NCBI RefSeq assembly: GCF_004216565.1
Contig: NZ_SGWV01000008.1
Coordinates: forward strand, 372,001-436,000
Direction: 5' to 3'
From: Sphaerotilus mobilis
GTDB lineage: Bacteria > Pseudomonadota > Gammaproteobacteria > Burkholderiales > Burkholderiaceae_C
DNA length: 64,000 nucleotides
Below the pieces are notes generated by a model, which worked only from the letters and a program-made list of their open reading frames with translations, was not told where the DNA came from and ran no database searches. The position numbers were made by a program, and so were the translations under genes. Numbering within the stretch: position 1 is the stretch's first letter; each line of letters begins with the position of its first letter. This document shows positions 1-64,000 of the stretch, in pieces.

Positions 1-147
1 GGCATCGAGGCGGCACGCCGCGCCGGCATGGCCGCCGTGGCCTTGACCACCACCTTGCCCGCCAGCGCCTTCTCGGCCTACCCGAACGTGATCGGCTCGA
101 TCGCCGACTACACCGGCTACAAGCTGCCGACCCATCTTCCGACCTGA
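1..147 (+). CDS. HAD-family hydrolase, C-terminal fragment
   Basis: The window opens inside a reading frame that continues to a TGA at 145-147. The 48 visible residues contain GIEAARRAGM followed by AAVALTTTLP, which matches the last conserved motif of HAD-superfamily phosphatases of the phosphoglycolate phosphatase / beta-phosphoglucomutase type, where a glycine precedes an alanine-rich helix after the metal-binding Asp. The motif with that Asp lies outside the window, so the substrate cannot be inferred. The gene ends 12 bp before pepN and is probably co-transcribed with it. Confidence 0.6.
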   Translation, partial: GIEAARRAGMAAVALTTTLPASAFSAYPNVIGSIADYTGYKLPTHLPT

Positions 148-159
148 AAGAGAACTCCC

Positions 160-2853
160 ATGCGTGAAGGCACGACCCCGCTGGTGCGGCGCGAGGACTA
201 CACCGCCCCGTCGCACTGGATCCGCAGCGTCGACCTGAGCTTCGACCTCGATCCAGCCAAGACCCTGGTCATCAACCGCATGCAGGTCGAGCCCAATGCC
301 GCGCGCCCGGGCGAGCCGCTGCGGCTGGACGGCGAGGACATCGTGCTGACGCGCGTGCTGGTCAACGGCGAGTCGATCTCCTTTCGCAACGAGGGCGGCC
401 AGCTGGTGCTGGAGAACCTGCCCGCCGAGCCCTTCGCGCTGGAGATCCGCAACACCTGCGCGCCGGAGAAGAACCTGGAGCTGTCGGGCCTCTACACCTC
501 CGGCGGCAGCTTCTTCACGCAGTGCGAGGCGCAGGGCTTCCGCCGCATCACCTACTTCCTGGACCGCCCGGATGTGATGGCGCTGTTCCGCGTCACGCTG
601 CGTGCCGATGCGCGCAGCTACCCGGTGCTGCTGTCAAACGGCAATCTGGTCGAGCAAGGCCGGCTCGACCACGGCCGCCACTACGCCACCTGGGTCGACC
701 CGCACCCGAAGCCGTCCTACCTGTTTGCGCTGGTCGCTGGCGATCTGGTCTGCCGCGAACAGCGCGTGCGCAGCCGCTCGGGCCGCGACCACCTGCTGCA
801 GGTCTATGTGCGCGCCGGTGACCTCGACAAGACCGAACACGCGATGAACTCGCTGATCGCCTCGGTCGTGTGGGACGAGGCCCGTTTCGGCCTGAGCCTG
901 GACCTCGAGCGGTTCATGATCGTCGCCGTCAGCGACTTCAACATGGGCGCGATGGAGAACAAGGGCCTGAACATCTTCAACACGAAGTTCGTTCTTGCCA
1001 ACCCGGCCACCGCCACCGATGTCGACTACGGGAACATCGAGGCCGTCGTCGGCCACGAGTACTTCCACAACTGGACCGGCAACCGCGTCACCTGCCGCGA
1101 CTGGTTCCAGCTCAGCCTCAAGGAAGGCCTGACCGTCTACCGCGACCAGACCTTCAGCCAGGACATGGCCGGCGAGGCCTCGGCCCGCGCCGTCAAGCGC
1201 ATCGAGGACGTGCGCCAGCTGCGTCAGATGCAGTTCCCCGAAGATGCAGGCCCAATGGCCCACCCGGTGCGGCCCGAGCAGTACCAGGCGATCGACAACT
1301 TCTACACCACCACCGTCTACGAGAAGGGTGCCGAGGTCGTGCGCATGATGGCCACGCTGGTCGGCGAGGCCGGCTTCCGCGCCGGTATGGACCTCTACTT
1401 CCAGCGCCACGACGGCCAGGCCGTCACCTGCGACGACTACGCCCAGGCCATAGCGGACGCCAACCCCGGCAGCCCGCTGGCCACCCGCCTGGACAGCTTC
1501 AAGCGCTGGTATGCGCAGGCCGGTACGCCACGGGTCAGCGCCCGCGGCGTCTACAGCGCCGAGCAAGGCAGTTACACGCTGACGCTCAGCCAGCACACCC
1601 CCGCCACGCCCGGTCAGCCGGTCAAGGCGCCCTTTGTGATCCCCGTCGCGATGGGCCTGCTCGATTCCGACGGCCGCCCCTTGCTGCTGCAACTCGATGG
1701 CGAGAACGGCTACAGCGGCACCGAGCGCGTGCTGGTGCTTGACCAGGCCAGCCTCACCTTCGTCTTCACCGGCCTGTACGGCCTGACCAGCGCGCCGGTG
1801 CCGTCGCTGCTGCGGGGCTTCTCGGCGCCCGTCATCCTGGATGCGCAGGCCGACGAGGCGGCGCTGTTCACCCAGCTGCGCCACGACACCGACCCGTTCA
1901 ACCGCTGGGAGGCGGCGCAGCGCCTGGCCGTCCAGCGCCTGCTGTCTGCGGTGCGTTCGGGCCAGCCGCTGCAGCTCGATGCCGCCTGGCTGGACGCCCA
2001 GCGCGTCGTGCTGCGCGACCCGACGCTGGATGCCGCCTTCAAGGACCTGGTGCTGACCCCGCCGAGCGCCGGCTATCTGGCCGAACAGCTCGCCGCCGAC
2101 GGCATCCCGGTGGACCCGCCGCGCATCCACGCCGCCCGAGAGGCCCTGCGCAGCCAGATGGCGCAGGCCCTGCACGAGGACTGGGTCTGGGCCTTCGAGG
2201 CCCATCAGGACAACGGCGCCTACCGCCCCGACCCGGTCTCGGCCGGGCGTCGCGCGCTGGCCAACTTGGCACTGTCGCATCTGGTGCTCGATGCCGCGCG
2301 GACCGGCGACACCGTCTGGCCCGGCAAGGCCTTCCAGCGCGTCAAGGACGCCGGCAACTTCACCGACCGGCAGGGCGCGCTGATCGCCCTGCTGCATGCC
2401 CATCACGAACTGGCCGAACCGGCACTCGCGCGTGTACACGCCCAGTTCAAGGACGAGGCCCTGGTGATCGACCGCTGGTTCGCCCTGCAGGCCGGCACGC
2501 CCGAACGCGACGGCCGCGTCTTTGCCCGCATCAAGGCGCTGGCGCTGCACCCGGACTATTCGCTGCGCAACCCGAACCGGGCGCGCAGCCTGCTGGCCAC
2601 GCTGTTTGTCATGAACCCGTCCGCGCTGCACCGCGAGGACGCGGCCGGCTATGTCTTCTGGGCCGACAAGGTCGTCGAGGTCGACACCTTCAACCCGCAA
2701 CTGGCCGCCCGCCTCGCGCGTGGCCTGGACCGCTGGCGCACCCTGGCCGAGCCGTATCGCAGCGCGGCGCAAGAGGCCCTCATTCGGGTGTCCGGCCGGG
2801 CCGATCTTTCTCCGGACACGCGCGAAATCGTCACGCGAGCCTTGCAGGATTGA
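160..2853 (+). CDS. pepN: aminopeptidase N (M1 family zinc metallopeptidase)
   Basis: Removes N-terminal residues from peptides in the cytoplasm during protein turnover. The 897-residue length is normal for bacterial PepN. The exopeptidase motif GAMEN is at residues 263-267 and the zinc site HEYFH at 299-303, with the third zinc ligand Glu322 in the sequence SLKEGLTVY, so all catalytic elements are present. The region after about residue 550 is the Ig-like plus helical C-terminal domain of the DUF3458 type. The ATG at 160 is preceded by an AAAGAGA ribosome site. The gene lies 12 bp after the HAD gene and 40 bp before fbp, on the same strand, so one transcription unit is plausible. No signal peptide is visible, in keeping with a cytoplasmic enzyme. 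Confidence 0.97.
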
Positions 2854-2893
2854 TCGCGAAACTCCTCCATTTGTCGTCCCGCAGGAACCCCAC

Positions 2894-3919
2894 ATGGCCC
2901 AACCCGTCAGCCTCACGCGCTACCTCGTCGAACAGCACCGCAAGCACGGCCACATCACCTCCGAGCTGCGCCTGCTGATCGAGGTCGTCGCCCGCGCCTG
3001 CAAGCGCATCGCCATCAGCGTCAACAAGGGTGCCCTTGGCGAGGTGCTGGGCAGCGCCGGCAGCGAGAACGTGCAGGGCGAGGTGCAGAAGAAGCTCGAC
3101 ATCATCTCCAACGAGGTGCTGATCGAGGCCAACGAATGGGGCGGCCACCTGGCGGCCATGGCGTCCGAGGAGATGGACTCCATCCACGTCGTGCCCAACC
3201 GCTACCCGCAGGGCGAGTTCCTGCTGCTGTTCGACCCGCTCGACGGCAGCAGCAACATCGACGTCAACGTGTCCATCGGCACCATCTTCTCGGTGCTGCG
3301 CAAGGTCAACAACCAGCGCGGTGTCAGCGAGGAAGACTTCCTGCAGCCCGGCAAGCAGCAGGCGGCGGCCGGCTACTGCGTCTATGGCCCGCAGACCACG
3401 CTGGTGCTGACGGTCGGTGACGGCGTGGCGATGTTCACCCTCGACCGCGAGACCGGCAGCTTCGTGCTGACCGACGAGGACGTGAGCATCCCCGAGGACA
3501 CCAAGGAATTTGCGATCAACATGTCCAACATGCGCCACTGGGCCCCGCCGGTGACGCGCTACATCGACGAATGCCTGGCCGGCAAGGAAGGCAGCCGCGG
3601 CAAGGACTTCAACATGCGCTGGGTCGCGTCCATGGTCGCCGACGTCCACCGCATCCTGACCCGTGGCGGCGTCTTCCTCTATCCCTGGGACCGCCGCGAG
3701 CCCAACAAGCCCGGCAAGCTGCGCCTGATGTACGAGGCCAACCCGATGGCCTTCCTCATCGAACAGGCTGGCGGCGCCGCCACCAACGGCGAACGCCGCA
3801 TCATGGACATCGTGCCCACGGCCCTGCACGAACGTGTCGCGGTGATGCTGGGCTCAAAGAACGAGGTGGAGCGCGTGACGCGCTATCACGTCGAGGCGCA
3901 AGGGCAGCAGGCGGGCTGA
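2894..3919 (+). CDS. fbp: fructose-1,6-bisphosphatase, class I
   Basis: Hydrolyses fructose 1,6-bisphosphate to fructose 6-phosphate in gluconeogenesis. The 341-residue protein carries the metal and phosphate site [11 protein letters not shown] near residues 112-122. The C-terminal part has [20 protein letters not shown], the substrate-binding region of the class I family. The open frame extends upstream into pepN, but the ATG at 2894 ([11 protein letters not shown]) matches the normal family start and has GCAGGAA just upstream. It follows pepN closely and ends convergently with the bufferin operon. No Calvin-cycle genes are seen next to it, so it is more likely the housekeeping enzyme. Confidence 0.96.
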
Positions 3920-3921
3920 GC

Positions 3922-3939
3922 GCACCGCACCTGCGGTGC
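3922..3939. terminator. GC-rich hairpin between fbp and the bufferin operon
   Basis: Arms GCACCGCA and TGCGGTGC are perfect complements lying 3 bp after the fbp stop and 30 bp from the convergent DoxX gene stop. There is no clear T-run on either side, so it may slow polymerase or protect transcript ends without being a true intrinsic terminator. Confidence 0.35.
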
Positions 3940-3968
3940 CGGTGTGGCGCCTCGTGCCACCCCGTCTT

Positions 3969-4454
3969 TCAAGCGCGTCCGGCTCGCCGACCCGTCCACC
4001 ACCCATCCAGGGACCACCGGCCCGCCCCGCTGGCCACCAGCATCAGCAGCACCGCCGCCCACGTCCCGTGTGTCGGCCACGCGCCCGGGTAGACCAGCAG
4101 CTGGATCACCGCCGTCATGCCCAGCAGGGCCAGTGCCGAGAAGCGGGTGGCGAGGCCGAGCAACAGCAACAGCGGTAAGACATGTTCGGCTGCGGCGGCC
4201 ATGACGGCGGCGATCGTCGGGTCGATCAACGGCAGGCGGTATTCCTCGCGGAACAGGTCGACGACGCTGTCGGACAGGCGCGGCCAACCGAGCTGGACCT
4301 CGCCGCTGAGCGGGTTGAGCACGAAGCCCTGGACCTTGGTTTGGCCCGACAGCCAGAAGACGCTGGCGATGGAGACACGGGCCAGCAGGGCGATGGCGTC
4401 TTGCGGGATGCGCTGGCACAGGGCCAGGGCGTCGCGGAGGTAGGGGCTGTTCAT
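3969..4454 (-). CDS. DoxX-family membrane protein of the bufferin operon (GigD/BufD-like)
   Basis: 161-residue integral membrane protein starting [20 protein letters not shown], with about four hydrophobic segments and a DoxX signature (ASVFWLSGQTKVQGF, then HVLPLLLLLGLATRFSALAL). Its start codon overlaps the stop of the DUF2063 gene by four bases (ATGA), so it is translationally coupled and is the last gene of the operon. DoxX proteins are found in this position in gigABCD-type bufferin operons; their role there is not settled, with electron transfer or export being possibilities. The longer frame upstream is rejected because it runs deep into the previous gene. Confidence 0.85.
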   Translation of the reverse strand: MNSPYLRDALALCQRIPQDAIALLARVSIASVFWLSGQTKVQGFVLNPLSGEVQLGWPRLSDSVVDLFREEYRLPLIDPTIAAVMAAAAEHVLPLLLLLGLATRFSALALLGMTAVIQLLVYPGAWPTHGTWAAVLLMLVASGAGRWSLDGWWTGRRAGRA

Positions 4455-5233
4455 GGGGTGGTGTCCTCGGGCCAGTTCAATTCGGTGCAGACGCCATGGG
4501 CCAGCAACAGGCCCAGCGTCGCCGACAGGTCGACATCGGGTGCTTCGGTCATAGCTTGCTCGGCGCATTCGGCCAGCGGCAGGCCTTGCATCGCCGCATC
4601 GATGAAGGCTGCGGCGCCCGGCGGCAGGCGCAGCAGCAGGACCTCGCTGGCGGGGCGCACGATCAACGCGTCCTGCGCGCCCACCGGGTCGAAGGGCGTG
4701 ACCTCGCCGTCGTCCGCCTGATGGGCCAACCAGATGTCGACCACCGCATGGCGCGACCGAACCAGCCGGGCCGACGGCTGCAGCGTGAAGCGCAACGTGC
4801 CGATCCGCTCGCCCAGGGCCAGCGCCTGGCTCACCCGCTGAGCCTGCACCGGCTCGGCATCGGCCGCGTGACAGGAAACGACCCGGGCGTGTTCGAGCCA
4901 GGCGACGTCGCCCAGCCAGGGCAGTTGGGTGGCCGGCTCGAAATGGTCGATGAAGTCCGCCAAGGTGTCGCCGTAGAGCGCCATGACGCGGCTTTGCGGC
5001 AGGTGCTGCGCGACGTAGTGGCCGGCCATCGCGCGGAAGAAGTCATCGCCGACCAGGCAACGCGTGACCGGAAAGCTCTGCGCCAGCGCATCGACCAAGC
5101 CCACACGCACGTTGTTGCGATGGACCGCGAAACGTTGGCCGACGTCCGAGCCGTTCCAGCTGCGCAGACCCGCCGGCAGGGGCGCGGTCGGGCTGCGCAA
5201 GGCTCGGGCGATCTGTTGGTGGGCGGTGGTCAT
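4451..5233 (-). CDS. bufC: DUF2063 / HvfC-BufC-type MNIO partner protein
   Basis: 260 residues. The N-terminal half ([20 protein letters not shown], then [20 protein letters not shown]) is the DUF2063 domain typical of proteins that pair with DUF692 enzymes. The family supplies substrate recognition for the MNIO enzyme that modifies cysteines of a bufferin precursor. Its start overlaps the DUF692 gene stop (ATGA at 5230-5233) and its stop overlaps the DoxX start, so stoichiometric expression is likely. The C-terminal half is diverged, with no motif I recognise. The family is named with some predicted DNA-binding proteins in databases, but the operon context makes the RiPP role much more likely. 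Confidence 0.88.
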
Positions 5234-6105
5234 GCGGCCGCCCGGGTGTCGTCGATGACCAGCGCATCCATCGCCCGCCGGGCCCGGTCGGCCTCGGCCA
5301 GCAGGTCGGGCAGCGGCGGGATGTCGTTGTCGCGTTCGATCAGTGTGGGCACCGGGCCGATGCGCCAGAGCAGCTCGCGGTAGAGCGACCAGACGGCCTC
5401 GGCGACCGGCGAGCCGTGGTTGTCGATCAGCAGCGGCGCGCCCAGGCTGTCGTGTTCGACGGCATGACCGGCCAAATGGACCTGCCCGACGGCATGCAGC
5501 GGCAAACGGCGCAGGTCGGTGGCGGGGCTGCGGCCGTGGTTGACGCAGGACACATGCAGGTTGTTGACGTCCAGCAGCAGGCCGCAGCCGGTGCGGCGCA
5601 CGACCTCGGAGAGAAAGCTGGCCTCGTCCATCGTCGACGCGGCGAACTCGACGTAGGTGGACGGGTTCTCCAGCAGCAGGCGGCGGCGCAGGCGGGTCTG
5701 CACCTGGTCGACGTGTTCACAGACCCGCTGCAGGGTGGCGCCGTCATAGGGCAGCGGCAGCAGGTCGTTGTAGAAGTTCTGGCCGTGGCTGGACCAGGCC
5801 AGGTGTTCGGAGAAGACGGTGGGCTGGTAGCGATCGAGCAGCGCGGCAAGCCGGTCGAGGTGATCGGTGTCCAGCGCGTCCTCACCGCCGATCGACAGGC
5901 CCACGCCGTGCATCGTGATCGCGTGACGCTCGCGCACCGCGGTCAGCGCGTGGTGCAGCGGCCCGCCAGCGACCAGGTAGTTCTCGGCGTGGACCTCCAG
6001 GAAACCGATGTCCGGACGCATCGCCAGCAGCTCGGCGACGTGGCCGTGCTTCAGGCCGATGCCAGCAGCTGCGGGTCCGCTGCGGTGGATGGGATGCGTG
6101 TTCAT
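5230..6105 (-). CDS. bufB: DUF692 multinuclear non-heme iron oxidative enzyme (bufferin maturase)
   Basis: 291 residues with the TIM-barrel motifs of the MNIO family in order: [64 protein letters not shown] and [10 protein letters not shown]. The His, Asp, Asn and Glu residues in these motifs are the iron ligands of the family. Known members oxidise peptide cysteines, giving 5-thiooxazoles in bufferins and oxazolone-thioamide groups in methanobactin. The gene follows the DUF2282 precursor by 66 bp and overlaps the DUF2063 partner, which fits a gigABCD/bufABCD operon. It should act in the cytoplasm before the precursor is exported. Confidence 0.92.
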
Positions 6106-6171
6106 CGGGATTCCGGGAGGTCGATGCGGTCGATGCGGTCGAAGTCGCTGAAGTGGCGGCCGGGCGCGGGC

Positions 6172-6480
6172 TCAGCCCTTCTTCATCATGTCCTTGAAGG
6201 CCATGGTCTGACCGAAGCCGGTGGGCGAGGTCTTGGAGACGGTCTTCATGCAGCTGCCCTTGGGCACATAGGACCAGGCGTTGGCCTGGTGCTCGGTCTT
6301 GGAGGTGCCCGCGCAGGTCGTCCCGGCACCGGCGGCGCAGTCGTTCTTGCCGGCTGCGGCGACGCCGAAGCACTTTTCCTTGTCGGCCGACTGGGCAGCG
6401 ACCGGCAGTGCGGTGAAGGCAGAGGCCAGGGCGATGGCGAGAGCGGCGGCAGGCAGGCGGGTGGTGATGGAAGCGGTCAT
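6172..6480 (-). CDS. bufA1: bufferin-type RiPP precursor (DUF2282), copper-sequestering peptide
   Basis: 102 residues: a Sec-type signal peptide (hydrophobic run to ALPVAAQ, about residue 30) and a short core with four cysteines at 37, 48, 56 and 77 in the contexts [20 protein letters not shown] and PKGSCMKT. This four-cysteine layout is that of BufA1 bufferins, in which the DUF692 enzyme modifies inner cysteines and the exported product binds copper. It is the first gene of the operon, with a GGAG ribosome site seven bases before the ATG. An ECF-type promoter candidate lies 26-51 bp upstream. The Lys-rich tail MKKG is typical of the family. Metal specificity cannot be read from the sequence alone. 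Confidence 0.92.
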
Positions 6481-6505
6481 GTCGAACTCCAGAAGGTTGC
6501 TTGCA

Positions 6506-6531
6506 ATCGGCTTGGATCGCTTGGGGTTACA
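6506..6531 (-). promoter_or_regulatory. candidate ECF-sigma promoter of the bufferin operon
   Basis: Read on the minus strand: TGTAACC (-35 like), 15 bp, then CGAT (-10 like), 26 bp before the bufA1 ATG. GTAACC elements with a CG-starting -10 are typical of ECF sigma factors. The Caulobacter gig operon is controlled by the ECF factor SigF with a similar -35. No sigma factor gene lies in the window, so the match is by pattern only. Confidence 0.4.
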
Positions 6532-6744
6532 AGCCGCTGGACCCTTTCCAGCGACCGTGCTGCTTGGACGGCCGAGCCCCCATGGTTCTTACGGGGTCGC
6601 ACACAAGAAACGTTCGCCACGTATGCTGATCGCCGTCCAAGCTGAACCGCAGCCGATGACGGCCGGCGCCGCTGAAAGAATCGCCGCCGCTGTCCGACTA
6701 CACCGATCCACCCACGCCCGCAGACCGGGCAGGAGACCTCCCAC

Positions 6745-7026
6745 ATGAAGGCAATCTGGAATGGCACGGTCGTTGCCGAGAGCGACGACACCGTGGTGGT
6801 CGAAGGCAACCACTACTTCCCGCGCAGCGCGCTCAAGGACGACTACGTGCTGCCCAGCAACACGCACACCATGTGTTCCTGGAAGGGTCAGGCGAGCTAC
6901 CTGACGCTGTTCATCGATGGCAACGCCAACCCGGATGCCGTCTGGTTCTATCCCGACCCGAAGGAAGCCGCTGCCGAGATCCGCGGCCGCGTCGCCTTCT
7001 GGAAGGGCGTGAAGGTGGTCGACTGA
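6745..7026 (+). CDS. DUF427 domain protein
   Basis: 93 residues matching the small all-beta DUF427 family: MKAIWNGTVVAESDDTVVVE at the start, then YFPRSALKDDYV, SWKGQASYLTL and AVWFYPDPKEAAAEI. The family has no firmly assigned biochemical role. It is divergent from the bufferin operon across 264 bp and abuts egtB with no gap (stop at 7024-7026, next ATG at 7027), so it is probably co-transcribed with the ergothioneine genes. An AGGAG ribosome site precedes the ATG. Confidence 0.85.
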   Translation: MKAIWNGTVVAESDDTVVVEGNHYFPRSALKDDYVLPSNTHTMCSWKGQASYLTLFIDGNANPDAVWFYPDPKEAAAEIRGRVAFWKGVKVVD

Positions 7027-8247
7027 ATGGTGGCGACCCCGCTGGCGCAGCGCTACGCCGAGGTCAGGCGCCAGACGCTGGCGCGCATCGACGGCCTGTC
7101 GGCCGAAGACCTGTGCGTGCAGTCCATGCCCGACGCCAGCCCGGCCAAGTGGCATCTGGCGCACACGACCTGGTTCTTCGAAACGCTGGTGCTGCTGCCG
7201 CAGGCCGAGCCCGCATCGACCGGGCTGGCGCGTGGTTGCACGGCGCATGACCCCGTCTTCCAGCTGCTGTTCAACTCGTATTACGAGGCGCTGGGGCCGC
7301 GTCACCCGCGCCCGCAACGCGGCCTGCTGACCCGGCCGACGCTGGCCGAGGTGCTGGCCTATCGCCGGGCGGTCGATGCCGCGATGGCCGACCTGATCGG
7401 CGCGGCCGAGGCCCGTGCCGACGAGCCGGAGGTCGCCGCCGTGCTCGCGCTGATCGAGCTGGGCTTGCACCACGAGCAGCAGCACCAGGAACTGCTGCTG
7501 ACCGATCTGCTGCACCTGTTCTCGCTCAACCCGCTGCGGCCGGCGCTGCGGGCCGGCCCCTTGCCGCTGGACGCCTGTGCAGCGGCCGGCTGGATCGAAC
7601 GCCCCGGCGGCATCGCCCGCATCGGCCACGACCCGGCCCGCGACGGCCGCTTCCTGTTCGACAACGAAGGCCCGGCACACGAGGCGCTGCTGCAGCCCCA
7701 TGCGCTGGCCACGCGGCTGGTCACGCAAGGCGAGTACCAGGCCTTCATCGACGACGGTGGCTACCGGCGCGCGGCGCTGTGGCTGTCCGACGGCTGGGCC
7801 ACCGTGCAGGCCCAGGGCTGGACCGCGCCGCTGCACTGGCTCGATGACGGCCAGCAGTTCACCTTGCATGGCGTGCAGTCCCGTCAAGCCGACCAGCCCG
7901 TGCGCCACCTCAGCCTGTACGAGGCGGCAGCCTATGCCGAATGGGCCGGGGCGCGGCTGCCGACCGAGTTCGAGTGGGAGGCCGCTGCCCGCGCCGAACC
8001 CGCGCTGGCGCAGTCGCACGGCGTGGCCTGGCAATGGACCCGCTCGTCCTACGACCCCTACCCGCGCTACCACCCGGCGGCAGGCGCCGTCGGCGAATAC
8101 AACGGCAAGTTCATGGTCGGCCAACTGGTGCTGCGTGGCTCCAGCCTGGCCACACCGGACGGCCACGCCCGCGACAGCTACCGCAACTTCTTCCCGCCCG
8201 CCGCGCGCTGGCAGTTCACCGGCCTGCGGCTGGCCAAGGACCTGTGA
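7027..8247 (+). CDS. egtB: ergothioneine biosynthesis sulfoxide synthase EgtB
   Basis: Non-heme iron enzyme that couples hercynine to cysteine or gamma-glutamylcysteine with O2 to form the sulfoxide intermediate of ergothioneine. The 406-residue protein has an N-terminal DinB-like domain with iron ligands in KWHLAHTTWFFET and LHHEQQHQELLLTDLLH (HxxxH). It is followed by a formylglycine-generating-enzyme-like domain from about residue 190 (VTQGEYQAFIDDGGYR, RLPTEFEWEAAAR, RDSYRNFFPP). The stop overlaps the egtD start by one base (TGATG). No egtC or egtA is present, so cysteine itself or gamma-glutamylcysteine could be the donor. Product removal would need a C-S lyase encoded elsewhere. Confidence 0.94.
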   Translation: MVATPLAQRYAEVRRQTLARIDGLSAEDLCVQSMPDASPAKWHLAHTTWFFETLVLLPQAEPASTGLARGCTAHDPVFQLLFNSYYEALGPRHPRPQRGLLTRPTLAEVLAYRRAVDAAMADLIGAAEARADEPEVAAVLALIELGLHHEQQHQELLLTDLLHLFSLNPLRPALRAGPLPLDACAAAGWIERPGGIARIGHDPARDGRFLFDNEGPAHEALLQPHALATRLVTQGEYQAFIDDGGYRRAALWLSDGWATVQAQGWTAPLHWLDDGQQFTLHGVQSRQADQPVRHLSLYEAAAYAEWAGARLPTEFEWEAAARAEPALAQSHGVAWQWTRSSYDPYPRYHPAAGAVGEYNGKFMVGQLVLRGSSLATPDGHARDSYRNFFPPAARWQFTGLRLAKDL

Positions 8248-9209
8248 TGCACCCCGAGACCCCTGCTGCGGCCAGCTATGCCGATGAACTCGTGGCGGGG
8301 CTGTCGGCGACGCCGCGCCGGCTGTCGCCGAAGTGGTTCTACGACGAGGCCGGCTCGGCCCTGTTCGACCGCATCTGCACGCTCGAGGCCTACTACCCGA
8401 CCCGCACCGAGACCGCACTGCTGGCCCGCCACGCCGACGAGATCGCCGCAGCGCTGGGCCCGGATGCCGAGATCGTCGAACCCGGCGCCGGCTCGGCCAC
8501 CAAGGTGCGCGTGCTGCTGCGGGCGATGCAGCGCGGCGGCTGGCGTCCCGCCGGCTACCTGCCGATCGACATCTCCGGCGCCCATCTGCTGGCGGCGGCG
8601 GACGCCTTGCGGGCCGACCTGGCCGATGCCCTGCCCACGCTGCCGGTGCGCCCGCTGACAGCCGACTTCCTGCAGCCGCTGCAACTGCCCGCACCGCTGG
8701 CCGATGGCCGCCGCGTCGGCTTCTATCCCGGTGGCTCGATCGGCAACTTCGAGCCTGGCGAGGCGGTCGCGCTGCTGCAGCGCTTCCGCGACTGGATCGG
8801 CCCGGGCGGCGGCCTGCTGATCGGCGTCGACCGCATCAAGGACCCGGCCCGGCTGCATGCGGCCTACAACGACCCCGAGGGTGTGACGGCGGCCTTCAAC
8901 CTCAACCTGTGGGCAAGGGCCAACCGCGAGGCTGACGCCGACTTCGACCTGTCGGCCTGGCACCACGCGGCCTTCTATTCACCGGCGCACCAGCGCATCG
9001 AGATGCACCTGGTCAGCCGCCGCGCCCAGACCGTGCACGTCGCCGGCCATGCCTTCACCTTCGCGGAAGGCGATGGCGTGCACACGGAGAACTCCTGCAA
9101 GTACACGGTGCCGGGCTTCCAGGCGCTGGCAGCGCGGGCCGGCTGGCAGCCCGAGCGGGTCTGGAGCGATCCGGACGAGCTGTTCTCGGTGCATTGGCTC
9201 ACGGCCTGA
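8247..9209 (+). CDS. egtD: L-histidine N-alpha-methyltransferase EgtD
   Basis: Trimethylates histidine to hercynine, the first step of ergothioneine synthesis, using three S-adenosylmethionine. The 320-residue protein has the family opening PKWFYDEAGSALFDRICTLE and YYPTRTETALL. The SAM-binding motif is EIVEPGAGSATKVRVLL, followed by GFYPGGSIGNFEP and a histidine-binding region LLIGVDRIKD. The open frame extends back into egtB, but the ATG at 8247 gives the normal family N terminus and overlaps the egtB stop by one base. The egtB-egtD order and coupling are usual for proteobacteria. It ends just before a repeat-rich intergenic region that faces the convergent tolC-like gene. Confidence 0.94.
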   Translation: MHPETPAAASYADELVAGLSATPRRLSPKWFYDEAGSALFDRICTLEAYYPTRTETALLARHADEIAAALGPDAEIVEPGAGSATKVRVLLRAMQRGGWRPAGYLPIDISGAHLLAAADALRADLADALPTLPVRPLTADFLQPLQLPAPLADGRRVGFYPGGSIGNFEPGEAVALLQRFRDWIGPGGGLLIGVDRIKDPARLHAAYNDPEGVTAAFNLNLWARANREADADFDLSAWHHAAFYSPAHQRIEMHLVSRRAQTVHVAGHAFTFAEGDGVHTENSCKYTVPGFQALAARAGWQPERVWSDPDELFSVHWLTA

Positions 9210-9279
9210 GCGACCCGGGCAGGATGCCCGTGGGCGCGTTCCACGCCGTGGACGTTTGGAGGCCCATCGGCACCAGCCC

Positions 9280-9304
9280 GTCGGACACGGGGTGTCCGAC
9301 CTAC
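9280..9304 (-). repeat. inverted GTAG-head palindromic element
   Basis: Minus-strand copy of the repeat: GTAG head, then arms GTCGGACAC and GTGTCCGAC around a 3-base loop. It lies opposite in orientation to the tandem array at 9343-9790, giving a REPIN-like head-to-head arrangement downstream of egtD. Confidence 0.75.
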
Positions 9305-9342
9305 CGAAAACGGTTGATACGAGTGAACCCAGCCTGCCTTCG

Positions 9343-9790
9343 GCCGTTCGGACACATCGTGTCCGAACGGCTGGTGCCGGTGAGCCACCTTGGTCCGACC
9401 ATTCAAGAGCGTTTGATTCGATTGGGCCTGGCCCGCCTTCGGTAGGTCGGACACCCCGTGTCCGACGGGCTGGTGCCGATGGCCGCCCAACCCCGACCTA
9501 CCAAACGCGCTTGTTTCGATTGGGCCCGGCCCGCCTTCGGTAGGTCGGACACCCCGTGTTCGACGGGCTGGCGCCGATGGGCCGCCCAACCCCAACCTGC
9601 CAAACGCGCTCGTTTCGATGGGGCCCGGCCCGCCTTCGGTAGGTCGGACACCCCGTGTCCGACGGGCTGGTGCCGATGGGCCGCCCAACCCCGACCTGCC
9701 AAACGCGCTTGTTTCGATTGGGCCCGGCCTGCCTTCGGTAGGTCGGACACCCCGTGTCCGACGGGCTGGTGCCGATGGGCCTCCGAACCC
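9343..9790 (+). repeat. tandem array of five ~99-bp units with GTAG-head hairpins
   Basis: Five units start near 9343, 9442, 9540, 9639 and 9738, at a spacing of 98-99 bp. Each holds a hairpin with 9-10 bp arms (GTCGGACAC / GTGTCCGAC, three-base loop) preceded by GTAG, except the first, which is diverged (arms GTTCGGACAC / GTGTCCGAAC). The third-to-last copy has one arm change, at 9560. The rest of each unit (GGGCTGGTGCCGATGGGC and a shared tail) is also conserved, so whole units were duplicated. The GTAG head and short palindrome are those of REP elements mobilised by RAYT transposases. The array fills the space between convergent egtD and the outer membrane factor gene and contains no credible CDS. 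Confidence 0.8.
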
Positions 9791-9799
9791 CAACCTTGC

Positions 9800-11290
9800 T
9801 CAGCGCGCCGGCACTGCCGCCAGCTCCGGCGCCACCCAGGGCAACAGACCCGAGCTGGCGTTGCGCAGCTGGGCTGAGGCGCTGAAGCCGTCGTGCAGCG
9901 CGTTGATGTAGGCGATGCGCAGCTGGTAGTGCTCGTTCTCGGCCGAGATCAGGTCGAACAGCGAGCGGCGGCCGAGCTTGGACCATTGTTCGAAGGTCGC
10001 GTTGCGCAGCTGGTCGCTGTCCTGCAGGACACCGGCGAAATGGCGCGCGCGGAGGTAAGCGCTGCGGGCCGCGTCGTGGAAGGTGCTGACCTGCTTGGCG
10101 CGTTCGTTGATGCCCGACTCCATCGCGCGACGGGTGGCCTCAGCGCGTTCGCGGCTGGCGCTGGCGGCGGCGTTCACCGCACCGCCGTCGTCGATCACCA
10201 TGTTCAGCGCCAGACCCGCGTTCCAGCCGTGGGTGGTGGTCTGGGCCTGGCGAGCCGAATTGGCGCCCACCTGCCAACGCACCTGCGGCGCGCCTTCGGC
10301 CGCGTTGGCGCGGGCCAGCCGGTCGAGGGCCTCGGCCTGCAGGCGCAGCGCGCGGATCTCGGGGCTGTCGTTGACCTGGGCCAGCAAGCCGTCCAGGGCC
10401 GGCAGCTCGATCAGCGGCACGCCCACCGCGCCCCAGGGCGCGACGTTGTCGCCGACCACGCGGCGCAGCCGGGCATCGGCCTGGCGCAGCAGGGACTGGA
10501 CCTCGTCACGCGCGATCTCGGCCTGGCGCACACCCTTGCGCGCCTGCACCAACTCGCTGGCGCGGCCGCGGTCGCGGGCGACGATCTGCTCGATCGAACG
10601 GCTCAGGCAGCTCAGCTTGGCCACCTGCTGGCCATGCACCTTGAGCTGCAGGCGGTAGCGGTTGCGGTCGATGACGGTCAGCAGCGCCTCACGCAAGGCC
10701 CGTTCGCGGGCGTTGCCGACGCCTTCGTCGCTGGCCGAGACGAGGCGCTGGCGGTAGTCCTTCAAGGCGTCGAGGCGACCGCCGTCGTAGAGCGGCGCAC
10801 TGGCGTTGACGCCGGCCGTGCCGACGCCGCCGACCGATTGGGTGGTGCCCGCCACGGCACTCTGGCCGATGCCGAGCGTGCCGTTCACGCCGATCTGCGG
10901 GCTCTTGCCGGCCTCGACTTGGCGCAGATCCTGGCGGGCGGCGCGGCTGCCGTGTTCGGCCCCGCGCACGTCGAAGCTGGCCTGCACGGCCTCGCGGGCC
11001 AGCGAGGCCAGTTGGGTCATGCCGTCACCCTGGGCCGGCCCATCGAACAGTTCGGAGGCGCTGAAGGCCTGCGTGTCCGGCAAGGCCGGTCGACCGGCAG
11101 GCGCACCAGCCACCGCATCGGCCTCGTCGCAATAGGCCATCGCAAGGCCCGGCGCGCTGGCGCCGATCCAGGCGACCAGGCCAGCCACGGCCAGGGGACG
11201 CAGCCTGCCGCACAAGGCACCGGGAGAGAACGGAGAAGCCGAAGAGAACGGGGCGGACGAGGCGGACGGGCGGCGGACTCGGATCAACAT
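9800..11290 (-). CDS. TolC-family outer membrane factor of a type I secretion system
   Basis: 496 residues forming the outer membrane channel-tunnel of a type I exporter. A signal-peptide-like hydrophobic stretch ends near GLAMAYC. Two repeats of long helices follow, with NASAPLYDGGRLDALKDYRQ in the first half and ALNMVIDDGGAVNAAASASR in the second; these are the classic OEP beta-strand entries with the GG turn. The ATG at 11290 is chosen because a GGAG site stands eight bases before it; the frame could run 32 codons further upstream. It is the last gene of a minus-strand series with the adaptor and ABC genes 99 bp and beyond upstream, so it is dedicated to that exporter and not a general TolC. 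Confidence 0.87.
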   Translation of the reverse strand: MLIRVRRPSASSAPFSSASPFSPGALCGRLRPLAVAGLVAWIGASAPGLAMAYCDEADAVAGAPAGRPALPDTQAFSASELFDGPAQGDGMTQLASLAREAVQASFDVRGAEHGSRAARQDLRQVEAGKSPQIGVNGTLGIGQSAVAGTTQSVGGVGTAGVNASAPLYDGGRLDALKDYRQRLVSASDEGVGNARERALREALLTVIDRNRYRLQLKVHGQQVAKLSCLSRSIEQIVARDRGRASELVQARKGVRQAEIARDEVQSLLRQADARLRRVVGDNVAPWGAVGVPLIELPALDGLLAQVNDSPEIRALRLQAEALDRLARANAAEGAPQVRWQVGANSARQAQTTTHGWNAGLALNMVIDDGGAVNAAASASRERAEATRRAMESGINERAKQVSTFHDAARSAYLRARHFAGVLQDSDQLRNATFEQWSKLGRRSLFDLISAENEHYQLRIAYINALHDGFSASAQLRNASSGLLPWVAPELAAVPAR

Positions 11291-11389
11291 GCACAGGCTC
11301 CACAGGACCGCGCGAGGCGGCGTTTGCCGGAACTGTACGTTTCTTCGCGATCCGGTCGGCCGGGAATAGCGCGGTGAAACCGGCACGAC

Positions 11390-13012
11390 TCAACGCTCGC
11401 GGAAGGCCTCGGTGCCCTTCATCATGGGCTTGAGCAGGAAGTGCATGACCGAGCGGTCGCCGGTGCGGATCTCGATGGCGGCGGTCATGCCGGGCAGCAC
11501 CGGCAGGGGCTTGTCGTCCTTGCCGCGCAAGGTGGCCGCATCGGTGCGGATGCGGGCCCGGTAGTAGGTGTTGTCCGGACCGCCCGCCCGTTCGTCGCCC
11601 AGCGCGTCGGGGCTCAGGTATTCGATCGTGCCCTTGAGGCCGCCGTAGGTGTAGTAGTCGTAGGCGCTGAGCTTGACCTCGGCCTGCAGCCCCGCCCGCA
11701 CAAAGCCGATGTCGGCCGGCTTGATGCGCGCCTCGATCAGCACGCGGTCGGTCAGCGGCACGATCTCCAGGATGGGTGCGCCGGGCCCGACGATGCCGCC
11801 GAGCGTGGCGATGCGGATGTTCTTGACGATGCCGCGCAGCGGCGATGTCAGCGTGGTGCGCTTGAGCTGGTCGTCCTTGGCGATCTGCTGCTCGCCGAGC
11901 TGGGCGAGTTCGGTGCGCACCCGCAGCAATTCGGTGCTGGCGTCCTGGCGGAAGCGGTTGACACGCTCCTGCACCTGCATCTGCAGGTCGTTGCGCTGAC
12001 GACGCAAGCGCATGACCTCGACGTCCGACATCAGGCCCTGGCTGGCCAGCGCCTCGGCGGTGCCGAGTTCTCGGTCGATCAGGCCGATGCTGCGGCGGAT
12101 CACGGCAGCGGCTTCTTCCAGCAAACGACGGCGGGCGTCGTAGGCCTCGGTCTCGGCAGCCACGACGCTGGGGTCGTTGCGGACATCGGCCGGGAAGACC
12201 AGCGCACGCCCGTTGGCCTCGGCCGCCAGCCGGGCCGCCGTGCCACGCAGGGCGACCTGGCGGGCCTGGCCCTCGTTCTGGACCGCTGCGAAGCGGGTCG
12301 GGTCGAGCTGCGCCAGCTCCTGGCCGGCCTCGACCAGATCGCCTTCGCGCACATGCAGGGCCCTCAGGATCCCGCCTTCCAGGCTGGCGATGACCTGTTC
12401 ACGCGCATCGGGCACCACCTTGCCTTCGGCCCGTGTGATGACGTCGACCTTGGCCAGCGCGGCCCAGCCGAGCGCGCAAGCGACGATCAGCGCCAGCAGC
12501 CACAGCGGCCACAGCGCGCCGGGCGTGGCCTCGACCGCGCGGGCGGCCTTCAGGCCTTGCAGGAAGTCCTCGTCACCGGGCCGGACCTGGCCCAGGCGGT
12601 CGGGCCGGACATCGTCCTTGTAGTCGCGCTCGGCGCTGTAGGCGCCCCAGCCGCGATCTCCGGCACGGGGCATGGCAAGGCCCGGGGTCTGGGCATCCTC
12701 ACCGGGCATGTCGATGCCGGGCGGCGGCCGGCGCTCACCCCGGCGCAGTGCCGCCAGATCGGCCTCCAGGCCCATCGCAGGCTCCTGGCGAGCCTGGTCG
12801 GTGGCCCGTCGACCGGGGCCGTTGCGGCGCGTGCCAACCTGCGGTCGCTCGGCGGTCGGCGTCGCTGCCGGTGCCGGTGCCGACAGGGCCGGACGTGGCG
12901 CGGCCGACGCCGCATCCACCGGCTCGGCCACGACCTTGCGCCGCCACGGCGCGCGTTGCGCCAGCGCGGCGAACCAGGCGCCGGGTTGCGGGAGGCTGAG
13001 CTTGAAGGCCAT
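11390..13012 (-). CDS. HlyD-family adaptor of the type I secretion system
   Basis: 540-residue membrane fusion protein. A long Pro/Ala/Arg-rich cytoplasmic N terminus (about residues 1-160) precedes one membrane segment near 165-188 (LWPLWLLALIVACALGWAAL). The periplasmic part has the lipoyl-like half motifs (VVPDAREQVIASLEGGILRA), a coiled-coil hairpin with many Gln/Arg/Glu residues, and the conserved C-terminal stretch LKRTTLTSPLRGIVKNI. It links the inner membrane ABC transporter to the outer membrane factor. The N-terminal extension is longer than the 10-60 residues of most HlyD proteins and could recruit a large substrate. The ABC gene lies 21 bp upstream. Confidence 0.93.
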   Translation of the reverse strand: MAFKLSLPQPGAWFAALAQRAPWRRKVVAEPVDAASAAPRPALSAPAPAATPTAERPQVGTRRNGPGRRATDQARQEPAMGLEADLAALRRGERRPPPGIDMPGEDAQTPGLAMPRAGDRGWGAYSAERDYKDDVRPDRLGQVRPGDEDFLQGLKAARAVEATPGALWPLWLLALIVACALGWAALAKVDVITRAEGKVVPDAREQVIASLEGGILRALHVREGDLVEAGQELAQLDPTRFAAVQNEGQARQVALRGTAARLAAEANGRALVFPADVRNDPSVVAAETEAYDARRRLLEEAAAVIRRSIGLIDRELGTAEALASQGLMSDVEVMRLRRQRNDLQMQVQERVNRFRQDASTELLRVRTELAQLGEQQIAKDDQLKRTTLTSPLRGIVKNIRIATLGGIVGPGAPILEIVPLTDRVLIEARIKPADIGFVRAGLQAEVKLSAYDYYTYGGLKGTIEYLSPDALGDERAGGPDNTYYRARIRTDAATLRGKDDKPLPVLPGMTAAIEIRTGDRSVMHFLLKPMMKGTEAFRER

Positions 13013-13033
13013 GTTGGACGTTGCCCGCTGCGC

Positions 13034-15391
13034 TCAGGCCACCACGCTGAAAGGTGCGCGACCCGCGTGCGCGGCCTGCGCGGCCTGGCCCATGCCACCG
13101 GCCGGTCCGACATAGATGCCGGTGTTGAGCGCGCCGGGCGTCACGCCCTGCTGCGGCAGCGCAGCGCCGGGCTTGGGGCCACCGGCCAGCGCCTGCAACA
13201 CCGCCTGTTTCGGCCCGTCGATGACCACCTTGCCACCATCGACCACGACGATGCGCTCGACCAGTTCGAGCAGCGCCGGGCGGTGCGTCACGACCACCAG
13301 CGTGCGATCGCGCACCAGCGGGCGCAGCTGAGCGATGAACTGCATCTCGCTCTGGGCATCCATCGAACTGGTCGGCTCGTCCATCAGCAACACCTTCGGG
13401 CTGGTGACCAGGCAACGCGCCAGCGCCACCAGCTGGCGTTGCCCGCCGGAGAGCATCCGGCCGCCCTCGCCCACCGGCATCTCGATGCCTTGTGGATGGG
13501 CAGCGGCGACCCGGTCCAGACCGGTCAGGCGCAGCACCTCGGCCAGCGTGCTGGCGCTCGCGTGTGAACGGCTGAGCAGGATGTTGTCGCGCAGCGAGCC
13601 GCGGAACAGGCGCGGCTCCTGGGCCACGAAGCCGACCTGGGCGCGGTAGTCGGCCGGGTCGATTTGGCGCAGGTCGATGCCGTCGACCTCGGTGTAGCCC
13701 TCGGTGGGCAGGTAGAGGCCACCGAGCAGGCGCAGCACCGTGCTCTTGCCGCTGCCGATCTTGCCGAGGATGGCGACCCGCTCGCCGGCCTCGATGCGCA
13801 GGTTGATGCCCTTGAGCACCGTCGGGCCCTGGCTGGTCGCACCGGCGGCATTGCTCTGGCTGTAGGCGAAGGCGGTGTCGCGCAGGCCGATCTGGCCGCT
13901 GATGCGCGCACGCGGCAGATAGGCATGGGCGGGATCGCGCTCGCTCGGCTGGGCCATCAGCTGGTCGAGCATGCGCAGCGCGGCGCGGGCGCCCTGGTAG
14001 CGCGACGCCAGGCTGACGACGCCACCGAGCGGGGCGACGACGCGGCCGGCGAACATCACCGCCGAGATCAGCGCGCCGGCCGTCAGATGACCTTCGGCGA
14101 TCAGGTGCACGCCCCAGACCAGCATCACCACGGTGATGATCTGCTGCGACACCATCGTCAGGTTGTTGACCCAGCTCGACAGCGCACGCGCCCGCAGCGC
14201 GGCCTGTGCGGCCATCGCATTGCTTTCTTCGTACTGGCGCTGGAAGTGGCCTTGTGCGCTGGCGGCGCGGACCGTCTCGATGCCTTCCATCGACTCGATC
14301 ACGATGCCCTGCATGTCGGCCTGCTGGCGCTGGTTGGCGGTCGACGCCTTGCGCAGCACATGCTGCACGCCCACCGTCAGCGCGAGGATCAGCGGCACGG
14401 CGATCAGCAGCACGACCACCAGCGGGCCGCCGACAAACCAGATCATCGCGATGAACAGGAAGATGAACGGCAGGTCGCTGATCGCCGACATCGTCGCCGA
14501 GGTCGAGAAGTCGCGCACCACCTCCAGCTGGGCAAGGTGGTGGGCAAAGGAGCCGGACGATTCGGGCCGGTGTTCCAGCCGCACCGACAGCGCCTTGCGG
14601 AACAGGATGGCGCCCAGCGCGAGGTCGGCCTTCTTGCCGGCCTGATCGATCAGGTGGCTGCGCAGCTGGCGCGCGATCAGGTCGAAGACGATCGCCAGCC
14701 CGGCGCCAGCGGCCAGCGACCACAGGGTCACGAAGGCCTGGTTGGGGATCACGCGGTCGTAGACGACCGAGGTGAACAGGCCGATGAACAGCATCAGCAC
14801 ATTGCTCAGCAACGCCGCCAGCATGGCGCCGCGGTAGTAGGGCATGAAGCGGCGCAGCGTGCTCCAGAGCCAGTGGCCACGCGGGTTGACCAGATCGTCA
14901 TCGGCACGCCGACCGGCCAGCGGCGCACCCAGACGCGGCGTGGCCATCAGGACATGGCCGGAGTACTCGGCCTGCAGCTCGGCCTCGCTGGCGAGCACCT
15001 CGACCGGCGCGCCACCCGGCTCGCCCGGCGGCATCAGCATGCGGTAGGCGACCTGCTGGCCGCGCACGACCCGCTCGACCAGCACGCAGGCATCACCATT
15101 GCGCAGCAGCAAGATGGCCGGCAGCAGCAGCGCCAGGATCTGGCGCGGTTCACGCTCGACCACGCTGGCGTTGAAGCCAGCCGCATCCAGCACCCGCACC
15201 GCCAGCGGCGGCGTCAACATCTGCGCGATGCCCAGCCCGTCCAGCAGCGACTGCGGCGTGCGCTGCACCCCGTGGTGGCGGATGAGCCAGATGACGGCAC
15301 CGAGCAAGGCGTCGTCGCTGCTGTCGACGACGGCACGGCCACCGTTCGCGTAGGCGTCCGGCGCATGGGCGTGGGCAGCGGCTGAGGTCAT
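13034..15391 (-). CDS. type I secretion ABC transporter with C39-like domain (LapB/HlyB type)
   Basis: 785 residues. An N-terminal C39-like domain (about 25-150) lacks the catalytic cysteine, as in HlyB/LapB exporters that bind but do not cleave their cargo. The membrane domain spans about 170-460. The ATPase domain has Walker A GKIGSGKST (about 541-549), signature LSGGQRQ (about 644), Walker B VLLMDEPTSSMD and the switch His in VVTHRP. It powers export of unfolded C-terminally signalled proteins. The ATG at 15391 gives MTSAAAHAHAPD; it has no strong ribosome site and the frame allows a start 22 codons upstream. The best candidate cargo in the window is the giant octad-repeat protein at 25749-34307. 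Confidence 0.94.
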   Translation of the reverse strand: MTSAAAHAHAPDAYANGGRAVVDSSDDALLGAVIWLIRHHGVQRTPQSLLDGLGIAQMLTPPLAVRVLDAAGFNASVVEREPRQILALLLPAILLLRNGDACVLVERVVRGQQVAYRMLMPPGEPGGAPVEVLASEAELQAEYSGHVLMATPRLGAPLAGRRADDDLVNPRGHWLWSTLRRFMPYYRGAMLAALLSNVLMLFIGLFTSVVYDRVIPNQAFVTLWSLAAGAGLAIVFDLIARQLRSHLIDQAGKKADLALGAILFRKALSVRLEHRPESSGSFAHHLAQLEVVRDFSTSATMSAISDLPFIFLFIAMIWFVGGPLVVVLLIAVPLILALTVGVQHVLRKASTANQRQQADMQGIVIESMEGIETVRAASAQGHFQRQYEESNAMAAQAALRARALSSWVNNLTMVSQQIITVVMLVWGVHLIAEGHLTAGALISAVMFAGRVVAPLGGVVSLASRYQGARAALRMLDQLMAQPSERDPAHAYLPRARISGQIGLRDTAFAYSQSNAAGATSQGPTVLKGINLRIEAGERVAILGKIGSGKSTVLRLLGGLYLPTEGYTEVDGIDLRQIDPADYRAQVGFVAQEPRLFRGSLRDNILLSRSHASASTLAEVLRLTGLDRVAAAHPQGIEMPVGEGGRMLSGGQRQLVALARCLVTSPKVLLMDEPTSSMDAQSEMQFIAQLRPLVRDRTLVVVTHRPALLELVERIVVVDGGKVVIDGPKQAVLQALAGGPKPGAALPQQGVTPGALNTGIYVGPAGGMGQAAQAAHAGRAPFSVVA

Positions 15392-15596
15392 CGTGCAGGT
15401 GGGGACTCGGGTCGTTCGGCGCACGCCCTCGTCGCGGCACGCACCGGGCTCGCCCATCGTGGGTTCGCCATGCCCGACTGTGGCCCAGCCCGCCCCGCCG
15501 CAGCGCGTGGAAAAGGGGGACGCGGGGGGGCTTGATCCGGGCCGTCAGGGGGACGGGACATCCGACGGGCGTGTTCAACGCGTGTCAAGGCCGCAT

Positions 15597-15764
15597 GCCC
15601 ATCGGCATCACCGCGTCGAACTCGATGTGTCCGACCTCCTGACGACGTGTGTCGCCCGAGGGCAGTGGGACGAGCCATTACGGTCCGCTTCGGCCGTTCG
15701 GCGACAACCCATCGTCACCCTTCGACGTGTTGGGACAAGGTAGGTCGGACACGCCGTGTCCGAC
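15597..15764. repeat. dispersed copies of the GTAG-head palindrome
   Basis: A full copy at 15740-15764 has GTAG and arms GTCGGACAC / GTGTCCGAC with loop GCC, followed by a tail like that of the 9.4-9.8 kb units. A decayed inverted copy lies at 15597-15640 on the minus strand, with GTCGGACAC and the GATGCCGATGGGC tail. The stretch 15392-15817 between the ABC transporter and the glycosyltransferase gene otherwise holds nothing I can support. The two copies form a degenerate head-to-head pair. Confidence 0.65.
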
Positions 15765-15817
15765 GCGGTGTCGCCGATGGGTCTCCGGACCGGAACGGTG
15801 TTCGCCGCCCCGCCCCC

Positions 15818-17038
15818 TCACATCCGCGCCAGCACCTGCTCGATCCCGTCGACCACCTTCGGGTAGCCGGAGTGCGCCATGACGTCGCGCTGGACCGCCG
15901 CGATCAGTGCGCGGCGCTGGCTGGCGTGGCGCGGGTCGCTGAAGTGGCGGACGCGGTCGTGCAGCTCGTCGGGTGTGGCGTAGCTGATGTCGGCGTGTTC
16001 GCGCGTCAGCTCGGGCAGGCCGGGGCGGCGGTCGGTCAGGCACAGGCCGCCGGCCATGAAGACGTCATGCACGCGGTTGACCACCGCATGGTCGAACTGC
16101 AGCGAGCTGATGTTGATGCTGCAGGCGCTGCTGCGGTAGATGCCGTGCACGGCGGCGTCGTCGTAGACCGGTGGTTCGTGGCGGATGCCGTGGCCCAGCG
16201 TGGCCTGGCGGTCGACCCGGTGCAGGTAGGCCGGGTCGCCGCCGTAGACGGTGACGTCGGTCATGCCGGCGGCGGCGGCCTGTTCGAGCAGGCGGCCGCG
16301 GAAGGCCATCGTGCGCAGGTTGCATTGGCCGCGCAGCCAGTGCACATAGGCCTGGCGCGAGACGGCCACGTCGCTGGCGTCGGGCATGCCGCTGAAGGCG
16401 CTCAGGCTGCGGTCGACCCAGGGCAGCAGCGCCGGATGCAGGGCGGTGTCGAGCTGGGCGCTGCGCTGCTCCAGCAGGCCGCCGAGCAGTTGTTCGAGAG
16501 AGGCGTTGGCCATCCTGGGCTGGTAGGACCAGGGCAGCGCATGGCCCACGAAGCTGGCGCCGTGGCGGCAGTCGGCGGTGTCCAGCGGCGTGGTCGCGGC
16601 GAACTCGCTGGCATGCGGCACCCAGGCGGCATGGCCGATGCCCACGGCGGCCAGCGCGCTGACGCTGTCGGGCTCGATGCACAGGTGGGCCGAACGGCCG
16701 GCCACCCTTTGCCAGGCCCGCAGGCGCGACTGCGCGGCCTCGAAGCTCAGGCCGCCGAGCAGCGCGTCCTGGTGCAGAAAGACCAGCCGGCCGGGGAACT
16801 CCTCGAAGAAGTGGCCGGGCCGGCCTTCGGCCCTCTGCTGGATGACGTTGGAGCCGGCGGTCGAGAGGTAGACGGCGCCTTGCTGGCCGCGCAGGAATTC
16901 CGGGAAGGTGGCGGTGCTGAAGCCCGAAGGCTTGACCAGCATGACCTCATGGCCGCGCCGCGCCAGTTCCTGACCGAGCGCCCTCGCGATGCGGGCATAG
17001 ATCGGCGTGGGGGATTCCTCAAGAAAGACAACGGACAT
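15818..17038 (-). CDS. CgeB-like glycosyltransferase
   Basis: 406 residues with a GT-B-like layout. The N-terminal half has a Rossmann fold pattern (SVVFLEESPTPIYARIARAL). The C-terminal half carries VNRVHDVFMAGGLCLTDRRP, the nucleotide-sugar-binding region typical of CgeB/GT1-like transferases, where RVxDVxAxGGxxLTD is conserved. It probably adds a sugar to a surface glycan or protein in the cytoplasm. It is the third glycan gene counted from glf and lies 426 bp before the type I exporter, separated by palindromic repeats. Sugar donor and acceptor are not evident. Confidence 0.78.
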   Translation of the reverse strand: MSVVFLEESPTPIYARIARALGQELARRGHEVMLVKPSGFSTATFPEFLRGQQGAVYLSTAGSNVIQQRAEGRPGHFFEEFPGRLVFLHQDALLGGLSFEAAQSRLRAWQRVAGRSAHLCIEPDSVSALAAVGIGHAAWVPHASEFAATTPLDTADCRHGASFVGHALPWSYQPRMANASLEQLLGGLLEQRSAQLDTALHPALLPWVDRSLSAFSGMPDASDVAVSRQAYVHWLRGQCNLRTMAFRGRLLEQAAAAGMTDVTVYGGDPAYLHRVDRQATLGHGIRHEPPVYDDAAVHGIYRSSACSINISSLQFDHAVVNRVHDVFMAGGLCLTDRRPGLPELTREHADISYATPDELHDRVRHFSDPRHASQRRALIAAVQRDVMAHSGYPKVVDGIEQVLARM

Positions 17039-17103
17039 GGGCAGGACCAGCAGCGGTGGAGGATCGGTTCGGGGCGCGACGACACATGCCGTGCGCGCGG
17101 CAC

Positions 17104-18597
17104 TCAGGCATCGTCCAGCGCGTAGTCCTCGCGGGCGACACGCGCCAGCGTGCGTTCGGCCAGGCTGGTCTCGACCTTGCGCAGCACGATGCGCACGGCG
17201 TGTGGCGTGGCGTCGCGGCTGGGCAGACCCTGGGCATCGAGGGCAAGCACCGCGTCGACCGACAGACGGTGCCGGAACCAGCCGCTGCGCCAGAAGGCAT
17301 CGGTCTGAGCGGCCAGACGCTCGCGGGCCTGCGCGGGGCTCAGGCCCTTGGCGCGCAGCACCAGCACGCCGCCGGGTCGCAACAGGCTGAGGGCGTGGTC
17401 GAAGATGCGCGTTGCAGCGGCCGATGTGTCCGGTGCCCGCTCGCCCAGATTGCCCAGATTGCCCAGATTGCCAATAGCGCCCAAATCACCCAGATCCCCC
17501 AGATCGACCTGGGCCAGACGGCCAGCGCCCTGCGCCAGCAGCTCGGCCAGCGCCGGGGCGTGGGCGGGATCGTCGCCCAGCGACGCGCACACATCGGGCC
17601 GCAGCGCCGCATCGGCCGCCAGATTGAGCCAACCCGGCCGATGGCCCTGGTGGGCCATGTCGGCGTTGAGCCGGTCCGGGGCGGGACGCGCCGGGCGCGC
17701 CGCCTGTTGCGCGGCGAGTGGCTCGACCAGCGCATCGAAGGCCGTCCATTCGGCCTGCAGATCGGGCTGCGCGTGGGCATCCTGCCCCGCCTGAAGGCGC
17801 GCGAACAACGCTGCCTGGTTCCACTGGCCGGGTCCGAAGACCTCGCCACAGCGTTCCGGGCTGACGCACAACAGCGTCTCGCGCCAGAGCGGGTCGATGC
17901 GGGTGGTGTCGGCCAGTTCGGCGATCACCGGGGTGCCAAGCGCCATCACGCCCATCGCGGTGACGGCCTCCGGGCGGCCGTCCGGCGTCTCGGGCAGCAG
18001 CAGCACGGCACGGGCGTTGCGGACCAGCTCGTCACGCTCAGGGCCGTGCACGGCGGCATCCATGCGGGCCACGCGCACGCCCAGCGCCTGCAGGGCTTGC
18101 AGGCGTTGCACGCGCCAAGGTGTCAGGCGGCCGATGTGCAGCAGCTCGATGGCGCGATCGGCCAGCGGGCGGGCCGCTTCGGCCACCGTGCGCCGGGAGC
18201 GGGCCGCGTCCACCGACGGATGCAGCAGGGCGACACGCCCCGCCGCCGCCGGCCCATGCAGCGCCAGGTTGGCGGCGTCGAGTTCCAGCACCGGCAGCTC
18301 CTGCAGAAGCCGCAGGTAGTGCGGCGACAGCGCGGCGGCGCCCTGCCCCAGCGGCTCGGCATTGACCAGCACGCAGGCCGCATCGGCCCAGGCGGCGGGA
18401 TCGACAGCCCGGTGTCCGCCGATCACGAGGTTGACCGCGTCATCGCGCAGCCGGTTCTTGGCCAGCGTGACCGGGCCGCGGCCGGACTGGCGCAAGGCGG
18501 TGCGCAGCATCAGCGCCAGATCCAGGCCAGCGAGCGCCTGCAGTTGTTCGGCCGGTCGGCCGGCGGGCTGGACGACACAGAGGTGGATGGCGGGCAT
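17104..18597 (-). CDS. glycosyltransferase-like protein with methyltransferase-like C terminus
   Basis: 497 residues from the ATG at 18597, which has GGAG seven bases upstream; a longer frame exists but runs into the next gene. Residues about 160-320 resemble a GT-B donor domain (IELLHIGRLTPWRVQRLQAL, then AVTAMGVMALGTPVIAELAD). The last 150 residues resemble a SAM-methyltransferase end (SLLRPGGVLVLRAKG), but no clear SAM-binding motif I is present. Between them is an in-frame Leu-Gly-Asp/Asn microrepeat (about residues 375-395) encoded by a 9-bp tandem repeat. The gene sits between two other glycosyltransferase-like genes. Exact activity is not recognised. Confidence 0.6.
   Translation of the reverse strand: MPAIHLCVVQPAGRPAEQLQALAGLDLALMLRTALRQSGRGPVTLAKNRLRDDAVNLVIGGHRAVDPAAWADAACVLVNAEPLGQGAAALSPHYLRLLQELPVLELDAANLALHGPAAAGRVALLHPSVDAARSRRTVAEAARPLADRAIELLHIGRLTPWRVQRLQALQALGVRVARMDAAVHGPERDELVRNARAVLLLPETPDGRPEAVTAMGVMALGTPVIAELADTTRIDPLWRETLLCVSPERCGEVFGPGQWNQAALFARLQAGQDAHAQPDLQAEWTAFDALVEPLAAQQAARPARPAPDRLNADMAHQGHRPGWLNLAADAALRPDVCASLGDDPAHAPALAELLAQGAGRLAQVDLGDLGDLGAIGNLGNLGNLGERAPDTSAAATRIFDHALSLLRPGGVLVLRAKGLSPAQARERLAAQTDAFWRSGWFRHRLSVDAVLALDAQGLPSRDATPHAVRIVLRKVETSLAERTLARVAREDYALDDA
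17442..17510 (-). repeat. in-frame 9-bp microrepeat inside a glycosyltransferase-like gene
   Basis: On the plus strand the unit GCCCAGATT occurs three times in a row from about 17442 to 17469, followed by diverged units to about 17510. It encodes alternating Gly-Asp/Asn-Leu triplets (LGDLGDLGAIG, then NLGNLGNLG). Because the unit is a multiple of three, copy-number change would lengthen the protein without a frameshift. Confidence 0.75.
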
Positions 18598-18653
18598 GCG
18601 GGCTCCGGGACGAGAACGGATCGGGAACGGGATCGGGGTCGAACGCAGGGTGT

Positions 18654-19643
18654 TCAGGCTGCGGCTCGCAACGCACGTTTTTGCCGCAGCCGGGCTTCGA
18701 GCGTGGCGAGCAGCACATGCACCTCGTCGAAGAAGACCTCGCGCTGGCCGGCGATCCACTGGCGGTAGGGCTCGAAGCGCGGGCTCAGGCTGTCGTAGTC
18801 GCGCAGGGCGGTCTCGATGCGGCGCAGCACCAGCGGCACGGCCATGGCCTGACGCTCGTCGAACTTGAAGCCGGGCGGCAGGGGCAGGTCCTCGTCGAAG
18901 GCGGCGCTGCCCTGGGTGCCGGTGATGACCACGCAGCCGCACAGCGCGGCCTCACGCGGGATCCGGTCACGCCCCGGGTGGGCGCCAAAATCGATGTAGA
19001 CCTTGCTGCGGCCGAGCAGACCGGCCACCTCGACAGGGGTCATGTTCTGGATCGGCACCCAGCGCACATGGGCCGGCGCGGCGGCCATCAGCGCGCGGGT
19101 GAATTCCAGTCCCTTCTTGGGGTTGAAGGCCACGATGTCCTCCTTGACCGAGCCGCGCACCGCGTTCGCGCGGTCGACCAGCTCGTCGCGGATGTAGTCG
19201 GTCAGCATGAGGGCATCCAGCCCCTGGTCGGCCAGCCAGCGGCGGGCGTATTCGGACTGCGCCACATGCACGACCTGCTGGGTCGGGTCGAGCACGAAGT
19301 CGAAGGGGCTGGCCGCGCCCGGGACCGGCCGGGCCTGTTCGGCGAAGTTGCGGTAGTGGTCGACGCTCAGCCAGCTCAGCACGCGGGTGGCGTGCTGCAG
19401 CCCGAGCAAGGCCGGCGCGGTGGTCTCGGCGGCGATGACGACGCTGTCGGGCGTGTCGGCCACGCGCAGCGCGGTGCGCGGCGCATACATGCGAAAGACC
19501 GGCGGGGTCGGGTCCGGATGACCTTCGGGCGCATAGACCATCGCCATGTCGTAGCCCAGACGCTGGCCGGCATCGACCAGTTGGTGCAGCGCCTCGGGAC
19601 CGCCGGTCACCGTGGTGGCCGGGCAAAGCACGTGGACCTTCAT
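18654..19643 (-). CDS. glycosyltransferase-like protein of the Galf cluster
   Basis: 329 residues beginning MKVHVLCPATTVTGGPEALH, the glycine-rich N terminus of GT-B glycosyltransferases. The donor-domain pattern follows with VYIDFGAHPGRDRIPREAAL and CGCVVITGTQGSAAF. This arrangement (a GRDRxPREAA motif followed by a conserved CVVxTG stretch) is seen in glycosyltransferases of surface polysaccharide loci. It overlaps the glf stop by four bases (ATGA at 19640-19643), so it is coupled to UDP-galactofuranose supply and may be the enzyme that uses it, although that is inference. Confidence 0.68.
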   Translation of the reverse strand: MKVHVLCPATTVTGGPEALHQLVDAGQRLGYDMAMVYAPEGHPDPTPPVFRMYAPRTALRVADTPDSVVIAAETTAPALLGLQHATRVLSWLSVDHYRNFAEQARPVPGAASPFDFVLDPTQQVVHVAQSEYARRWLADQGLDALMLTDYIRDELVDRANAVRGSVKEDIVAFNPKKGLEFTRALMAAAPAHVRWVPIQNMTPVEVAGLLGRSKVYIDFGAHPGRDRIPREAALCGCVVITGTQGSAAFDEDLPLPPGFKFDERQAMAVPLVLRRIETALRDYDSLSPRFEPYRQWIAGQREVFFDEVHVLLATLEARLRQKRALRAAA

Positions 19644-20803
19644 GCGACGGTTTCCTCTTGGCGGACCGGCGTGGCGGAAAGCGGCGCGGCCAGCTCGGCC
19701 AGCAGTTCCTCGCAGGCGTGCAGCGCGGCGGCCACGACCTGGTCCATGTTGTAGTAGCGGTACTGGGCCAGCCGGCCCACGAACAGCACGCCCTTGCCGC
19801 CAGCGGCCTCGGCCTCGGCCATGGCCTGGTACTGCTTGAACAGCGCCTCGTTTTCGGCCGCCGGGATCGGGTAGTAGGGCTCGCCCTCGTCGGTTGGGAA
19901 CTCGCGCACCAGCGACGTGCCGGTGTGGTCCTGGCCGGTCAGGTGACGGAACTCGGTCTCACGCGTGTAGCCGTGTTCGTTGGGGTGATTGACCGTGCCC
20001 ACCGGCAGCAGCAGCGCGTCGACATCGGCGACATGGCGATGCTCGAAGCGCAGCGAGCGGTAGGGCAGCTTGCCCAGCACGCAGCCGAAGTACTCATCGA
20101 TCGGGCCGGAATAGACCAGCCGGTCCCAGCCCTGGGCGACATCGTCCTGGCGCAGGTCGCGCCAGTCGGTGCGCAGGCTGATGCGGATGCGCGGGTGGTC
20201 CAGCAGCCGCTCGAACAGCGCGGTGTAGCCCTGAGCCGGCATGCCCTGGTGGCGGTCGGTGAAGTAGCGGTCGTCGTCGTTGGTGCGGGTCGGGATGCGG
20301 GCGGCCACGCCGGCCGACAGCTCGCTCAGGTCGCGGCCCCACTGCTTGCGGGTGTAGCCGCGGAAGAACTTGTCGCACAGCTCGCGGCCGACCGAGTTGA
20401 GCACCACGTCCTCGCTGGTGCGCAGGCTCTCGCGAGGCTCGCGCACACGTTCGAGGAAGGCGGCGACACCGGCCTCGTCAAGGTCCAGCCCGTATAGCGT
20501 GTTGATGGTCGTGCGGTTGATCGGGATCGGCACCTGTTGGCCGTCGACCGAGGCCAGCACGCGGTGTTCGTAGGCGCGCCAGTCGGTGTAGCGCGACAGG
20601 TAGTCGAACACCTTGTCGCTGTTGGTGTGGAAGATGTGCGGGCCATAGCGGTGCACCAGCACGCCGTGCTCGTCGAGGTGGTCGTAGGCATTGCCGGCGA
20701 TGTGCTCGCGGCGGTCGACGACGTGCACGTCATGGCCGGCTTCGGCCAGCTGGCGGGCGCAGGTGGCCCCGGCAAATCCGGCTCCGACGACGAGAAAACG
20801 CAT
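19640..20803 (-). CDS. glf: UDP-galactopyranose mutase
   Basis: FAD enzyme that interconverts UDP-galactopyranose and UDP-galactofuranose, the donor for Galf-containing surface glycans. The 387-residue protein has the dinucleotide motif VVGAGFAGATCARQLAEAG at the N terminus, REHIAGNAYD, VHRYGPHIFHT, the region FRGYTRKQWGRDLSEL, and the active-site arginine-rich loop with GYTRETEFRHLTG near the C-terminal third. The ATG at 20803 has GGAG eight bases upstream and gives the normal N terminus; the frame continuing to 21478 is not used. It heads the minus-strand glycan and type I secretion series. Confidence 0.96.
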   Translation of the reverse strand: MRFLVVGAGFAGATCARQLAEAGHDVHVVDRREHIAGNAYDHLDEHGVLVHRYGPHIFHTNSDKVFDYLSRYTDWRAYEHRVLASVDGQQVPIPINRTTINTLYGLDLDEAGVAAFLERVREPRESLRTSEDVVLNSVGRELCDKFFRGYTRKQWGRDLSELSAGVAARIPTRTNDDDRYFTDRHQGMPAQGYTALFERLLDHPRIRISLRTDWRDLRQDDVAQGWDRLVYSGPIDEYFGCVLGKLPYRSLRFEHRHVADVDALLLPVGTVNHPNEHGYTRETEFRHLTGQDHTGTSLVREFPTDEGEPYYPIPAAENEALFKQYQAMAEAEAAGGKGVLFVGRLAQYRYYNMDQVVAAALHACEELLAELAAPLSATPVRQEETVA

Positions 20804-21031
20804 GCTGAGGCTCCAGGCTGGGACTGAGGGGGACGTGATCCGCAGCGGCCACAAGGGCGAGGCGGGTTTCACTTTTCTCAGCTGGAACTCTAGGCAGGCG
20901 GCGCCGCCGCGAAGGCCGGATATCGGCCCGGTCTGGCCGCCAATTCGGCGCTGAGGCGGCGAACTGAAGACCGGGCGCTCGATCGGGCGTGTCGATCCGT
21001 TCACGCGCGCTGCGTTTTTTGGCCGATGCGA

Positions 21032-21045
21032 TTGATCACCGTCAA
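21032..21045. promoter_or_regulatory. FNR/CRP-type binding box
   Basis: TTGAT, CACC, GTCAA is a one-mismatch match to the FNR/DNR half-site pattern TTGAT-N4-ATCAA. It stands about 44 bp before the GTG start of the DUF2946-like gene, two genes before the Csp1-like copper protein, and a Crp/Fnr-family regulator is encoded between them. It could be bound by that regulator or a global FNR. The rest of the 285-bp gap to glf shows no other clear signal. Confidence 0.45.
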
Positions 21046-21088
21046 TCGGGCAAACCGAAGCCGGGGTCGCCACGCCTAGACTCACGCC

Positions 21089-21583
21089 GTGTCCCTCGCC
21101 ACTCCCCGCCCTCGCGCACACCCTGTCTTCCGCCAGATGGGCGGCCGGGTCACGCGGGCGATGCTGCTGGTCTGGCTGACCTGCCTGGCGCTGCTGTGGG
21201 GTGGCGCGATGGCCGGCTGGGGACAACTCGCGCTGGCGTCGCGCAGCGGGTCCGCGGACCTGCCGGCCGACTGGTGCGTCACGCCGGCGGACACGCTCAA
21301 GGGCGGTCGGCTGGCTGGCGGTGGCAGCGGCGGTGTGACCGCCACGTCCGACCCGTCCGACGCCTCCGACACGTCCACCCAGGACAGCAAGACCCTGCTG
21401 CACGCCAAGGTCCATTGCGACCTGTGCGTGGTAGCGGCCGACCTTCCCCGCCCGCCCGCCCTGCGCGTGCCGGCCCACCTGCCCGCCGAATCGGCCACCT
21501 GGCGAGGCGCGTCCGACGCGCCCCTGCTCGGTCGGCTGTCATGGCAGCAGCCCCAGTCCCGCGGACCTCCGGCACAGCCCTGA
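21089..21583 (+). CDS. DUF2946-like small membrane protein
   Basis: 164 residues from a GTG start; an ATG 16 codons later (MGGRVTRAMLLVWLTCLALL) is a credible alternative. One hydrophobic segment (AMLLVWLTCLALLWGGAMAG) is followed by a Gly/Ser/Thr-Asp spacer and the motif VHCDLCVVAA, the conserved CxxC of the DUF2946 family. These proteins often sit next to copper or TonB-receptor genes, but their function is unknown. It precedes a Crp/Fnr-like regulator and a Csp1-like copper store, and an FNR-type box lies upstream. Composition is biased toward simple repeats of Asp/Ser/Thr near residue 90. Confidence 0.5.
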   Translation: MSLATPRPRAHPVFRQMGGRVTRAMLLVWLTCLALLWGGAMAGWGQLALASRSGSADLPADWCVTPADTLKGGRLAGGGSGGVTATSDPSDASDTSTQDSKTLLHAKVHCDLCVVAADLPRPPALRVPAHLPAESATWRGASDAPLLGRLSWQQPQSRGPPAQP

Positions 21584-21675
21584 TCGACGTCGCCCTGCGG
21601 CGACAAGTCCTCAGCGCGGCGTGCGCGGCCAGCCCTGGCCGGCCACGCCAGAACCCTGTCTTTCGGAGTCCCGAC

Positions 21676-22419
21676 ATGAACCCATTGCATGTCTCGTCCC
21701 GGCCCTTGCACGGCCTTGCGAGCGCATCCCTCCACGGCCAGCACGGCCAATACAGCCAATACGGCCAAGCCAACACCCGATCGGGCGGCTACGCCAGCCC
21801 GGCGCCGGAGCGCTTGCCGGCGCGCGTGTTCCTGCGCGCTGGTGAAGACGTCGACGGCTTGCGGTCCCTGACGCTGCCCCATGTGCTGCTGTCGGGTCAC
21901 GCGATCAGCCGTCGCCCGATCGACGAGCCCGAAGACCTGCAACTGCTGCAACCCGGTGACCTGGTCGGGCTGGAATCCTTCCAGATGCGCGTGGGCGAAC
22001 GCCGCATCCAGGCCCTGACCGACTGCGAGCTGGCGCCCTTGCGCCGCATGAGCGATGCCGAATGGCGCGAGCTGCTGCTGCACGCGCTGCTGCGCCGCGA
22101 CACCCAGGCCGGCCTCGCCCATCTGCGTGTGGGCTCGGTCGGCGAGCGGGTGCGCCGGCTGCTGCTCTTGCTGACCGGCTGCAGCGGCCCCGGATCGCGG
22201 CTGACGGACGAGGAGCCCGTCGCGCTCGAATTGCCGTCGCTGGCGACGATCGCCGCCATCACTGCGTCGACCAACGAGACGGTCTGCCGCGTGGTGTCGC
22301 ACTTCCGCCGCACCGGCCTGCTCGAAGACGTCGGCAACCGCAAGGTCCGCCTGATGCCTGGGCTGCTGCTGTCGGCCGGCGAACTGCCGGGCGGCGTCAC
22401 CCGCAGCCGGACCCGCTGA
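21676..22419 (+). CDS. Crp/Fnr-family transcriptional regulator
   Basis: 247 residues from the ATG at 21676, with GGAG eight bases upstream. A low-complexity His/Gln/Tyr stretch (HGQHGQYSQYGQAN) occupies the first 40 residues. A degenerate cyclic-nucleotide-like beta domain follows (LLQPGDLVGLESFQM), then a C-terminal winged helix of the HTH_Crp type (LPSLATIAAITASTNETVCR, VVSHFRRTGLLED). There is no N-terminal cysteine cluster, so it is not an oxygen-sensing FNR of the [4Fe-4S] type; the ligand is unknown. It lies between the DUF2946-like and Csp1-like genes, and might control them through the TTGAT-N4-GTCAA box. Confidence 0.82.
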   Translation: MNPLHVSSRPLHGLASASLHGQHGQYSQYGQANTRSGGYASPAPERLPARVFLRAGEDVDGLRSLTLPHVLLSGHAISRRPIDEPEDLQLLQPGDLVGLESFQMRVGERRIQALTDCELAPLRRMSDAEWRELLLHALLRRDTQAGLAHLRVGSVGERVRRLLLLLTGCSGPGSRLTDEEPVALELPSLATIAAITASTNETVCRVVSHFRRTGLLEDVGNRKVRLMPGLLLSAGELPGGVTRSRTR

Positions 22420-22549
22420 TCGGCCTTGGCGTTGCGGACGGTTGCACGTTCCTCGTGATGGCCCTCAGGCAAAACCAAAGCAAGCCCAGCGAAAATGAAA
22501 GAACGCCGACGACCGATTCGGCGCTCAACCATTTGCTCGGAGGACCACC

Positions 22550-23005
22550 ATGGACCGTCGCACCCTCATCCAGACCGCAGGCACCACCGCCCTCGCCGCT
22601 TTCGCCACGGCGGCTGCCGCTCAGGCGGCTGATCCGCATGCCCACCACCACGGCGGCCATGCCGGCCATGGGGCACCCAATGCGGCACTGATCGCGGCGG
22701 CCAGCGCCTGTGTCAGCACGGGTCAGGCCTGCCTGGCCCATTGCCTGGTGTTGCTGGGCAATGGCGACAAGGAAATGGCGGGCTGCGCGCAATCGGTCAA
22801 CCAGCTGCTGGCGGTCTGCGACGCGCTGCACAAGGTGGCGGCCCAGCAAGGCCCCATCCTCAAGGACCTGGCCCGCGTGGCGGCCAAGACCTGCGAGGCC
22901 TGCGAGAAGGAGTGCCGCAAGCACGCCAGCAAGCACGCCGAATGCAAGGCCTGCGCCGACAGCTGCGTCGACTGCGCCAAGCAGTGCAAGGCCATTGCGG
23001 CCTGA
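22550..23005 (+). CDS. csp1: Tat-exported four-helix-bundle copper storage protein (Csp1-like)
   Basis: 151 residues. The N terminus MDRRTLIQTAGTTALAAF is a twin-arginine signal, followed by a His-rich stretch (HAHHHGGHAGHG). The mature region has 13 cysteines in CxxxC-type spacing along predicted helices (ACVSTGQACLAHC, TCEACEKECRK, ACADSCVDCAKQC), the number found in Csp1, where they line the core of a four-helix bundle and bind many Cu(I) ions. It would store or detoxify copper in the periplasm. A GGAGG site precedes the ATG. It is the second copper-handling system in this window after the bufferin operon. Confidence 0.92.
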   Translation: MDRRTLIQTAGTTALAAFATAAAAQAADPHAHHHGGHAGHGAPNAALIAAASACVSTGQACLAHCLVLLGNGDKEMAGCAQSVNQLLAVCDALHKVAAQQGPILKDLARVAAKTCEACEKECRKHASKHAECKACADSCVDCAKQCKAIAA

Positions 23006-23014
23006 GCGCGGACC

Positions 23015-24964
23015 TCAGCGCCGCAGGGCGCCCGACATCGCGTCACGCACCCCGCCCAGCTGGCTCTCGCGCCAGAGGGCGATCCAGATGGCTTCGAGGT
23101 TGCGGGTGTAGCCGTCGATGTCCAGCAGCGCGCTGCCCGGCCGGGCCTCGGCCAGCTTGCGCTTGCAGGCGGCCAGTTCGGCCGGCTGCTGGCCCAGCCG
23201 GATCGCCAGCGCCTCGTAGTCGGCCACGCTGTGCGTGACCAGCTCGGGCAGACCGGCGGCGTGCAACAGGCTGCCCGCCACGCGTGAGGGGAAGGACTGG
23301 CCGCTGTAGGTCAGCACCGGCAGACCCGCCAGCAGGGCGTCCGACGCGGTGGTGTGGGCGTTGTAGGGATGCGTGTCCAGGAACAGATCGGCCTGGCGGT
23401 AGCGCGCGAGGTGGTCTTCCACCCTGGGCACCCGCTGGGCGAACACCAGCCGATCCGGTGCGATGCCGGCGGCCTGGGCGGCCGCGCGCAGGTTGTGCTG
23501 CGACGCGGCACTGCGCGACATCAGCCACAGCACGCTGCCGGGGGTGGCCGCGAGGACGCGCATCCAGGTGGCGAACATCGGCGGCGAGATCTTGTAGTCG
23601 TGGTTGAAGGAACAGAACACCACGCCAGTCTCGGGCAGGCCGCATTCGGCGCGTGTCGGTGTGCGCTCAGCGATCTCCAGGCCGGCGGCGGCCGGCAGGT
23701 AGTTGTCGGGCAGGTAGACCACCCGCTCGTCGCAATGCGTCTGGTGCTCGGGCGGGATGACGTGGCGGTCGGCCACGATCACGTCGATGTGCGGGTTGCC
23801 CAGCGTGCCTGGATAGCCCAGGAAGTTCACATGCACCGGCGCGGGCCGCTCCGAGAAGATCTCGTTGCGGGAGTCGGCCGTGTAGCCGGCCAGGTCGATG
23901 GCGATGTCGACCTCCAGCGCCCGCATCAACCGGGCGATCTGCGGCGCACTGAAGGGGCGGGCGTCGATGAAGCGGTCGAAGCTGCCCTGCATGCGCGCGC
24001 GCAGCCGGCTGCCGTCATCGGTGCCCAGTGAGATGGCGATGGTCTCGAAACGGCGCCGGTCGTGGCGCTCGAACACGCCGGCCATCAGGTGGCCAACCGG
24101 GTGCTCGCGCAGGTCCGGCGAGACATAGGCGATGCGGATGCGGTCGTGGCGGTAGCGCTCGCCGCGCCAGAGCGGTTCACGCGTCGGATAACGCTGGCGC
24201 GAGAACAGTTGGGCCGCGCGCTGGTGGTCGGCCGCGTCGTCGGTGATCGCCATCAGCGCGAGCGACTTGCAGGTGCGCTTGCCCTGGCGCAGGCCCTCGA
24301 CGATCTGGCTGCGCAGCGCGTCAAAGCCGGTCCAGTCGCAGCGGTGCAGGCGTTCGTAGAGCAGCATGCCCGGGCCGTAGTCGTAGTCCGGGTTGAGCGT
24401 CAGCAGCCGCTCGAACATCGCGGTGGCTTCCTCGCTGCGCTTGAAGTCGGTCAGCAGCACGGCGCAGTTGGCCAGCGCGGTCTCGTGCTCGGGCTTGATC
24501 GCCAGCACGCGCTGGAAACGATCGAGCGCCTCGGCGTGGCGCAGCATCTCGCGCAGCAGCACGCCGGAATTGATGAGCACCTCGGTGTAGTCGGCCTGCA
24601 GCGCCAGCGCCCGGTCATAGCTGGCCAGCGCCGCATCGCGTTCACCGGCGCCCTGCAAGGCGGTGGCATGGGCAAACCACAGCGGCGCATAGCCCGGCAC
24701 GAGTTGCACCCCCCGGTCCAGCAGCGCGCGCGCGGCGGGCATGTCCGGTTGCTTGAGCAGGATCACCGCCAGCGAATACAGCCCGGCCGGATCGGCCGGA
24801 TGGTCGAGCAGATAGGCCTGCAGCAGCGCCTTGGCCTCATCCATCCGCCCGGCGTTCTGCAGCGTGATGCCCTGGATCAGCCGTTCGCGCGGGTCCACGC
24901 CAGCGCCGGCAACGGCTTGGGCTTCAGCCTGGGGACGTTCTTCGAGGGTGTCGGTGGCGGCCAT
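23015..24964 (-). CDS. TPR-containing GT41 (SPINDLY/O-GlcNAc transferase-like) glycosyltransferase
   Basis: 649 residues. Residues about 20-230 are tetratricopeptide repeats (NAGRMDEAKALLQAYLLDHP, YDRALALQADYTEVLINSG). From about 260 the GT41 catalytic half begins with RIRIAYVSPDLREHPVGHLM, then VDIAIDLAGYTADSR, PVHVNFLGYPGTLG, and the nucleotide-sugar-binding segment HTTASDALLAGLPVLTYSG near 534-552. All the usual motifs are intact, so it is probably active in the cytoplasm on proteins, acting on Ser or Thr. It lies just downstream of the Ser/Thr-rich giant protein gene, which makes that protein a candidate acceptor. Donor sugar is not evident. Confidence 0.92.
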   Translation of the reverse strand: MAATDTLEERPQAEAQAVAGAGVDPRERLIQGITLQNAGRMDEAKALLQAYLLDHPADPAGLYSLAVILLKQPDMPAARALLDRGVQLVPGYAPLWFAHATALQGAGERDAALASYDRALALQADYTEVLINSGVLLREMLRHAEALDRFQRVLAIKPEHETALANCAVLLTDFKRSEEATAMFERLLTLNPDYDYGPGMLLYERLHRCDWTGFDALRSQIVEGLRQGKRTCKSLALMAITDDAADHQRAAQLFSRQRYPTREPLWRGERYRHDRIRIAYVSPDLREHPVGHLMAGVFERHDRRRFETIAISLGTDDGSRLRARMQGSFDRFIDARPFSAPQIARLMRALEVDIAIDLAGYTADSRNEIFSERPAPVHVNFLGYPGTLGNPHIDVIVADRHVIPPEHQTHCDERVVYLPDNYLPAAAGLEIAERTPTRAECGLPETGVVFCSFNHDYKISPPMFATWMRVLAATPGSVLWLMSRSAASQHNLRAAAQAAGIAPDRLVFAQRVPRVEDHLARYRQADLFLDTHPYNAHTTASDALLAGLPVLTYSGQSFPSRVAGSLLHAAGLPELVTHSVADYEALAIRLGQQPAELAACKRKLAEARPGSALLDIDGYTRNLEAIWIALWRESQLGGVRDAMSGALRR

Positions 24965-25080
24965 GCGCGAGGTCTTTCCAGCGCACGACAGGTGCGCCTG
25001 ATCGACACCGATGTTGTCCCGATGCCGTCACCCCGAAGCACGAAAAACGGCCGGGCCGGCGGCGCAGTTCCGGGCTTGCG

Positions 25081-25407
25081 TCAACCTTCCGACAACTTCA
25101 GGCTGACCCACCGTTTCAGGCTGACGCCCTGCTCCACCGCCTGGATCACCAGCCGCCGATGCTGTTCCGGCGGAATCCGGACCCGGAACTCCCCGCTGAA
25201 CTGCCGTTCCGCGTAGGGCTGCGGCACGGCCTCGCCGCGCTCGCCCATCTCCGCCACGACGTCGGCCACCACCCGCCGGATGCCGGCCAGCGCCGCCTCC
25301 GGACTGGCATCCAGCCACGACAACGAGGGGAACTCCGCGCACAGACCAACATGCTCCTGATCGTCGGTGGACCAGGTCAGGCGATAGGTGTAGCGGTCAG
25401 TGTTCAT
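25081..25407 (-). CDS. HicB-like protein with ribbon-helix-helix tail
   Basis: 108 residues. The N-terminal half (YTYRLTWSTDDQEHVGLCAE, FPSLSWLDASPEAALAGIRR) is the HicB degraded-RNase-H-like fold. The end (FRVRIPPEQHRRLVIQAVEQ) is a short ribbon-helix-helix DNA-binding segment, as in HicB antitoxins. No HicA toxin gene is adjacent. A 24-residue ORF overlaps its start by 11 bp, but it does not look like HicA. It is therefore an orphan or a solo regulator. The ATG at 25407 is the first one that gives the family start; the frame upstream is not supported. Confidence 0.72.
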   Translation of the reverse strand: MNTDRYTYRLTWSTDDQEHVGLCAEFPSLSWLDASPEAALAGIRRVVADVVAEMGERGEAVPQPYAERQFSGEFRVRIPPEQHRRLVIQAVEQGVSLKRWVSLKLSEG

Positions 25408-25471
25408 GTCGGTCGTCGTTGAGCTTGTCGATGGCCTGCAGGACCTGCCGGACCTGATAGACCTTGGCCAT
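25397..25471 (-). CDS. tiny ORF overlapping the HicB-like gene
   Basis: 24-codon frame MAKVYQVRQVLQAIDKLNDD plus four residues, ending 11 bp inside the HicB-like start. Its size and overlap resemble a leader or a relic of the toxin partner, but I recognise no HicA motif in it, and it could be chance. Confidence 0.2.
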   Translation of the reverse strand: MAKVYQVRQVLQAIDKLNDDRHEH

Positions 25472-25618
25472 GAGGCGGGTGCGCCAGACAGAACCTTCGC
25501 ACCCGCGCAACGGGCGCGCCATCCCTCCAGAGAACGAACCGGCACGGCCTCGCCACACCACAACAGCGGACCTGGGTCGACGCTGGCGGACGTGTCGCTT
25601 GCCGGTCCGCACAAAGAA

Positions 25619-25667
25619 GAACGCCGCGTCGGCCCTGGCAGGTGCCAGGGGCCGGAACGCGGCGTTC
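25619..25667 (-). terminator. intrinsic terminator of the giant octad-repeat gene
   Basis: Long hairpin with nearly complementary arms (GAACGCCGCG on the left and CGCGGCGTTC on the right, plus an inner GGCCCTGGCA / TGCCAGGGGCC pairing). It begins about 80 bp after the giant gene's stop in the direction of transcription, and read on the minus strand it is followed by TTCTTTG. The rest of 25472-25748 shows nothing else I can support. Confidence 0.7.
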
Positions 25668-25748
25668 GGGGCCGGGCCGGGGGCCGTTCGGTGACGGCGT
25701 GTCCGGCGGGCGGCGGGGTTCCCTTCGATCAGGATCGGGGCAGGTGCA

Positions 25749-28700
25749 TCAGATCAGCGGCGTGTTGCGCAGCAGGTCGTCCTGGGCCGGGTCCTGCGGC
25801 AGCAGGACGGCGGCGTGCAGGTCGGTGGCCGGTGCGGTCATCGAGGCGGACGCGGCGGCGTCGGCCACGGCGGTGCTGGCGTCGCCCGTTGCCGGGGTCT
25901 GCAGCAGGGCCTCGGGCGCCTCGACCAGCACGTCTTGCAGGCTCACCGGCACGCTGGTGGTGTTGGCCGCAGCGGCGCCGCTGGTGTCGGTCTGCTTGGC
26001 GAACCAGACGTCGGCCATCTGGTGCGACTGGCCGTCCGCCGTCTGGTAGCTCGACGTCAGGCCCAGCAGGTTGCCGTTGTCCACCGTCTGGCCAGCGACC
26101 GCATGCAGGTCCATCGAGACGATGCCGAGGTCGGCCAGGCTGCGCAGCTCACCGGTGTCGGTGATGCCGTCGGCGTCGCGGTCGACCCAGACCTTCAGCT
26201 CGCCGAAGGCGGCGTCAGACTGGCTGAGCTGGCCGTCGCGGTTGCTGTCGAGGTCGGCCATGGCGGCATAACCGGTGCCGGCGCGCTGGCCGTTGGCCAG
26301 TTGGGTGCCGGCGCCGAACAGCTCGCGGCCGTCGTTGATCTGGCCGTCGGCGTTGAGGTCACGCACCAGCAGGCCGTCGTTGCCGCCGACCCAGCCGGTC
26401 CGCTCGACCGAGCCGCTGGCGTCGACGTCGAAGGTCACGCCCTGGGCGGCCGAGACCGTCTGGATGCCGTTGCCGTCCAGATCCAGCACGATCGGGGTGG
26501 CCGCGATCATGGCGTCGATCTGGGCATTGCTCAGCACCGCCACGTCGGTGGTCTCGAAGGCGGCGATCTGGGCCGTCGTCATCGCGGCGATGTCGGCGGT
26601 CTGCAGCGCCACAACCTGTTCGGTCGTCAGCGCCACGACCGCATCGGTCGTCAGCTGGCTGATCTGCGTGGTCGTGAAGGCCACGATCTGAGCGGTCGTC
26701 AGCGCCTGGATCTGGTCGGTGCTGAAGGCGGCCACCAGGCTGGTGTTGAGCGCGCCGAAGTCGGCCGTCGTGATGGCGGCGATGTCACCGGTCTCCAGAG
26801 CCTGGAACTGCGTCGTCGACAGCGCGTTGAACTGCGCGGTCGTCAGCGCCACCATGTCGTCGGTGCTCAGCGCGACCAGCTGATCGGTCGTCAGCAGGCT
26901 GACCTGGGTGGTCGACAGGCCGGCGATCTGTGCGGTCGTCAGGGCGTCGATCGTGTCGGTGGTCAGCGCCTGCAGCTGGGTGCTGCTCAGGGCGTTGAGC
27001 TGGTTGCTGGTCAGCGCCGCCGCCTGTTCGGTCGTCAGGACCGCCAGTGCATCGGTGCCCAATCCGGCCAAGGCGCCGGTCTTGAGGGCGGCCAGGTCGG
27101 CCGCTTCAAGGGCCTGGACCTGTTCGGTCGTCAGCGCGCCGAGGGCGGTCGAACCCAGCGAAGCGGCCTGCACCGTCGTCAGCGCGGCGATGTCGTCGGT
27201 GGCGATGGCGGCGATCTGGTCGGTGCCCAGCGCAGCCAGCTCCGCCGTGGTCAGGGCCGCCGTCTGGGCGGTCGTCAGCGCGCTGATCTGGTCGCTGGTG
27301 AGCGCGCCGATCTGGGTGCTGGTGAAGGCGCGGATCTCGTTGGTGGTCAGCGCGGCGATGTCGTCGGTGGCGATGGCCGCGACCTGGTCGCTGGTCAGTG
27401 CCGCCACCTGGGCGGTCGTCAGCGCCGCGATCTGGGCGGTCGTCAGGGCGCCGATGCCGTCGGTGCTCAGGCCTTGCAGCGCAGCGGTCTTGATGGCCGC
27501 GAGGTCAGCGGTCTCCAGCGCCTGGACCTGATCGGTCGTCAGCGCCGCCACCTGTGCAGAGCTGAGCGCCGCGGCTTGCGCGCTGGTCAGCGCGGCCACC
27601 TGGGCGGTGCCCAGCGCGGCCACCTGGTCGCTGCCGAGGGCGGCCACCTGGGTGGTGCTCAGGCCACCGATCTGGCTGGTCGTCAGGGCGCCGATCTGGT
27701 CGCTGGACAGGGCGCCAAGCTGGCTGCTGCCCAGGCTGCGGATCTGAGCGGTGCCGAGCGCGGCGATGTCGTCGGTGGCGATGGCGGCGACCTGGGCGGT
27801 CGTCAGCGCGGCCACCTGGGCGGCGGTCAGCGCAGCGGCCTGGGCGGTCGTCAGGGCTTCCACGCCGTCGGTGGTCAGGCCCTGCAGCGCGGCGGTCTTG
27901 ATGGCGGCGAGGTCTGCGGTCTCCAGCGCCTGGACCTGGTCGGTCGTCAGTGCCCCCACCTGCGTGGAGGTCAGCGCGGCGGCCTGCAGCACGCTCAGGG
28001 CGGCGATGGCACCGGTCGACAGCGCGGCGATCTGGTCGCTGCCGAGCGACACGACCTGGGTGGTCGTCAGGCCAGCGACCTGGGCGGTCGTCAGCACGGC
28101 GACCTGATCGCTGGACAAGGCGCCCAGCTGGGCGGTGGTCAGGCTGCGGACCTGCGCACTCGACAGGGCGGCGAGGTCGTCGGTGGCGATCGCGCCGATC
28201 TGGGCGGTCGTCAGCGCGGCCACCTGGACCGATGTCAGCGCCGCCGCCTGTGCGGTGGTCAGGGCCTCGACGCCTTCGGTGCTCAGGCCTTGCAGCGCGG
28301 TGGTCTTGATGGCGACGAGATCAGCGGTCTCCAGCGCCTGGACCTGGTCGGTCGTCAGCGCGCCGACCTGGGTCGAACTCAGGCCAGCGGCCTGCAGCGC
28401 CGTCAGCGCGGCGATGTTGCCGGTCGACAGGGCCGCGATCTGGTCGCTGCCGAGCGACGCCAGCTGGGCCGTGCTCAGGCCGGGGATCTGGGCGGTGGTC
28501 AGCGCGGCGATCTGGTCGGTCGACAAGGCGCCGAGCTGGGCGGTGGTCAGGGCACGGATCTGTGCCGAACCCATCGCGGCCAGGTCATCGGTGGCGATGG
28601 CCGCGACCTGGCTGGTCGTCAGCGCCGCCACCTGGGCGGTGGCCAGCGCGGCGACCTGGGCGGTGCTCAGCGCGTCGATGCCTTCGGTGCCGAGGGCCTG

Positions 28701-31700
28701 CAGGGAAGCGGTCCGTATGGCCCGCAGGTCAGCGGTTTCCAGCGCCTGGACCTGGTCGGTCGTCAGCGCCGCCACCTGGGTGGAGGTCAGCGCGGCGGCC
28801 TGGGCGCTGCTTAGGGCGGCCACGTTGGCGGTCGACAGCGCAGCGATCTGGTCGCTCGCAAGCTGGGCGATCTGGGTCGTGCTCAGGCCGGTCACCTGGG
28901 TCGTCGCCAGTGCGGCGATCTGGTCGGTCGACAAGGCACCGAGCTGGGCGCTGGTCAGGCCGCGCACCTGGGCCGAACCCAGCGCGGCGAGGTCGTCGGT
29001 GGCGATGGCGGCGACCTGGCTGGTCGTCAGCGCCGCGATCTGGCTGGAGCTGAGGGCGGCGGCCTGGGCGGTGGTCAGCGCATCGATGGCCTCGGTGCCC
29101 AGCGCCTGCAGGGCGGCGGTCTTGATGGCGCGCAGGTCGGCGGTCTCGAGGGCCTGGACCTGGTCGGTCGTCAACGCGGCAACCTGGGCCGAGCTGAGCG
29201 CGGCGGTCTGGAGCGTGGTCAGCGCGGCCACATCGTCGGTGTCGAGCGCGGCGACCTGCTCGGTCGTCAGCGCGGCAACCTGGGTCGTCTTCAGCGCGGC
29301 GATCTGGGCCGAGTCGAGGGCGGCCACGACGTCGGTGGCCAGCGCTTGCAGCGCGGCGGTGCGGATGGCCGCCAGATCAGCGGTCTCGAAGGACTGGATC
29401 TGGTCGCTGGTCAGTGCGGCCAGCTGGGTCGAGGTCAGCGCACCGGCCTGCAAGGAGGTCAGCGCGGCGATGCTGTCGGTCGACAGCGCGGCGATCTGGT
29501 CACTGCCAAAGGCGGCCACCTGGGCGGTGGTCAGCGCGGCGACCTGGCCGGTGGTCAAGGCGCCGATCTGGTCGCTGCCCAGCGCGGCGAGCTGGGTGCT
29601 GCCCAGCGCACGGACCTGGGCCGAGGTCATCGCGGCCAGGTCGTCGGTGGCGATCGCGGCGATCTGCGCGGTGGTCAGCGCAGCCACCTGGGCCGAGGTC
29701 AGCGCGGCCATTTGGGCCGTGCCGAGCGCCCCGATGGCATCGGTGCCGAGCGACTGCAGCACGCTGGTACGGATGGCACGCAGGTCGGCGGTCTCCAGCG
29801 CCTGGACCTGGTCGGTCGTCAGGGCGGCCACCTGGTCAGACGTGAGCGCGGCGGCCTGGGCGGAGGTCAGCGCGGCGATGTTGTCGGTCGTCAGCGCCTG
29901 CACCTGATCGCTGGCCAAGGCGGCGATCTGCAGGGTGTTCAGACCCGGGATCTGGGCGGTGGTCAGGGCGGCGATCTGGTCGCTCGACAGCGCCGCGAGC
30001 TGGGCCGTGCCGAGGGCGCGGATCTGCGCGGTGCCCATGGCGGCGAGGTCATCGGTGGCGATGGCGGCCACCTGCTCGGTCGTCAGGGCCGCCACCTGGG
30101 CGGAGCTGAGCGCGGCGATCTGGGCGGTGCTCAGGGCTTCGATCGCGTCGGTGCCCAGCGCTTGCAGCGAGGCCGTGCGGATGGCGCGCAGGTCGGCCGT
30201 CTCCAGCGCCTGGACCTGGGTGGTCGACAGCGCGGCGACCTGGTCGGAGCCGAGCGCAGCGGCCTGCGTGGAGGTCAGCGCGGCGACGTTGTCGGTCGTC
30301 AGCGCCGCGATCTGGTCACTCGACAACGCGACGATCTGGCGCGTCGTCAGGCCGGCCAGCTGGCCGCTGGTCAGCGCCTCGATCTGGCTGGTGCCGAGCG
30401 CGGCGATCTGGTCGGTGGTCAGCGCACGGATCTGCGCGGTGCCCATGGCGGCGAGGTCGTCGGTGGCGATGGCGGCCACTTGCGTGGTGGTCAGAGCAGC
30501 GACCTGGGCGGACGTCAGCGCCGCAACCTGGTCGGAGCTCAGGGCGTCGATGCCTTCTGTGCCAAGGGCCTGCAGCACCGACGTGCGGATGGCCCGCAGG
30601 TCGGCGGTCTCGATGGCCTGGATTTGATCGGTCGACAGCGCGGCGATCTGGGTCGAGGTCAGGGCGGCGGCCTGGGCCGAGGACAAGGCCGCGATGTGAT
30701 CGGTGCCAAGCGCGGCGATCTGGTCGCTGCCCAGTGCGGCGATCTGGCTGGTGTTGAGGCCGGCCATTTGGCCGGTCGTCAGGGCGCCGATCTGTTCGGT
30801 CGACAGGGCACCGAGCAACGTCGTGCCAAGGGCGCGGATCTGGGCGGTGCCGAGCACGGCGAGGTCATCGGTGGCGATGGCCGCGACCTGGGCGGTCGTC
30901 AGCGCGGCCACCTGGGCGGAGGTCAGCGCGGCGGCCTGGGCCGTGTCGAGGGCCTGGATGGCGTCGCTGCCGAGCGCCTGCAAGGCGACGGTGCGCAGGG
31001 CCCGCAGATCGGCCGTCTCGAGGGCGACGATCTGGTCGGTCGTCAGCGCGGCGGCCTGGGCCGAGCCGAGGGCGGCCACCTGGGCGGACGTCAGGGCGGC
31101 GATGTTGTCGGTGGCCAGCGCGGCAATCTGGGCGGTGTCGAGCGCGGCGATCTGGCCGGTCGTCATGCCGGCGACCTGGCTGGACGTGAGCGCGCCGATC
31201 TGGTCGGTCGACAGGGCGCCGAGCTGGCCGGTGGTCAGGGCGCGGATCTGGGTCGAGGTCATTGCCGCCAGGTCATCGGTGGCGATGGCGCCGACCTGGG
31301 TGCTGGACAAGGCGGCCACTTGCGCGCTGCTCATCGCAGCGATTTGGGCCGTCGTCAGCGCGTCGATCGCGTCGGTGCCGAGGGCTGCCAGCGAGGCGGT
31401 GCGGATGGCGCGCAGGTCCGCCGTCTCCAAGGCCTGGACCTGGTCGGTGGTCAGCGCGCCAACCTGGCTGGAGCTGAGCGCTGCCGCCTGCTGCGAGCTG
31501 AGCGCGGCGATGTTGTCGGTGCCGATCGCGGCAACCTGGGCGGTCGTCAACGCCGCCACCTGGGCGGTCGAGAAGGCGCCAACCTGGGCGGTGCCGAGCA
31601 CGGCGATGGCGTCGGTGCTCAGGGACTGCAGCGCGGCGGTGCGGATGGCGCGCAGGTCAGCCGTTTCGAGCTGCTGGACCTGGTCGCTGGTCAGCGCGGC

Positions 31701-34307
31701 GACCTGGTCGCTGCTGAGGGCGGCGGCCTGGGCCGAGGTCAGCGCGCCGATGTTGTCGGTCAGCAAGGCCTGGATCTGGCTGGTGCCGAGCGCGGCGATC
31801 TGGAGGGTGTTCAGGCCGGCCAGCTGGGCGCTGGTCATCGCGGCGATCTGGTCGGTGCCGAGCGCGGCGATCTGGGCGGTGGTCAGCGAACGCATCTGCG
31901 CGCTGGTCATCGCGGCGATGTCGTCGGTGGCGATGGCGGCCACCTGGGCGGTCGTCAGGGCGGCGACCTGGGCGCTGTTGAGCGCGGCGATCTGGGCGGT
32001 GGTCAGGGCGTCGATGCCCTCGGTCGTCATGGCCTGCAGCGCAGCCGAGCGGATGGCGCGCAGGTCGGCGGTCTCCAGCGCCTGGACCTGGTCGGTCGTC
32101 AGCGCCGCCACCTGGGCCGAGGTCAGCGCCGCCGCTTGTGCGGAGGTCAGCGCGGCGATGTTGTCGGTCAGCAGGGCCTGCAGCTGGTCGGTTCCCAGCA
32201 AGGCCAGCGAGCGGGTCGTCAAGCCAGCGGCCTGGGTGCTGGTCAGGGCGGCCAGCTGGTCGGTGGTCAGGGCGGCGATCTGGCTGGTCGTCAGCGCATT
32301 GAGCTGGGCGCTGCCCATGGCGGCAAAGGCTTCGGTGCCGAGCGACTGGATCTGGCCGGTCGTCAGCGCCGCCACCTGGGCATTGGACAGGCCGGCGGCC
32401 TGGGTCGAGCTGAGGGCGGCGACGCCGTCGGTGCTGAGCGCCTGGATGGCGGTCGAGCTCATGCCACGCAGGTCGGTCGACTCCATCGCGGCGATCTGGT
32501 CGGTGCTGAGCGCACCCACCTGGGTCGAGTTCAGGGCGGCGACCTGGCGGCTGTTGAGCGCCACGATCTGGTCGGTCGTCAAGGCGGCGATCTGGGCGCT
32601 GCCCAGCGCGGCAACCTGAAGCGAGGTCATGCCCGCCACCTGCACGGTGCCGAGCGCGGACACGCCGTCGGTGCTCAGGGCCTGGACCTGGGTGGTGCTC
32701 AGGCCGGCGACCTGGGCGCTGGTCAGCGCGGCGGCCTGGTCGGTCGTCAGCGCGCCGATGGCGTCGGTGTCCAGGTTGCGGACCGCTGCGGTGCGCATGG
32801 CCTGCAGGCCTTCGGTGGTCAGGGCCTGGACCTGGGCGCTGCCGAGTGCCGCCGCCTGGGCGGTGGTCAGCGCAGCGGCCTGGTGAGTGCCCAGCGCGGC
32901 GATGTCATCGGTGGCGATGGCGGCCACCTGGGTGGTCGTCAGAGCTGCCACCTGGGCGCTGGTCAGGGCTGCGGCCTGTTCGGTCGTCAGCGCATCGACG
33001 CCGGCGGTCTGCAGGCCGCGCAGGGCGACGGTCCGGATGGCCTGCAGATCGGCCGTCTCGACCGCCTGGACCTGTGCGGTCGTCAGGGCGGCCACCTGGT
33101 CGCTGTTGAGCGCGGCCGCCTGGGCGGTGGTCAGCGCGGCGATGTCATCGGTCTCGACCGCGGCGATCTGGCTGGTCGTCAATGCAGCGACCTGGCGGGT
33201 CGCGAGCTGCCCGACCTGCTCGGTCGTCAGCGCCACGATCTGGTCGGTCGACAGGGACCGCAGCTGGTTGGTCGTGATCGCCTGGACCTGCGAGGTCGTC
33301 AGGGCGGCGATGTCGTCGGTGGCGATGGCGGCGATCTGGGTCGTCGTCAGGCTGGCGACCTGGCCGGAGGTCATCGAGGCGACCTGGTCGGTCGTCAGCG
33401 CCTCGATCGCGGCGGTGGCCAGCCCGCGCAGCGCCGTGGTGCGCACGGCGGCGAGGTCTTCCGTCTCGATGGCCTGGATTTGTTCGGTGCCCAAAGCGCC
33501 GAGCTGGGTCGACGTCAGCACCGCCGCCTGCGCGGTGGTCAGCGCGGCGATGTCGTCGGTGGCGATCGCGCCAACCTGGGTGGTCGACAGCGCGGCGATC
33601 TGCTGCGTGCGCAGGCTGGCAACTTGATCGGTCGTCAGCTCAACGATCTGGTCGGTGGCCAAGGCGCCCAGCTGGGTCGTCGTGATGGCCTGCACCTGCG
33701 AGGTCGTCAGCGCGGCGATGTCGTCGGTGGCGATGGCGGCGATCTGGGAGGTCGTCAGCGCGCCGACCTGGCGGGTGGTCAGCGCGGCGACCTGGTCGGT
33801 CGTCAGCGCGACGATCGCGTCGGTGCCCAGCGAACGCAGCGCGGTCGTGTTGAGGGCCGCGAGGTCTTCCGTCTCGATGGCCTGGACTTGGTCGGTGCTC
33901 AGCGCCGCCAGCTGTGCGCCGGTCAACGCGGCGGCCTGTGCGGTGGTGAAGGCGGCGATCGAGGCGGTGCCCAGGGCCCCGATCTGCGTGCTGGTCAACG
34001 AGGCGATCTGGCTGGTCGAGAAGCCCGCGATCTGCTCGGTCGTGAAGGCGGCGATCTGGTCGGTCGTCAGCGCCTGCATCTGACGGGTGTTGAGCCCGCG
34101 CAGGTCGGCGGTCTCCATCGCGGCAAGGGCCTCGGTGGTGATCGCGGCCAGATCGGCCGTCTCGATCGCAGCCACCTGGCTCGAACTCAGCGCCGTGATC
34201 TGGTCGCTGGTGAACGCGGCCCAGTCCTCGGTCGTCAGGGCGGCGATCGAGCGGGTCGACAGGCCGGCGACCTGGGAGGTGGTAAGGGACGGGACGATGG
34301 TGGCCAT
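25749..34307 (-). CDS. giant secreted octapeptide-repeat protein, probable type I secretion cargo
   Basis: 2852 residues. From residue 1 to about 2595 it is one unbroken series of about 324 octapeptides in perfect phase, with consensus TTxQ[VI]xAL; ATDDIAAL and ETADLAAI are variant units. They are grouped in larger 17-unit (136-residue) blocks. The C-terminal 250 residues hold four Asp-rich, EF-hand/dockerin-like calcium motifs (DLDGNG, DLNADGQIND, DLDSNRDGQLS, DRDADGITD) and the PIVLDLDGNG opening seen at the ends of large type I substrates. There is no signal peptide, no RTX GGxGxD repeat and no apparent cysteine. AGGAAA precedes the ATG. Likely a secreted adhesin or fibre; nearby GT41-like genes and its Ser/Thr richness suggest O-glycosylation, which is inferred. 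Confidence 0.88.
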   Translation of the reverse strand: MATIVPSLTTSQVAGLSTRSIAALTTEDWAAFTSDQITALSSSQVAAIETADLAAITTEALAAMETADLRGLNTRQMQALTTDQIAAFTTEQIAGFSTSQIASLTSTQIGALGTASIAAFTTAQAAALTGAQLAALSTDQVQAIETEDLAALNTTALRSLGTDAIVALTTDQVAALTTRQVGALTTSQIAAIATDDIAALTTSQVQAITTTQLGALATDQIVELTTDQVASLRTQQIAALSTTQVGAIATDDIAALTTAQAAVLTSTQLGALGTEQIQAIETEDLAAVRTTALRGLATAAIEALTTDQVASMTSGQVASLTTTQIAAIATDDIAALTTSQVQAITTNQLRSLSTDQIVALTTEQVGQLATRQVAALTTSQIAAVETDDIAALTTAQAAALNSDQVAALTTAQVQAVETADLQAIRTVALRGLQTAGVDALTTEQAAALTSAQVAALTTTQVAAIATDDIAALGTHQAAALTTAQAAALGSAQVQALTTEGLQAMRTAAVRNLDTDAIGALTTDQAAALTSAQVAGLSTTQVQALSTDGVSALGTVQVAGMTSLQVAALGSAQIAALTTDQIVALNSRQVAALNSTQVGALSTDQIAAMESTDLRGMSSTAIQALSTDGVAALSSTQAAGLSNAQVAALTTGQIQSLGTEAFAAMGSAQLNALTTSQIAALTTDQLAALTSTQAAGLTTRSLALLGTDQLQALLTDNIAALTSAQAAALTSAQVAALTTDQVQALETADLRAIRSAALQAMTTEGIDALTTAQIAALNSAQVAALTTAQVAAIATDDIAAMTSAQMRSLTTAQIAALGTDQIAAMTSAQLAGLNTLQIAALGTSQIQALLTDNIGALTSAQAAALSSDQVAALTSDQVQQLETADLRAIRTAALQSLSTDAIAVLGTAQVGAFSTAQVAALTTAQVAAIGTDNIAALSSQQAAALSSSQVGALTTDQVQALETADLRAIRTASLAALGTDAIDALTTAQIAAMSSAQVAALSSTQVGAIATDDLAAMTSTQIRALTTGQLGALSTDQIGALTSSQVAGMTTGQIAALDTAQIAALATDNIAALTSAQVAALGSAQAAALTTDQIVALETADLRALRTVALQALGSDAIQALDTAQAAALTSAQVAALTTAQVAAIATDDLAVLGTAQIRALGTTLLGALSTEQIGALTTGQMAGLNTSQIAALGSDQIAALGTDHIAALSSAQAAALTSTQIAALSTDQIQAIETADLRAIRTSVLQALGTEGIDALSSDQVAALTSAQVAALTTTQVAAIATDDLAAMGTAQIRALTTDQIAALGTSQIEALTSGQLAGLTTRQIVALSSDQIAALTTDNVAALTSTQAAALGSDQVAALSTTQVQALETADLRAIRTASLQALGTDAIEALSTAQIAALSSAQVAALTTEQVAAIATDDLAAMGTAQIRALGTAQLAALSSDQIAALTTAQIPGLNTLQIAALASDQVQALTTDNIAALTSAQAAALTSDQVAALTTDQVQALETADLRAIRTSVLQSLGTDAIGALGTAQMAALTSAQVAALTTAQIAAIATDDLAAMTSAQVRALGSTQLAALGSDQIGALTTGQVAALTTAQVAAFGSDQIAALSTDSIAALTSLQAGALTSTQLAALTSDQIQSFETADLAAIRTAALQALATDVVAALDSAQIAALKTTQVAALTTEQVAALDTDDVAALTTLQTAALSSAQVAALTTDQVQALETADLRAIKTAALQALGTEAIDALTTAQAAALSSSQIAALTTSQVAAIATDDLAALGSAQVRGLTSAQLGALSTDQIAALATTQVTGLSTTQIAQLASDQIAALSTANVAALSSAQAAALTSTQVAALTTDQVQALETADLRAIRTASLQALGTEGIDALSTAQVAALATAQVAALTTSQVAAIATDDLAAMGSAQIRALTTAQLGALSTDQIAALTTAQIPGLSTAQLASLGSDQIAALSTGNIAALTALQAAGLSSTQVGALTTDQVQALETADLVAIKTTALQGLSTEGVEALTTAQAAALTSVQVAALTTAQIGAIATDDLAALSSAQVRSLTTAQLGALSSDQVAVLTTAQVAGLTTTQVVSLGSDQIAALSTGAIAALSVLQAAALTSTQVGALTTDQVQALETADLAAIKTAALQGLTTDGVEALTTAQAAALTAAQVAALTTAQVAAIATDDIAALGTAQIRSLGSSQLGALSSDQIGALTTSQIGGLSTTQVAALGSDQVAALGTAQVAALTSAQAAALSSAQVAALTTDQVQALETADLAAIKTAALQGLSTDGIGALTTAQIAALTTAQVAALTSDQVAAIATDDIAALTTNEIRAFTSTQIGALTSDQISALTTAQTAALTTAELAALGTDQIAAIATDDIAALTTVQAASLGSTALGALTTEQVQALEAADLAALKTGALAGLGTDALAVLTTEQAAALTSNQLNALSSTQLQALTTDTIDALTTAQIAGLSTTQVSLLTTDQLVALSTDDMVALTTAQFNALSTTQFQALETGDIAAITTADFGALNTSLVAAFSTDQIQALTTAQIVAFTTTQISQLTTDAVVALTTEQVVALQTADIAAMTTAQIAAFETTDVAVLSNAQIDAMIAATPIVLDLDGNGIQTVSAAQGVTFDVDASGSVERTGWVGGNDGLLVRDLNADGQINDGRELFGAGTQLANGQRAGTGYAAMADLDSNRDGQLSQSDAAFGELKVWVDRDADGITDTGELRSLADLGIVSMDLHAVAGQTVDNGNLLGLTSSYQTADGQSHQMADVWFAKQTDTSGAAAANTTSVPVSLQDVLVEAPEALLQTPATGDASTAVADAAASASMTAPATDLHAAVLLPQDPAQDDLLRNTPLI
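26791..33871 (-). repeat. 408-bp higher-order repeat within the giant gene
   Basis: The ETADL-type octad recurs at exactly 408-bp steps (17 octads, 136 residues): coordinates 27103, 27511, 27919, 28327, 28735 and 29143, then 29383 after a 240-bp step (10 octads), then 29791, 30199, 30607, 31015 and 31423, then 31663 after another 240-bp step, then 32071 and 32479. Toward the gene start it recurs at 33055, 33463 and 33871. Octads in the same slot of neighbouring blocks are more alike than octads within a block, so growth was by duplication of 17-unit blocks. Confidence 0.85.
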
Positions 34308-34387
34308 GGACGTTTCCTGCGTTGACGGGGCGATGAGCGGGCGTTGTGCGGATTGCCGACGGACCGGGAATCTGCTTGCTCGTCGGG

Positions 34388-34414
34388 ATATCGCCTACGG
34401 TGCCGGAAACTTGA
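34388..34414 (-). promoter_or_regulatory. FliA (sigma-28)-like promoter of the giant gene
   Basis: Minus strand: TCAAGTTT, 11 bp, GGCGATAT, against the flagellar sigma-28 consensus TAAAGTTT-N11-GCCGATAA (13 of 16 matching, with exact spacer). It ends 81 bp before the giant gene's start codon, leaving room for a 5' leader of about 70 bases. No other clear signal is seen in 34308-34676. Confidence 0.5.
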
Positions 34415-34676
34415 GGGTGACCATCGAAGGAAATGGCTAGCAGGTTCCGGACACTTTTGCTCTGCAACCCGATCCCGCAGCTGGGGGCCATCGATGGTGT
34501 GAGATCGGTCACGAACCGGCGCACACGCGCTCGGTGGACGTGCAGATCTGCCAGAACGAGATGGGCGGCAAGCGTCGGCCTGTTCCCGTCCTTGCCACGA
34601 CCGCGGCGGCGTAGGCTGGCGGGCAAGCGTCGGCATCCGGTCCGGCGCCCACGCAGCCCGCCCTGCCCGCCATGTC

Positions 34677-37600
34677 ATGACGTCCTCGCCGTCCTTGCCC
34701 TCCCCCGCCTCCCATCCAGAACCCGCGCTGCCGTGGCCGCGCTGGCTCGGCGCCGATCTGGCCGCGTCGCGTGCGCTCCTGGTCGTTGCCGGCCCGGACC
34801 TGGCCAGCAACCTCGCCGCCGCCGACGCCTTGGCGACGCTGGCCGCGCGGGGCATCCGCGTGCTGCTGCGCCTGCCGGCGACGCAGGCCGACTGGCTGGC
34901 ACGGGTCTGGGGCGTCTGGGCGGTCTGGCCGGTCGACCGGGAAGGCCACACCGAGGACCGGCTCGACCCGGGCGACGCGCCGCCCGATCTGGTCGGCGCG
35001 GTCGACGCCTGGATCCCGCTCGGCGAGCTGCCGGCCTTGCTGGGCGCGGTCGCCGACGGGCCCTGGCCACGCCTGCACCTGGGTGCGGCCTACGTCACCA
35101 GCCTGTTCGACGAGGCCGACGCCCAAGGCCAGCCCGACCGGGCCGACACCCTCTGGATCGGCAGTTGCCTGGACAACAGCCCGCAAGGCGCACCGGCGAT
35201 GGACCTGCTCGACGGCCTGGCCGAACCCCTGCGGATCTGCGCCTGGCATTGGCGCGAGCCGGTCGACAGCCTGGACGACGTGACCCGCGCCCGTCGCCTG
35301 GGCCGCTGGCCCGACCTGGCTGCAGCAGCCACCGACCGCCTGCTGCTGGCCCGCCGCATCGCCACGCTGGACCTGCTCGTGACCCACCAGCCGGAAGCGG
35401 CCACGCTGGCCTGGGCGCTCGGCAAGCCAGTCTGGTGGCTGGCGAGCGGGCCTGACGCGGACCTGCCCTCGTCGCCCCCACCGGCCCACCTCGGCGCGCC
35501 GACCGTCGTCACCGTGCAGGACCTGCCCGGCGCCCTGGCCGCGTGGGCACCGTCGCGCCGCCATGCCCTGCGCCGCCAGTCTCCGGACGACGCGCTGGCC
35601 GGCGTCGTCGAGGCCATCAACGCCTGCCAGCAGGGCGCCCTGGACGCCGCCCGCGACCATGCCCTGCAGTTGCTGATCAGCCATCCGCAGCGCCCGGACG
35701 CCTGGCGCCTGCTCGGCCTGATCGGCCAGACCACCGGCCAGCTCGCCTGGGCCGAGCGTTGCCACGCCCGCGTCACCGAGGTCGCGCCGGCCTGGCCGGA
35801 CGGCTGGAAGAGCCTGGGCCTGCTGCGGGTCGAGCTGGCACGAACCGATCCCGCCATCGACGCCCTGACCCGCGCGCTGGCGCTGGCGCCTTCGGACGGT
35901 GGCGTGCGGGGGCCGCTGGCCCGCTTGCACGACGAACGTGGCCTCGCCGGCGACGCCGACCTCGCCATCACGCTCTACCGCGAAGGCCTGGGCCACCAGC
36001 CGGCCGAGACCGACTGGCAACTCGCGCTGGCGAGCTTGCTGATCGGCGTCGGCGAGCCCGAAGCCGCCCTGTCCTACCTCGATGCCTGCCTGCGCCAGCT
36101 CGATGCCAGCCACGCCGGCCATGCCCGCGCGCTGCGCCTGTCGGCCCGCGCCCACGCCGCTCGGGGCGACACCGACGCCGCAGCGGCCTGCCTGCGCCGC
36201 TGTCTTGAACGCCGACCCGGCGACGCCCAGGCGGTCGCCACGCTGGCCCGGCTGTATCGGCAAGCGGGCTTGAACAGCCGTGCGCGTGAACTCCTGCGGC
36301 TCGCCCGGCCGGTCGACACCTTGCCCGACCCATCGGCAACGACGCCAGAGGCCGATGCGCCGGCCGACCTCGCCTGGCGCGACCTCGAAGCCTGGTGGCT
36401 GCTGCGCCTGAGCGATCCCACCGTGGCACCGGACGACCGCCGCGCCACGGCCGCCGCCGCCGTGCTCGCCGTCGCGCCTCGCGCCCAAGCGCTGGACACC
36501 GCCCTGTGGTGCACCCTGGCGCCCTTGCTGGACGACGCCACCCGCGCCGCGCTGCGTCCGGCCCATCCGGCCCCAGATGCCGCAGCGCCCGAACGCCGCA
36601 GCCTCGCCAGCCGCCGCCCCCGGCTGGCCTACATCGGCTCGCCCCACGCGCTGCTGCGTCATCAGGATGGCGTGCGCAGCCTGCTGGCCCAGCACGACCG
36701 CAGCCGTTTCGACGTGCAGGTCTGGCACTGGTCGGCCCCGCAGGACGACGGCCGGGTCAGCACGCCGGCCGGTCTGGATGCCGAGGATCTGGGCGCTGGC
36801 AGCGATGCCGAACTGGCGCGACAGGTCCTGAGCCTCGAACCCGATGCCCTGGTGGACCTGGACGGCGACGGCTGTCACGCCCGACCGGGCCTGTGGCCAC
36901 GCCTGCCGGCCTCGCTGCGGCTGGCGGCCTTCGACCGTTGCCAGATGCCGGACGACGCCCCGGGCGCGCCAACGCTGTCGCCCTGGCCCGTCACGCTCGC
37001 CTGCGCCGGCCCGGCCGACGCGCTGCAGGCGGCCAGTCCCTTGCGGTCGCGCTGGCGCACCCGCCTGGGCCTGCCGGGCAAGGCCCCGGTGCTGGCCTGC
37101 CTGGCGCCGCTGGAGTCCTTGTCGCGCCCCGCGCTGGACCGCCTGTTCGCGCTGCTGCAGGCCTGTCCTCCCGCCCACCTGTGGCTGGCGCCGGCCGACC
37201 CCGCGCTGCGGGCCGCCATCGTCGACCTCGCCCGCGCGGCCGGCATCGCCCCGGAGCGTCTGCACCACACAGAAGCCGGGCCACACGCCCTCGCGCTGCG
37301 GCGCGGTGCGCTGAGCGCCGTCGATCTCTACCTGCAGCTCACCCCCGACTGGCACGACCACGCCCTGCCCGATCCCCTCGCCCAGGCCCTGGCCGCCGCC
37401 GTGCCGGTGCTCGCTCTGGCCGGCACGGCCGATCCGTCCGGCCGCGTGCGTGCGCTGTTGAAAGCCGCCGACGCGGTCGACGCGTGTCACGACGACATCG
37501 ACGCCTGGCAACAGGCCGCCCTCGCCGCCCTGCGCCAGCCGCGCGCGCTGCTCGCCCAGCGCCAACAAGGCATCAGCCGCCACGCCGGTGCCCCGCTGTT

Positions 37601-37739
37601 CCAGCCCGCCCTGCTCGCCGGCCGCCTGCAGGATGCGCTGCTGCCACCGCCCCCGATGGCCCGCCCGGCCGGCGCAGTCCGTGAACAAACCGGCACCCGC
37701 GCCTCGCCTCGTCGACAGACTTTGGAGGCCCCCGCTTGA
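34677..37739 (+). CDS. TPR protein with degenerate GT41-like C-terminal half
   Basis: 1020 residues, divergent from the giant gene. Residues about 15-280 resemble a GT-B-like Rossmann domain (LLVVAGPDLASNLAAADALA). The middle (about 300-560) holds tetratricopeptide repeats (LQLLISHPQRPDAWRLLGLI, NSRARELLRLARPVDT). From about 625 a GT41-like pattern begins (RPRLAYIGSPHALLRHQDGV, then DALVDLDGDGCHARPG and PVLALAGTADPSGRVRALL). The HTTASDALLAG motif of active GT41 enzymes is absent, so catalysis is doubtful. It may act as a scaffold, chaperone or regulator of glycosylation of the giant protein. The ATG at 34677 is used; an ATG five bases earlier runs into a stop at once. Confidence 0.7.
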   Translation: MTSSPSLPSPASHPEPALPWPRWLGADLAASRALLVVAGPDLASNLAAADALATLAARGIRVLLRLPATQADWLARVWGVWAVWPVDREGHTEDRLDPGDAPPDLVGAVDAWIPLGELPALLGAVADGPWPRLHLGAAYVTSLFDEADAQGQPDRADTLWIGSCLDNSPQGAPAMDLLDGLAEPLRICAWHWREPVDSLDDVTRARRLGRWPDLAAAATDRLLLARRIATLDLLVTHQPEAATLAWALGKPVWWLASGPDADLPSSPPPAHLGAPTVVTVQDLPGALAAWAPSRRHALRRQSPDDALAGVVEAINACQQGALDAARDHALQLLISHPQRPDAWRLLGLIGQTTGQLAWAERCHARVTEVAPAWPDGWKSLGLLRVELARTDPAIDALTRALALAPSDGGVRGPLARLHDERGLAGDADLAITLYREGLGHQPAETDWQLALASLLIGVGEPEAALSYLDACLRQLDASHAGHARALRLSARAHAARGDTDAAAACLRRCLERRPGDAQAVATLARLYRQAGLNSRARELLRLARPVDTLPDPSATTPEADAPADLAWRDLEAWWLLRLSDPTVAPDDRRATAAAAVLAVAPRAQALDTALWCTLAPLLDDATRAALRPAHPAPDAAAPERRSLASRRPRLAYIGSPHALLRHQDGVRSLLAQHDRSRFDVQVWHWSAPQDDGRVSTPAGLDAEDLGAGSDAELARQVLSLEPDALVDLDGDGCHARPGLWPRLPASLRLAAFDRCQMPDDAPGAPTLSPWPVTLACAGPADALQAASPLRSRWRTRLGLPGKAPVLACLAPLESLSRPALDRLFALLQACPPAHLWLAPADPALRAAIVDLARAAGIAPERLHHTEAGPHALALRRGALSAVDLYLQLTPDWHDHALPDPLAQALAAAVPVLALAGTADPSGRVRALLKAADAVDACHDDIDAWQQAALAALRQPRALLAQRQQGISRHAGAPLFQPALLAGRLQDALLPPPPMARPAGAVREQTGTRASPRRQTLEAPA

Positions 37740-37765
37740 TCACTTGCGTTTTTTCCCCCTAGAAT
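37736..37765 (+). promoter_or_regulatory. tRNA promoter
   Basis: TTGATC at 37736-37741 and TAGAAT at 37760-37765, spaced 18 bp, stand 17 bp before the mature tRNA start. This fits a sigma-70 promoter. The -35 overlaps the end of the upstream gene. Confidence 0.55.
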
Positions 37766-37782
37766 CGCGGTCTTTCGCCGAA

Positions 37783-37858
37783 GCCGGCATAGCTCAGTTG
37801 GTAGAGCAGCGCATTCGTAATGCGAAGGTCGGGGGTTCGACTCCTCTTGCCGGCACCA
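37783..37858 (+). tRNA. tRNA-Thr (anticodon CGT)
   Basis: 76 bases. Acceptor arms GCCGGCA and TGCCGGC close the molecule, the D arm is GCTC/GAGC, and the anticodon loop is TTCGTAA with CGT at its centre. The T arm has GTTCGACTC, and CCA is encoded at 37856-37858. A G-A mismatch at the top of the anticodon stem matches that of E. coli thrW. It reads ACG threonine codons. Confidence 0.96.
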
Positions 37859-37918
37859 CCCTTCAAGGGCGGACAGGTTGAAAAAAGCAAAAACGCGAAA
37901 GCGCAAAAAAGCTGAGAA

Positions 37919-37942
37919 GCCGCCCACCGAGGCGGCTTTTTT
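37919..37942 (+). terminator. intrinsic terminator after tRNA-Thr
   Basis: Perfect six-base arms GCCGCC and GGCGGC with a six-base loop, followed directly by six T. It lies 60 bp after the tRNA. Confidence 0.9.
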
Positions 37943-38021
37943 GCGTCCTGAGACAACCCGCCGCGTGCGTCGGCGCTGGTCGGATCAGCGGGTCCCGCGA
38001 GCGGTCAAGGTGGGACAGCCT

Positions 38022-38045
38022 CGTTGTATATTTCCGCATACAACG
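38022..38045. promoter_or_regulatory. ModE-type operator overlapping the modA promoter
   Basis: Perfect inverted repeat, CGTTGTAT and ATACAACG, separated by eight bases. This is the symmetry and core (CG-T-T-AT) of ModE boxes. A TATATT -10 candidate at 38027-38032 lies inside it. Since modE closes this operon, molybdate-bound ModE probably represses the operon and itself from here. Confidence 0.8.
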
Positions 38046-38065
38046 AATTCCTGAGACGTGTGAAC

Positions 38066-38815
38066 ATGCCGCTCCGACACCTCTACCCACTGGCTGCGGC
38101 GCTGCTCCTGACGCCTTGTGCGTTTGCTGCAGACCTCACCGTCTCGGCTGCCGCCAGCCTGACGAACGCGTTCAAGGATATTGCACCGTTGTATGAGTCG
38201 GCATATCCCGGTGCCAAGGTGCAGCTGAACTTTGGTGCGTCGGGGGCCTTGTTGCAGCAGATTGCCAAGGGGGCGCCGGTCGACGTCTTCATCAGTGCCG
38301 ACCAGGAGACGATGGACCGGGCGCAGGCCCAGGGCTTGTTGAAGGCCGGCAGCCGGCGTGATGTGGTGTCCAACACGCTGGTGGTGATCGTGCCGGGCAG
38401 CAGCGCCACGATGCCCAAGACCATCGCCGACCTGACCCAGCCAGCCTACGGCCGCATCGCCATCGGACTGCCCGCCAGCGTGCCGGTCGGGCGTTACACC
38501 CAGGGCGTGCTGGAGGCCGCCAAGCTCTGGGGGGCGATCGCGCCCAAGATGATCGGAGCCAGTTCGGTGCGCCAGGCGCTGGACTACGTCGCGCGTGCCG
38601 AGGTCGATGCCGGCTTCGTCTACGCCACCGATGCGGCGCTGATGCCCGACCGGGTCAAGATCGCCCTCACGGTGCCGACCGCCCAAGCCATCGTCTACCC
38701 CGTGGCGGCACTCGCGGCGGCGCCGAACCCGGTGGACGGGGCCCGCTTCATCGACTTCCTGCGCACCCCACCGGCGCAAACGGTGCTGGCCCGCTACGGC
38801 TTTGGCAAGCCCTGA
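38066..38815 (+). CDS. modA: molybdate-binding periplasmic protein ModA
   Basis: 249 residues. A Sec signal (LYPLAAALLLTPCAFA) is followed by DLTVSAAASLTNAFKDIAPL, the ModA opening that contributes oxyanion ligands, then LNFGASGALLQQIAKGAPVD and VFISADQETMD. It delivers molybdate or tungstate to ModBC. The frame also allows a TTG start inside the operator at 38024; the ATG at 38066 gives the normal signal peptide and is preferred. It ends with a one-base overlap (TGATG) with modB. Confidence 0.95.
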   Translation: MPLRHLYPLAAALLLTPCAFAADLTVSAAASLTNAFKDIAPLYESAYPGAKVQLNFGASGALLQQIAKGAPVDVFISADQETMDRAQAQGLLKAGSRRDVVSNTLVVIVPGSSATMPKTIADLTQPAYGRIAIGLPASVPVGRYTQGVLEAAKLWGAIAPKMIGASSVRQALDYVARAEVDAGFVYATDAALMPDRVKIALTVPTAQAIVYPVAALAAAPNPVDGARFIDFLRTPPAQTVLARYGFGKP

Positions 38816-39485
38816 TGGACAGCGCCTGGATCGCTCTGCAGCTCACGCTCAAGGTGGCGGGCTGGGCGACCTTCATCAACCTGTTCCTGGGCGTCGCCAC
38901 CGGCTACGCGATGGCGCGCTGGCGCTGGGCCGGACGCGACCTGCTGGACGCCGCGTTGACCCTGCCGATGGTCATGCCGCCGACCGTGCTGGGCTACTAC
39001 CTGCTGGTGGTCATCGGCACCCAGGGCACGCTCGGGCAATGGTTGCTGTCGACCTTCGGCATCCGCCTGATCTTCACCTGGCAGGCCGCCGTGATCGCCG
39101 CGACGATCGTCGCCTTCCCGCTGGTCTTCAAGGCCGCCCGGGCGGCCTTCGAGAACGTCGAGCCGCAACTGGAAGACGCCGCCCGCTCGCTCGGGCTGAG
39201 CGAGTCGGCCGTCTTCTTCCGGGTGTCCTTGCCGCTGGCCTGGCGCGGCATCCTGGCCGGGCTGCTGCTGTCCTTTGCTCGGGCGCTGGGCGAGTTCGGC
39301 GCCACGCTGATGGTGGCCGGCAGCATCGCCGGCAAGACGCAGACCCTGTCGATCGCGGTCTACGAGGCGGTCCAGGCCGGACAGGACGACACCGCCCACT
39401 TCCTGGTCGCCATCACCTCGCTGACCTGCATCGCCGTGTTGCTGAGCGCCGGCCGGCTGGTGCCGGGGCGCGTGATGGTGCGGTC

Positions 39486-39489
<4 letters not shown>
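38815..39489 (+). CDS. modB: molybdate ABC transporter permease ModB
   Basis: 224-residue inner membrane protein with about five hydrophobic segments and the cytoplasmic EAA loop AARSLGLSESAVFFRVSLPL, which contacts the ATPase. The N terminus MDSAWIALQLTLKVAG follows the modA stop with one base of overlap, and its stop overlaps the modC start by four bases (ATGA at 39486-39489). Order and coupling are standard for modABC. Confidence 0.95.
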
Positions 39490-40171
<682 letters not shown>

Positions 40172-40175
<4 letters not shown>

Positions 40176-41002
40176 CGATGCCGCGCCGCCGCCCAGCCAC
40201 GCCCGCGCTGGGCCTGAAGGGCTCGCTCACGCTGGCCATGGGCGATCAGGACCTGGCCGGCGCGGTCCGCATGGGCCTGTTGCAGGCGGTCGCCGAACAG
40301 GGCTCGATCACACAGGCCGCCAAGGCCTACGGCATGAGCTACAAGGCCGCCTGGGACGCGATCGACGCGATGAACACGCTCTCCGGCACGCCGCTGGTCG
40401 AACGTGTGACCGGCGGCCGTGGTGGTGGCCGCACCCGCCTGACCGACCACGGCCAGCGCCTGCTCGAACGCTACGGCCAGATCCAGGCGGTGCACCAGCG
40501 CTTCCTGGACCTGCTGGACCTTCGGGCACTCGATCTGGCGCAGGACTTCTCCATCCTCCAGGCCCTCAACATGAAGACCAGCGCACGCAACCAGTGGGTC
40601 GGCAGCATCGCGGCGATCCGCGCCGGGGCCGTCAACGACGAGGTCGAGCTGGACCTGGCCGGCGGCCAGCGCCTGTCGGTCATCGTCACCCGAGAGAGCA
40701 CCGAGGCGCTGGCCCTGCGCCTCAAGCAGACGGTGATCGCGCTGGTGAAGTCCTCGTCGGTGATGTTGGCGACCGGGCTGTCCAGCGGGCCGGCCCGCGT
40801 CTCGACCCGCAACCACCTTCACGGCAGCGTGCGCACCATCCGCCCCGGCGCGGTCAACGCCGAGGTGATCGTGGACGCTGGCGGACTCGCCATCGTCGCC
40901 ATCGTCGACCAGCACGCCATCGCCGACCTGGGCCTGCAGCCCGGCAGCGCCGTCAGCGCACTGGTCAAGCCGTCGGACGTGATCCTCGCCACGGTCGCCT
41001 GA
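40172..41002 (+). CDS. modE: molybdate-responsive regulator ModE
   Basis: 276 residues. A LysR-like winged helix is near residues 34-100 (GSITQAAKAYGMSYKAAWDA, IDAMNTLSGTPLVERVTGG), then two mop/TOBE molybdate-binding domains (TSARNQWVGSIAAIRAGAVN and TRNHLHGSVRTIRPGAVNAE). It binds molybdate and represses mod genes; the likely target is the inverted repeat at 38022-38045. It overlaps the modC stop by four bases (ATGA), an order in which the regulator is inside the operon it controls. Confidence 0.95.
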
Positions 41003-41032
41003 ACGACCACGGCCCGGCACGCCCGGGCGGCG

Positions 41033-41470
41033 TCAGCCCTTGTTGCCCAGCATGCCCAGCAGGCCGCCGAGCGAGGACAGGTCCAGACCGCCACCGGCTT
41101 CGGGCAGTTGGCCGCCCGGCGTCAGGCCGTCGATGACCTGGGGCAGCAGGCTGGCGAGCTGGCCGCCGACCGCGTCGGGCGACAGGCCCAGCGACTGGGC
41201 GATGCCCTGCACCTGGCTGCTGCCCAGCACGGCCTGGATCTGCTCGGCCGAGATCGGCAGGTTCTGGCCGGTGCTGATCCAGGACTGGATCACCCCGCCC
41301 AGGCCCTGCTGCTCGAAGGTCGAGACCAGACCCTGGATGCCGCCTGTGGCGGGGTTGTTGAGCAGGCCGCCGATGGCCTCGATCAGACCGCCCTGTGCAT
41401 CGGCGCTGGCGCCGGCGCCTTGCGTGACGGCGCCCAGCAGCTGGCCGGCGACGGAATCAAAAAGTCCCAT
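41033..41470 (-). CDS. YidB/DUF937 family protein
   Basis: 145 residues. The start MGLFDSVAGQLLGAVTQGAG and the repeated GL-rich helices (GLIEAIGGLLNNPATGGIQG, LGGVIQSWISTGQNLPIS, LGLSPDAVGGQLASLLPQVI) match the YidB family of soluble helical proteins with unknown role. It ends convergently 30 bp from modE. An AGGGAAAACC stretch before the ATG may serve as its ribosome site. Confidence 0.88.
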   Translation of the reverse strand: MGLFDSVAGQLLGAVTQGAGASADAQGGLIEAIGGLLNNPATGGIQGLVSTFEQQGLGGVIQSWISTGQNLPISAEQIQAVLGSSQVQGIAQSLGLSPDAVGGQLASLLPQVIDGLTPGGQLPEAGGGLDLSSLGGLLGMLGNKG

Positions 41471-41518
41471 GGTTTTCCCTCGGTTGGGTTGAAGCTGCGC
41501 TTATAGCAGCCGCCGACG

Positions 41519-44500
41519 TCAGGCCTGCGGGCCTGCGGTCGGCGGACGACGGCGCAGCGTCAGCACCACCGGGCCGGGCGGGCCGTCCAGCGGCAGGCGC
41601 AGCCGCGCCTGCAAGTCCTCGACCGACGGGGTCTCGGCCTGGATGACGCCCATCCAGCCGTCGCGCCCGCTGCCCTTGACGGCATAGAGCGCCGCATCGG
41701 CCACGTTGAGCACCTGCTGCCAGTCCAGCGCCCGGGGCCACACGGGCGCCAGCGGCAGGCAGGCATAGCCGATCGAGCAGGTCTTGCTCAGGACGCTGCC
41801 GTCGTCGAGCACGAAGGGCCGGTCGGCCACGGCCGCGCGCGTGCGCTCGGCCAGCAGTTCGGCACCGGCCCGCGAGGTGCCGACGGCGACGACCAGGAAC
41901 TCCTCGCCGCCCCAGCGCACCAGGTGATCGCCCGCGCGGAAGACCTGCTGCAGGCGTGCGCGCATCTGGCGCAGCACGGCATCGCCGGCGGCATGGCCGT
42001 GCTGGTCGTTGACTTCCTTGAAGTGGTCGATGTCGACCAGGAAAAAGACCAGGTCGGCGTCCTCGCCCAGCGGCGTGCCATGCAAGCGATGGTTGTCATG
42101 GCGGCGGATCGCCTGCGCCACCAGCGCGTCGATCTGTTCGGTCAGGTAGCGGCGGTTGTGCAGGCCGGTCAGCGGGTCGACCAGGCTGGCGGCCTCCAGC
42201 GCGGCAGAGCGTTGCTGCAACTCATGCGACATGGTTTCCAGCGCGGCGGTGCGCTGGCGCACCAGCGCCTCAAGTTCATCATGACGCAGGCGCAGCGCGC
42301 GGGTGCGCAACTGCCAGGCCAGGCTGGCAGCGGCCAGCACCAGCAGCACGGCCACCACCCCGAAGGCCCAGGTCTGCCACCAGGACGGCTCGACCCGCAG
42401 GCGGATCGCCAACTCCTGGGCGCTCCAGACCCCGCTGCGGTTGGTGGCCTGCACCCGCAGCAGGTAGTCGCCCGGCCAGAGGTTGCCGTAGCTGGCCACG
42501 CGCAGGTCGGCGCGGGTGTCGAGCCAGTCGTCGTCATGACCCTCCAGGCGATAGCGGTAGCGCAGCCGCCGTGATTCGCTGAGGTCGAGCGCGGCGAACT
42601 CGACAGCCAGATCGCGTTCGCCGGACGCCAGCTTCAACACCGCCGGCAAGGGCCCCGTCACCTGTGGCTGACCATGGATGCGCAGGCTGGTGACCACCAG
42701 CGGCGGCTGGTCGGTCGATCGGTCCCAGGCCTCGGCACGCACCGCCAGCAGGCCCTTGGTGCCGCCGAACAGCAGCCGGCCATCGGGCAGGACGCCCTTG
42801 ACGCGGAAGCGGCCGTTGCCGATGCGCACGCCATCGACAGCGGTCAGCGTGTCGATGCGATCGGCTTGCGGATCGTGCACATGCAGATGGGTCCAGATGC
42901 GCCCGCGCCGGTCCTGCAACAGGTTGCTGCCAAAGGGCTTGCCCACGATGCCCAGGCGCTGGCTGACCCGGTCGAAGCGGGCCCGGCCATCGGGTCCGTC
43001 GGGCCCTTCTGTCATCCGGTGCAGGCCGGCCACGGCGGTGTCGACCCACAGCACGCCCTGCGCATCGAACAGCAGGTCGATGACGACGGGGCTGCCCAGC
43101 CCATGGCCCTCGGCGGCAAGGACCGGAAGCAGCCTCGCGCCGCCGGGCTGCACCTGATGCAGCCCCTGCAGGCCACCGACCCAGAGCGAGCGGTCCGGTG
43201 CTTCTGCCAGCACATAGACGTCGCCGCCGAGCGGCACACCATCGCTGCGCAAGACGGCGGCCAGCGCGGTGGCGTCCGCATCGAGGCGATGCAGACCGCC
43301 CTGCGCCCCGACCCAGAGGGTGCCACCGGGGCCGACACGCAGCGCATGAACAAGGCCTGCGCCGTGCACGACGCTGCGGCGCACCTGCCCAGCCGCATCG
43401 AGCAGGATCAGGCGCGTGCCGGTGGCCAGCCAGGTCGACCCGGCCCCCGCTTCGGCCAGCGCCACGACGGTTTCCCGGGCACCGGTCGGCGTCCCCGGGT
43501 CGACATTGACCCGCCGGCTCAGCCTCAGGTCGGCGTCCAGCACGCTCACGCCTTCGTCCAGCGTCGAGACCCAGACCTGACCATCGGGGCGCACCAGCAG
43601 GCCCCGCACATCGACCTCGCGCGGCCGTTGTCCGAGGGCCGGCGCGATGCCCACCAGGGTGATGTCGCGGTTGGCCGGGTTGTGGCGCTGCAGGCCCAGG
43701 CCGATGCCACCGATCCAGACCCAGCCGGCGCGGTCGACGATCAGGCTGGTCACCTCGTCGGCCGCCAGGCCGCCGACCTGTCCGGGCTCGTGGCGCAAGG
43801 AAGCGAGCGGCCGTCCATCGGCGGCGTGCAGGTCGATGCCATTGGCACGTCCGACCCAGACCGTGCCGTCGCGGGCCTGCGCCAGGCTGGTGACGGGCGC
43901 CCCGTGGGAGCGTCCCAGGCCGTCGACCAGGCGTTGCGTGCGCAGCGGACCACGCCCGCCGTCGACAAGCAGCAGGTCGCCTTCGCGCGTGCCGGCCCAG
44001 ATCCTGCCTTGCGCATCTTCCAGCAGGGCCTGCACGGTGCGCGCCGGCCCGTCGGCCGCGCCGGGGCCGGGCAGCGGCACGGCCTCGACGCGTTCCGCGC
44101 CAGGCAAACGCCGGCTCAGTCCCCGCCAGGTGCCCACCCAGAGCACGCCGTTGCGGCCGAACAGCAGCGCCTCGACGCGGCCATCGGGCAGACCGGCGTC
44201 ATCCAGCCGCCGCGCCGCGCCGGTCGACAGGTCGATGCGCACAAGCCCCTCGCCGCGGTAGCCGACCCAGATCGCGCCGTCGATGTCCTCGGCCAGGGCC
44301 TGGATCTGCGGCAGCGCACGCGCGGGGGCATTGGGGGCATCGGGGGCGGCCACCTGACCCATGGACGGTTCGGCATCGACGGCGATCGGCCACCGCTTCA
44401 AGCGGCCGCTGGCGGGGTCATGGACCGCCAGACCCTGCGACTCGGTGCCGACCCACAGCCGGCCATCACGCGCCGGGAGCAAGGCCCGCACCCAGCCGAC

Positions 44501-44791
44501 GCTGCGCCGGGCCGGATCGCTGTCTGGCAGCTCCTGGGCCCGGAACTCGATGCCGTCGTGACGGACCAGGCCGTCACCGGTCGCCACCCAGAGGAATCCA
44601 TGCCGGTCCTGGGCCAGCGCGGCCACCACATCGCGGGCGATGACATCGGTCCCCACGGATTCGATGAGCGGCGCCGGGCTGGCCGCCAGCGTCGCGCCGG
44701 GCCAGCCAGCGGCCAGGGCGCACAGAACCGTCAGCAGTCCTTGCACCAGCCCGAACCGGCACAGCGCGAGCCACAGAACGTGCGAGGACAT
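41519..44791 (-). CDS. periplasmic propeller sensor with diguanylate cyclase output
   Basis: 1090 residues. A signal-like hydrophobic start (VLWLALCRFGLVQGLLTVLC) is followed by two-component-regulator-type beta-propeller repeats (about 45-700, e.g. DGRLWVGTESQGL and HGFLWVATGDGL). Next come a Y_Y_Y domain near 725-790, a membrane helix near 805-830, and a C-terminal GGDEF domain with motif WGGEEF near 960. The RxxD inhibitory site (RAGD) is present five residues before the active site, so product feedback is expected. It should make c-di-GMP in response to a periplasmic ligand, which the propeller cannot reveal. It lies 38 bp downstream of the GGDEF-EAL gene, on the same strand. Confidence 0.9.
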   Translation of the reverse strand: MSSHVLWLALCRFGLVQGLLTVLCALAAGWPGATLAASPAPLIESVGTDVIARDVVAALAQDRHGFLWVATGDGLVRHDGIEFRAQELPDSDPARRSVGWVRALLPARDGRLWVGTESQGLAVHDPASGRLKRWPIAVDAEPSMGQVAAPDAPNAPARALPQIQALAEDIDGAIWVGYRGEGLVRIDLSTGAARRLDDAGLPDGRVEALLFGRNGVLWVGTWRGLSRRLPGAERVEAVPLPGPGAADGPARTVQALLEDAQGRIWAGTREGDLLLVDGGRGPLRTQRLVDGLGRSHGAPVTSLAQARDGTVWVGRANGIDLHAADGRPLASLRHEPGQVGGLAADEVTSLIVDRAGWVWIGGIGLGLQRHNPANRDITLVGIAPALGQRPREVDVRGLLVRPDGQVWVSTLDEGVSVLDADLRLSRRVNVDPGTPTGARETVVALAEAGAGSTWLATGTRLILLDAAGQVRRSVVHGAGLVHALRVGPGGTLWVGAQGGLHRLDADATALAAVLRSDGVPLGGDVYVLAEAPDRSLWVGGLQGLHQVQPGGARLLPVLAAEGHGLGSPVVIDLLFDAQGVLWVDTAVAGLHRMTEGPDGPDGRARFDRVSQRLGIVGKPFGSNLLQDRRGRIWTHLHVHDPQADRIDTLTAVDGVRIGNGRFRVKGVLPDGRLLFGGTKGLLAVRAEAWDRSTDQPPLVVTSLRIHGQPQVTGPLPAVLKLASGERDLAVEFAALDLSESRRLRYRYRLEGHDDDWLDTRADLRVASYGNLWPGDYLLRVQATNRSGVWSAQELAIRLRVEPSWWQTWAFGVVAVLLVLAAASLAWQLRTRALRLRHDELEALVRQRTAALETMSHELQQRSAALEAASLVDPLTGLHNRRYLTEQIDALVAQAIRRHDNHRLHGTPLGEDADLVFFLVDIDHFKEVNDQHGHAAGDAVLRQMRARLQQVFRAGDHLVRWGGEEFLVVAVGTSRAGAELLAERTRAAVADRPFVLDDGSVLSKTCSIGYACLPLAPVWPRALDWQQVLNVADAALYAVKGSGRDGWMGVIQAETPSVEDLQARLRLPLDGPPGPVVLTLRRRPPTAGPQA

Positions 44792-44829
44792 GAGGGAACC
44801 TGTACCGCTTCGGTTGTTTGCCCCGCAGT

Positions 44830-47313
44830 TTAGGAGTGTCCGCAGACCGCCAACAGCTCGTTCAAGGGCATCGGCCGGCCGAACAGGTAGCCCTGGAAGC
44901 GCTCGCAGCCGTGCTGCCGCAGGAAGGCGAGCTGATCGGCGGTCTCGACCCCCTCGGCGATGACCTCGAAACCGAGCTGCCGACCCAGTGCGATCACGGT
45001 GCGCACGATGGCCGATTCGCTGGCTCCGTCGGGCAGGCCATGCACAAAGCCACGATCGATCTTGAGCTGGTCCAGCGGCAGGCGCTGCAGGTAGGCGAGC
45101 GACGAATAGCCGGTGCCGAAGTCGTCCAGCGAGAAGGTCACGCCGAGTGCCTTGAGCGTGGCCATCTTCTGCGCGATGACGCCCAGATCACGCGCGAGCA
45201 TGCTTTCGGTCAGTTCGAGCTTGAGCCGCGTCGGGTTGGCCCCTGACTGGCGCAAGGCATCCACCACCTGGTTGACAAAGTCGGGGTGGTGGAACTGCCG
45301 GGCACTCACATTGACCGCCATGGTCAGCGCCGCCGTCGCGTCGTCCCGGGACCAGCTCGCGAGGATGTCGCAGGCCTTGCGCAACACCCAGGGACCGAGC
45401 CTGAGGATGTAGCCGCTGCTCTCGGCCACGGCGATGAACTGGGCGGGCGAGACCGATCCGCGGGTCGGGTGGTTCCAGCGCAGCAGCGCCTCGACACCCA
45501 CCATCACGCCACGCGCATCGACCTGCGCCTGCAGATGCAGGCTCAGTTCCTCGCGGGTGATGCTCTGACGCAGGTCGGCTTCCAGCTCGGCCTGGCTCAC
45601 CAGATGAGCCTGCAGTTGCTGGTCGAAGAAGCGGAAGTCGTTGCGGCCATCGGCCTTGGCCTGGTACATGGCCGAATCGGCCCGGCTCAGCAGGTCATCG
45701 GCGTTCAACGGCGCGTCGCCAAACAGCGCCACACCCATGCTGGCCGAACAAGCGTGCTCGCGGCCGTCGATCACGCACGGTGCCTGCAGGGCCTGCAGCA
45801 GGTGGCGACAGGTGTCGCGCACATCGGCCGAAGCGGCTGCCACATCGGCCGACAGACCGGTCAGCACGGCGATGAACTCGTCGCCACCGAGGCGGGCCAC
45901 AAAGGTGCCTTCGGGAACGTGTTCGACGATGCGGCGTGCGAACTCGATGAGCAGGCGGTCCCCGCTGCGGTGACCCCAGTTGTCGTTGATGGCCTTGAAG
46001 TTGTCGAGGTCGATCAGGATGACCGCACCGAGCCGGCGATGTTCGAGGGCGCGGTCCAGGATGCCAACGATCTCGGTGACGTAGTGGGTCCGGTTGGGGA
46101 CCTGCGTGAGGCTGTCGAAATAAGCCAGTTGCTGGACCTTGCCCTGGGCCTCGCGCAGCGACGCCTCGCTGGCCTGCAGCGCCCGGAAGGCCCGTTCGCG
46201 CTCGGTGATGTCGCGGATGATGACCAGGAAGGCCTTGCGACCCGCGGCATCGAAGGCCGAGATCGACGCCTCGATCGGGAAGACCTCGCCATTGGCGCGC
46301 AGAGCCGTCAGGCCCGACAGGGTGCCCATGGCACGCGGTGCACCGCTGAGTTCCCCGAAGCGGGCGACGAACCCGGCATGACCCGGCCGCGTCGACAGGG
46401 GCAGCAGCACGTCCAGCGTTTCGCCCAGCATGTCCTCGGTCGTCCGGCCGAACATGGCCTCCGCCGCCGAGTTGAAAACGATGATGCGCTGGGACTGGTC
46501 GATGCTGATGATCGCGTCCTTGGCGGTGTCGATGAGCCCGGTCAGGCGCTGCTCGCTCTCGCGCAAGGCGGTGTTGCTGGCCTCGGCGCGATCGAGCGCA
46601 TCCTGGAGCTGGGCCTGTACCGCCATCAGCTCGGCGTTCTTCTGCCGCGTGGTGCGCAACTGGCGCAAGGCCAGCAGTCCGAGTGCCCCGACCAGCGCGG
46701 CCAGGGCCAACGAACTCGCGCCGGACAGCACCGCCTGCTCGCGCAGCTGCTGCACCCGCGCCAGCGCCTCTTCGTTCTGCAGGGTGTTGATGTTGAGGAC
46801 GACCTCCTGCAGCGGCGCGGCCATGTCCTCCAGCGCCCGGCGCAGGTCGCGCAAGCGGGCCTCGTCATAGAGCGGCGGGCGATCCCGGTCATGGAAGTAG
46901 GTGTCGCCCGCCTGTGCAAACGCTTCCATGCGCTCGAACAGCGGACGGTTGCGCGGCGCGCGGAACTCCTCGCGCGGTCCGGACCCCGCACGCATGATCT
47001 CCAGCCGGCTGATGATCACCTCGTAGCGCAGCAGGACCTCGTCCATGACGGCAGGATCGCCGCGCGTGAGCAGCGCCTCGTTGAGCTTGGCGATCATCTT
47101 GTAGCGCTCGGCCTGCAGCTGGAACAAGTCCCACTCGACGCCGGCACGACTGAGGCTGACGGTGGCCTCGAAGCGCTTCCATTGGTTGTACTGCAGGCCG
47201 CCGATGCCCAGCACCAGCACGACCACCAGCGCCGACAGCGCCGGCTGCCAGAAGCGCCGCGCCGTCGCAGCACGTCCGACACGCCGCAGTCGGGCAAAAA
47301 GACCCTGGGTCAT
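44830..47313 (-). CDS. membrane GGDEF-EAL protein, DcpA-like partner of a pterin-binding protein
   Basis: 827 residues. Two membrane helices (near 20-42 and 205-228) bracket a periplasmic sensor of about 160 residues. A PAS domain (about 251-370), GGDEF (RLGGDEF near 475; no upstream RxxD) and EAL (VGVEALLRW near 606) follow. EAL catalytic residues are present: [26 protein letters not shown] and VIAEGVET. Both cyclase and phosphodiesterase activities are therefore possible. Its ATG overlaps the stop of the upstream Tat-exported molybdopterin-fold gene (ATGA, 47310-47313). This pairing is that of the Agrobacterium PruR-DcpA system, where pterin-bound PruR sets the balance of the two activities. 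Confidence 0.88.
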
Positions 47314-47870
47314 CGGACCTCGATCTCTTTGACCTGCCAGATCGAACGCGAGTGGTAGAGGTCGTTGCGAACCTCCGGCACGTCGTCGTAGGGAAAGATC
47401 AGGAACAGCGGCCCCTTGTCGCGCACGGACAGTTCGACGCCATCGGCACGACGGGCCAGGATGGGCCGGTACGGCAGCACCTCGCCCAGTGGCATGCGGA
47501 CCTGGTAGTCGTTGAGGGCCGTCATCTGGGCGATCTGGCCGGCCGCTCCGGCCTGGGCCAGCACATCGGCCAGCAAGGGCCCGGTGAAGACGATCAGCCC
47601 CTTGTGCCAAGGCGTGCGGGTGCGCACGGTCTGCACCGGCAGCGCATCGAGCATGTCGGCATCAAACAGGTGGCGGGCAGGCGCATCCGGCACGTTCGGA
47701 TGCTTCAGGACGCCCCGGACGGTGAGCATCACCCGCCCCTTGGGCGGCCCGGCCTGAGCCGAGGCGAGGTCATGCCCAATCAGCCCCGCTGTTGCGCCGG
47801 CCAGCAGGCCGATGAAACGGCGCCTCGCCCCGGATGGGCCGCGCGTCTTGTCTGTCGTGTCATCGCTCAT
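47310..47870 (-). CDS. PruR-like periplasmic pterin-binding protein (sulfite-oxidase fold)
   Basis: 186 residues. The start at 47870 (MSDDTTDK) is followed by [18 protein letters not shown], a twin-arginine-like signal. The mature domain has the short molybdopterin oxidoreductase fold ([62 protein letters not shown]). It lacks the cysteine that ligates molybdenum in true oxidoreductases. Proteins of this kind encoded just before a GGDEF-EAL gene bind pterins and regulate it (PruR of Agrobacterium). The frame extends 39 codons upstream, but the ATG chosen gives a proper signal sequence. Confidence 0.78.
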
Positions 47871-48037
47871 CGTGTCGGCACCGATCCCAGCACTGCTTAA
47901 GGTAATCCTCAGAGTGTCCCGGACCTGTCTCGGGCCGGCCACGCAGGGTTGCCCGAAGCAGGGGCCGGAGCGTGACGGAATCATCACGAGGACCGATGCA
48001 GGTCAAGAGTGGGGCCGATCAGCCCCGCCGATCGGTG

Positions 48038-48874
48038 TCAGCCCGCTTGACCGAACTGAAAAAGTCGCCGTGGCGTGTCCCACAGCAGCCGGCGCCGATC
48101 GGCCGGATCGGGCCACCAGCGCTCGACCAGTCGCAGCAGCGGGCCCATGTCCAGCCGCTCGCCAGCCCGCAGAAAGGGCCAGTCGCTGGCCCACACGCAG
48201 GCGTCCAGCCCGTAGGCATCGACGAGGGCGCGAACATGTGGCTCGGCATCGTCGTAAGGCCAGGGGCCGGCCGAGTACTTCTGGTGGCCCGAGAGCTTGA
48301 CCACCGCCCTGCCACTGCGGGCCAGGTCCAGCACGGCCTGGAAACCCGGCTGCTGCAGGCCGCGCGACGGCACCGGCCGGCCGGCATGGTCGATCAGGAT
48401 GCGTGCGCCGCTGTCCAGCAGCAGCGGAGCCAGGCCCACCATCTGGTCGTCGGTGACCTGGGCTTGGATGAACAGGCCGAGATCGGCGAGGTGGCGCAGC
48501 ATCGGCGCGCTGTCGAGGTAGTGGTCCACGCCATGGATCGTGGCGTTGAAGGCCACGCCAACCACGCCGGCTTGCTGCAGCCGCTGCAGTTCCTCGCGGC
48601 TGGTGTCGTTGCGGACCACCGCGATGCCCTTGTAGCGCCCGCCACTGGCGGCCAGCGTGTCCAGCAGGCAGCGGTTGTCCAGCCCGTAGCCCGAGTTCGG
48701 CCCGACCACCAGCGCATGACGGATGCCGTAGCTGTCCATCACCAGCCGGTGCTGGGCCAGCGTGCCGATCTCCTGCCCCGCCGGGCGGTAGGCGACATCC
48801 GCCGCATAGGGGTGCCGGACGGGGTCCAGCACATGGTTGTGGCAGTCGATCTTGGGCTCGTCGAAGATGTTCAT
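48038..48874 (-). CDS. amidohydrolase family 2, LigI/2-pyrone-4,6-dicarboxylate hydrolase-like
   Basis: 278 residues from the ATG at 48874, with AAGG six bases upstream; a TTG four codons earlier also fits the frame. The protein opens with KIDCHNHVLDP (metal-binding HxH), then YGIRHALVVGPNSGYGLDN, GVVGVAFNATIHGVDHYLD, ARILIDHAGRPVPSRGLQQP and the catalytic Asp in ACVWASDWPFL. This is the COG3618 / LigI-like group that hydrolyses lactone rings, in keeping with the gallate dioxygenase four genes upstream. Substrate could be 2-pyrone-4,6-dicarboxylate or another aromatic ring-cleavage lactone. Confidence 0.82.
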   Translation of the reverse strand: MNIFDEPKIDCHNHVLDPVRHPYAADVAYRPAGQEIGTLAQHRLVMDSYGIRHALVVGPNSGYGLDNRCLLDTLAASGGRYKGIAVVRNDTSREELQRLQQAGVVGVAFNATIHGVDHYLDSAPMLRHLADLGLFIQAQVTDDQMVGLAPLLLDSGARILIDHAGRPVPSRGLQQPGFQAVLDLARSGRAVVKLSGHQKYSAGPWPYDDAEPHVRALVDAYGLDACVWASDWPFLRAGERLDMGPLLRLVERWWPDPADRRRLLWDTPRRLFQFGQAG

Positions 48875-48928
48875 GTCCGCCTTCAAGGGGATGTCATGGC
48901 GGGCCCATGACCCAGGGCCCGCCCGTCA

Positions 48929-50092
48929 TCAACGGCGGCCCAGCGCGGGCAGCACTTCCTTGACGATCTGGCCGCCGTTGCGGGCCTCGACCAGGAAGCT
49001 CTCGCGGTCCAGGTCGCCGTTGGCGTCGATGCTCACGTCCATGATGACACCCGGCTCCTTGGCCGCGGAGATGGTCAGACCATGCAGCGCGGCAGCCACT
49101 GCCTTGCGGTCGAACTTGCCGACCTTCTCGATCGCGGCCTTGAGGATGTAGATGCCGGTGTAGCCCTTGATGCCGTTGTGGTCGGTGACGTACTTGTATT
49201 CCTTCTGGAACTTGGCGTTGAAGGCCTTCATCGCCGGCGACGGCGCATCGACCGTCAGGCCCACGTGGGCGACCGCACCGTTCGCGGCCTCGCCCGCTAG
49301 CTCGATCACCTTCTGCCCGACCAGCGTGGTCTCGCCCACGATGGGCTTGGTGACACCTTGCTTGCGCAGCTCGCGCAGGGCACGGGCGGATTCCTCTTCG
49401 TTGGTGTAGACGAAGACCACGTCGGCATTGGCCTGCTTGGCCTTGAGGACCGGTGCGGAGAAGTCGATCTGCGCCTGTTCGGTGGACAGGTCGGCGATGA
49501 CCTTGACGCCCAGCGGTTCCAGCGCGGCCATCAGCGATTCGCGGCCACCCTTGCCGTAGTCGTTGTTGACGTAGATGAGCGCGACGGTCTTGGCCTTCAG
49601 GTTCTGCGCGATGTAGCGTGCCACCTTGGGCATCGCGGTGTCCTGGGTGAAGCTGGTGCGGAAGATGTAGGGGTTGCCCTGCTTGGTGATCGCCGCCGCC
49701 TCGCCGCCGGTGAAGTTGGGCACCTCGGCCCGCCGGGTCTCGGCCATGCTGACCATGATGGAGCCGGAGAACACCGGCCCGAAGACCGCGAACACCTCGT
49801 CGTCAACGGCCTTCTGCGCCAGGCCCTTGGCCACGCCGGGGTTGCTCTGCGTGTCGGAGGTCGACGTCTCGATCTTGCGACCCAGGATGCCGCCGGCCGC
49901 GTTGATCTCGCGCACCGCCAGCTCGATACCGTTCTTGAAGTTGGTGCCCGAGGTCGCGCCCGCGCCGGACAGCTCGACCAGCGTGGCGATCTTGACGACA
50001 TCGGCGGCCAGGGCCGGCAGGGCGAACAGGCTGGCGGCCGCGACGGCGACGGCGGCTTGAAGGCCGGCGCGGCGTTGGGTGGATGGGTGCAT
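48929..50092 (-). CDS. branched-chain-type ABC transporter substrate-binding protein
   Basis: 387 residues with a signal peptide (AAVAVAAASLFALPALAADV) and the Leu/Ile/Val-type periplasmic receptor fold (VVKIATLVELSGAGATSGTN, INAAGGILGRKIETSTSDTQ, FAVFGPVFSGSIMVS). No permease or ATPase genes are adjacent, so it must use partners encoded elsewhere or serve as a receptor. Position between the amidohydrolase and the shikimate dehydrogenase suggests that it binds an aromatic or hydroaromatic acid. Confidence 0.9.
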   Translation of the reverse strand: MHPSTQRRAGLQAAVAVAAASLFALPALAADVVKIATLVELSGAGATSGTNFKNGIELAVREINAAGGILGRKIETSTSDTQSNPGVAKGLAQKAVDDEVFAVFGPVFSGSIMVSMAETRRAEVPNFTGGEAAAITKQGNPYIFRTSFTQDTAMPKVARYIAQNLKAKTVALIYVNNDYGKGGRESLMAALEPLGVKVIADLSTEQAQIDFSAPVLKAKQANADVVFVYTNEEESARALRELRKQGVTKPIVGETTLVGQKVIELAGEAANGAVAHVGLTVDAPSPAMKAFNAKFQKEYKYVTDHNGIKGYTGIYILKAAIEKVGKFDRKAVAAALHGLTISAAKEPGVIMDVSIDANGDLDRESFLVEARNGGQIVKEVLPALGRR

Positions 50093-50178
50093 GGTCTTGT
50101 CTCCTGTGGGTGGCCGTAGGGCCGGATGGCCGTGTGGCCGTTTTGGGTCGATGGGAACGGGGTTCTTGCCGGCAGGGC

Positions 50179-51060
50179 TCAGCGCGGTCGCAGCAGCGCG
50201 CGCACCTCGGTGAGGTCCTGCTGCAGCGTCTGCGCCAGGGCTTCATGGCCGAAGAAGCGCAGGTATTCGGGCACCTGCTGGACCAGCATCTCGAAGCCGG
50301 CGTGGCCGGCGATGCCGCGCTCGGCGCAGGCCCGCAACAGGGGCGTGGGCTCGCGGCTCATGATGATGTCGACGACCACCGCACCGACATCGATGCGGGC
50401 CGGGTCGACCGGCATCGGGTCATCCGCCTTCAGGCCCTGCGAGGTGCAGTTGACGACCAGGCCGAAGCCGCCGGGGTCGTTGTGATCGGCCACACGGATG
50501 ACGCTGGCCGATCCCGTCACGGCGGCCTCGGCCTGCAGTTGCGCCACCAGCGCCTCGGCACGCGCCCGGCTGCGGTTGTGCACCGCCAGCTCGCCGATGC
50601 CACGCGACAGCAGCGCGGCGGCGACCGCCTGGCCACCCCCACCGGCACCCAGCATCAGCGCACGCTGGCCGGCGATGGGAATGCCGGCCTGGTCCAGCCC
50701 CTTGACGAAGCCGATGCCGTCGAACAGGGCACCGTCGGTGCTGCCGTCGGCACAGCGCCGCACCGCATTGACCGCACCGGCCACCCGCGCCAGCGGGTCG
50801 ATGCGGTCGACCAGGCCGACCAGCGCCGGCTTGTGCGGAATCGTCGCCCACAGCCCACCCACGTTCTGCGCGCGCAGCGTGTGGCGCACCCAGCCGGCCA
50901 GGTCCGCCGCCGCCACCCGCATCGGCACCAGCACGGCGTCGATGCCGTGGCGGGCGAACAGCGCGTTGTAGACCTCCGGCGCGCGGACCTGCGAGACCGG
51001 GTCGCCGATGATGAAGAAGACCTGGGTGTGGCCGGTGATGCGCCGTTCCGTGGTGCTCAT
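50179..51060 (-). CDS. shikimate/quinate dehydrogenase of the AroE family
   Basis: 293 residues. The substrate domain has IGDPVSQVRAPEVYNALFAR and the catalytic lysine in GGLWATIPHKPALVG. The NAD(P) domain has MLGAGGGGQAVAAALLSRGI and the C-terminal helix AGHAGFEMLVQQVPEYLRFF. AroE makes shikimate in biosynthesis, but its place in a catabolic cluster suggests oxidation of shikimate or quinate toward 3-dehydroshikimate. The start overlaps the dioxygenase stop by four bases (ATGA at 51057-51060). The domain pattern is conserved, though the fold is AroE-like rather than a canonical AroE in this cluster. Confidence 0.87.
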   Translation of the reverse strand: MSTTERRITGHTQVFFIIGDPVSQVRAPEVYNALFARHGIDAVLVPMRVAAADLAGWVRHTLRAQNVGGLWATIPHKPALVGLVDRIDPLARVAGAVNAVRRCADGSTDGALFDGIGFVKGLDQAGIPIAGQRALMLGAGGGGQAVAAALLSRGIGELAVHNRSRARAEALVAQLQAEAAVTGSASVIRVADHNDPGGFGLVVNCTSQGLKADDPMPVDPARIDVGAVVVDIIMSREPTPLLRACAERGIAGHAGFEMLVQQVPEYLRFFGHEALAQTLQQDLTEVRALLRPR

Positions 51061-52409
51061 GCTGGCTCCTTGTGTTCGGTCGATGGCGGTGCGTCCCAGG
51101 ACGGCGCTGCCGTATCCTTGCCCGCCACCGAGTAGAGCGCGCCGGGCGCGTTGCGGGTCTTCTGGAATGCCTCCAGTGACTCGCCACGCATCGCGGCGTA
51201 GATGTGCAGGTTGGACGTGCCGACCACCGCGCCCAGCTTCTCCAGCATGAAGAAGATGGCACCGTGGTGGATCAGGCCGCGCCAGTCGCGCCGCGCGATC
51301 AGCTCACGTTCGGTCTGGCTCAGGTCAGACGCAGCCAGGCAAGCGGCCTCGTCGGCGAGGAAGCGCGCACGCGTCGCCGGCACGATCAGCCCGTGCAGGA
51401 AGCGGTTCAGGCGATAGGCCCGCACGCTGCGTTCGAGGTCAAAGGGATAGGTGCCGCTCAGGCCTTCGACGCCGGCCAGTTGTTCGGCCATGCGGGCCCG
51501 GTGACGGACCACCTCGCCGGCCACCGGCGGCTCGGCCTGGTTCTCGTAGATGGCGGTGGCGATGCCGGTCATCGACGGCAGGTAGTAGGTCTGGTGGATC
51601 TGCCGGACCTGGGCCGACAGCGCGCCGCGCATGGTCAGCCACATGATGACCTCGGCACCTTCCAAGCCACCCAGCTCGGCGAACTCGGCCTGCGTCATCT
51701 CGGCCAGCCGCTCCGGGTCGCGCTCGAAGGTCGCCAGGAAACGGGCGTCCCAGCCGGGGTTGTTGAAGCCGGCGCGCTCGCCGTGGACCTGGTGCGACAG
51801 GCCGCCCGTGGCCACCACCGCGACGCTCAGGTCCTCGGGGTAGCTCTCGATCGCGCGGCGCAAGGCCTGGCCGAGCCGGTAGCAGCGCCGCGCGCTCGGG
51901 ATCGGGAACTGCAATACGCCCATCTGCAAGGGCACCAGCCGGACCGGCCATGCGGGCTGTGCACCCGCCGGCCCGTCTGGCATGCCGGCAGCGGCTTGTG
52001 GCGGGCACATGATGGACAAGGGCGAGAAGCAGCCATGGTCGAGCGGCTTGTCCTGGAAGAAGGACATGTCGAACTCGTCGGTCATCAGCGACTGGCCGAT
52101 GTGACGGGCCAGCGCGGCATGGCCCTCGATGGGCGGCAGGTCGCGGGCGCCACCGCCCTCGTCAGCCACCTCCCAGCGCTCGCCCACGCCCAGCACGAAG
52201 GCCGAGTAGTGGTCGAAGAAGAAGGAGGTGACGTGGTCGTTGTAGACCATCAGCAGCACGTCCGGTCGACGCTCCTCGATCCATTGCCGGACGGGGCCGA
52301 AGGCCTCGAAGATCGGTGCCCAGACGGGGTCGTGGCGCTTGTTGCGGTCGACCGCAAAGCCGATGGTGGGCGTGTGCGAGGCGGCGATGCCGCCGATGAT
52401 GCGGGCCAT
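51057..52409 (-). CDS. galA: gallate dioxygenase (fused LigB-LigA type extradiol dioxygenase)
   Basis: 450 residues. The first part (about 1-300) is a LigB-type catalytic domain beginning MARIIGGIAASHTPTIGFAV, with VYNDHVTSFFFDHYSAFVLG, EGGGARDLPPIEGHAALARH and HGCFSPLSIM; the iron ligands come from these His/Glu motifs. The last 120 residues (GLIVPATRARFLADEAACLA, LIARRDWRGLIHHGAIFFML) resemble LigA, as in GalA/DesB enzymes that cleave gallate. About 20 residues near 145-165 (PDGPAGAQPAW) are an insertion relative to the 420-residue enzymes I know. The product would be 4-oxalomesaconate. Confidence 0.88.
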   Translation of the reverse strand: MARIIGGIAASHTPTIGFAVDRNKRHDPVWAPIFEAFGPVRQWIEERRPDVLLMVYNDHVTSFFFDHYSAFVLGVGERWEVADEGGGARDLPPIEGHAALARHIGQSLMTDEFDMSFFQDKPLDHGCFSPLSIMCPPQAAAGMPDGPAGAQPAWPVRLVPLQMGVLQFPIPSARRCYRLGQALRRAIESYPEDLSVAVVATGGLSHQVHGERAGFNNPGWDARFLATFERDPERLAEMTQAEFAELGGLEGAEVIMWLTMRGALSAQVRQIHQTYYLPSMTGIATAIYENQAEPPVAGEVVRHRARMAEQLAGVEGLSGTYPFDLERSVRAYRLNRFLHGLIVPATRARFLADEAACLAASDLSQTERELIARRDWRGLIHHGAIFFMLEKLGAVVGTSNLHIYAAMRGESLEAFQKTRNAPGALYSVAGKDTAAPSWDAPPSTEHKEPA

Positions 52410-52436
52410 GGGGCGTGCTCCTGGAAGTTGGATCGT

Positions 52437-53768
52437 TCAGCCACCGAAGCTGCGCACCAGCACCAGCGGGATCGCCGGGAAGGCCAGCAGCAGCACGATG
52501 CGCACGAGGTCGGAGGCAAGGAAGGGCATCACGCCCTTGAAGGTGTCGGTCAACGGCACATCGCGGGCCAGCCGGTTGATGATGAAGACGTTCATGCCCA
52601 CCGGCGGATGGACCAGGCCGATCTCGACCACCATCAGCGCGAGGATGCCGAACCAGATGCTCTTGTCGGTCGGCGACAGGCCATGGAATTCCAGGCCCAT
52701 GACCACCGGGTAGAAGATCGGGATGGTCAGCAAGATCATGGCCAGGCTGTCCATCACGCAGCCGAGCAGGATGTAGATCACCAGGATCGCGACCATCACC
52801 ACCATCGGGCTCAGGCCACTGCCTTGCACCCATGCGGCCAGCTCGACCGGCATCTGCGACAGGGCCAGCGCGCTGTTGAGCATGTCCGCACCGAGCAGCA
52901 CCAGGAAGATCATCGCGGTGGCCTGGGCCGTTCCCAGCGTGCTGGCCAGCAGACCGCGCAGCCGCATGCCACCGCCGGCGACCGCCAGCAGGCCGCAAGC
53001 CGCTGCACCAATCGCAGCGGCCTCCGTCGGGTTGGCCCAGCCGCCGTAGATGCCGACGATGACGACCACGAACACGCCGATCACCGGCGCCACCTGGGCC
53101 AGCGCGCGCAGCCGCTCGGGCCAGGCCACCCGCGGGCCGGCCGGTCCGGCGGACGGGTTCAGCGTGACCACCAAGCGCACCACGAGCATGTAGCCGACCA
53201 TCGCGATCAGGCCCGGCAGCACAGCGGCCATGAACAGCTTGCCGATCGATTCCTGCGTCAGGATCGCGTAGATCACCAGCGGCACCGACGGCGGAATCAT
53301 GATGCCCAGCGTGCCACCGGCAGCCAGCGCGCCGGTCGCGAGGCTGCCCGAATAGCCGAAGCGCCGCAGCTCGGGCAAGGCCACCTGCCCCATCGTCGCG
53401 GCGGTCGCCAGCGAGGAGCCGCAGATCGCGCCGAAGCCGGCACAGGCGCCGATGGAGGCCATCGCCACGCCGCCCTTGAGGTGGCCCATGAAGGCCGCGA
53501 CAAAGCGGAACAGCGCCGCACTGAGCCCGCCATGGGTGGCGAACTGGCCCATCAGCAGGAACATCGGGATGACGATCAGGTCGTAGTTCGACAGCCGCGC
53601 ATAGGCCACGTTCTTCCAGGCGCTCAGCAGCGGTGCGGACGAGCCACCCGACAGCGCGAAGTAGCCCGCCGAGCCCATCACGAACATGGCCACGCCGATG
53701 GGCACGCGCAGCGCGAGCAGGCCCATCAGGCAGGCAAAGATCAGCAGGCCGATCTGGATGCCGGTCAT
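52437..53768 (-). CDS. dctM: TRAP transporter large permease (DctM type)
   Basis: 443 residues with 11-12 membrane segments. The typical DctM features are present: GAICGSSLATAATMGQVALP, TLGIMIPPSVPLVIYAILTQ, GGWANPTEAAAIGAAACGLL and LVHPPVGMNVFIINRLAR. Start overlaps the small-permease stop by four bases (ATGA at 53765-53768). Drives Na+/H+-coupled import of an organic acid captured by the DctP receptor; gallate, shikimate or a similar acid is the obvious candidate from the cluster. Confidence 0.93.
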   Translation of the reverse strand: MTGIQIGLLIFACLMGLLALRVPIGVAMFVMGSAGYFALSGGSSAPLLSAWKNVAYARLSNYDLIVIPMFLLMGQFATHGGLSAALFRFVAAFMGHLKGGVAMASIGACAGFGAICGSSLATAATMGQVALPELRRFGYSGSLATGALAAGGTLGIMIPPSVPLVIYAILTQESIGKLFMAAVLPGLIAMVGYMLVVRLVVTLNPSAGPAGPRVAWPERLRALAQVAPVIGVFVVVIVGIYGGWANPTEAAAIGAAACGLLAVAGGGMRLRGLLASTLGTAQATAMIFLVLLGADMLNSALALSQMPVELAAWVQGSGLSPMVVMVAILVIYILLGCVMDSLAMILLTIPIFYPVVMGLEFHGLSPTDKSIWFGILALMVVEIGLVHPPVGMNVFIINRLARDVPLTDTFKGVMPFLASDLVRIVLLLAFPAIPLVLVRSFGG

Positions 53769-54331
53769 GCGCGCACCTCGTCGTGGTTCGTGGCGACGCC
53801 CGTCACGGGCGTGCGCAGGTGCGCGCCGACCATGTAGAGGCCGGCCAGCGCCATCAGCACAAAGCCCGGGACCATGGCCATCTGCGCGATCCACAAGGGC
53901 CAGGCCAGCACGACGCTGGTCTCGCCGGACTCTTGCGAGGCCAGCGCGGCAGCGGTGGTCCGCCACGCCAGCAGCAGGCCGATGACGCCAAACAGCGCCG
54001 AGCCCGCCGCGTCCAGCCGGTGGCAGATGCGCGCCGACAGGCGGGCGGTGAAGAAGTCGACCTTGACGTCGCCACCGACCAGGTGGCAATAGGCGAAGAA
54101 GGTCGCGCAGGCCACGGCGGCGCACATCTGCAGGACCTCGATGTCGCCGGGGATGGGGGCGGAGGCCAGCTTGCGGCCGACGATGCTGACGATGCTCATC
54201 AGCACCAGCGCGACAAACACGAGGCCGCCAACGACGGCTGCGGCCTGGCAGGTGCGCAGCAACAGGCGCCCGGCAGGGCCGAAGCCGGGCGGGACGCCGG
54301 CAGGGCCGGCGCCCGGAAGGGGTTCATTCAT
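53765..54331 (-). CDS. dctQ: TRAP transporter small permease (DctQ type)
   Basis: 188 residues with four membrane segments (LVFVALVLMSIVSIVGRKLA; CAAVACATFFAYCHLVGGDV; IGLLLAWRTTAAAL; MVPGFVLMALAGLYMVGAHL). The motif VGGDVKVDFFTARL is characteristic of DctQ. It overlaps dctM by four bases. The ATG at 54331 is used because the frame upstream has no membrane or family features. Confidence 0.9.
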   Translation of the reverse strand: MNEPLPGAGPAGVPPGFGPAGRLLLRTCQAAAVVGGLVFVALVLMSIVSIVGRKLASAPIPGDIEVLQMCAAVACATFFAYCHLVGGDVKVDFFTARLSARICHRLDAAGSALFGVIGLLLAWRTTAAALASQESGETSVVLAWPLWIAQMAMVPGFVLMALAGLYMVGAHLRTPVTGVATNHDEVRA

Positions 54332-54442
54332 GGCAGAGGGACGTCGGGGGAAGAACCCGCGCCAGGACGGCGCGGGCGGGGAAGGACACATCAGCCGATG
54401 CGGTGACGCGGCAGGTGCTTCGTCACCGCGTCCAGGCCAGGA

Positions 54443-55483
54443 TCACTTGCCGGCGAGGTGACCGGCGATCAGGCTGCGGGCGCTGTCGAGCAGCTTGCGG
54501 CCATCGTGGCCCTTGGCCGTCACCTCGGACACCCAGCCGTCGACGATGGGCTGGCCGGCCTTCTTCCAGTTGGCCAGTTCCTCACGGCCGATCACGTTGG
54601 TCGTGTTCTTGGCGGTCAGCTTCTTGCCCTCGCCGTCGGCGCTCAGGAAGACCTTGCCGATCTGGCCGGACAGGGCCTGGCCGCTGTTGGCATCGATCAC
54701 CTTCTTCAGGTCCGGCGGCAAGGCGGCATAGCGCGCCTTGTTCATCACGAACATGAAGGCCGAGGTGTAGAAGGCCGGCTCGGCCGGGTCGGTCTCGGAG
54801 TGGAACTTGACGATCTCCTGGATCTTGACCGAAGGCACCACCTCGTAGGGCACCACCGCGCCGTCGATCACGCCCTTGCTGAGGGCCTCGCTGACGGCGG
54901 GCACCGGCATCGCCACCGGCGTGGCGCCCAGCGCGGCCAGGTAGCGATTGGTCTGGCGGGTCGGGGCGCGCACCTTCAGGCCCTTGAGGTCGGCCAGCGT
55001 GCGGATCGGCTTCTCGCGCATGTGGAAGACGCCGTCGCCATGCACGTGGAAGACGATCGGATGCACGTCCTTGAACTCGGCCTGGTCGAACTGCTGGATG
55101 TAGTCCCAGAGCGCCTTGCTGGTCGCTTCGGGGTTCTGCATCATGAACGGCAGCTCGAACACCTCCGTCAGCGGGAAGCGGCCGGCGGTGTAGCCCGGCA
55201 GGGTCCAGACCACGTCGGCGACGCCGTCCTTGGCCTGGTCGAACAGTTGCGGCGGCGTGCCGCCGAGTTGCATCGACGGGTAGATCTGGCACTTCATCCG
55301 GTTGGCCGATTCGCGGGCGATCTTGTCGCACCAGGGCTGGATGAACTGTGTGTTGGCGTAGGAGCCGGCCGGCAGGAAGTGGTGCACCTTCAGCGTGACC
55401 TCCTGGGCCTGGGCAGGGGCCAGGGCGGCAACGCCGAGGGTCAGCGCCGCGACGGCGCGATGCAAGAACGTGATCTGGAACAA
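54443..55483 (-). CDS. dctP: TRAP transporter solute receptor (DctP type) with a TTG start
   Basis: 346 residues. The first 26 residues (FQITFLHRAVAALTLGVAAL, then APAQA) are a signal peptide, with EVTLKVHHFLPAGSYANTQF at the mature end and the conserved arginine-containing LKVRAPTRQTNRYLAALGA. No ATG gives this signal peptide. The TTG at 55481-55483 sits six bases after a perfect GGAG ribosome site (GGAGACCGAC before TTG), which decides the start. The frame runs on upstream to 55636 without family features. It is the first gene of the TRAP and gallate series and divergent from the LysR regulator. Confidence 0.9.
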   Translation of the reverse strand: MFQITFLHRAVAALTLGVAALAPAQAQEVTLKVHHFLPAGSYANTQFIQPWCDKIARESANRMKCQIYPSMQLGGTPPQLFDQAKDGVADVVWTLPGYTAGRFPLTEVFELPFMMQNPEATSKALWDYIQQFDQAEFKDVHPIVFHVHGDGVFHMREKPIRTLADLKGLKVRAPTRQTNRYLAALGATPVAMPVPAVSEALSKGVIDGAVVPYEVVPSVKIQEIVKFHSETDPAEPAFYTSAFMFVMNKARYAALPPDLKKVIDANSGQALSGQIGKVFLSADGEGKKLTAKNTTNVIGREELANWKKAGQPIVDGWVSEVTAKGHDGRKLLDSARSLIAGHLAGK

Positions 55484-55596
55484 GTCGGTCTCCTTGGATC
55501 GGTGAGCGTCTCGCGGTGCCTTGATCCACCGCAAGCCATGGCGGCGAAGTCTAGGAATGGCGGGCGGCACGGAGAAGATCCGCTGTTCGCAGCGGT

Positions 55597-55613
55597 GATA
55601 GCCCCTGGTTATC
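55597..55613. promoter_or_regulatory. LysR-type box between dctP and the LysR gene
   Basis: Inverted GATA-N9-TATC, containing a T-N11-A core, ends one base before the ATG of the divergent LysR gene. This placement suits autorepression by the regulator and activation of the TRAP operon transcribed the other way. Confidence 0.55.
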
Positions 55614-56537
55614 ATGGTTTTCATGAAGCTGAACACCCTGCAGGCCCTGGTCGCCGCCGTCGACGAGGGCAGCCTGAGGGCCGCGGCGCGGCGGGTCGGC
55701 GTGTCTCAGCCGGCGCTCACCAAGATGGTCCGCGAGCTCGAACTTGAACTGGGTGCGACGCTGCTGCAGCGTTCCACCAAGGGTGTCTTGCCCACCCCGC
55801 AGGGCAAGGTGCTGGTCGAACATGCCCGCAAGGCCGTGCGCGAACTCGATGACGCGGTCACGCAGATCGACCAGCTCGGTGGCCGCATGGTCGGTGAACT
55901 CAGCATCGGCGCGGTGCCGCTGGCGGTGCTGCTGCTGATCCCGGAGACCTTGCGCACCTACGGCCGCGAGTTCCCCGACATCCAGCTGCGGGTGCGCGAG
56001 GAGCTCTACATCGCCCAGCTCGGCAACCTGCGTCAGGGCGAGGTCGACGTCGCGCTGGGTCCGATCCCCGATCCCTTGCCGGCTGGCGAATTCCACGTCG
56101 AGCCGCTGATGCCCATCGAGATGGCGGTTGTGGTCGGCCGCGGCAGCCCGCTGGCCCGGGCCCGATCGCTGCGCGAGCTGGCCGATGCCCGCTGGGTCTA
56201 CACCAGCCTGTCGGGCCACACCGGCTACGCCCACATGCTGTTCACCCGCCACGGCATGACACCGCCCGAGCCGGCGGCGATGGTCAATTCCACCCTCGCG
56301 CTGCTGGCCCTGATCGGCAGCAGCGAATGCGTCGGCCTGATGCCGCTGCCGATCGCGCTCCATCCGGCCGCTGCGCCCTACATGACGGTGGTGCCGATCA
56401 GCGAGGGCCACCTGCAGCTCACGCTCGGTGCCATCGTGCGCCATGACGCGCTGCTCAAGCCGGCGGTGCGGCAGTTCCTGGCCCACCTGCACCGCGCGGT
56501 CGGCCACGCCGCCACGGTGGACCCGGGCCGGGCTTGA
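55614..56537 (+). CDS. LysR-type regulator of the gallate/TRAP cluster
   Basis: 307 residues from 55614, with a second ATG at 55623 (MKLNTLQALVAAVDEG). The winged helix (GSLRAAARRVGVSQPALTKM, VRELELELGATLLQR) is followed by the periplasmic-binding-like effector domain (LSIGAVPLAVLLLIPETLRT). It is divergent from the catabolic cluster and separated by 130 bp; a palindromic LysR box abuts its start. It most likely controls the operon in response to gallate or a related compound. Confidence 0.88.
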   Translation: MVFMKLNTLQALVAAVDEGSLRAAARRVGVSQPALTKMVRELELELGATLLQRSTKGVLPTPQGKVLVEHARKAVRELDDAVTQIDQLGGRMVGELSIGAVPLAVLLLIPETLRTYGREFPDIQLRVREELYIAQLGNLRQGEVDVALGPIPDPLPAGEFHVEPLMPIEMAVVVGRGSPLARARSLRELADARWVYTSLSGHTGYAHMLFTRHGMTPPEPAAMVNSTLALLALIGSSECVGLMPLPIALHPAAAPYMTVVPISEGHLQLTLGAIVRHDALLKPAVRQFLAHLHRAVGHAATVDPGRA

Positions 56538-56568
56538 CCCCTGGCCGGCAGATCGACAGACAGGCAGC

Positions 56569-57294
56569 ATGTCGACGATGCAGATCACCACCCCATCGGG
56601 CCTGACCCAGGCCCTGACCCAGGCCCAGACCGCCATCGAGGTGGTTGCCACCCTCGCCTTTGCCTTGTCGGGCGTCATCGAAGGGGCCCGCAAGCGGCTG
56701 GACGCGGTGGGCATCTGCGTCGTCGCCGGCTTGTCGGCCTTTGGCGGCGGCACGCTGCGCGACATCTTGCTGGACCGCCGGCCGCTGTTCTGGGTCCAGC
56801 ACGCCAACTGGGTCTGGGCCCTGCTGGCGCTGTGTGCCGCCGCGATGCTGTTCATGCGCACGCGCCACCTTGAACCCACCGAACGCGCCATGCAGTGGCC
56901 CGACGCGCTGGGCCTGGGTCTGTTCACCGCCGGTGGCACGCAGATCGCGCTGGACGCGGCCATGCCCGGCGTGATCGCGGTCATGCTGGGCGTGGTCACG
57001 GCCGTCTTCGGCGGCGTGCTGCGCGACATCGTCTGCAACGAGATCCCGCGCGCCTTCAGCGACCACCGGCCCTACGCCGTCTGCGCCTTTGCCGGCGGCT
57101 GGGTGCTGGTGGGCCTGCAGCGCCTCGATGCCGCGCCCTGGCTGGCGTTGCTGGCCGCTGCCCTGGCCACCACCACGTTGAGGGCGCTGGCGGTGGTCCT
57201 CGACTGGCGCCTGCCGGCCTGGCAGGTGGCGGCGCCGGCGGCGGGTCGGCAAGCGGCGAAGTCCGGGCGTGACCGGGAGCGCCGTTCGCGCTGA
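56569..57294 (+). CDS. UPF0126/YicG-type membrane protein (trimeric cation channel-like)
   Basis: 241 residues with the two three-helix halves of the UPF0126 family, seen as a repeated glycine-rich motif: VAGLSAFGGGTLRDILLDRR in the first half and VTAVFGGVLRDIVCNEIPRA in the second. These glycine motifs are the signature of prokaryotic TRIC-like channels. The start at 56569 (MSTMQITTPS) is supported by AGGCAGC just before it. It sits 31 bp after the LysR gene. Transport specificity is unknown; glycine or monovalent cations have been proposed for relatives. Confidence 0.85.
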   Translation: MSTMQITTPSGLTQALTQAQTAIEVVATLAFALSGVIEGARKRLDAVGICVVAGLSAFGGGTLRDILLDRRPLFWVQHANWVWALLALCAAAMLFMRTRHLEPTERAMQWPDALGLGLFTAGGTQIALDAAMPGVIAVMLGVVTAVFGGVLRDIVCNEIPRAFSDHRPYAVCAFAGGWVLVGLQRLDAAPWLALLAAALATTTLRALAVVLDWRLPAWQVAAPAAGRQAAKSGRDRERRSR

Positions 57295-57464
57295 GCCGCT
57301 GGCGGCCGGTCGCTCGTCGACCCTATTCCCAAGCGAAGCCCGCCCGGGCATGATCAGTTTTGCGCGTCCGGGCCGCACAGAACGGCCATCGGCGATCGCA
57401 TCCGGTGTCAGCACACCCGACGACACGTCGTCGCTCCTTGCGGGCGACAAGGGGGGGGATGGTC

Positions 57465-60400
57465 ATGGGGCAAGCGCCCGAGAACACCGGCCGTCACGGC
57501 GTGAAGCCTGGCGATTTCCCCTTCCCGATGGCCGACGGGCCGCACGAGTCGCGCTACCTGACCTGGGTGCGCAACAACGCGAACTACATGGCCGCGCGCG
57601 GCCTGATGGACTACTTCCGTGCGGTGGCCGTGCTGCTGCGCGGCATGATCATCAACGCCCTGGTGGTGCTGCCCATCTTGCTGCTGACCGCGATCGTGGT
57701 CGCCTGGCTGCACCTGCAGCCCGAGGCACCGGGTTTCCACATCACACCCTGGCTGCTGATCCTGTCGGCGGTCGCCGTGGTGCTGTTTCCCTTCCTGTCC
57801 TACCTGTTGCGGATCTGGGGCTTCCGGCGCAGCTTGCTGACCGGCTCGGACAGCAGCGTCAAGCAGCGCAGCCGTTGGGAACGCTGGTACGGCGCCGCGC
57901 TGGTGCTGATCGTGGTCGTGGCCGCCTTCGAGGCCCTGCCCGCCTGGCTCGGCCACTTCCACGATGCCATCAACGCCAGCGGTGTCAGCTGGCAGGTGGT
58001 GACCTCGCTGCTCGGTGCGCTGCTGATGTTCTCCAGCCTGTCGGACAAGCTGCTGTCGCTGCTGGGTGGCTTGACGCAGCGCATCGCGCTGCTGCTGGTC
58101 GGTGCGCTCGGGCTGCTGATCCCGACGCTGATCGTCATGCTGGTGGCCGACTTCCTCGTCTACACGCGGGTCGACTGGTCCTGGCGCGGCTCCCCGTCGA
58201 CCATGGCCTCGCTGCTCAGCGACACCGCACTGCCGGTGCTGATGGCCTGGCTGCTGCCCGCCGGCATCACCCTGCTGCTGATCGCGGGCACGCTGGCCCG
58301 GGCCTTTTCCTGGAAGGACTTCCTCAAGCTGGTCGGGGCGCTGTTCGTCTCGGTCCTGATCATGGCCGTGGCCCATGAGGAGATGGAGCATCGCTTCTCC
58401 GAACTCAACGCCAGCGTCGACGAGTCCCTCAACGAACTGGCCAAGGCGATGGCGACCCTGCCCATCATCGCGGCCGGCATCGGCAACGACCCCGAGGCAC
58501 AGCCCGAACCGGCGGACAACGGCACCGGTGGCATGGCCTGGGACCGCGCCAGCTGGGGTTGGCGCTGGGACGAGCTGGCAGGTGCGATGGCGCTGCTCGA
58601 CCCCGACTTCCAGAAAAGCGCAGACACCCTGGCGCCCGCCGCCAACCTGCCCGACGCCCTGGCGACGCTGGGCAAGCTGGGCCAGCAGTCGTCCTTCTAC
58701 CTGGCCCATGAGCTGGCAGCCGACCTGGCGACCCAACTGGCCGCCTTGCCGGTCACGCCCGATCAGGCCAGCGCCATCACCCACGAGATCGACCTGCTGA
58801 ACTGCCGGATCGCCGTGCTGGCGCCGCTCAGTGCCTGGCAGGACATCGAACAGCGCCATGACCGCGCGGCCCTGTTGAGCTACCTGCTGCTGGCCAAGGA
58901 CTTTCCGCTGCTGATTGGCGAACCACCCGAGTCCCCGTCATCGGCCTGCGGCCAGACCTGGTCGCAGGTCAAGCCGCTGGTCAAGACCGAAGCCGATGCG
59001 GGGGCGAGCGGCGGCGAAAACACGGTGAGCAACGAGAGCAACAGCAACAGCGGCAGCAGCAACAACACCGACAGCAACAACAGCAATCACAGCGACACCG
59101 CCATCGAACCCGGCACCGGCGAAGCCGGGCTGGCGCTCTACCCCGAGCTGCACCGCGTGCTCGGCGGCAACGACCCGGCCACGCGGGAGCTGCTGGACGG
59201 CCTGCTGGCGATAGAAATTCGCCTCGGCTACTGGTACGACCTGCTCAGCGAGATCCGCTGGGACGCGGCGTCCTCGACCATCGACGACCTCTCGCTCTAC
59301 CCACAGATCCAAGCCGAGGCAAACACCTTCCGCCGCACCGCCTTCCAGCCCAAGGCCCTGATCGTCATGTCGGTCGCCCTGCTGTTGTGGCTGGCCTGCT
59401 GGCTGACGGTCGACGTCAACCTGACCTCCATCCACGGTCTCTACCGCGACCGGCTGGCCTCGGCCTTCCTGATCGGCGCGGACACCACCGGCGACGTCGA
59501 CATCGAGGAAGACCTCGATCTGGGCGACCTGGCGCGCCACGAGGCCGGCTCGACAGCGCCCTATCACCTGATCAATGTGGCGCTCAACCTGCAGGGCAGC
59601 GACAGCGTGCGGGTGCGCGACCGGCGCAGCGACTTCTTCATCTTCAGCAAGCGCTTCATCGGCGGACGTGCCACCGGCTACTGCCGCAGCGAGCTGATGG
59701 AGCGGGTGTTCCCGCAGATGAGCCTGTCGACCGCCATGGCGATCTCGGCCGCCGCAGCCTCGCCCAACATGGGCCGCGCCACCAACCCGGCGCTGGTGGC
59801 CTTCATGACGCTGATGAATGTGCGCCTGGGCATCTGGGCGCCCAACCCCGGTCGCTTGCAGGACCTCTGCGGACCGCGCCGGCCAGCGGTGGACCGCGAC
59901 GGCGAGCCGGCCGGCTTCGGCTTCCCCGAGGTCTTCGCCGAGGAACTGCGCGAGGTCCGCCACCGCTGGCAGCAATTGCCCGGTGGCAGCCTGCGCACGC
60001 TGATCGCCGACATGCCCAAGCCGACCGTGCGGCACGACCTCATCGGCATCGGCTATTCGGGCGGCGGCATCCGCTCGGCCACGCTCAACCTGGGCATCAC
60101 CCAGGCCCTGCACAGCCAAGGTCTGTTCGACCACATCGACTACATGTCGACCGTGTCGGGCGGTGGCTACCTGGGTTCGAGCATCAGCGCGCTGATGCGC
60201 CGCCGCACGCGCACCGAGAGCGAGATCGCCGGCCGTGTCAGCCTGCACCGCGAGCCAGACGGCGGCGTGCGCATCGACGTCGAGTCCGAACCAGCGCGGG
60301 GCTGGCAAGCCCTGCGCGCCGGCTGGCGACGACTGCGCGGCAGCGCCGCGCCCGCCCAGCCCGCCGTGCAGCGCCGCAGCTACCGCTATGCCCATTTCGC

Positions 60401-61133
60401 CGAGCCGGCCGTGGCCGAGGGCGAGCGCATCCCCGCCGGTCACCGCCTGCTGCAGATGGGCGCGGGCACGACACGGCTGCGCGGCACCATCGGCGAGCAG
60501 TTCAGTTGGCGCATCAGGCCCGGCGCGCTGTTGCGCGAGATGACCAGCCGGCTCGACGAGAAGCACCGCTGGGTCAACCTGTCGGACGGCGGCCACATCG
60601 AGAACCTGGCCGGCATCGAGCTGCTGCGCCGGCGCTGCCGCTTCATGCTGATCGGCGACGGCGAGGCCGACCCGAAGCACCTGTTCAACGGCCTGGCCAC
60701 GCTGATCCGATCGGCCCGCATTGACCTGGGCGTGCACATCGACATCGACGTGGACGCGCTGCGCCTGCACGACAACGGCCTGTGCGCGGCGCACTGGGCC
60801 ATCGGCCAGATCACCTATCCCGACGAGGCCGAGCCGGGCTACCTGCTCTACCTGAAGTCGTCCTTGACCGGCGATGAGGACGAGGTGATCCGCGAGTACC
60901 GCGCCCGCAGCCCGTCCTTCCCTCACGAGTCGACCGCCGACCAGATGTTCAGCGAAGGCCAGTTCGAGGCCTACCGCAGCCTGGGTCAGCACATCGGCCT
61001 GCAGGTGTTGAAGGCCCTGGCCAAGGCCGGTGGCGGCTGGGGCGACGGACCGGCGAGCCACGCCCAGATGACCGAGGCGATCGTCGCGCTGCATCGACAG
61101 GCGGGGATGCCCGCCGGGCCGCCAAGGGTCTGA
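57465..61133 (+). CDS. large membrane-anchored patatin-like phospholipase
   Basis: 1222 residues from the ATG at 57465 (an ATG two codons earlier is equally possible; both follow a run of G). The N terminus has about seven hydrophobic segments to residue 330. A linker near 515-545 is almost only Ser/Asn (SNESNSNSGSSNNTDS). The patatin domain lies near 850-1060, with oxyanion loop GIGYSGGGIRSATLNLG (about 858), nucleophile motif STVSGGGYLG (Ser about 896) and the catalytic Asp in LSDGGHIENLAG (about 1040). The first glycine of the usual GxSxG is replaced by Thr. It may hydrolyse membrane lipids. No neighbours hint at its role. Confidence 0.85.
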   Translation: MGQAPENTGRHGVKPGDFPFPMADGPHESRYLTWVRNNANYMAARGLMDYFRAVAVLLRGMIINALVVLPILLLTAIVVAWLHLQPEAPGFHITPWLLILSAVAVVLFPFLSYLLRIWGFRRSLLTGSDSSVKQRSRWERWYGAALVLIVVVAAFEALPAWLGHFHDAINASGVSWQVVTSLLGALLMFSSLSDKLLSLLGGLTQRIALLLVGALGLLIPTLIVMLVADFLVYTRVDWSWRGSPSTMASLLSDTALPVLMAWLLPAGITLLLIAGTLARAFSWKDFLKLVGALFVSVLIMAVAHEEMEHRFSELNASVDESLNELAKAMATLPIIAAGIGNDPEAQPEPADNGTGGMAWDRASWGWRWDELAGAMALLDPDFQKSADTLAPAANLPDALATLGKLGQQSSFYLAHELAADLATQLAALPVTPDQASAITHEIDLLNCRIAVLAPLSAWQDIEQRHDRAALLSYLLLAKDFPLLIGEPPESPSSACGQTWSQVKPLVKTEADAGASGGENTVSNESNSNSGSSNNTDSNNSNHSDTAIEPGTGEAGLALYPELHRVLGGNDPATRELLDGLLAIEIRLGYWYDLLSEIRWDAASSTIDDLSLYPQIQAEANTFRRTAFQPKALIVMSVALLLWLACWLTVDVNLTSIHGLYRDRLASAFLIGADTTGDVDIEEDLDLGDLARHEAGSTAPYHLINVALNLQGSDSVRVRDRRSDFFIFSKRFIGGRATGYCRSELMERVFPQMSLSTAMAISAAAASPNMGRATNPALVAFMTLMNVRLGIWAPNPGRLQDLCGPRRPAVDRDGEPAGFGFPEVFAEELREVRHRWQQLPGGSLRTLIADMPKPTVRHDLIGIGYSGGGIRSATLNLGITQALHSQGLFDHIDYMSTVSGGGYLGSSISALMRRRTRTESEIAGRVSLHREPDGGVRIDVESEPARGWQALRAGWRRLRGSAAPAQPAVQRRSYRYAHFAEPAVAEGERIPAGHRLLQMGAGTTRLRGTIGEQFSWRIRPGALLREMTSRLDEKHRWVNLSDGGHIENLAGIELLRRRCRFMLIGDGEADPKHLFNGLATLIRSARIDLGVHIDIDVDALRLHDNGLCAAHWAIGQITYPDEAEPGYLLYLKSSLTGDEDEVIREYRARSPSFPHESTADQMFSEGQFEAYRSLGQHIGLQVLKALAKAGGGWGDGPASHAQMTEAIVALHRQAGMPAGPPRV

Positions 61134-61151
61134 GCCCCGCCGGTCGTCGCC

Positions 61152-62408
61152 TCAGGCCAGAAACCGTTCGGCCAGCGCCACCCAATAGGCCGAGCCGATG
61201 GCGATGTTGGCGTCGTCGAAGTCATAGCCCGGGTTGTGGACCATGCAGGCGCCGGGCCGTGGCTCATCGGATGAGCCAGCCCCGGCAGGCACGCCGTTGC
61301 CGATCAGCAGGTAGCTGCCGGCCACCTGTTCGAGCATGAAGGCGAAGTCCTCGCTGCCGCTCAGTGCCGGACCGTCGAGCGTGACCTGTTCGGCGCCGAC
61401 CAGGTCCAGCCCGACCTGGCGTGCGAAATCGGTCTCGGCCTTGGCATTGACCAGCACCGCGTAGCCGGGCCGCCAGTCGATGCGGGCCGTCACGCCGAGG
61501 CTCTCGGCCTGGGCGGCGATCAGGGCCTTGATGCGGCGTTCCAGCAGGACCCGCACCTCGCGGTCGAGCGCGCGCACGCTGAGTTCCAGCGTCGCGCGGG
61601 CCGGGATGACGTTGTTGGCCTGGCCGGCGTGGATCGCGCCCACCGTCACCACCGCCATCTGCAGCGGATCAACGTTGCGCGAGACCACCGTCTGCAGCGC
61701 CATCACGATGCTGGCCGCTGCGACGATCGGGTCGGCGGCCCGGTGCGGCATGGCGCCATGGCCGCCTTGGCCTTCGATCGTCACGCTGGCGTAGTCGCTC
61801 GATGCCATCGCCGGCCCGTCGCGGAAGACCAGCCGGCCTTGCGGCACACCGGGCATGTTGTGCATCGCGAAGATCGCGTCACAGGGATGACGCTCGAACA
61901 GGCCGTCGGCCATCATGCGCAGCGCACCGCCGCCGCCCTCCTCGGCCGGCTGGAAGATCAGGTTGAGCGTGCCGGTGAAGCGGCCGTGTTCGGCCAGCGT
62001 GCGGGCCGCCGCCAGCAGCATCGCCGTGTGGCCGTCGTGACCGCAGGCATGCATCAGGCCGGGCCGGGCGCTGGCCCAGGCCACGCCGCTGGCCTCCTGG
62101 ATCGGCAGCGCATCCATGTCGGCCCGCAGGCCCAGGCGCTTGGCGCCGGGCGCGCACGCATCGCCCCGCACCAAGGTGCCGACCACGCCGGTGCCGCCGA
62201 CGCCACGTTCGACCGCATAGCCCCAGGCCTGCAGGCGCTCGGCCACCAGCGCGGCGGTGCGGTGCTCGTCGAAGGCCAGTTCCGGGTGCTGGTGGATGTC
62301 GCGGCGCAGCGCGATGAACTCACCCACCCGCGGCGTCATCGCCGCGAGCAGGTAGCGGCCAGAGACCGGCCTGTCGGTGCAGGCGTCGACACTCACGCCC
62401 GCCCTCAC
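61152..62408 (-). CDS. M20 family amidohydrolase/peptidase (hippurate hydrolase-like)
   Basis: 418 residues from a GTG start at 62408 that overlaps the upstream stop by four bases (GTGA); an ATG at 62339 is an alternative. Zinc-binding motifs are LRRDIHQHPELAFDE, LMHACGHDGHTAMLLAAART, FQPAEEGGGGALRMM and the C-terminal GSEDFAFMLE. It probably removes acyl groups from amino acids or hydrolyses N-acyl amino acids. It is coupled to a Bug-type receptor, so imported conjugates could be its substrates. It ends convergently with the patatin gene. Confidence 0.86.
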   Translation of the reverse strand: MRAGVSVDACTDRPVSGRYLLAAMTPRVGEFIALRRDIHQHPELAFDEHRTAALVAERLQAWGYAVERGVGGTGVVGTLVRGDACAPGAKRLGLRADMDALPIQEASGVAWASARPGLMHACGHDGHTAMLLAAARTLAEHGRFTGTLNLIFQPAEEGGGGALRMMADGLFERHPCDAIFAMHNMPGVPQGRLVFRDGPAMASSDYASVTIEGQGGHGAMPHRAADPIVAAASIVMALQTVVSRNVDPLQMAVVTVGAIHAGQANNVIPARATLELSVRALDREVRVLLERRIKALIAAQAESLGVTARIDWRPGYAVLVNAKAETDFARQVGLDLVGAEQVTLDGPALSGSEDFAFMLEQVAGSYLLIGNGVPAGAGSSDEPRPGACMVHNPGYDFDDANIAIGSAYWVALAERFLA

Positions 62409-63388
62409 TGCGGCTGCAGCTTGATCGACGCGGCGATGGCGCGGTAGCGCGCCGTCTCCGCCGCATAGAACTTCGCCGCATCGGCCAGCGACATGGCCGG
62501 CGAGGCCAGTTGAGTCTGCGCCGCCAGCTGGCTACGCACCGCCGGGTCCTGCAGGGTCTTGGCGATGGTCTCGTGCAGCCGCGCAACGATGGGCTCGGGC
62601 GTGTTCTTGGGCACCATCAGGCCGGTCCAGATCTTGTAGGCAAAGCCCTTGAGCGCCTGGCCTTCGGAGGCGGTCGGCAGGTTCTTCAGCAGCTCCGAGC
62701 GTTGTTCACCGAGCTGGGCGATGACCTTGAGCTTGCCCTGATCGGCCAGCGCGCCCATGCCGGCGCTGTAGACCAGCACCGCGAAGTCGACCTGGCCACC
62801 GGCGATGTCCTGCAGCAGCGGCGCGTTGCCCTTGTAGGGCACGTGCTGGAGCTGGATGCCGGTGAGCTGCTGGGCGTTCTCCAGGATCAGGTGGTAGAGC
62901 GAGCCGATGCCCACGCTGCCATAGGTCAGCGGACGGTCCGGCGTCTTGCGGGCCAGCGCGATCAGCTCGTCGACGGTGTTGGCGCCCAGGTCCTTGCGGG
63001 TCACGAAGACCATCACCGCGTCGGCGATCGGGTGGACCAGCCGGAAGTCTTCCGACTTCAGCTTGACGGCGGCGTTCGCCAGCGGCGACAGGATCACCTC
63101 ATTGGGCGAACCCTGGAAGATGTACTGGCCGTCGGTCGGCGCGGCCAGCACCTTCTGCGCGGCCAGTGCGCCGCTGACGCCACCCAGGTTCTCGACCAGC
63201 ACCTGCTGGCCCAGCGCCTGGCCCAGCGGCGTCGCGAAGATGCGCCCGATTGCGTCGGACGGCCCACCGGCCGGGTACGGGACCATCAGGTTGACCGGCT
63301 TGCTCGGCCAGGTCTGCGCCAGCGTGCTGCCGCAGGTCATCAGCAGCGCGGCGGCCAGCAGCAGCGGGCGTCGAAGGATGGGGTGCAT
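62405..63388 (-). CDS. Bug/TctC-family tripartite tricarboxylate receptor
   Basis: 327 residues with a signal peptide (RRPLLLAAALLMTCGSTLAQ) and the Bug opening WPSKPVNLMVPYPAGGPSDA, then GVSGALAAQKVLAAP and QLQHVPYKGNAPLLQDIAGG. These receptors are hugely expanded in Burkholderiales and bind carboxylates or amino acids. No TctA/TctB membrane genes are nearby. An AGGAGACAAAGAC site precedes the ATG at 63388. It shares its stop with the GTG start of the amidohydrolase, suggesting a joint function. Confidence 0.9.
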   Translation of the reverse strand: MHPILRRPLLLAAALLMTCGSTLAQTWPSKPVNLMVPYPAGGPSDAIGRIFATPLGQALGQQVLVENLGGVSGALAAQKVLAAPTDGQYIFQGSPNEVILSPLANAAVKLKSEDFRLVHPIADAVMVFVTRKDLGANTVDELIALARKTPDRPLTYGSVGIGSLYHLILENAQQLTGIQLQHVPYKGNAPLLQDIAGGQVDFAVLVYSAGMGALADQGKLKVIAQLGEQRSELLKNLPTASEGQALKGFAYKIWTGLMVPKNTPEPIVARLHETIAKTLQDPAVRSQLAAQTQLASPAMSLADAAKFYAAETARYRAIAASIKLQPQ

Positions 63389-63545
63389 GTCTTTGTCTCC
63401 TGTGCCGTCGTCGCGGCGGTGGGTGTCGGGACCGGGATCGGGATCGGGATCGCGTGAACCCATCGTATGGACGGCCTTGCCCGCAGTCCAATGCATTGTT
63501 CTTTCCGATAGCATGAGTTCCACTCATCCATTTCAGGAGTCCCGC

Positions 63546-64000
63546 ATGACCCTGGTCCAGTTGCGTCACCTGATCGCGGTGGCCGAGAGTGGCTCGTTCA
63601 GCCGCTCGGCCGAGGCGCTGTTCCTGACCCAGCCGGCGCTCAGCCGCAGCATCCGGGCGCTGGAGGACGGCCTGGGCCAGCCGCTGTTCGACCGCATCGG
63701 CCGCCGCAACGAGCTGACGCCCTTCGGCCGCGAGGTGCTGCAGCGCGCCCGGCAACTGGTCTTCGATGCCGACGAGCTGGGCGCCAGCGGCCGCCAGATG
63801 CGCGACGGTGAGGCCGGCCGGCTGCGCATCGGCCTGGGCTCGGGCCCCGGCGCGCTCCTGATGACGCCGCTGCTGCAGCACATGGCGACACACCATCCCA
63901 AGGTGCAGGTCGAGGTCGCCCGCGGCCAGACCGCCTTGCTGGTCGAACAGCTGCGCGAACGCCGGCTCGATGCGCTGGTGGTCGACGCCCGCTCGGTCGA
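63546..64000 (+). CDS. LysR-type regulator, N-terminal part
   Basis: The frame starts with MTLVQLRHLIAVAESGSFSR, a LysR winged helix (SRSAEALFLTQPALSRSIRA), and runs off the right edge in the effector domain (GRLRIGLGSGPGALLMTPLL). AGGAG stands six bases before the ATG. It is divergent from the Bug/amidohydrolase pair across 157 bp and is likely its regulator. The C terminus is outside the window. Confidence 0.85.
   Translation, partial: MTLVQLRHLIAVAESGSFSRSAEALFLTQPALSRSIRALEDGLGQPLFDRIGRRNELTPFGREVLQRARQLVFDADELGASGRQMRDGEAGRLRIGLGSGPGALLMTPLLQHMATHHPKVQVEVARGQTALLVEQLRERRLDALVVDARSV

Follow-up and report, generated by a model that had tools for sequence, protein, structure and literature searches.

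Does an overlapping pair of genes in the betaproteobacterium Sphaerotilus mobilis encode a pterin-responsive switch of c-di-GMP metabolism like that of PruR and DcpA in Agrobacterium tumefaciens? The pair lies in a window of 64,000 nucleotides (contig NZ_SGWV01000008.1, positions 372,001 to 436,000), in which an earlier note had recognised the Agrobacterium gene order. As described in the available part of a published review, PruR-DcpA systems comprise a secreted PruR with no Mo-ligating Cys and with a Trp/Tyr/Asn site, and a coupled downstream gene whose product has a WX7E domain together with GGDEF and EAL domains; the same source reports a survey of more than 5500 pairs (PMC13259868). In the window, the pruR homologue (47310..47870) and the dcpA homologue (44830..47313) are both on the minus strand, with dcpA directly downstream. 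The PruR stop and the DcpA start share the four bases ATGA (47310..47313, minus strand), confirming both the gene order and the overlap that had been noted and suggesting that the two genes are translationally coupled.

The product of the upstream gene is a putative secreted pterin-binding protein. It had been described as short and cysteine-poor, and with 186 aa (about 170 aa are expected for PruR) and no Cys at all it fits that description. When compared with the PDB by phmmer, it matched four sequences at E ≤ 1, all of the pterin-binding-protein set. The best of these was 7kos/7kou, crystallised as "Pterin Binding Proteins" (E = 9.3e-33), followed by 7rkb (3.3e-30), 7kom, titled Oxidored_molyb domain-containing protein (3.3e-21), and 7kp2 (1.7e-17). 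The last is the structure of Vibrio cholerae PruR, according to the portion of the review at hand (PMC13259868). Both 7kp2 and 7kom are homologous to the window PruR over the pterin-binding fold, but are more distant from it than 7kos. The proposed Tat signal also finds support: the N-terminus carries ARRRFIG, a twin-arginine motif of Tat type as judged by eye, and its two arginines (R16 and R17) are invariant among four aligned PruRs. Its fold is assigned by homology to these solved structures; an AlphaFold model of PruR built from 3 sequences had a mean pLDDT of 43.7.

The pterin site of Agrobacterium PruR is given in the available review text as Asn102, Tyr104 and Trp160 (PMC13259868). In the alignment these residues correspond to N120, Y122 and W178 of the window protein, each shifted by 18, and the Tyr and the Trp are 56 positions apart, as they are in the 7kos alignment. 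Among 95 PruRs (the window protein and 94 relatives), W178 is conserved in all 95 and N120 in 92, while Y122 is conserved in 91 and replaced by F in the other four.

An alternative is that this protein is a true periplasmic molybdopterin oxidoreductase of the SUOX/MsrP-like type which overlaps a c-di-GMP gene by chance. The earlier note had assigned a molybdopterin fold, and this holds as a remote similarity to the PF00174 molybdopterin oxidoreductase model; its score of 18.9 bits is below the Pfam gathering cut-off of 24, however, whereas pterin-binding structures match at 9.3e-33. Proteins of this kind are often annotated as molybdopterin-dependent oxidoreductases, as stated in the review text available (PMC13259868). 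Against a catalytic role, the absence of Cys leaves no thiolate ligand for Mo, and among solved structures its close relatives all bind pterin. In addition, the two strongest PF00174 matches of the genome are on other contigs, and the profile search that found them passed over the window PruR. We therefore regard an oxidoreductase as highly improbable. Since the PF00174 search did not pick up the window protein, searches with family models under-count PruR; an NCBIfam search of the protein gave nothing at E ≤ 1.

The downstream gene encodes a protein of 827 aa with PAS, GGDEF (141.5 bits) and EAL (245.7 bits) domains in Pfam. Two hydrophobic segments (19-residue windows starting at about 20-25 and 193-201) point to the order TM, periplasmic helical WX7E domain, TM, PAS, GGDEF and EAL. 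The GGDEF motif (residue 476) is intact, as are the EAL motifs EALLRW (608), NVSARQF (668), ELTES (700), DDFGTG (730), LKID (750) and EGVET (787), so that the description of a membrane PAS-GGDEF-EAL protein with its EAL residues in place is accurate. GGDEF proteins can carry an inhibition site, RxxD; it was sought in DcpA and is absent (PEGT). The periplasmic region between the TMs comprises about 150-160 residues, compared with ~190 in the consulted part of the review (PMC13259868), and the WX7E motif, WDLFQLQAE, is found near its start at residue 61. The motif recurs in DcpA of Leptothrix discophora and in a second system of the S. mobilis genome. An AlphaFold model of the sensor region including the membrane segments is all helical (mean pLDDT 77.7). 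This model had no PDB match at E ≤ 0.001 by Foldseek (best 0.044), and the sensor sequence had chance-level matches only (best E 0.2).

The homology to 7kos, the lack of Cys, the N/Y/W site, the overlap, the WX7E motif and the intact GGDEF and EAL domains together support the proposed identity of the pair as PruR-DcpA, with the qualification that no dedicated PruA could be identified. The Agrobacterium pair shares with it the gene order, an exported PruR with no Mo-ligating Cys, the Trp/Tyr/Asn site, a periplasmic WX7E domain and intact GGDEF and EAL domains, as far as the review text at hand describes it (PMC13259868). Two features set the window apart. Its DcpA contains a PAS domain, which that text does not report for the Agrobacterium protein; and the Agrobacterium genes form a two-gene operon, whereas here a propeller-GGDEF gene and a YidB-like gene follow at gaps of 38 and 48 bases (PMC13259868).

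It is very probable that the pair is PruR-DcpA and acts as follows, this being the best explanation of the sequence. PruR would be exported, probably by Tat, and its ligand would be a pterin in reduced form, most likely of the tetrahydromonapterin type. We infer that PruR carrying its pterin contacts DcpA, a predicted dual synthase and phosphodiesterase, at the helical WX7E domain in the periplasm, and that this contact biases the GGDEF-EAL part of DcpA towards c-di-GMP breakdown. Without pterin, the balance would shift to c-di-GMP synthesis. The PAS domain, located between the membrane and GGDEF, may act as a second, cytoplasmic input.

In a diverged version of this scheme, the ligand of PruR would differ from the Agrobacterium pterin, being a pterin that is exogenous or oxidised or else a different small heterocycle, and DcpA would serve mainly as a cyclase. 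Its appeal comes in part from the matter of pterin supply. PruA, the pteridine reductase that supplies the pterin, is characterised by TGX3RXG and YX3K in the part of the review available (PMC13259868). The S. mobilis genome has 10 FolM-like matches at E ≤ 0.001. In the best of these (C5:505624), glycine replaces the pteridine-reductase arginine (TGGSRGIG). The second-best, an SDR at C3:554216, has the arginine (TGAARRVG) together with YTLSK and is followed by a FolB-family gene (C3:555090). In NCBIfam its best match is a generic SDR equivalog, and the models for pteridine reductase and for dihydromonapterin reductase are under cut-off. The genome encodes two FolB-family proteins, both scoring under the cut-offs of all aldolase and epimerase equivalogs; on this basis no FolX-type epimerase can be clearly recognised.

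If the candidate SDR served as PruA, its distribution might follow that of PruR. It was found (E ≤ 1e-40, best 16 or fewer candidates per genome) in 40 of 47 PruR-positive and 88 of 103 PruR-negative genomes of the family (Fisher p = 1.0), where PruR-positive means E ≤ 1e-15 (47/150) and the negatives include 15 genomes with weaker PruR matches (E ≤ 0.001). The SDR is thus equally common with or without PruR, and its presence gives no support for a PruA role. A FolM-like search, motifs, NCBIfam and co-distribution together identified no dedicated PruA in the genome. Of the monapterin synthesis genes that the earlier note had recommended looking for, the genome offers a candidate SDR beside a FolB-family gene. 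The usual other user of tetrahydromonapterin is the pterin-dependent aromatic hydroxylase (PF00351); none was detected in the genome, in a search whose control was positive in 1 of 14 genomes (Caulobacter).

These results favour a diverged pair to the extent that no dedicated PruA is identified and the SDR candidate is distributed independently of PruR. Vibrio cholerae has two pairs and no PruA, as reported in the review text at hand (PMC13259868), and synthesis by DcpA is possible given an intact GGDEF and no RxxD site. On the other hand, the pterin-site residues are all conserved and the EAL motifs are intact, and we consider the diverged version unlikely. The reading as a pterin-responsive PruR-DcpA pair is retained in what follows.

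The gene after dcpA had been reported to encode a propeller-GGDEF protein, and it does so at 41519..44791 on the minus strand, 38 bases downstream of dcpA. Pfam and a TM window give the order Reg_prop propeller, Y_Y_Y, TM and GGDEF; the motif is GGEEF, with RxxD upstream (RAGD). After a gap of 48 bases comes the YidB-like gene (41033..41470, minus strand; PF20159, 72.8 bits). On the other side, the gene upstream of pruR (48038..48886, same strand; PF04909) encodes an amidohydrolase and is probably a flank outside the module. A promoter scan of 40900-48200 gave 0 promoter-like sites, which is weak evidence, and a terminator scan gave 2 sites versus 2.0 expected. From the gap and the gene order, the propeller gene is likely the third gene of an operon. 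Its product, a diguanylate cyclase, would probably be made together with the pair and supply c-di-GMP upon another periplasmic signal.

The same order is found in L. discophora CCM 2812, which belongs to the Sphaerotilus/Leptothrix group of the Sphaerotilaceae (NCBI). Its genes run amidohydrolase (92% identity), an extra GGDEF-EAL gene, PruR (65%), DcpA (71%), propeller (71%) and YidB (69%), so that the order from PruR to YidB is conserved at 65-71% identity. The extra gene (L067:3166-5745), between the amidohydrolase gene and pruR, combines a GGDEF-EAL part with an N-terminus that looks solute-binding-like by eye; the window lacks this gene. The contrast between 92% for the amidohydrolase and 65-71% for the signalling genes indicates that the signalling set has diverged fast at a site (41033-48886) that is itself conserved. 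Comparison by eye of the DNA upstream of pruR in the window and in L. discophora revealed no clear conserved block. PruR at E ≤ 1e-10 is present in 13/13 genomes of the genus, two of them under 90% complete. Among these 13, the 65%-identical PruR type is limited to S. mobilis and L. discophora, and the propeller protein at E ≤ 1e-30 occurs in exactly the same 2/13.

Might the propeller gene instead stand outside the module, as a neighbour that is unrelated to the pair and has a promoter of its own? Relatives of the propeller part, sought in 150 genomes of the family at E ≤ 1e-40, are present in 15 including S. mobilis (33 matches in all). Among the single best-matching loci of the 14 other genomes (32 matches, 18 of them outside this one-locus-per-genome survey), none has PruR or an EAL-bearing DcpA within flanks of ~1.5 kb, a distance that in the window arrangement takes in the EAL end of DcpA and leaves PruR outside. 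In one family genome, G082, a PruR-DcpA pair coexists with the closest of these propellers (49%), the two lying on separate contigs. As far as loci were read, the three-gene arrangement is therefore seen only in two congeneric genomes, and its order may reflect common descent only. These observations speak for a neighbour. They are countered by the gap of just 38 bases, by an order that persists despite 65-71% identity next to a flank at 92%, by the coincidence of propeller and 65%-type PruR in the same two genomes and, weakly, by the lack of promoter-like sites. An unrelated neighbour appears somewhat unlikely, though it deserves serious consideration. The arrangement fits either an operon that originated in this lineage or plain common descent of neighbours. 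The propeller gene is predicted to be co-transcribed with the pair, and the locus may affect attachment.

PruR itself also occurs beyond the genus. In a sample of 150 family genomes it occurs in 62 at E ≤ 0.001, 47 of them at E ≤ 1e-15; in an order sample it occurs in 31/399 at 1e-20, and in a phylum sample in 28/398 at 1e-25, each count including S. mobilis. Partners were classified with regular expressions, mostly on 1.5 kb flanks, at 95 PruR loci; these comprise the best 30 or fewer matches per search after removal of repeat genes, and so lean towards the best matches. The downstream gene encodes a histidine kinase in 67 and a GGDEF protein in 16, including the window; 12 were assigned to neither. 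By the same kind of search WX7E was found in 12/16 GGDEF partners, 49/67 kinase partners and 2/12 other loci, and so is not universal. At two loci (L130 in G795 and L133 in G565), the PruR match has one TGA inside; these are possible pseudogenes or match-end artefacts.

A tree of the PruRs needs 4 changes of partner type, at least 2 of them forced by well-supported branches, compared with a shuffled mean of 14.9; most PruR lineages therefore stay with one type of partner. The window PruR groups with that of L. discophora (100/100), and the two then join the PruRs of two further genomes of the family, G044 and G082, along with a single kinase-linked row (99/91). The PruRs of G044 and G082 are thus the nearest after L. 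discophora and are likewise GGDEF-linked. Their DcpAs are shorter, however (664 and 669 aa), the match to window DcpA skips the PAS region, and in stretches of 8-9 kb the propeller query matched only via a GGDEF domain.

S. mobilis also encodes a second PruR (G000:C5:30680), 46% identical to the one in the window; given the placement of the latter on the tree, the two are not recent duplicates. This gene (locus L047, G000:C5:21000-40000, at about 9678-10187) precedes one for a histidine kinase that has WX7E and, by eye, receiver-like sequence. The predicted proteins have the PruR-DTB layout, in which PruR is paired with a WX7E histidine kinase. As outlined in the available review text, PruR-DTB uses the same PruR family and the same periplasmic domain type as the window pair, but its output is phosphotransfer, whereas the predicted output of the window pair is c-di-GMP turnover (PMC13259868). 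Several PruR systems in one taxon have already been reported, according to the same text (PMC13259868).

An attractive suggestion of the earlier note was biofilm control, based on a nearby giant fibre locus. That protein is probably the one encoded at 25749-34307 on the minus strand, whose 2852 aa are mostly ALTTAQ repeats (PF20080, with 86 matching stretches). Its gene lies some 7 kb past the propeller gene, and this proximity is all that joins the two; no sequence evidence ties the ALTTAQ-repeat protein to the PruR-DcpA genes, and the suggestion is not sustained. A tRNA gene at 37783-37855 (plus strand) is the sole Rfam match of the window at gathering score. Literature searches on Leptothrix and c-di-GMP found neither term in titles and no abstract with both, and literature devoted to PruR, DcpA or the PruA pterin pathway was sparse among the matches listed.

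A broader and distinctly speculative reading, which we rate as doubtful, is that the locus works as a push-pull unit. Pterin-gated PruR-DcpA with its PAS domain would be co-expressed with the propeller cyclase, so that a secreted pterin would oppose a second periplasmic signal on one local c-di-GMP pool, while in the same cell a phosphorelay would be fed by the second PruR. If there is no dedicated PruA, the pair would read the pterins of neighbours and not its own.

The sequence supports a PruR-DcpA pair that is predicted to be an ordinary instance of a known system. Relative to the review scheme, it adds a PAS domain, a propeller cyclase encoded after the pair and a coexisting PruR-DTB system, which make it an interesting instance and not a new kind. 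The pterin/c-di-GMP pair is now seen in the Sphaerotilus/Leptothrix group of Betaproteobacteria. With separate PruRs for c-di-GMP and phosphorelay outputs in one genome, S. mobilis offers a good case for asking whether both read the same pterin.
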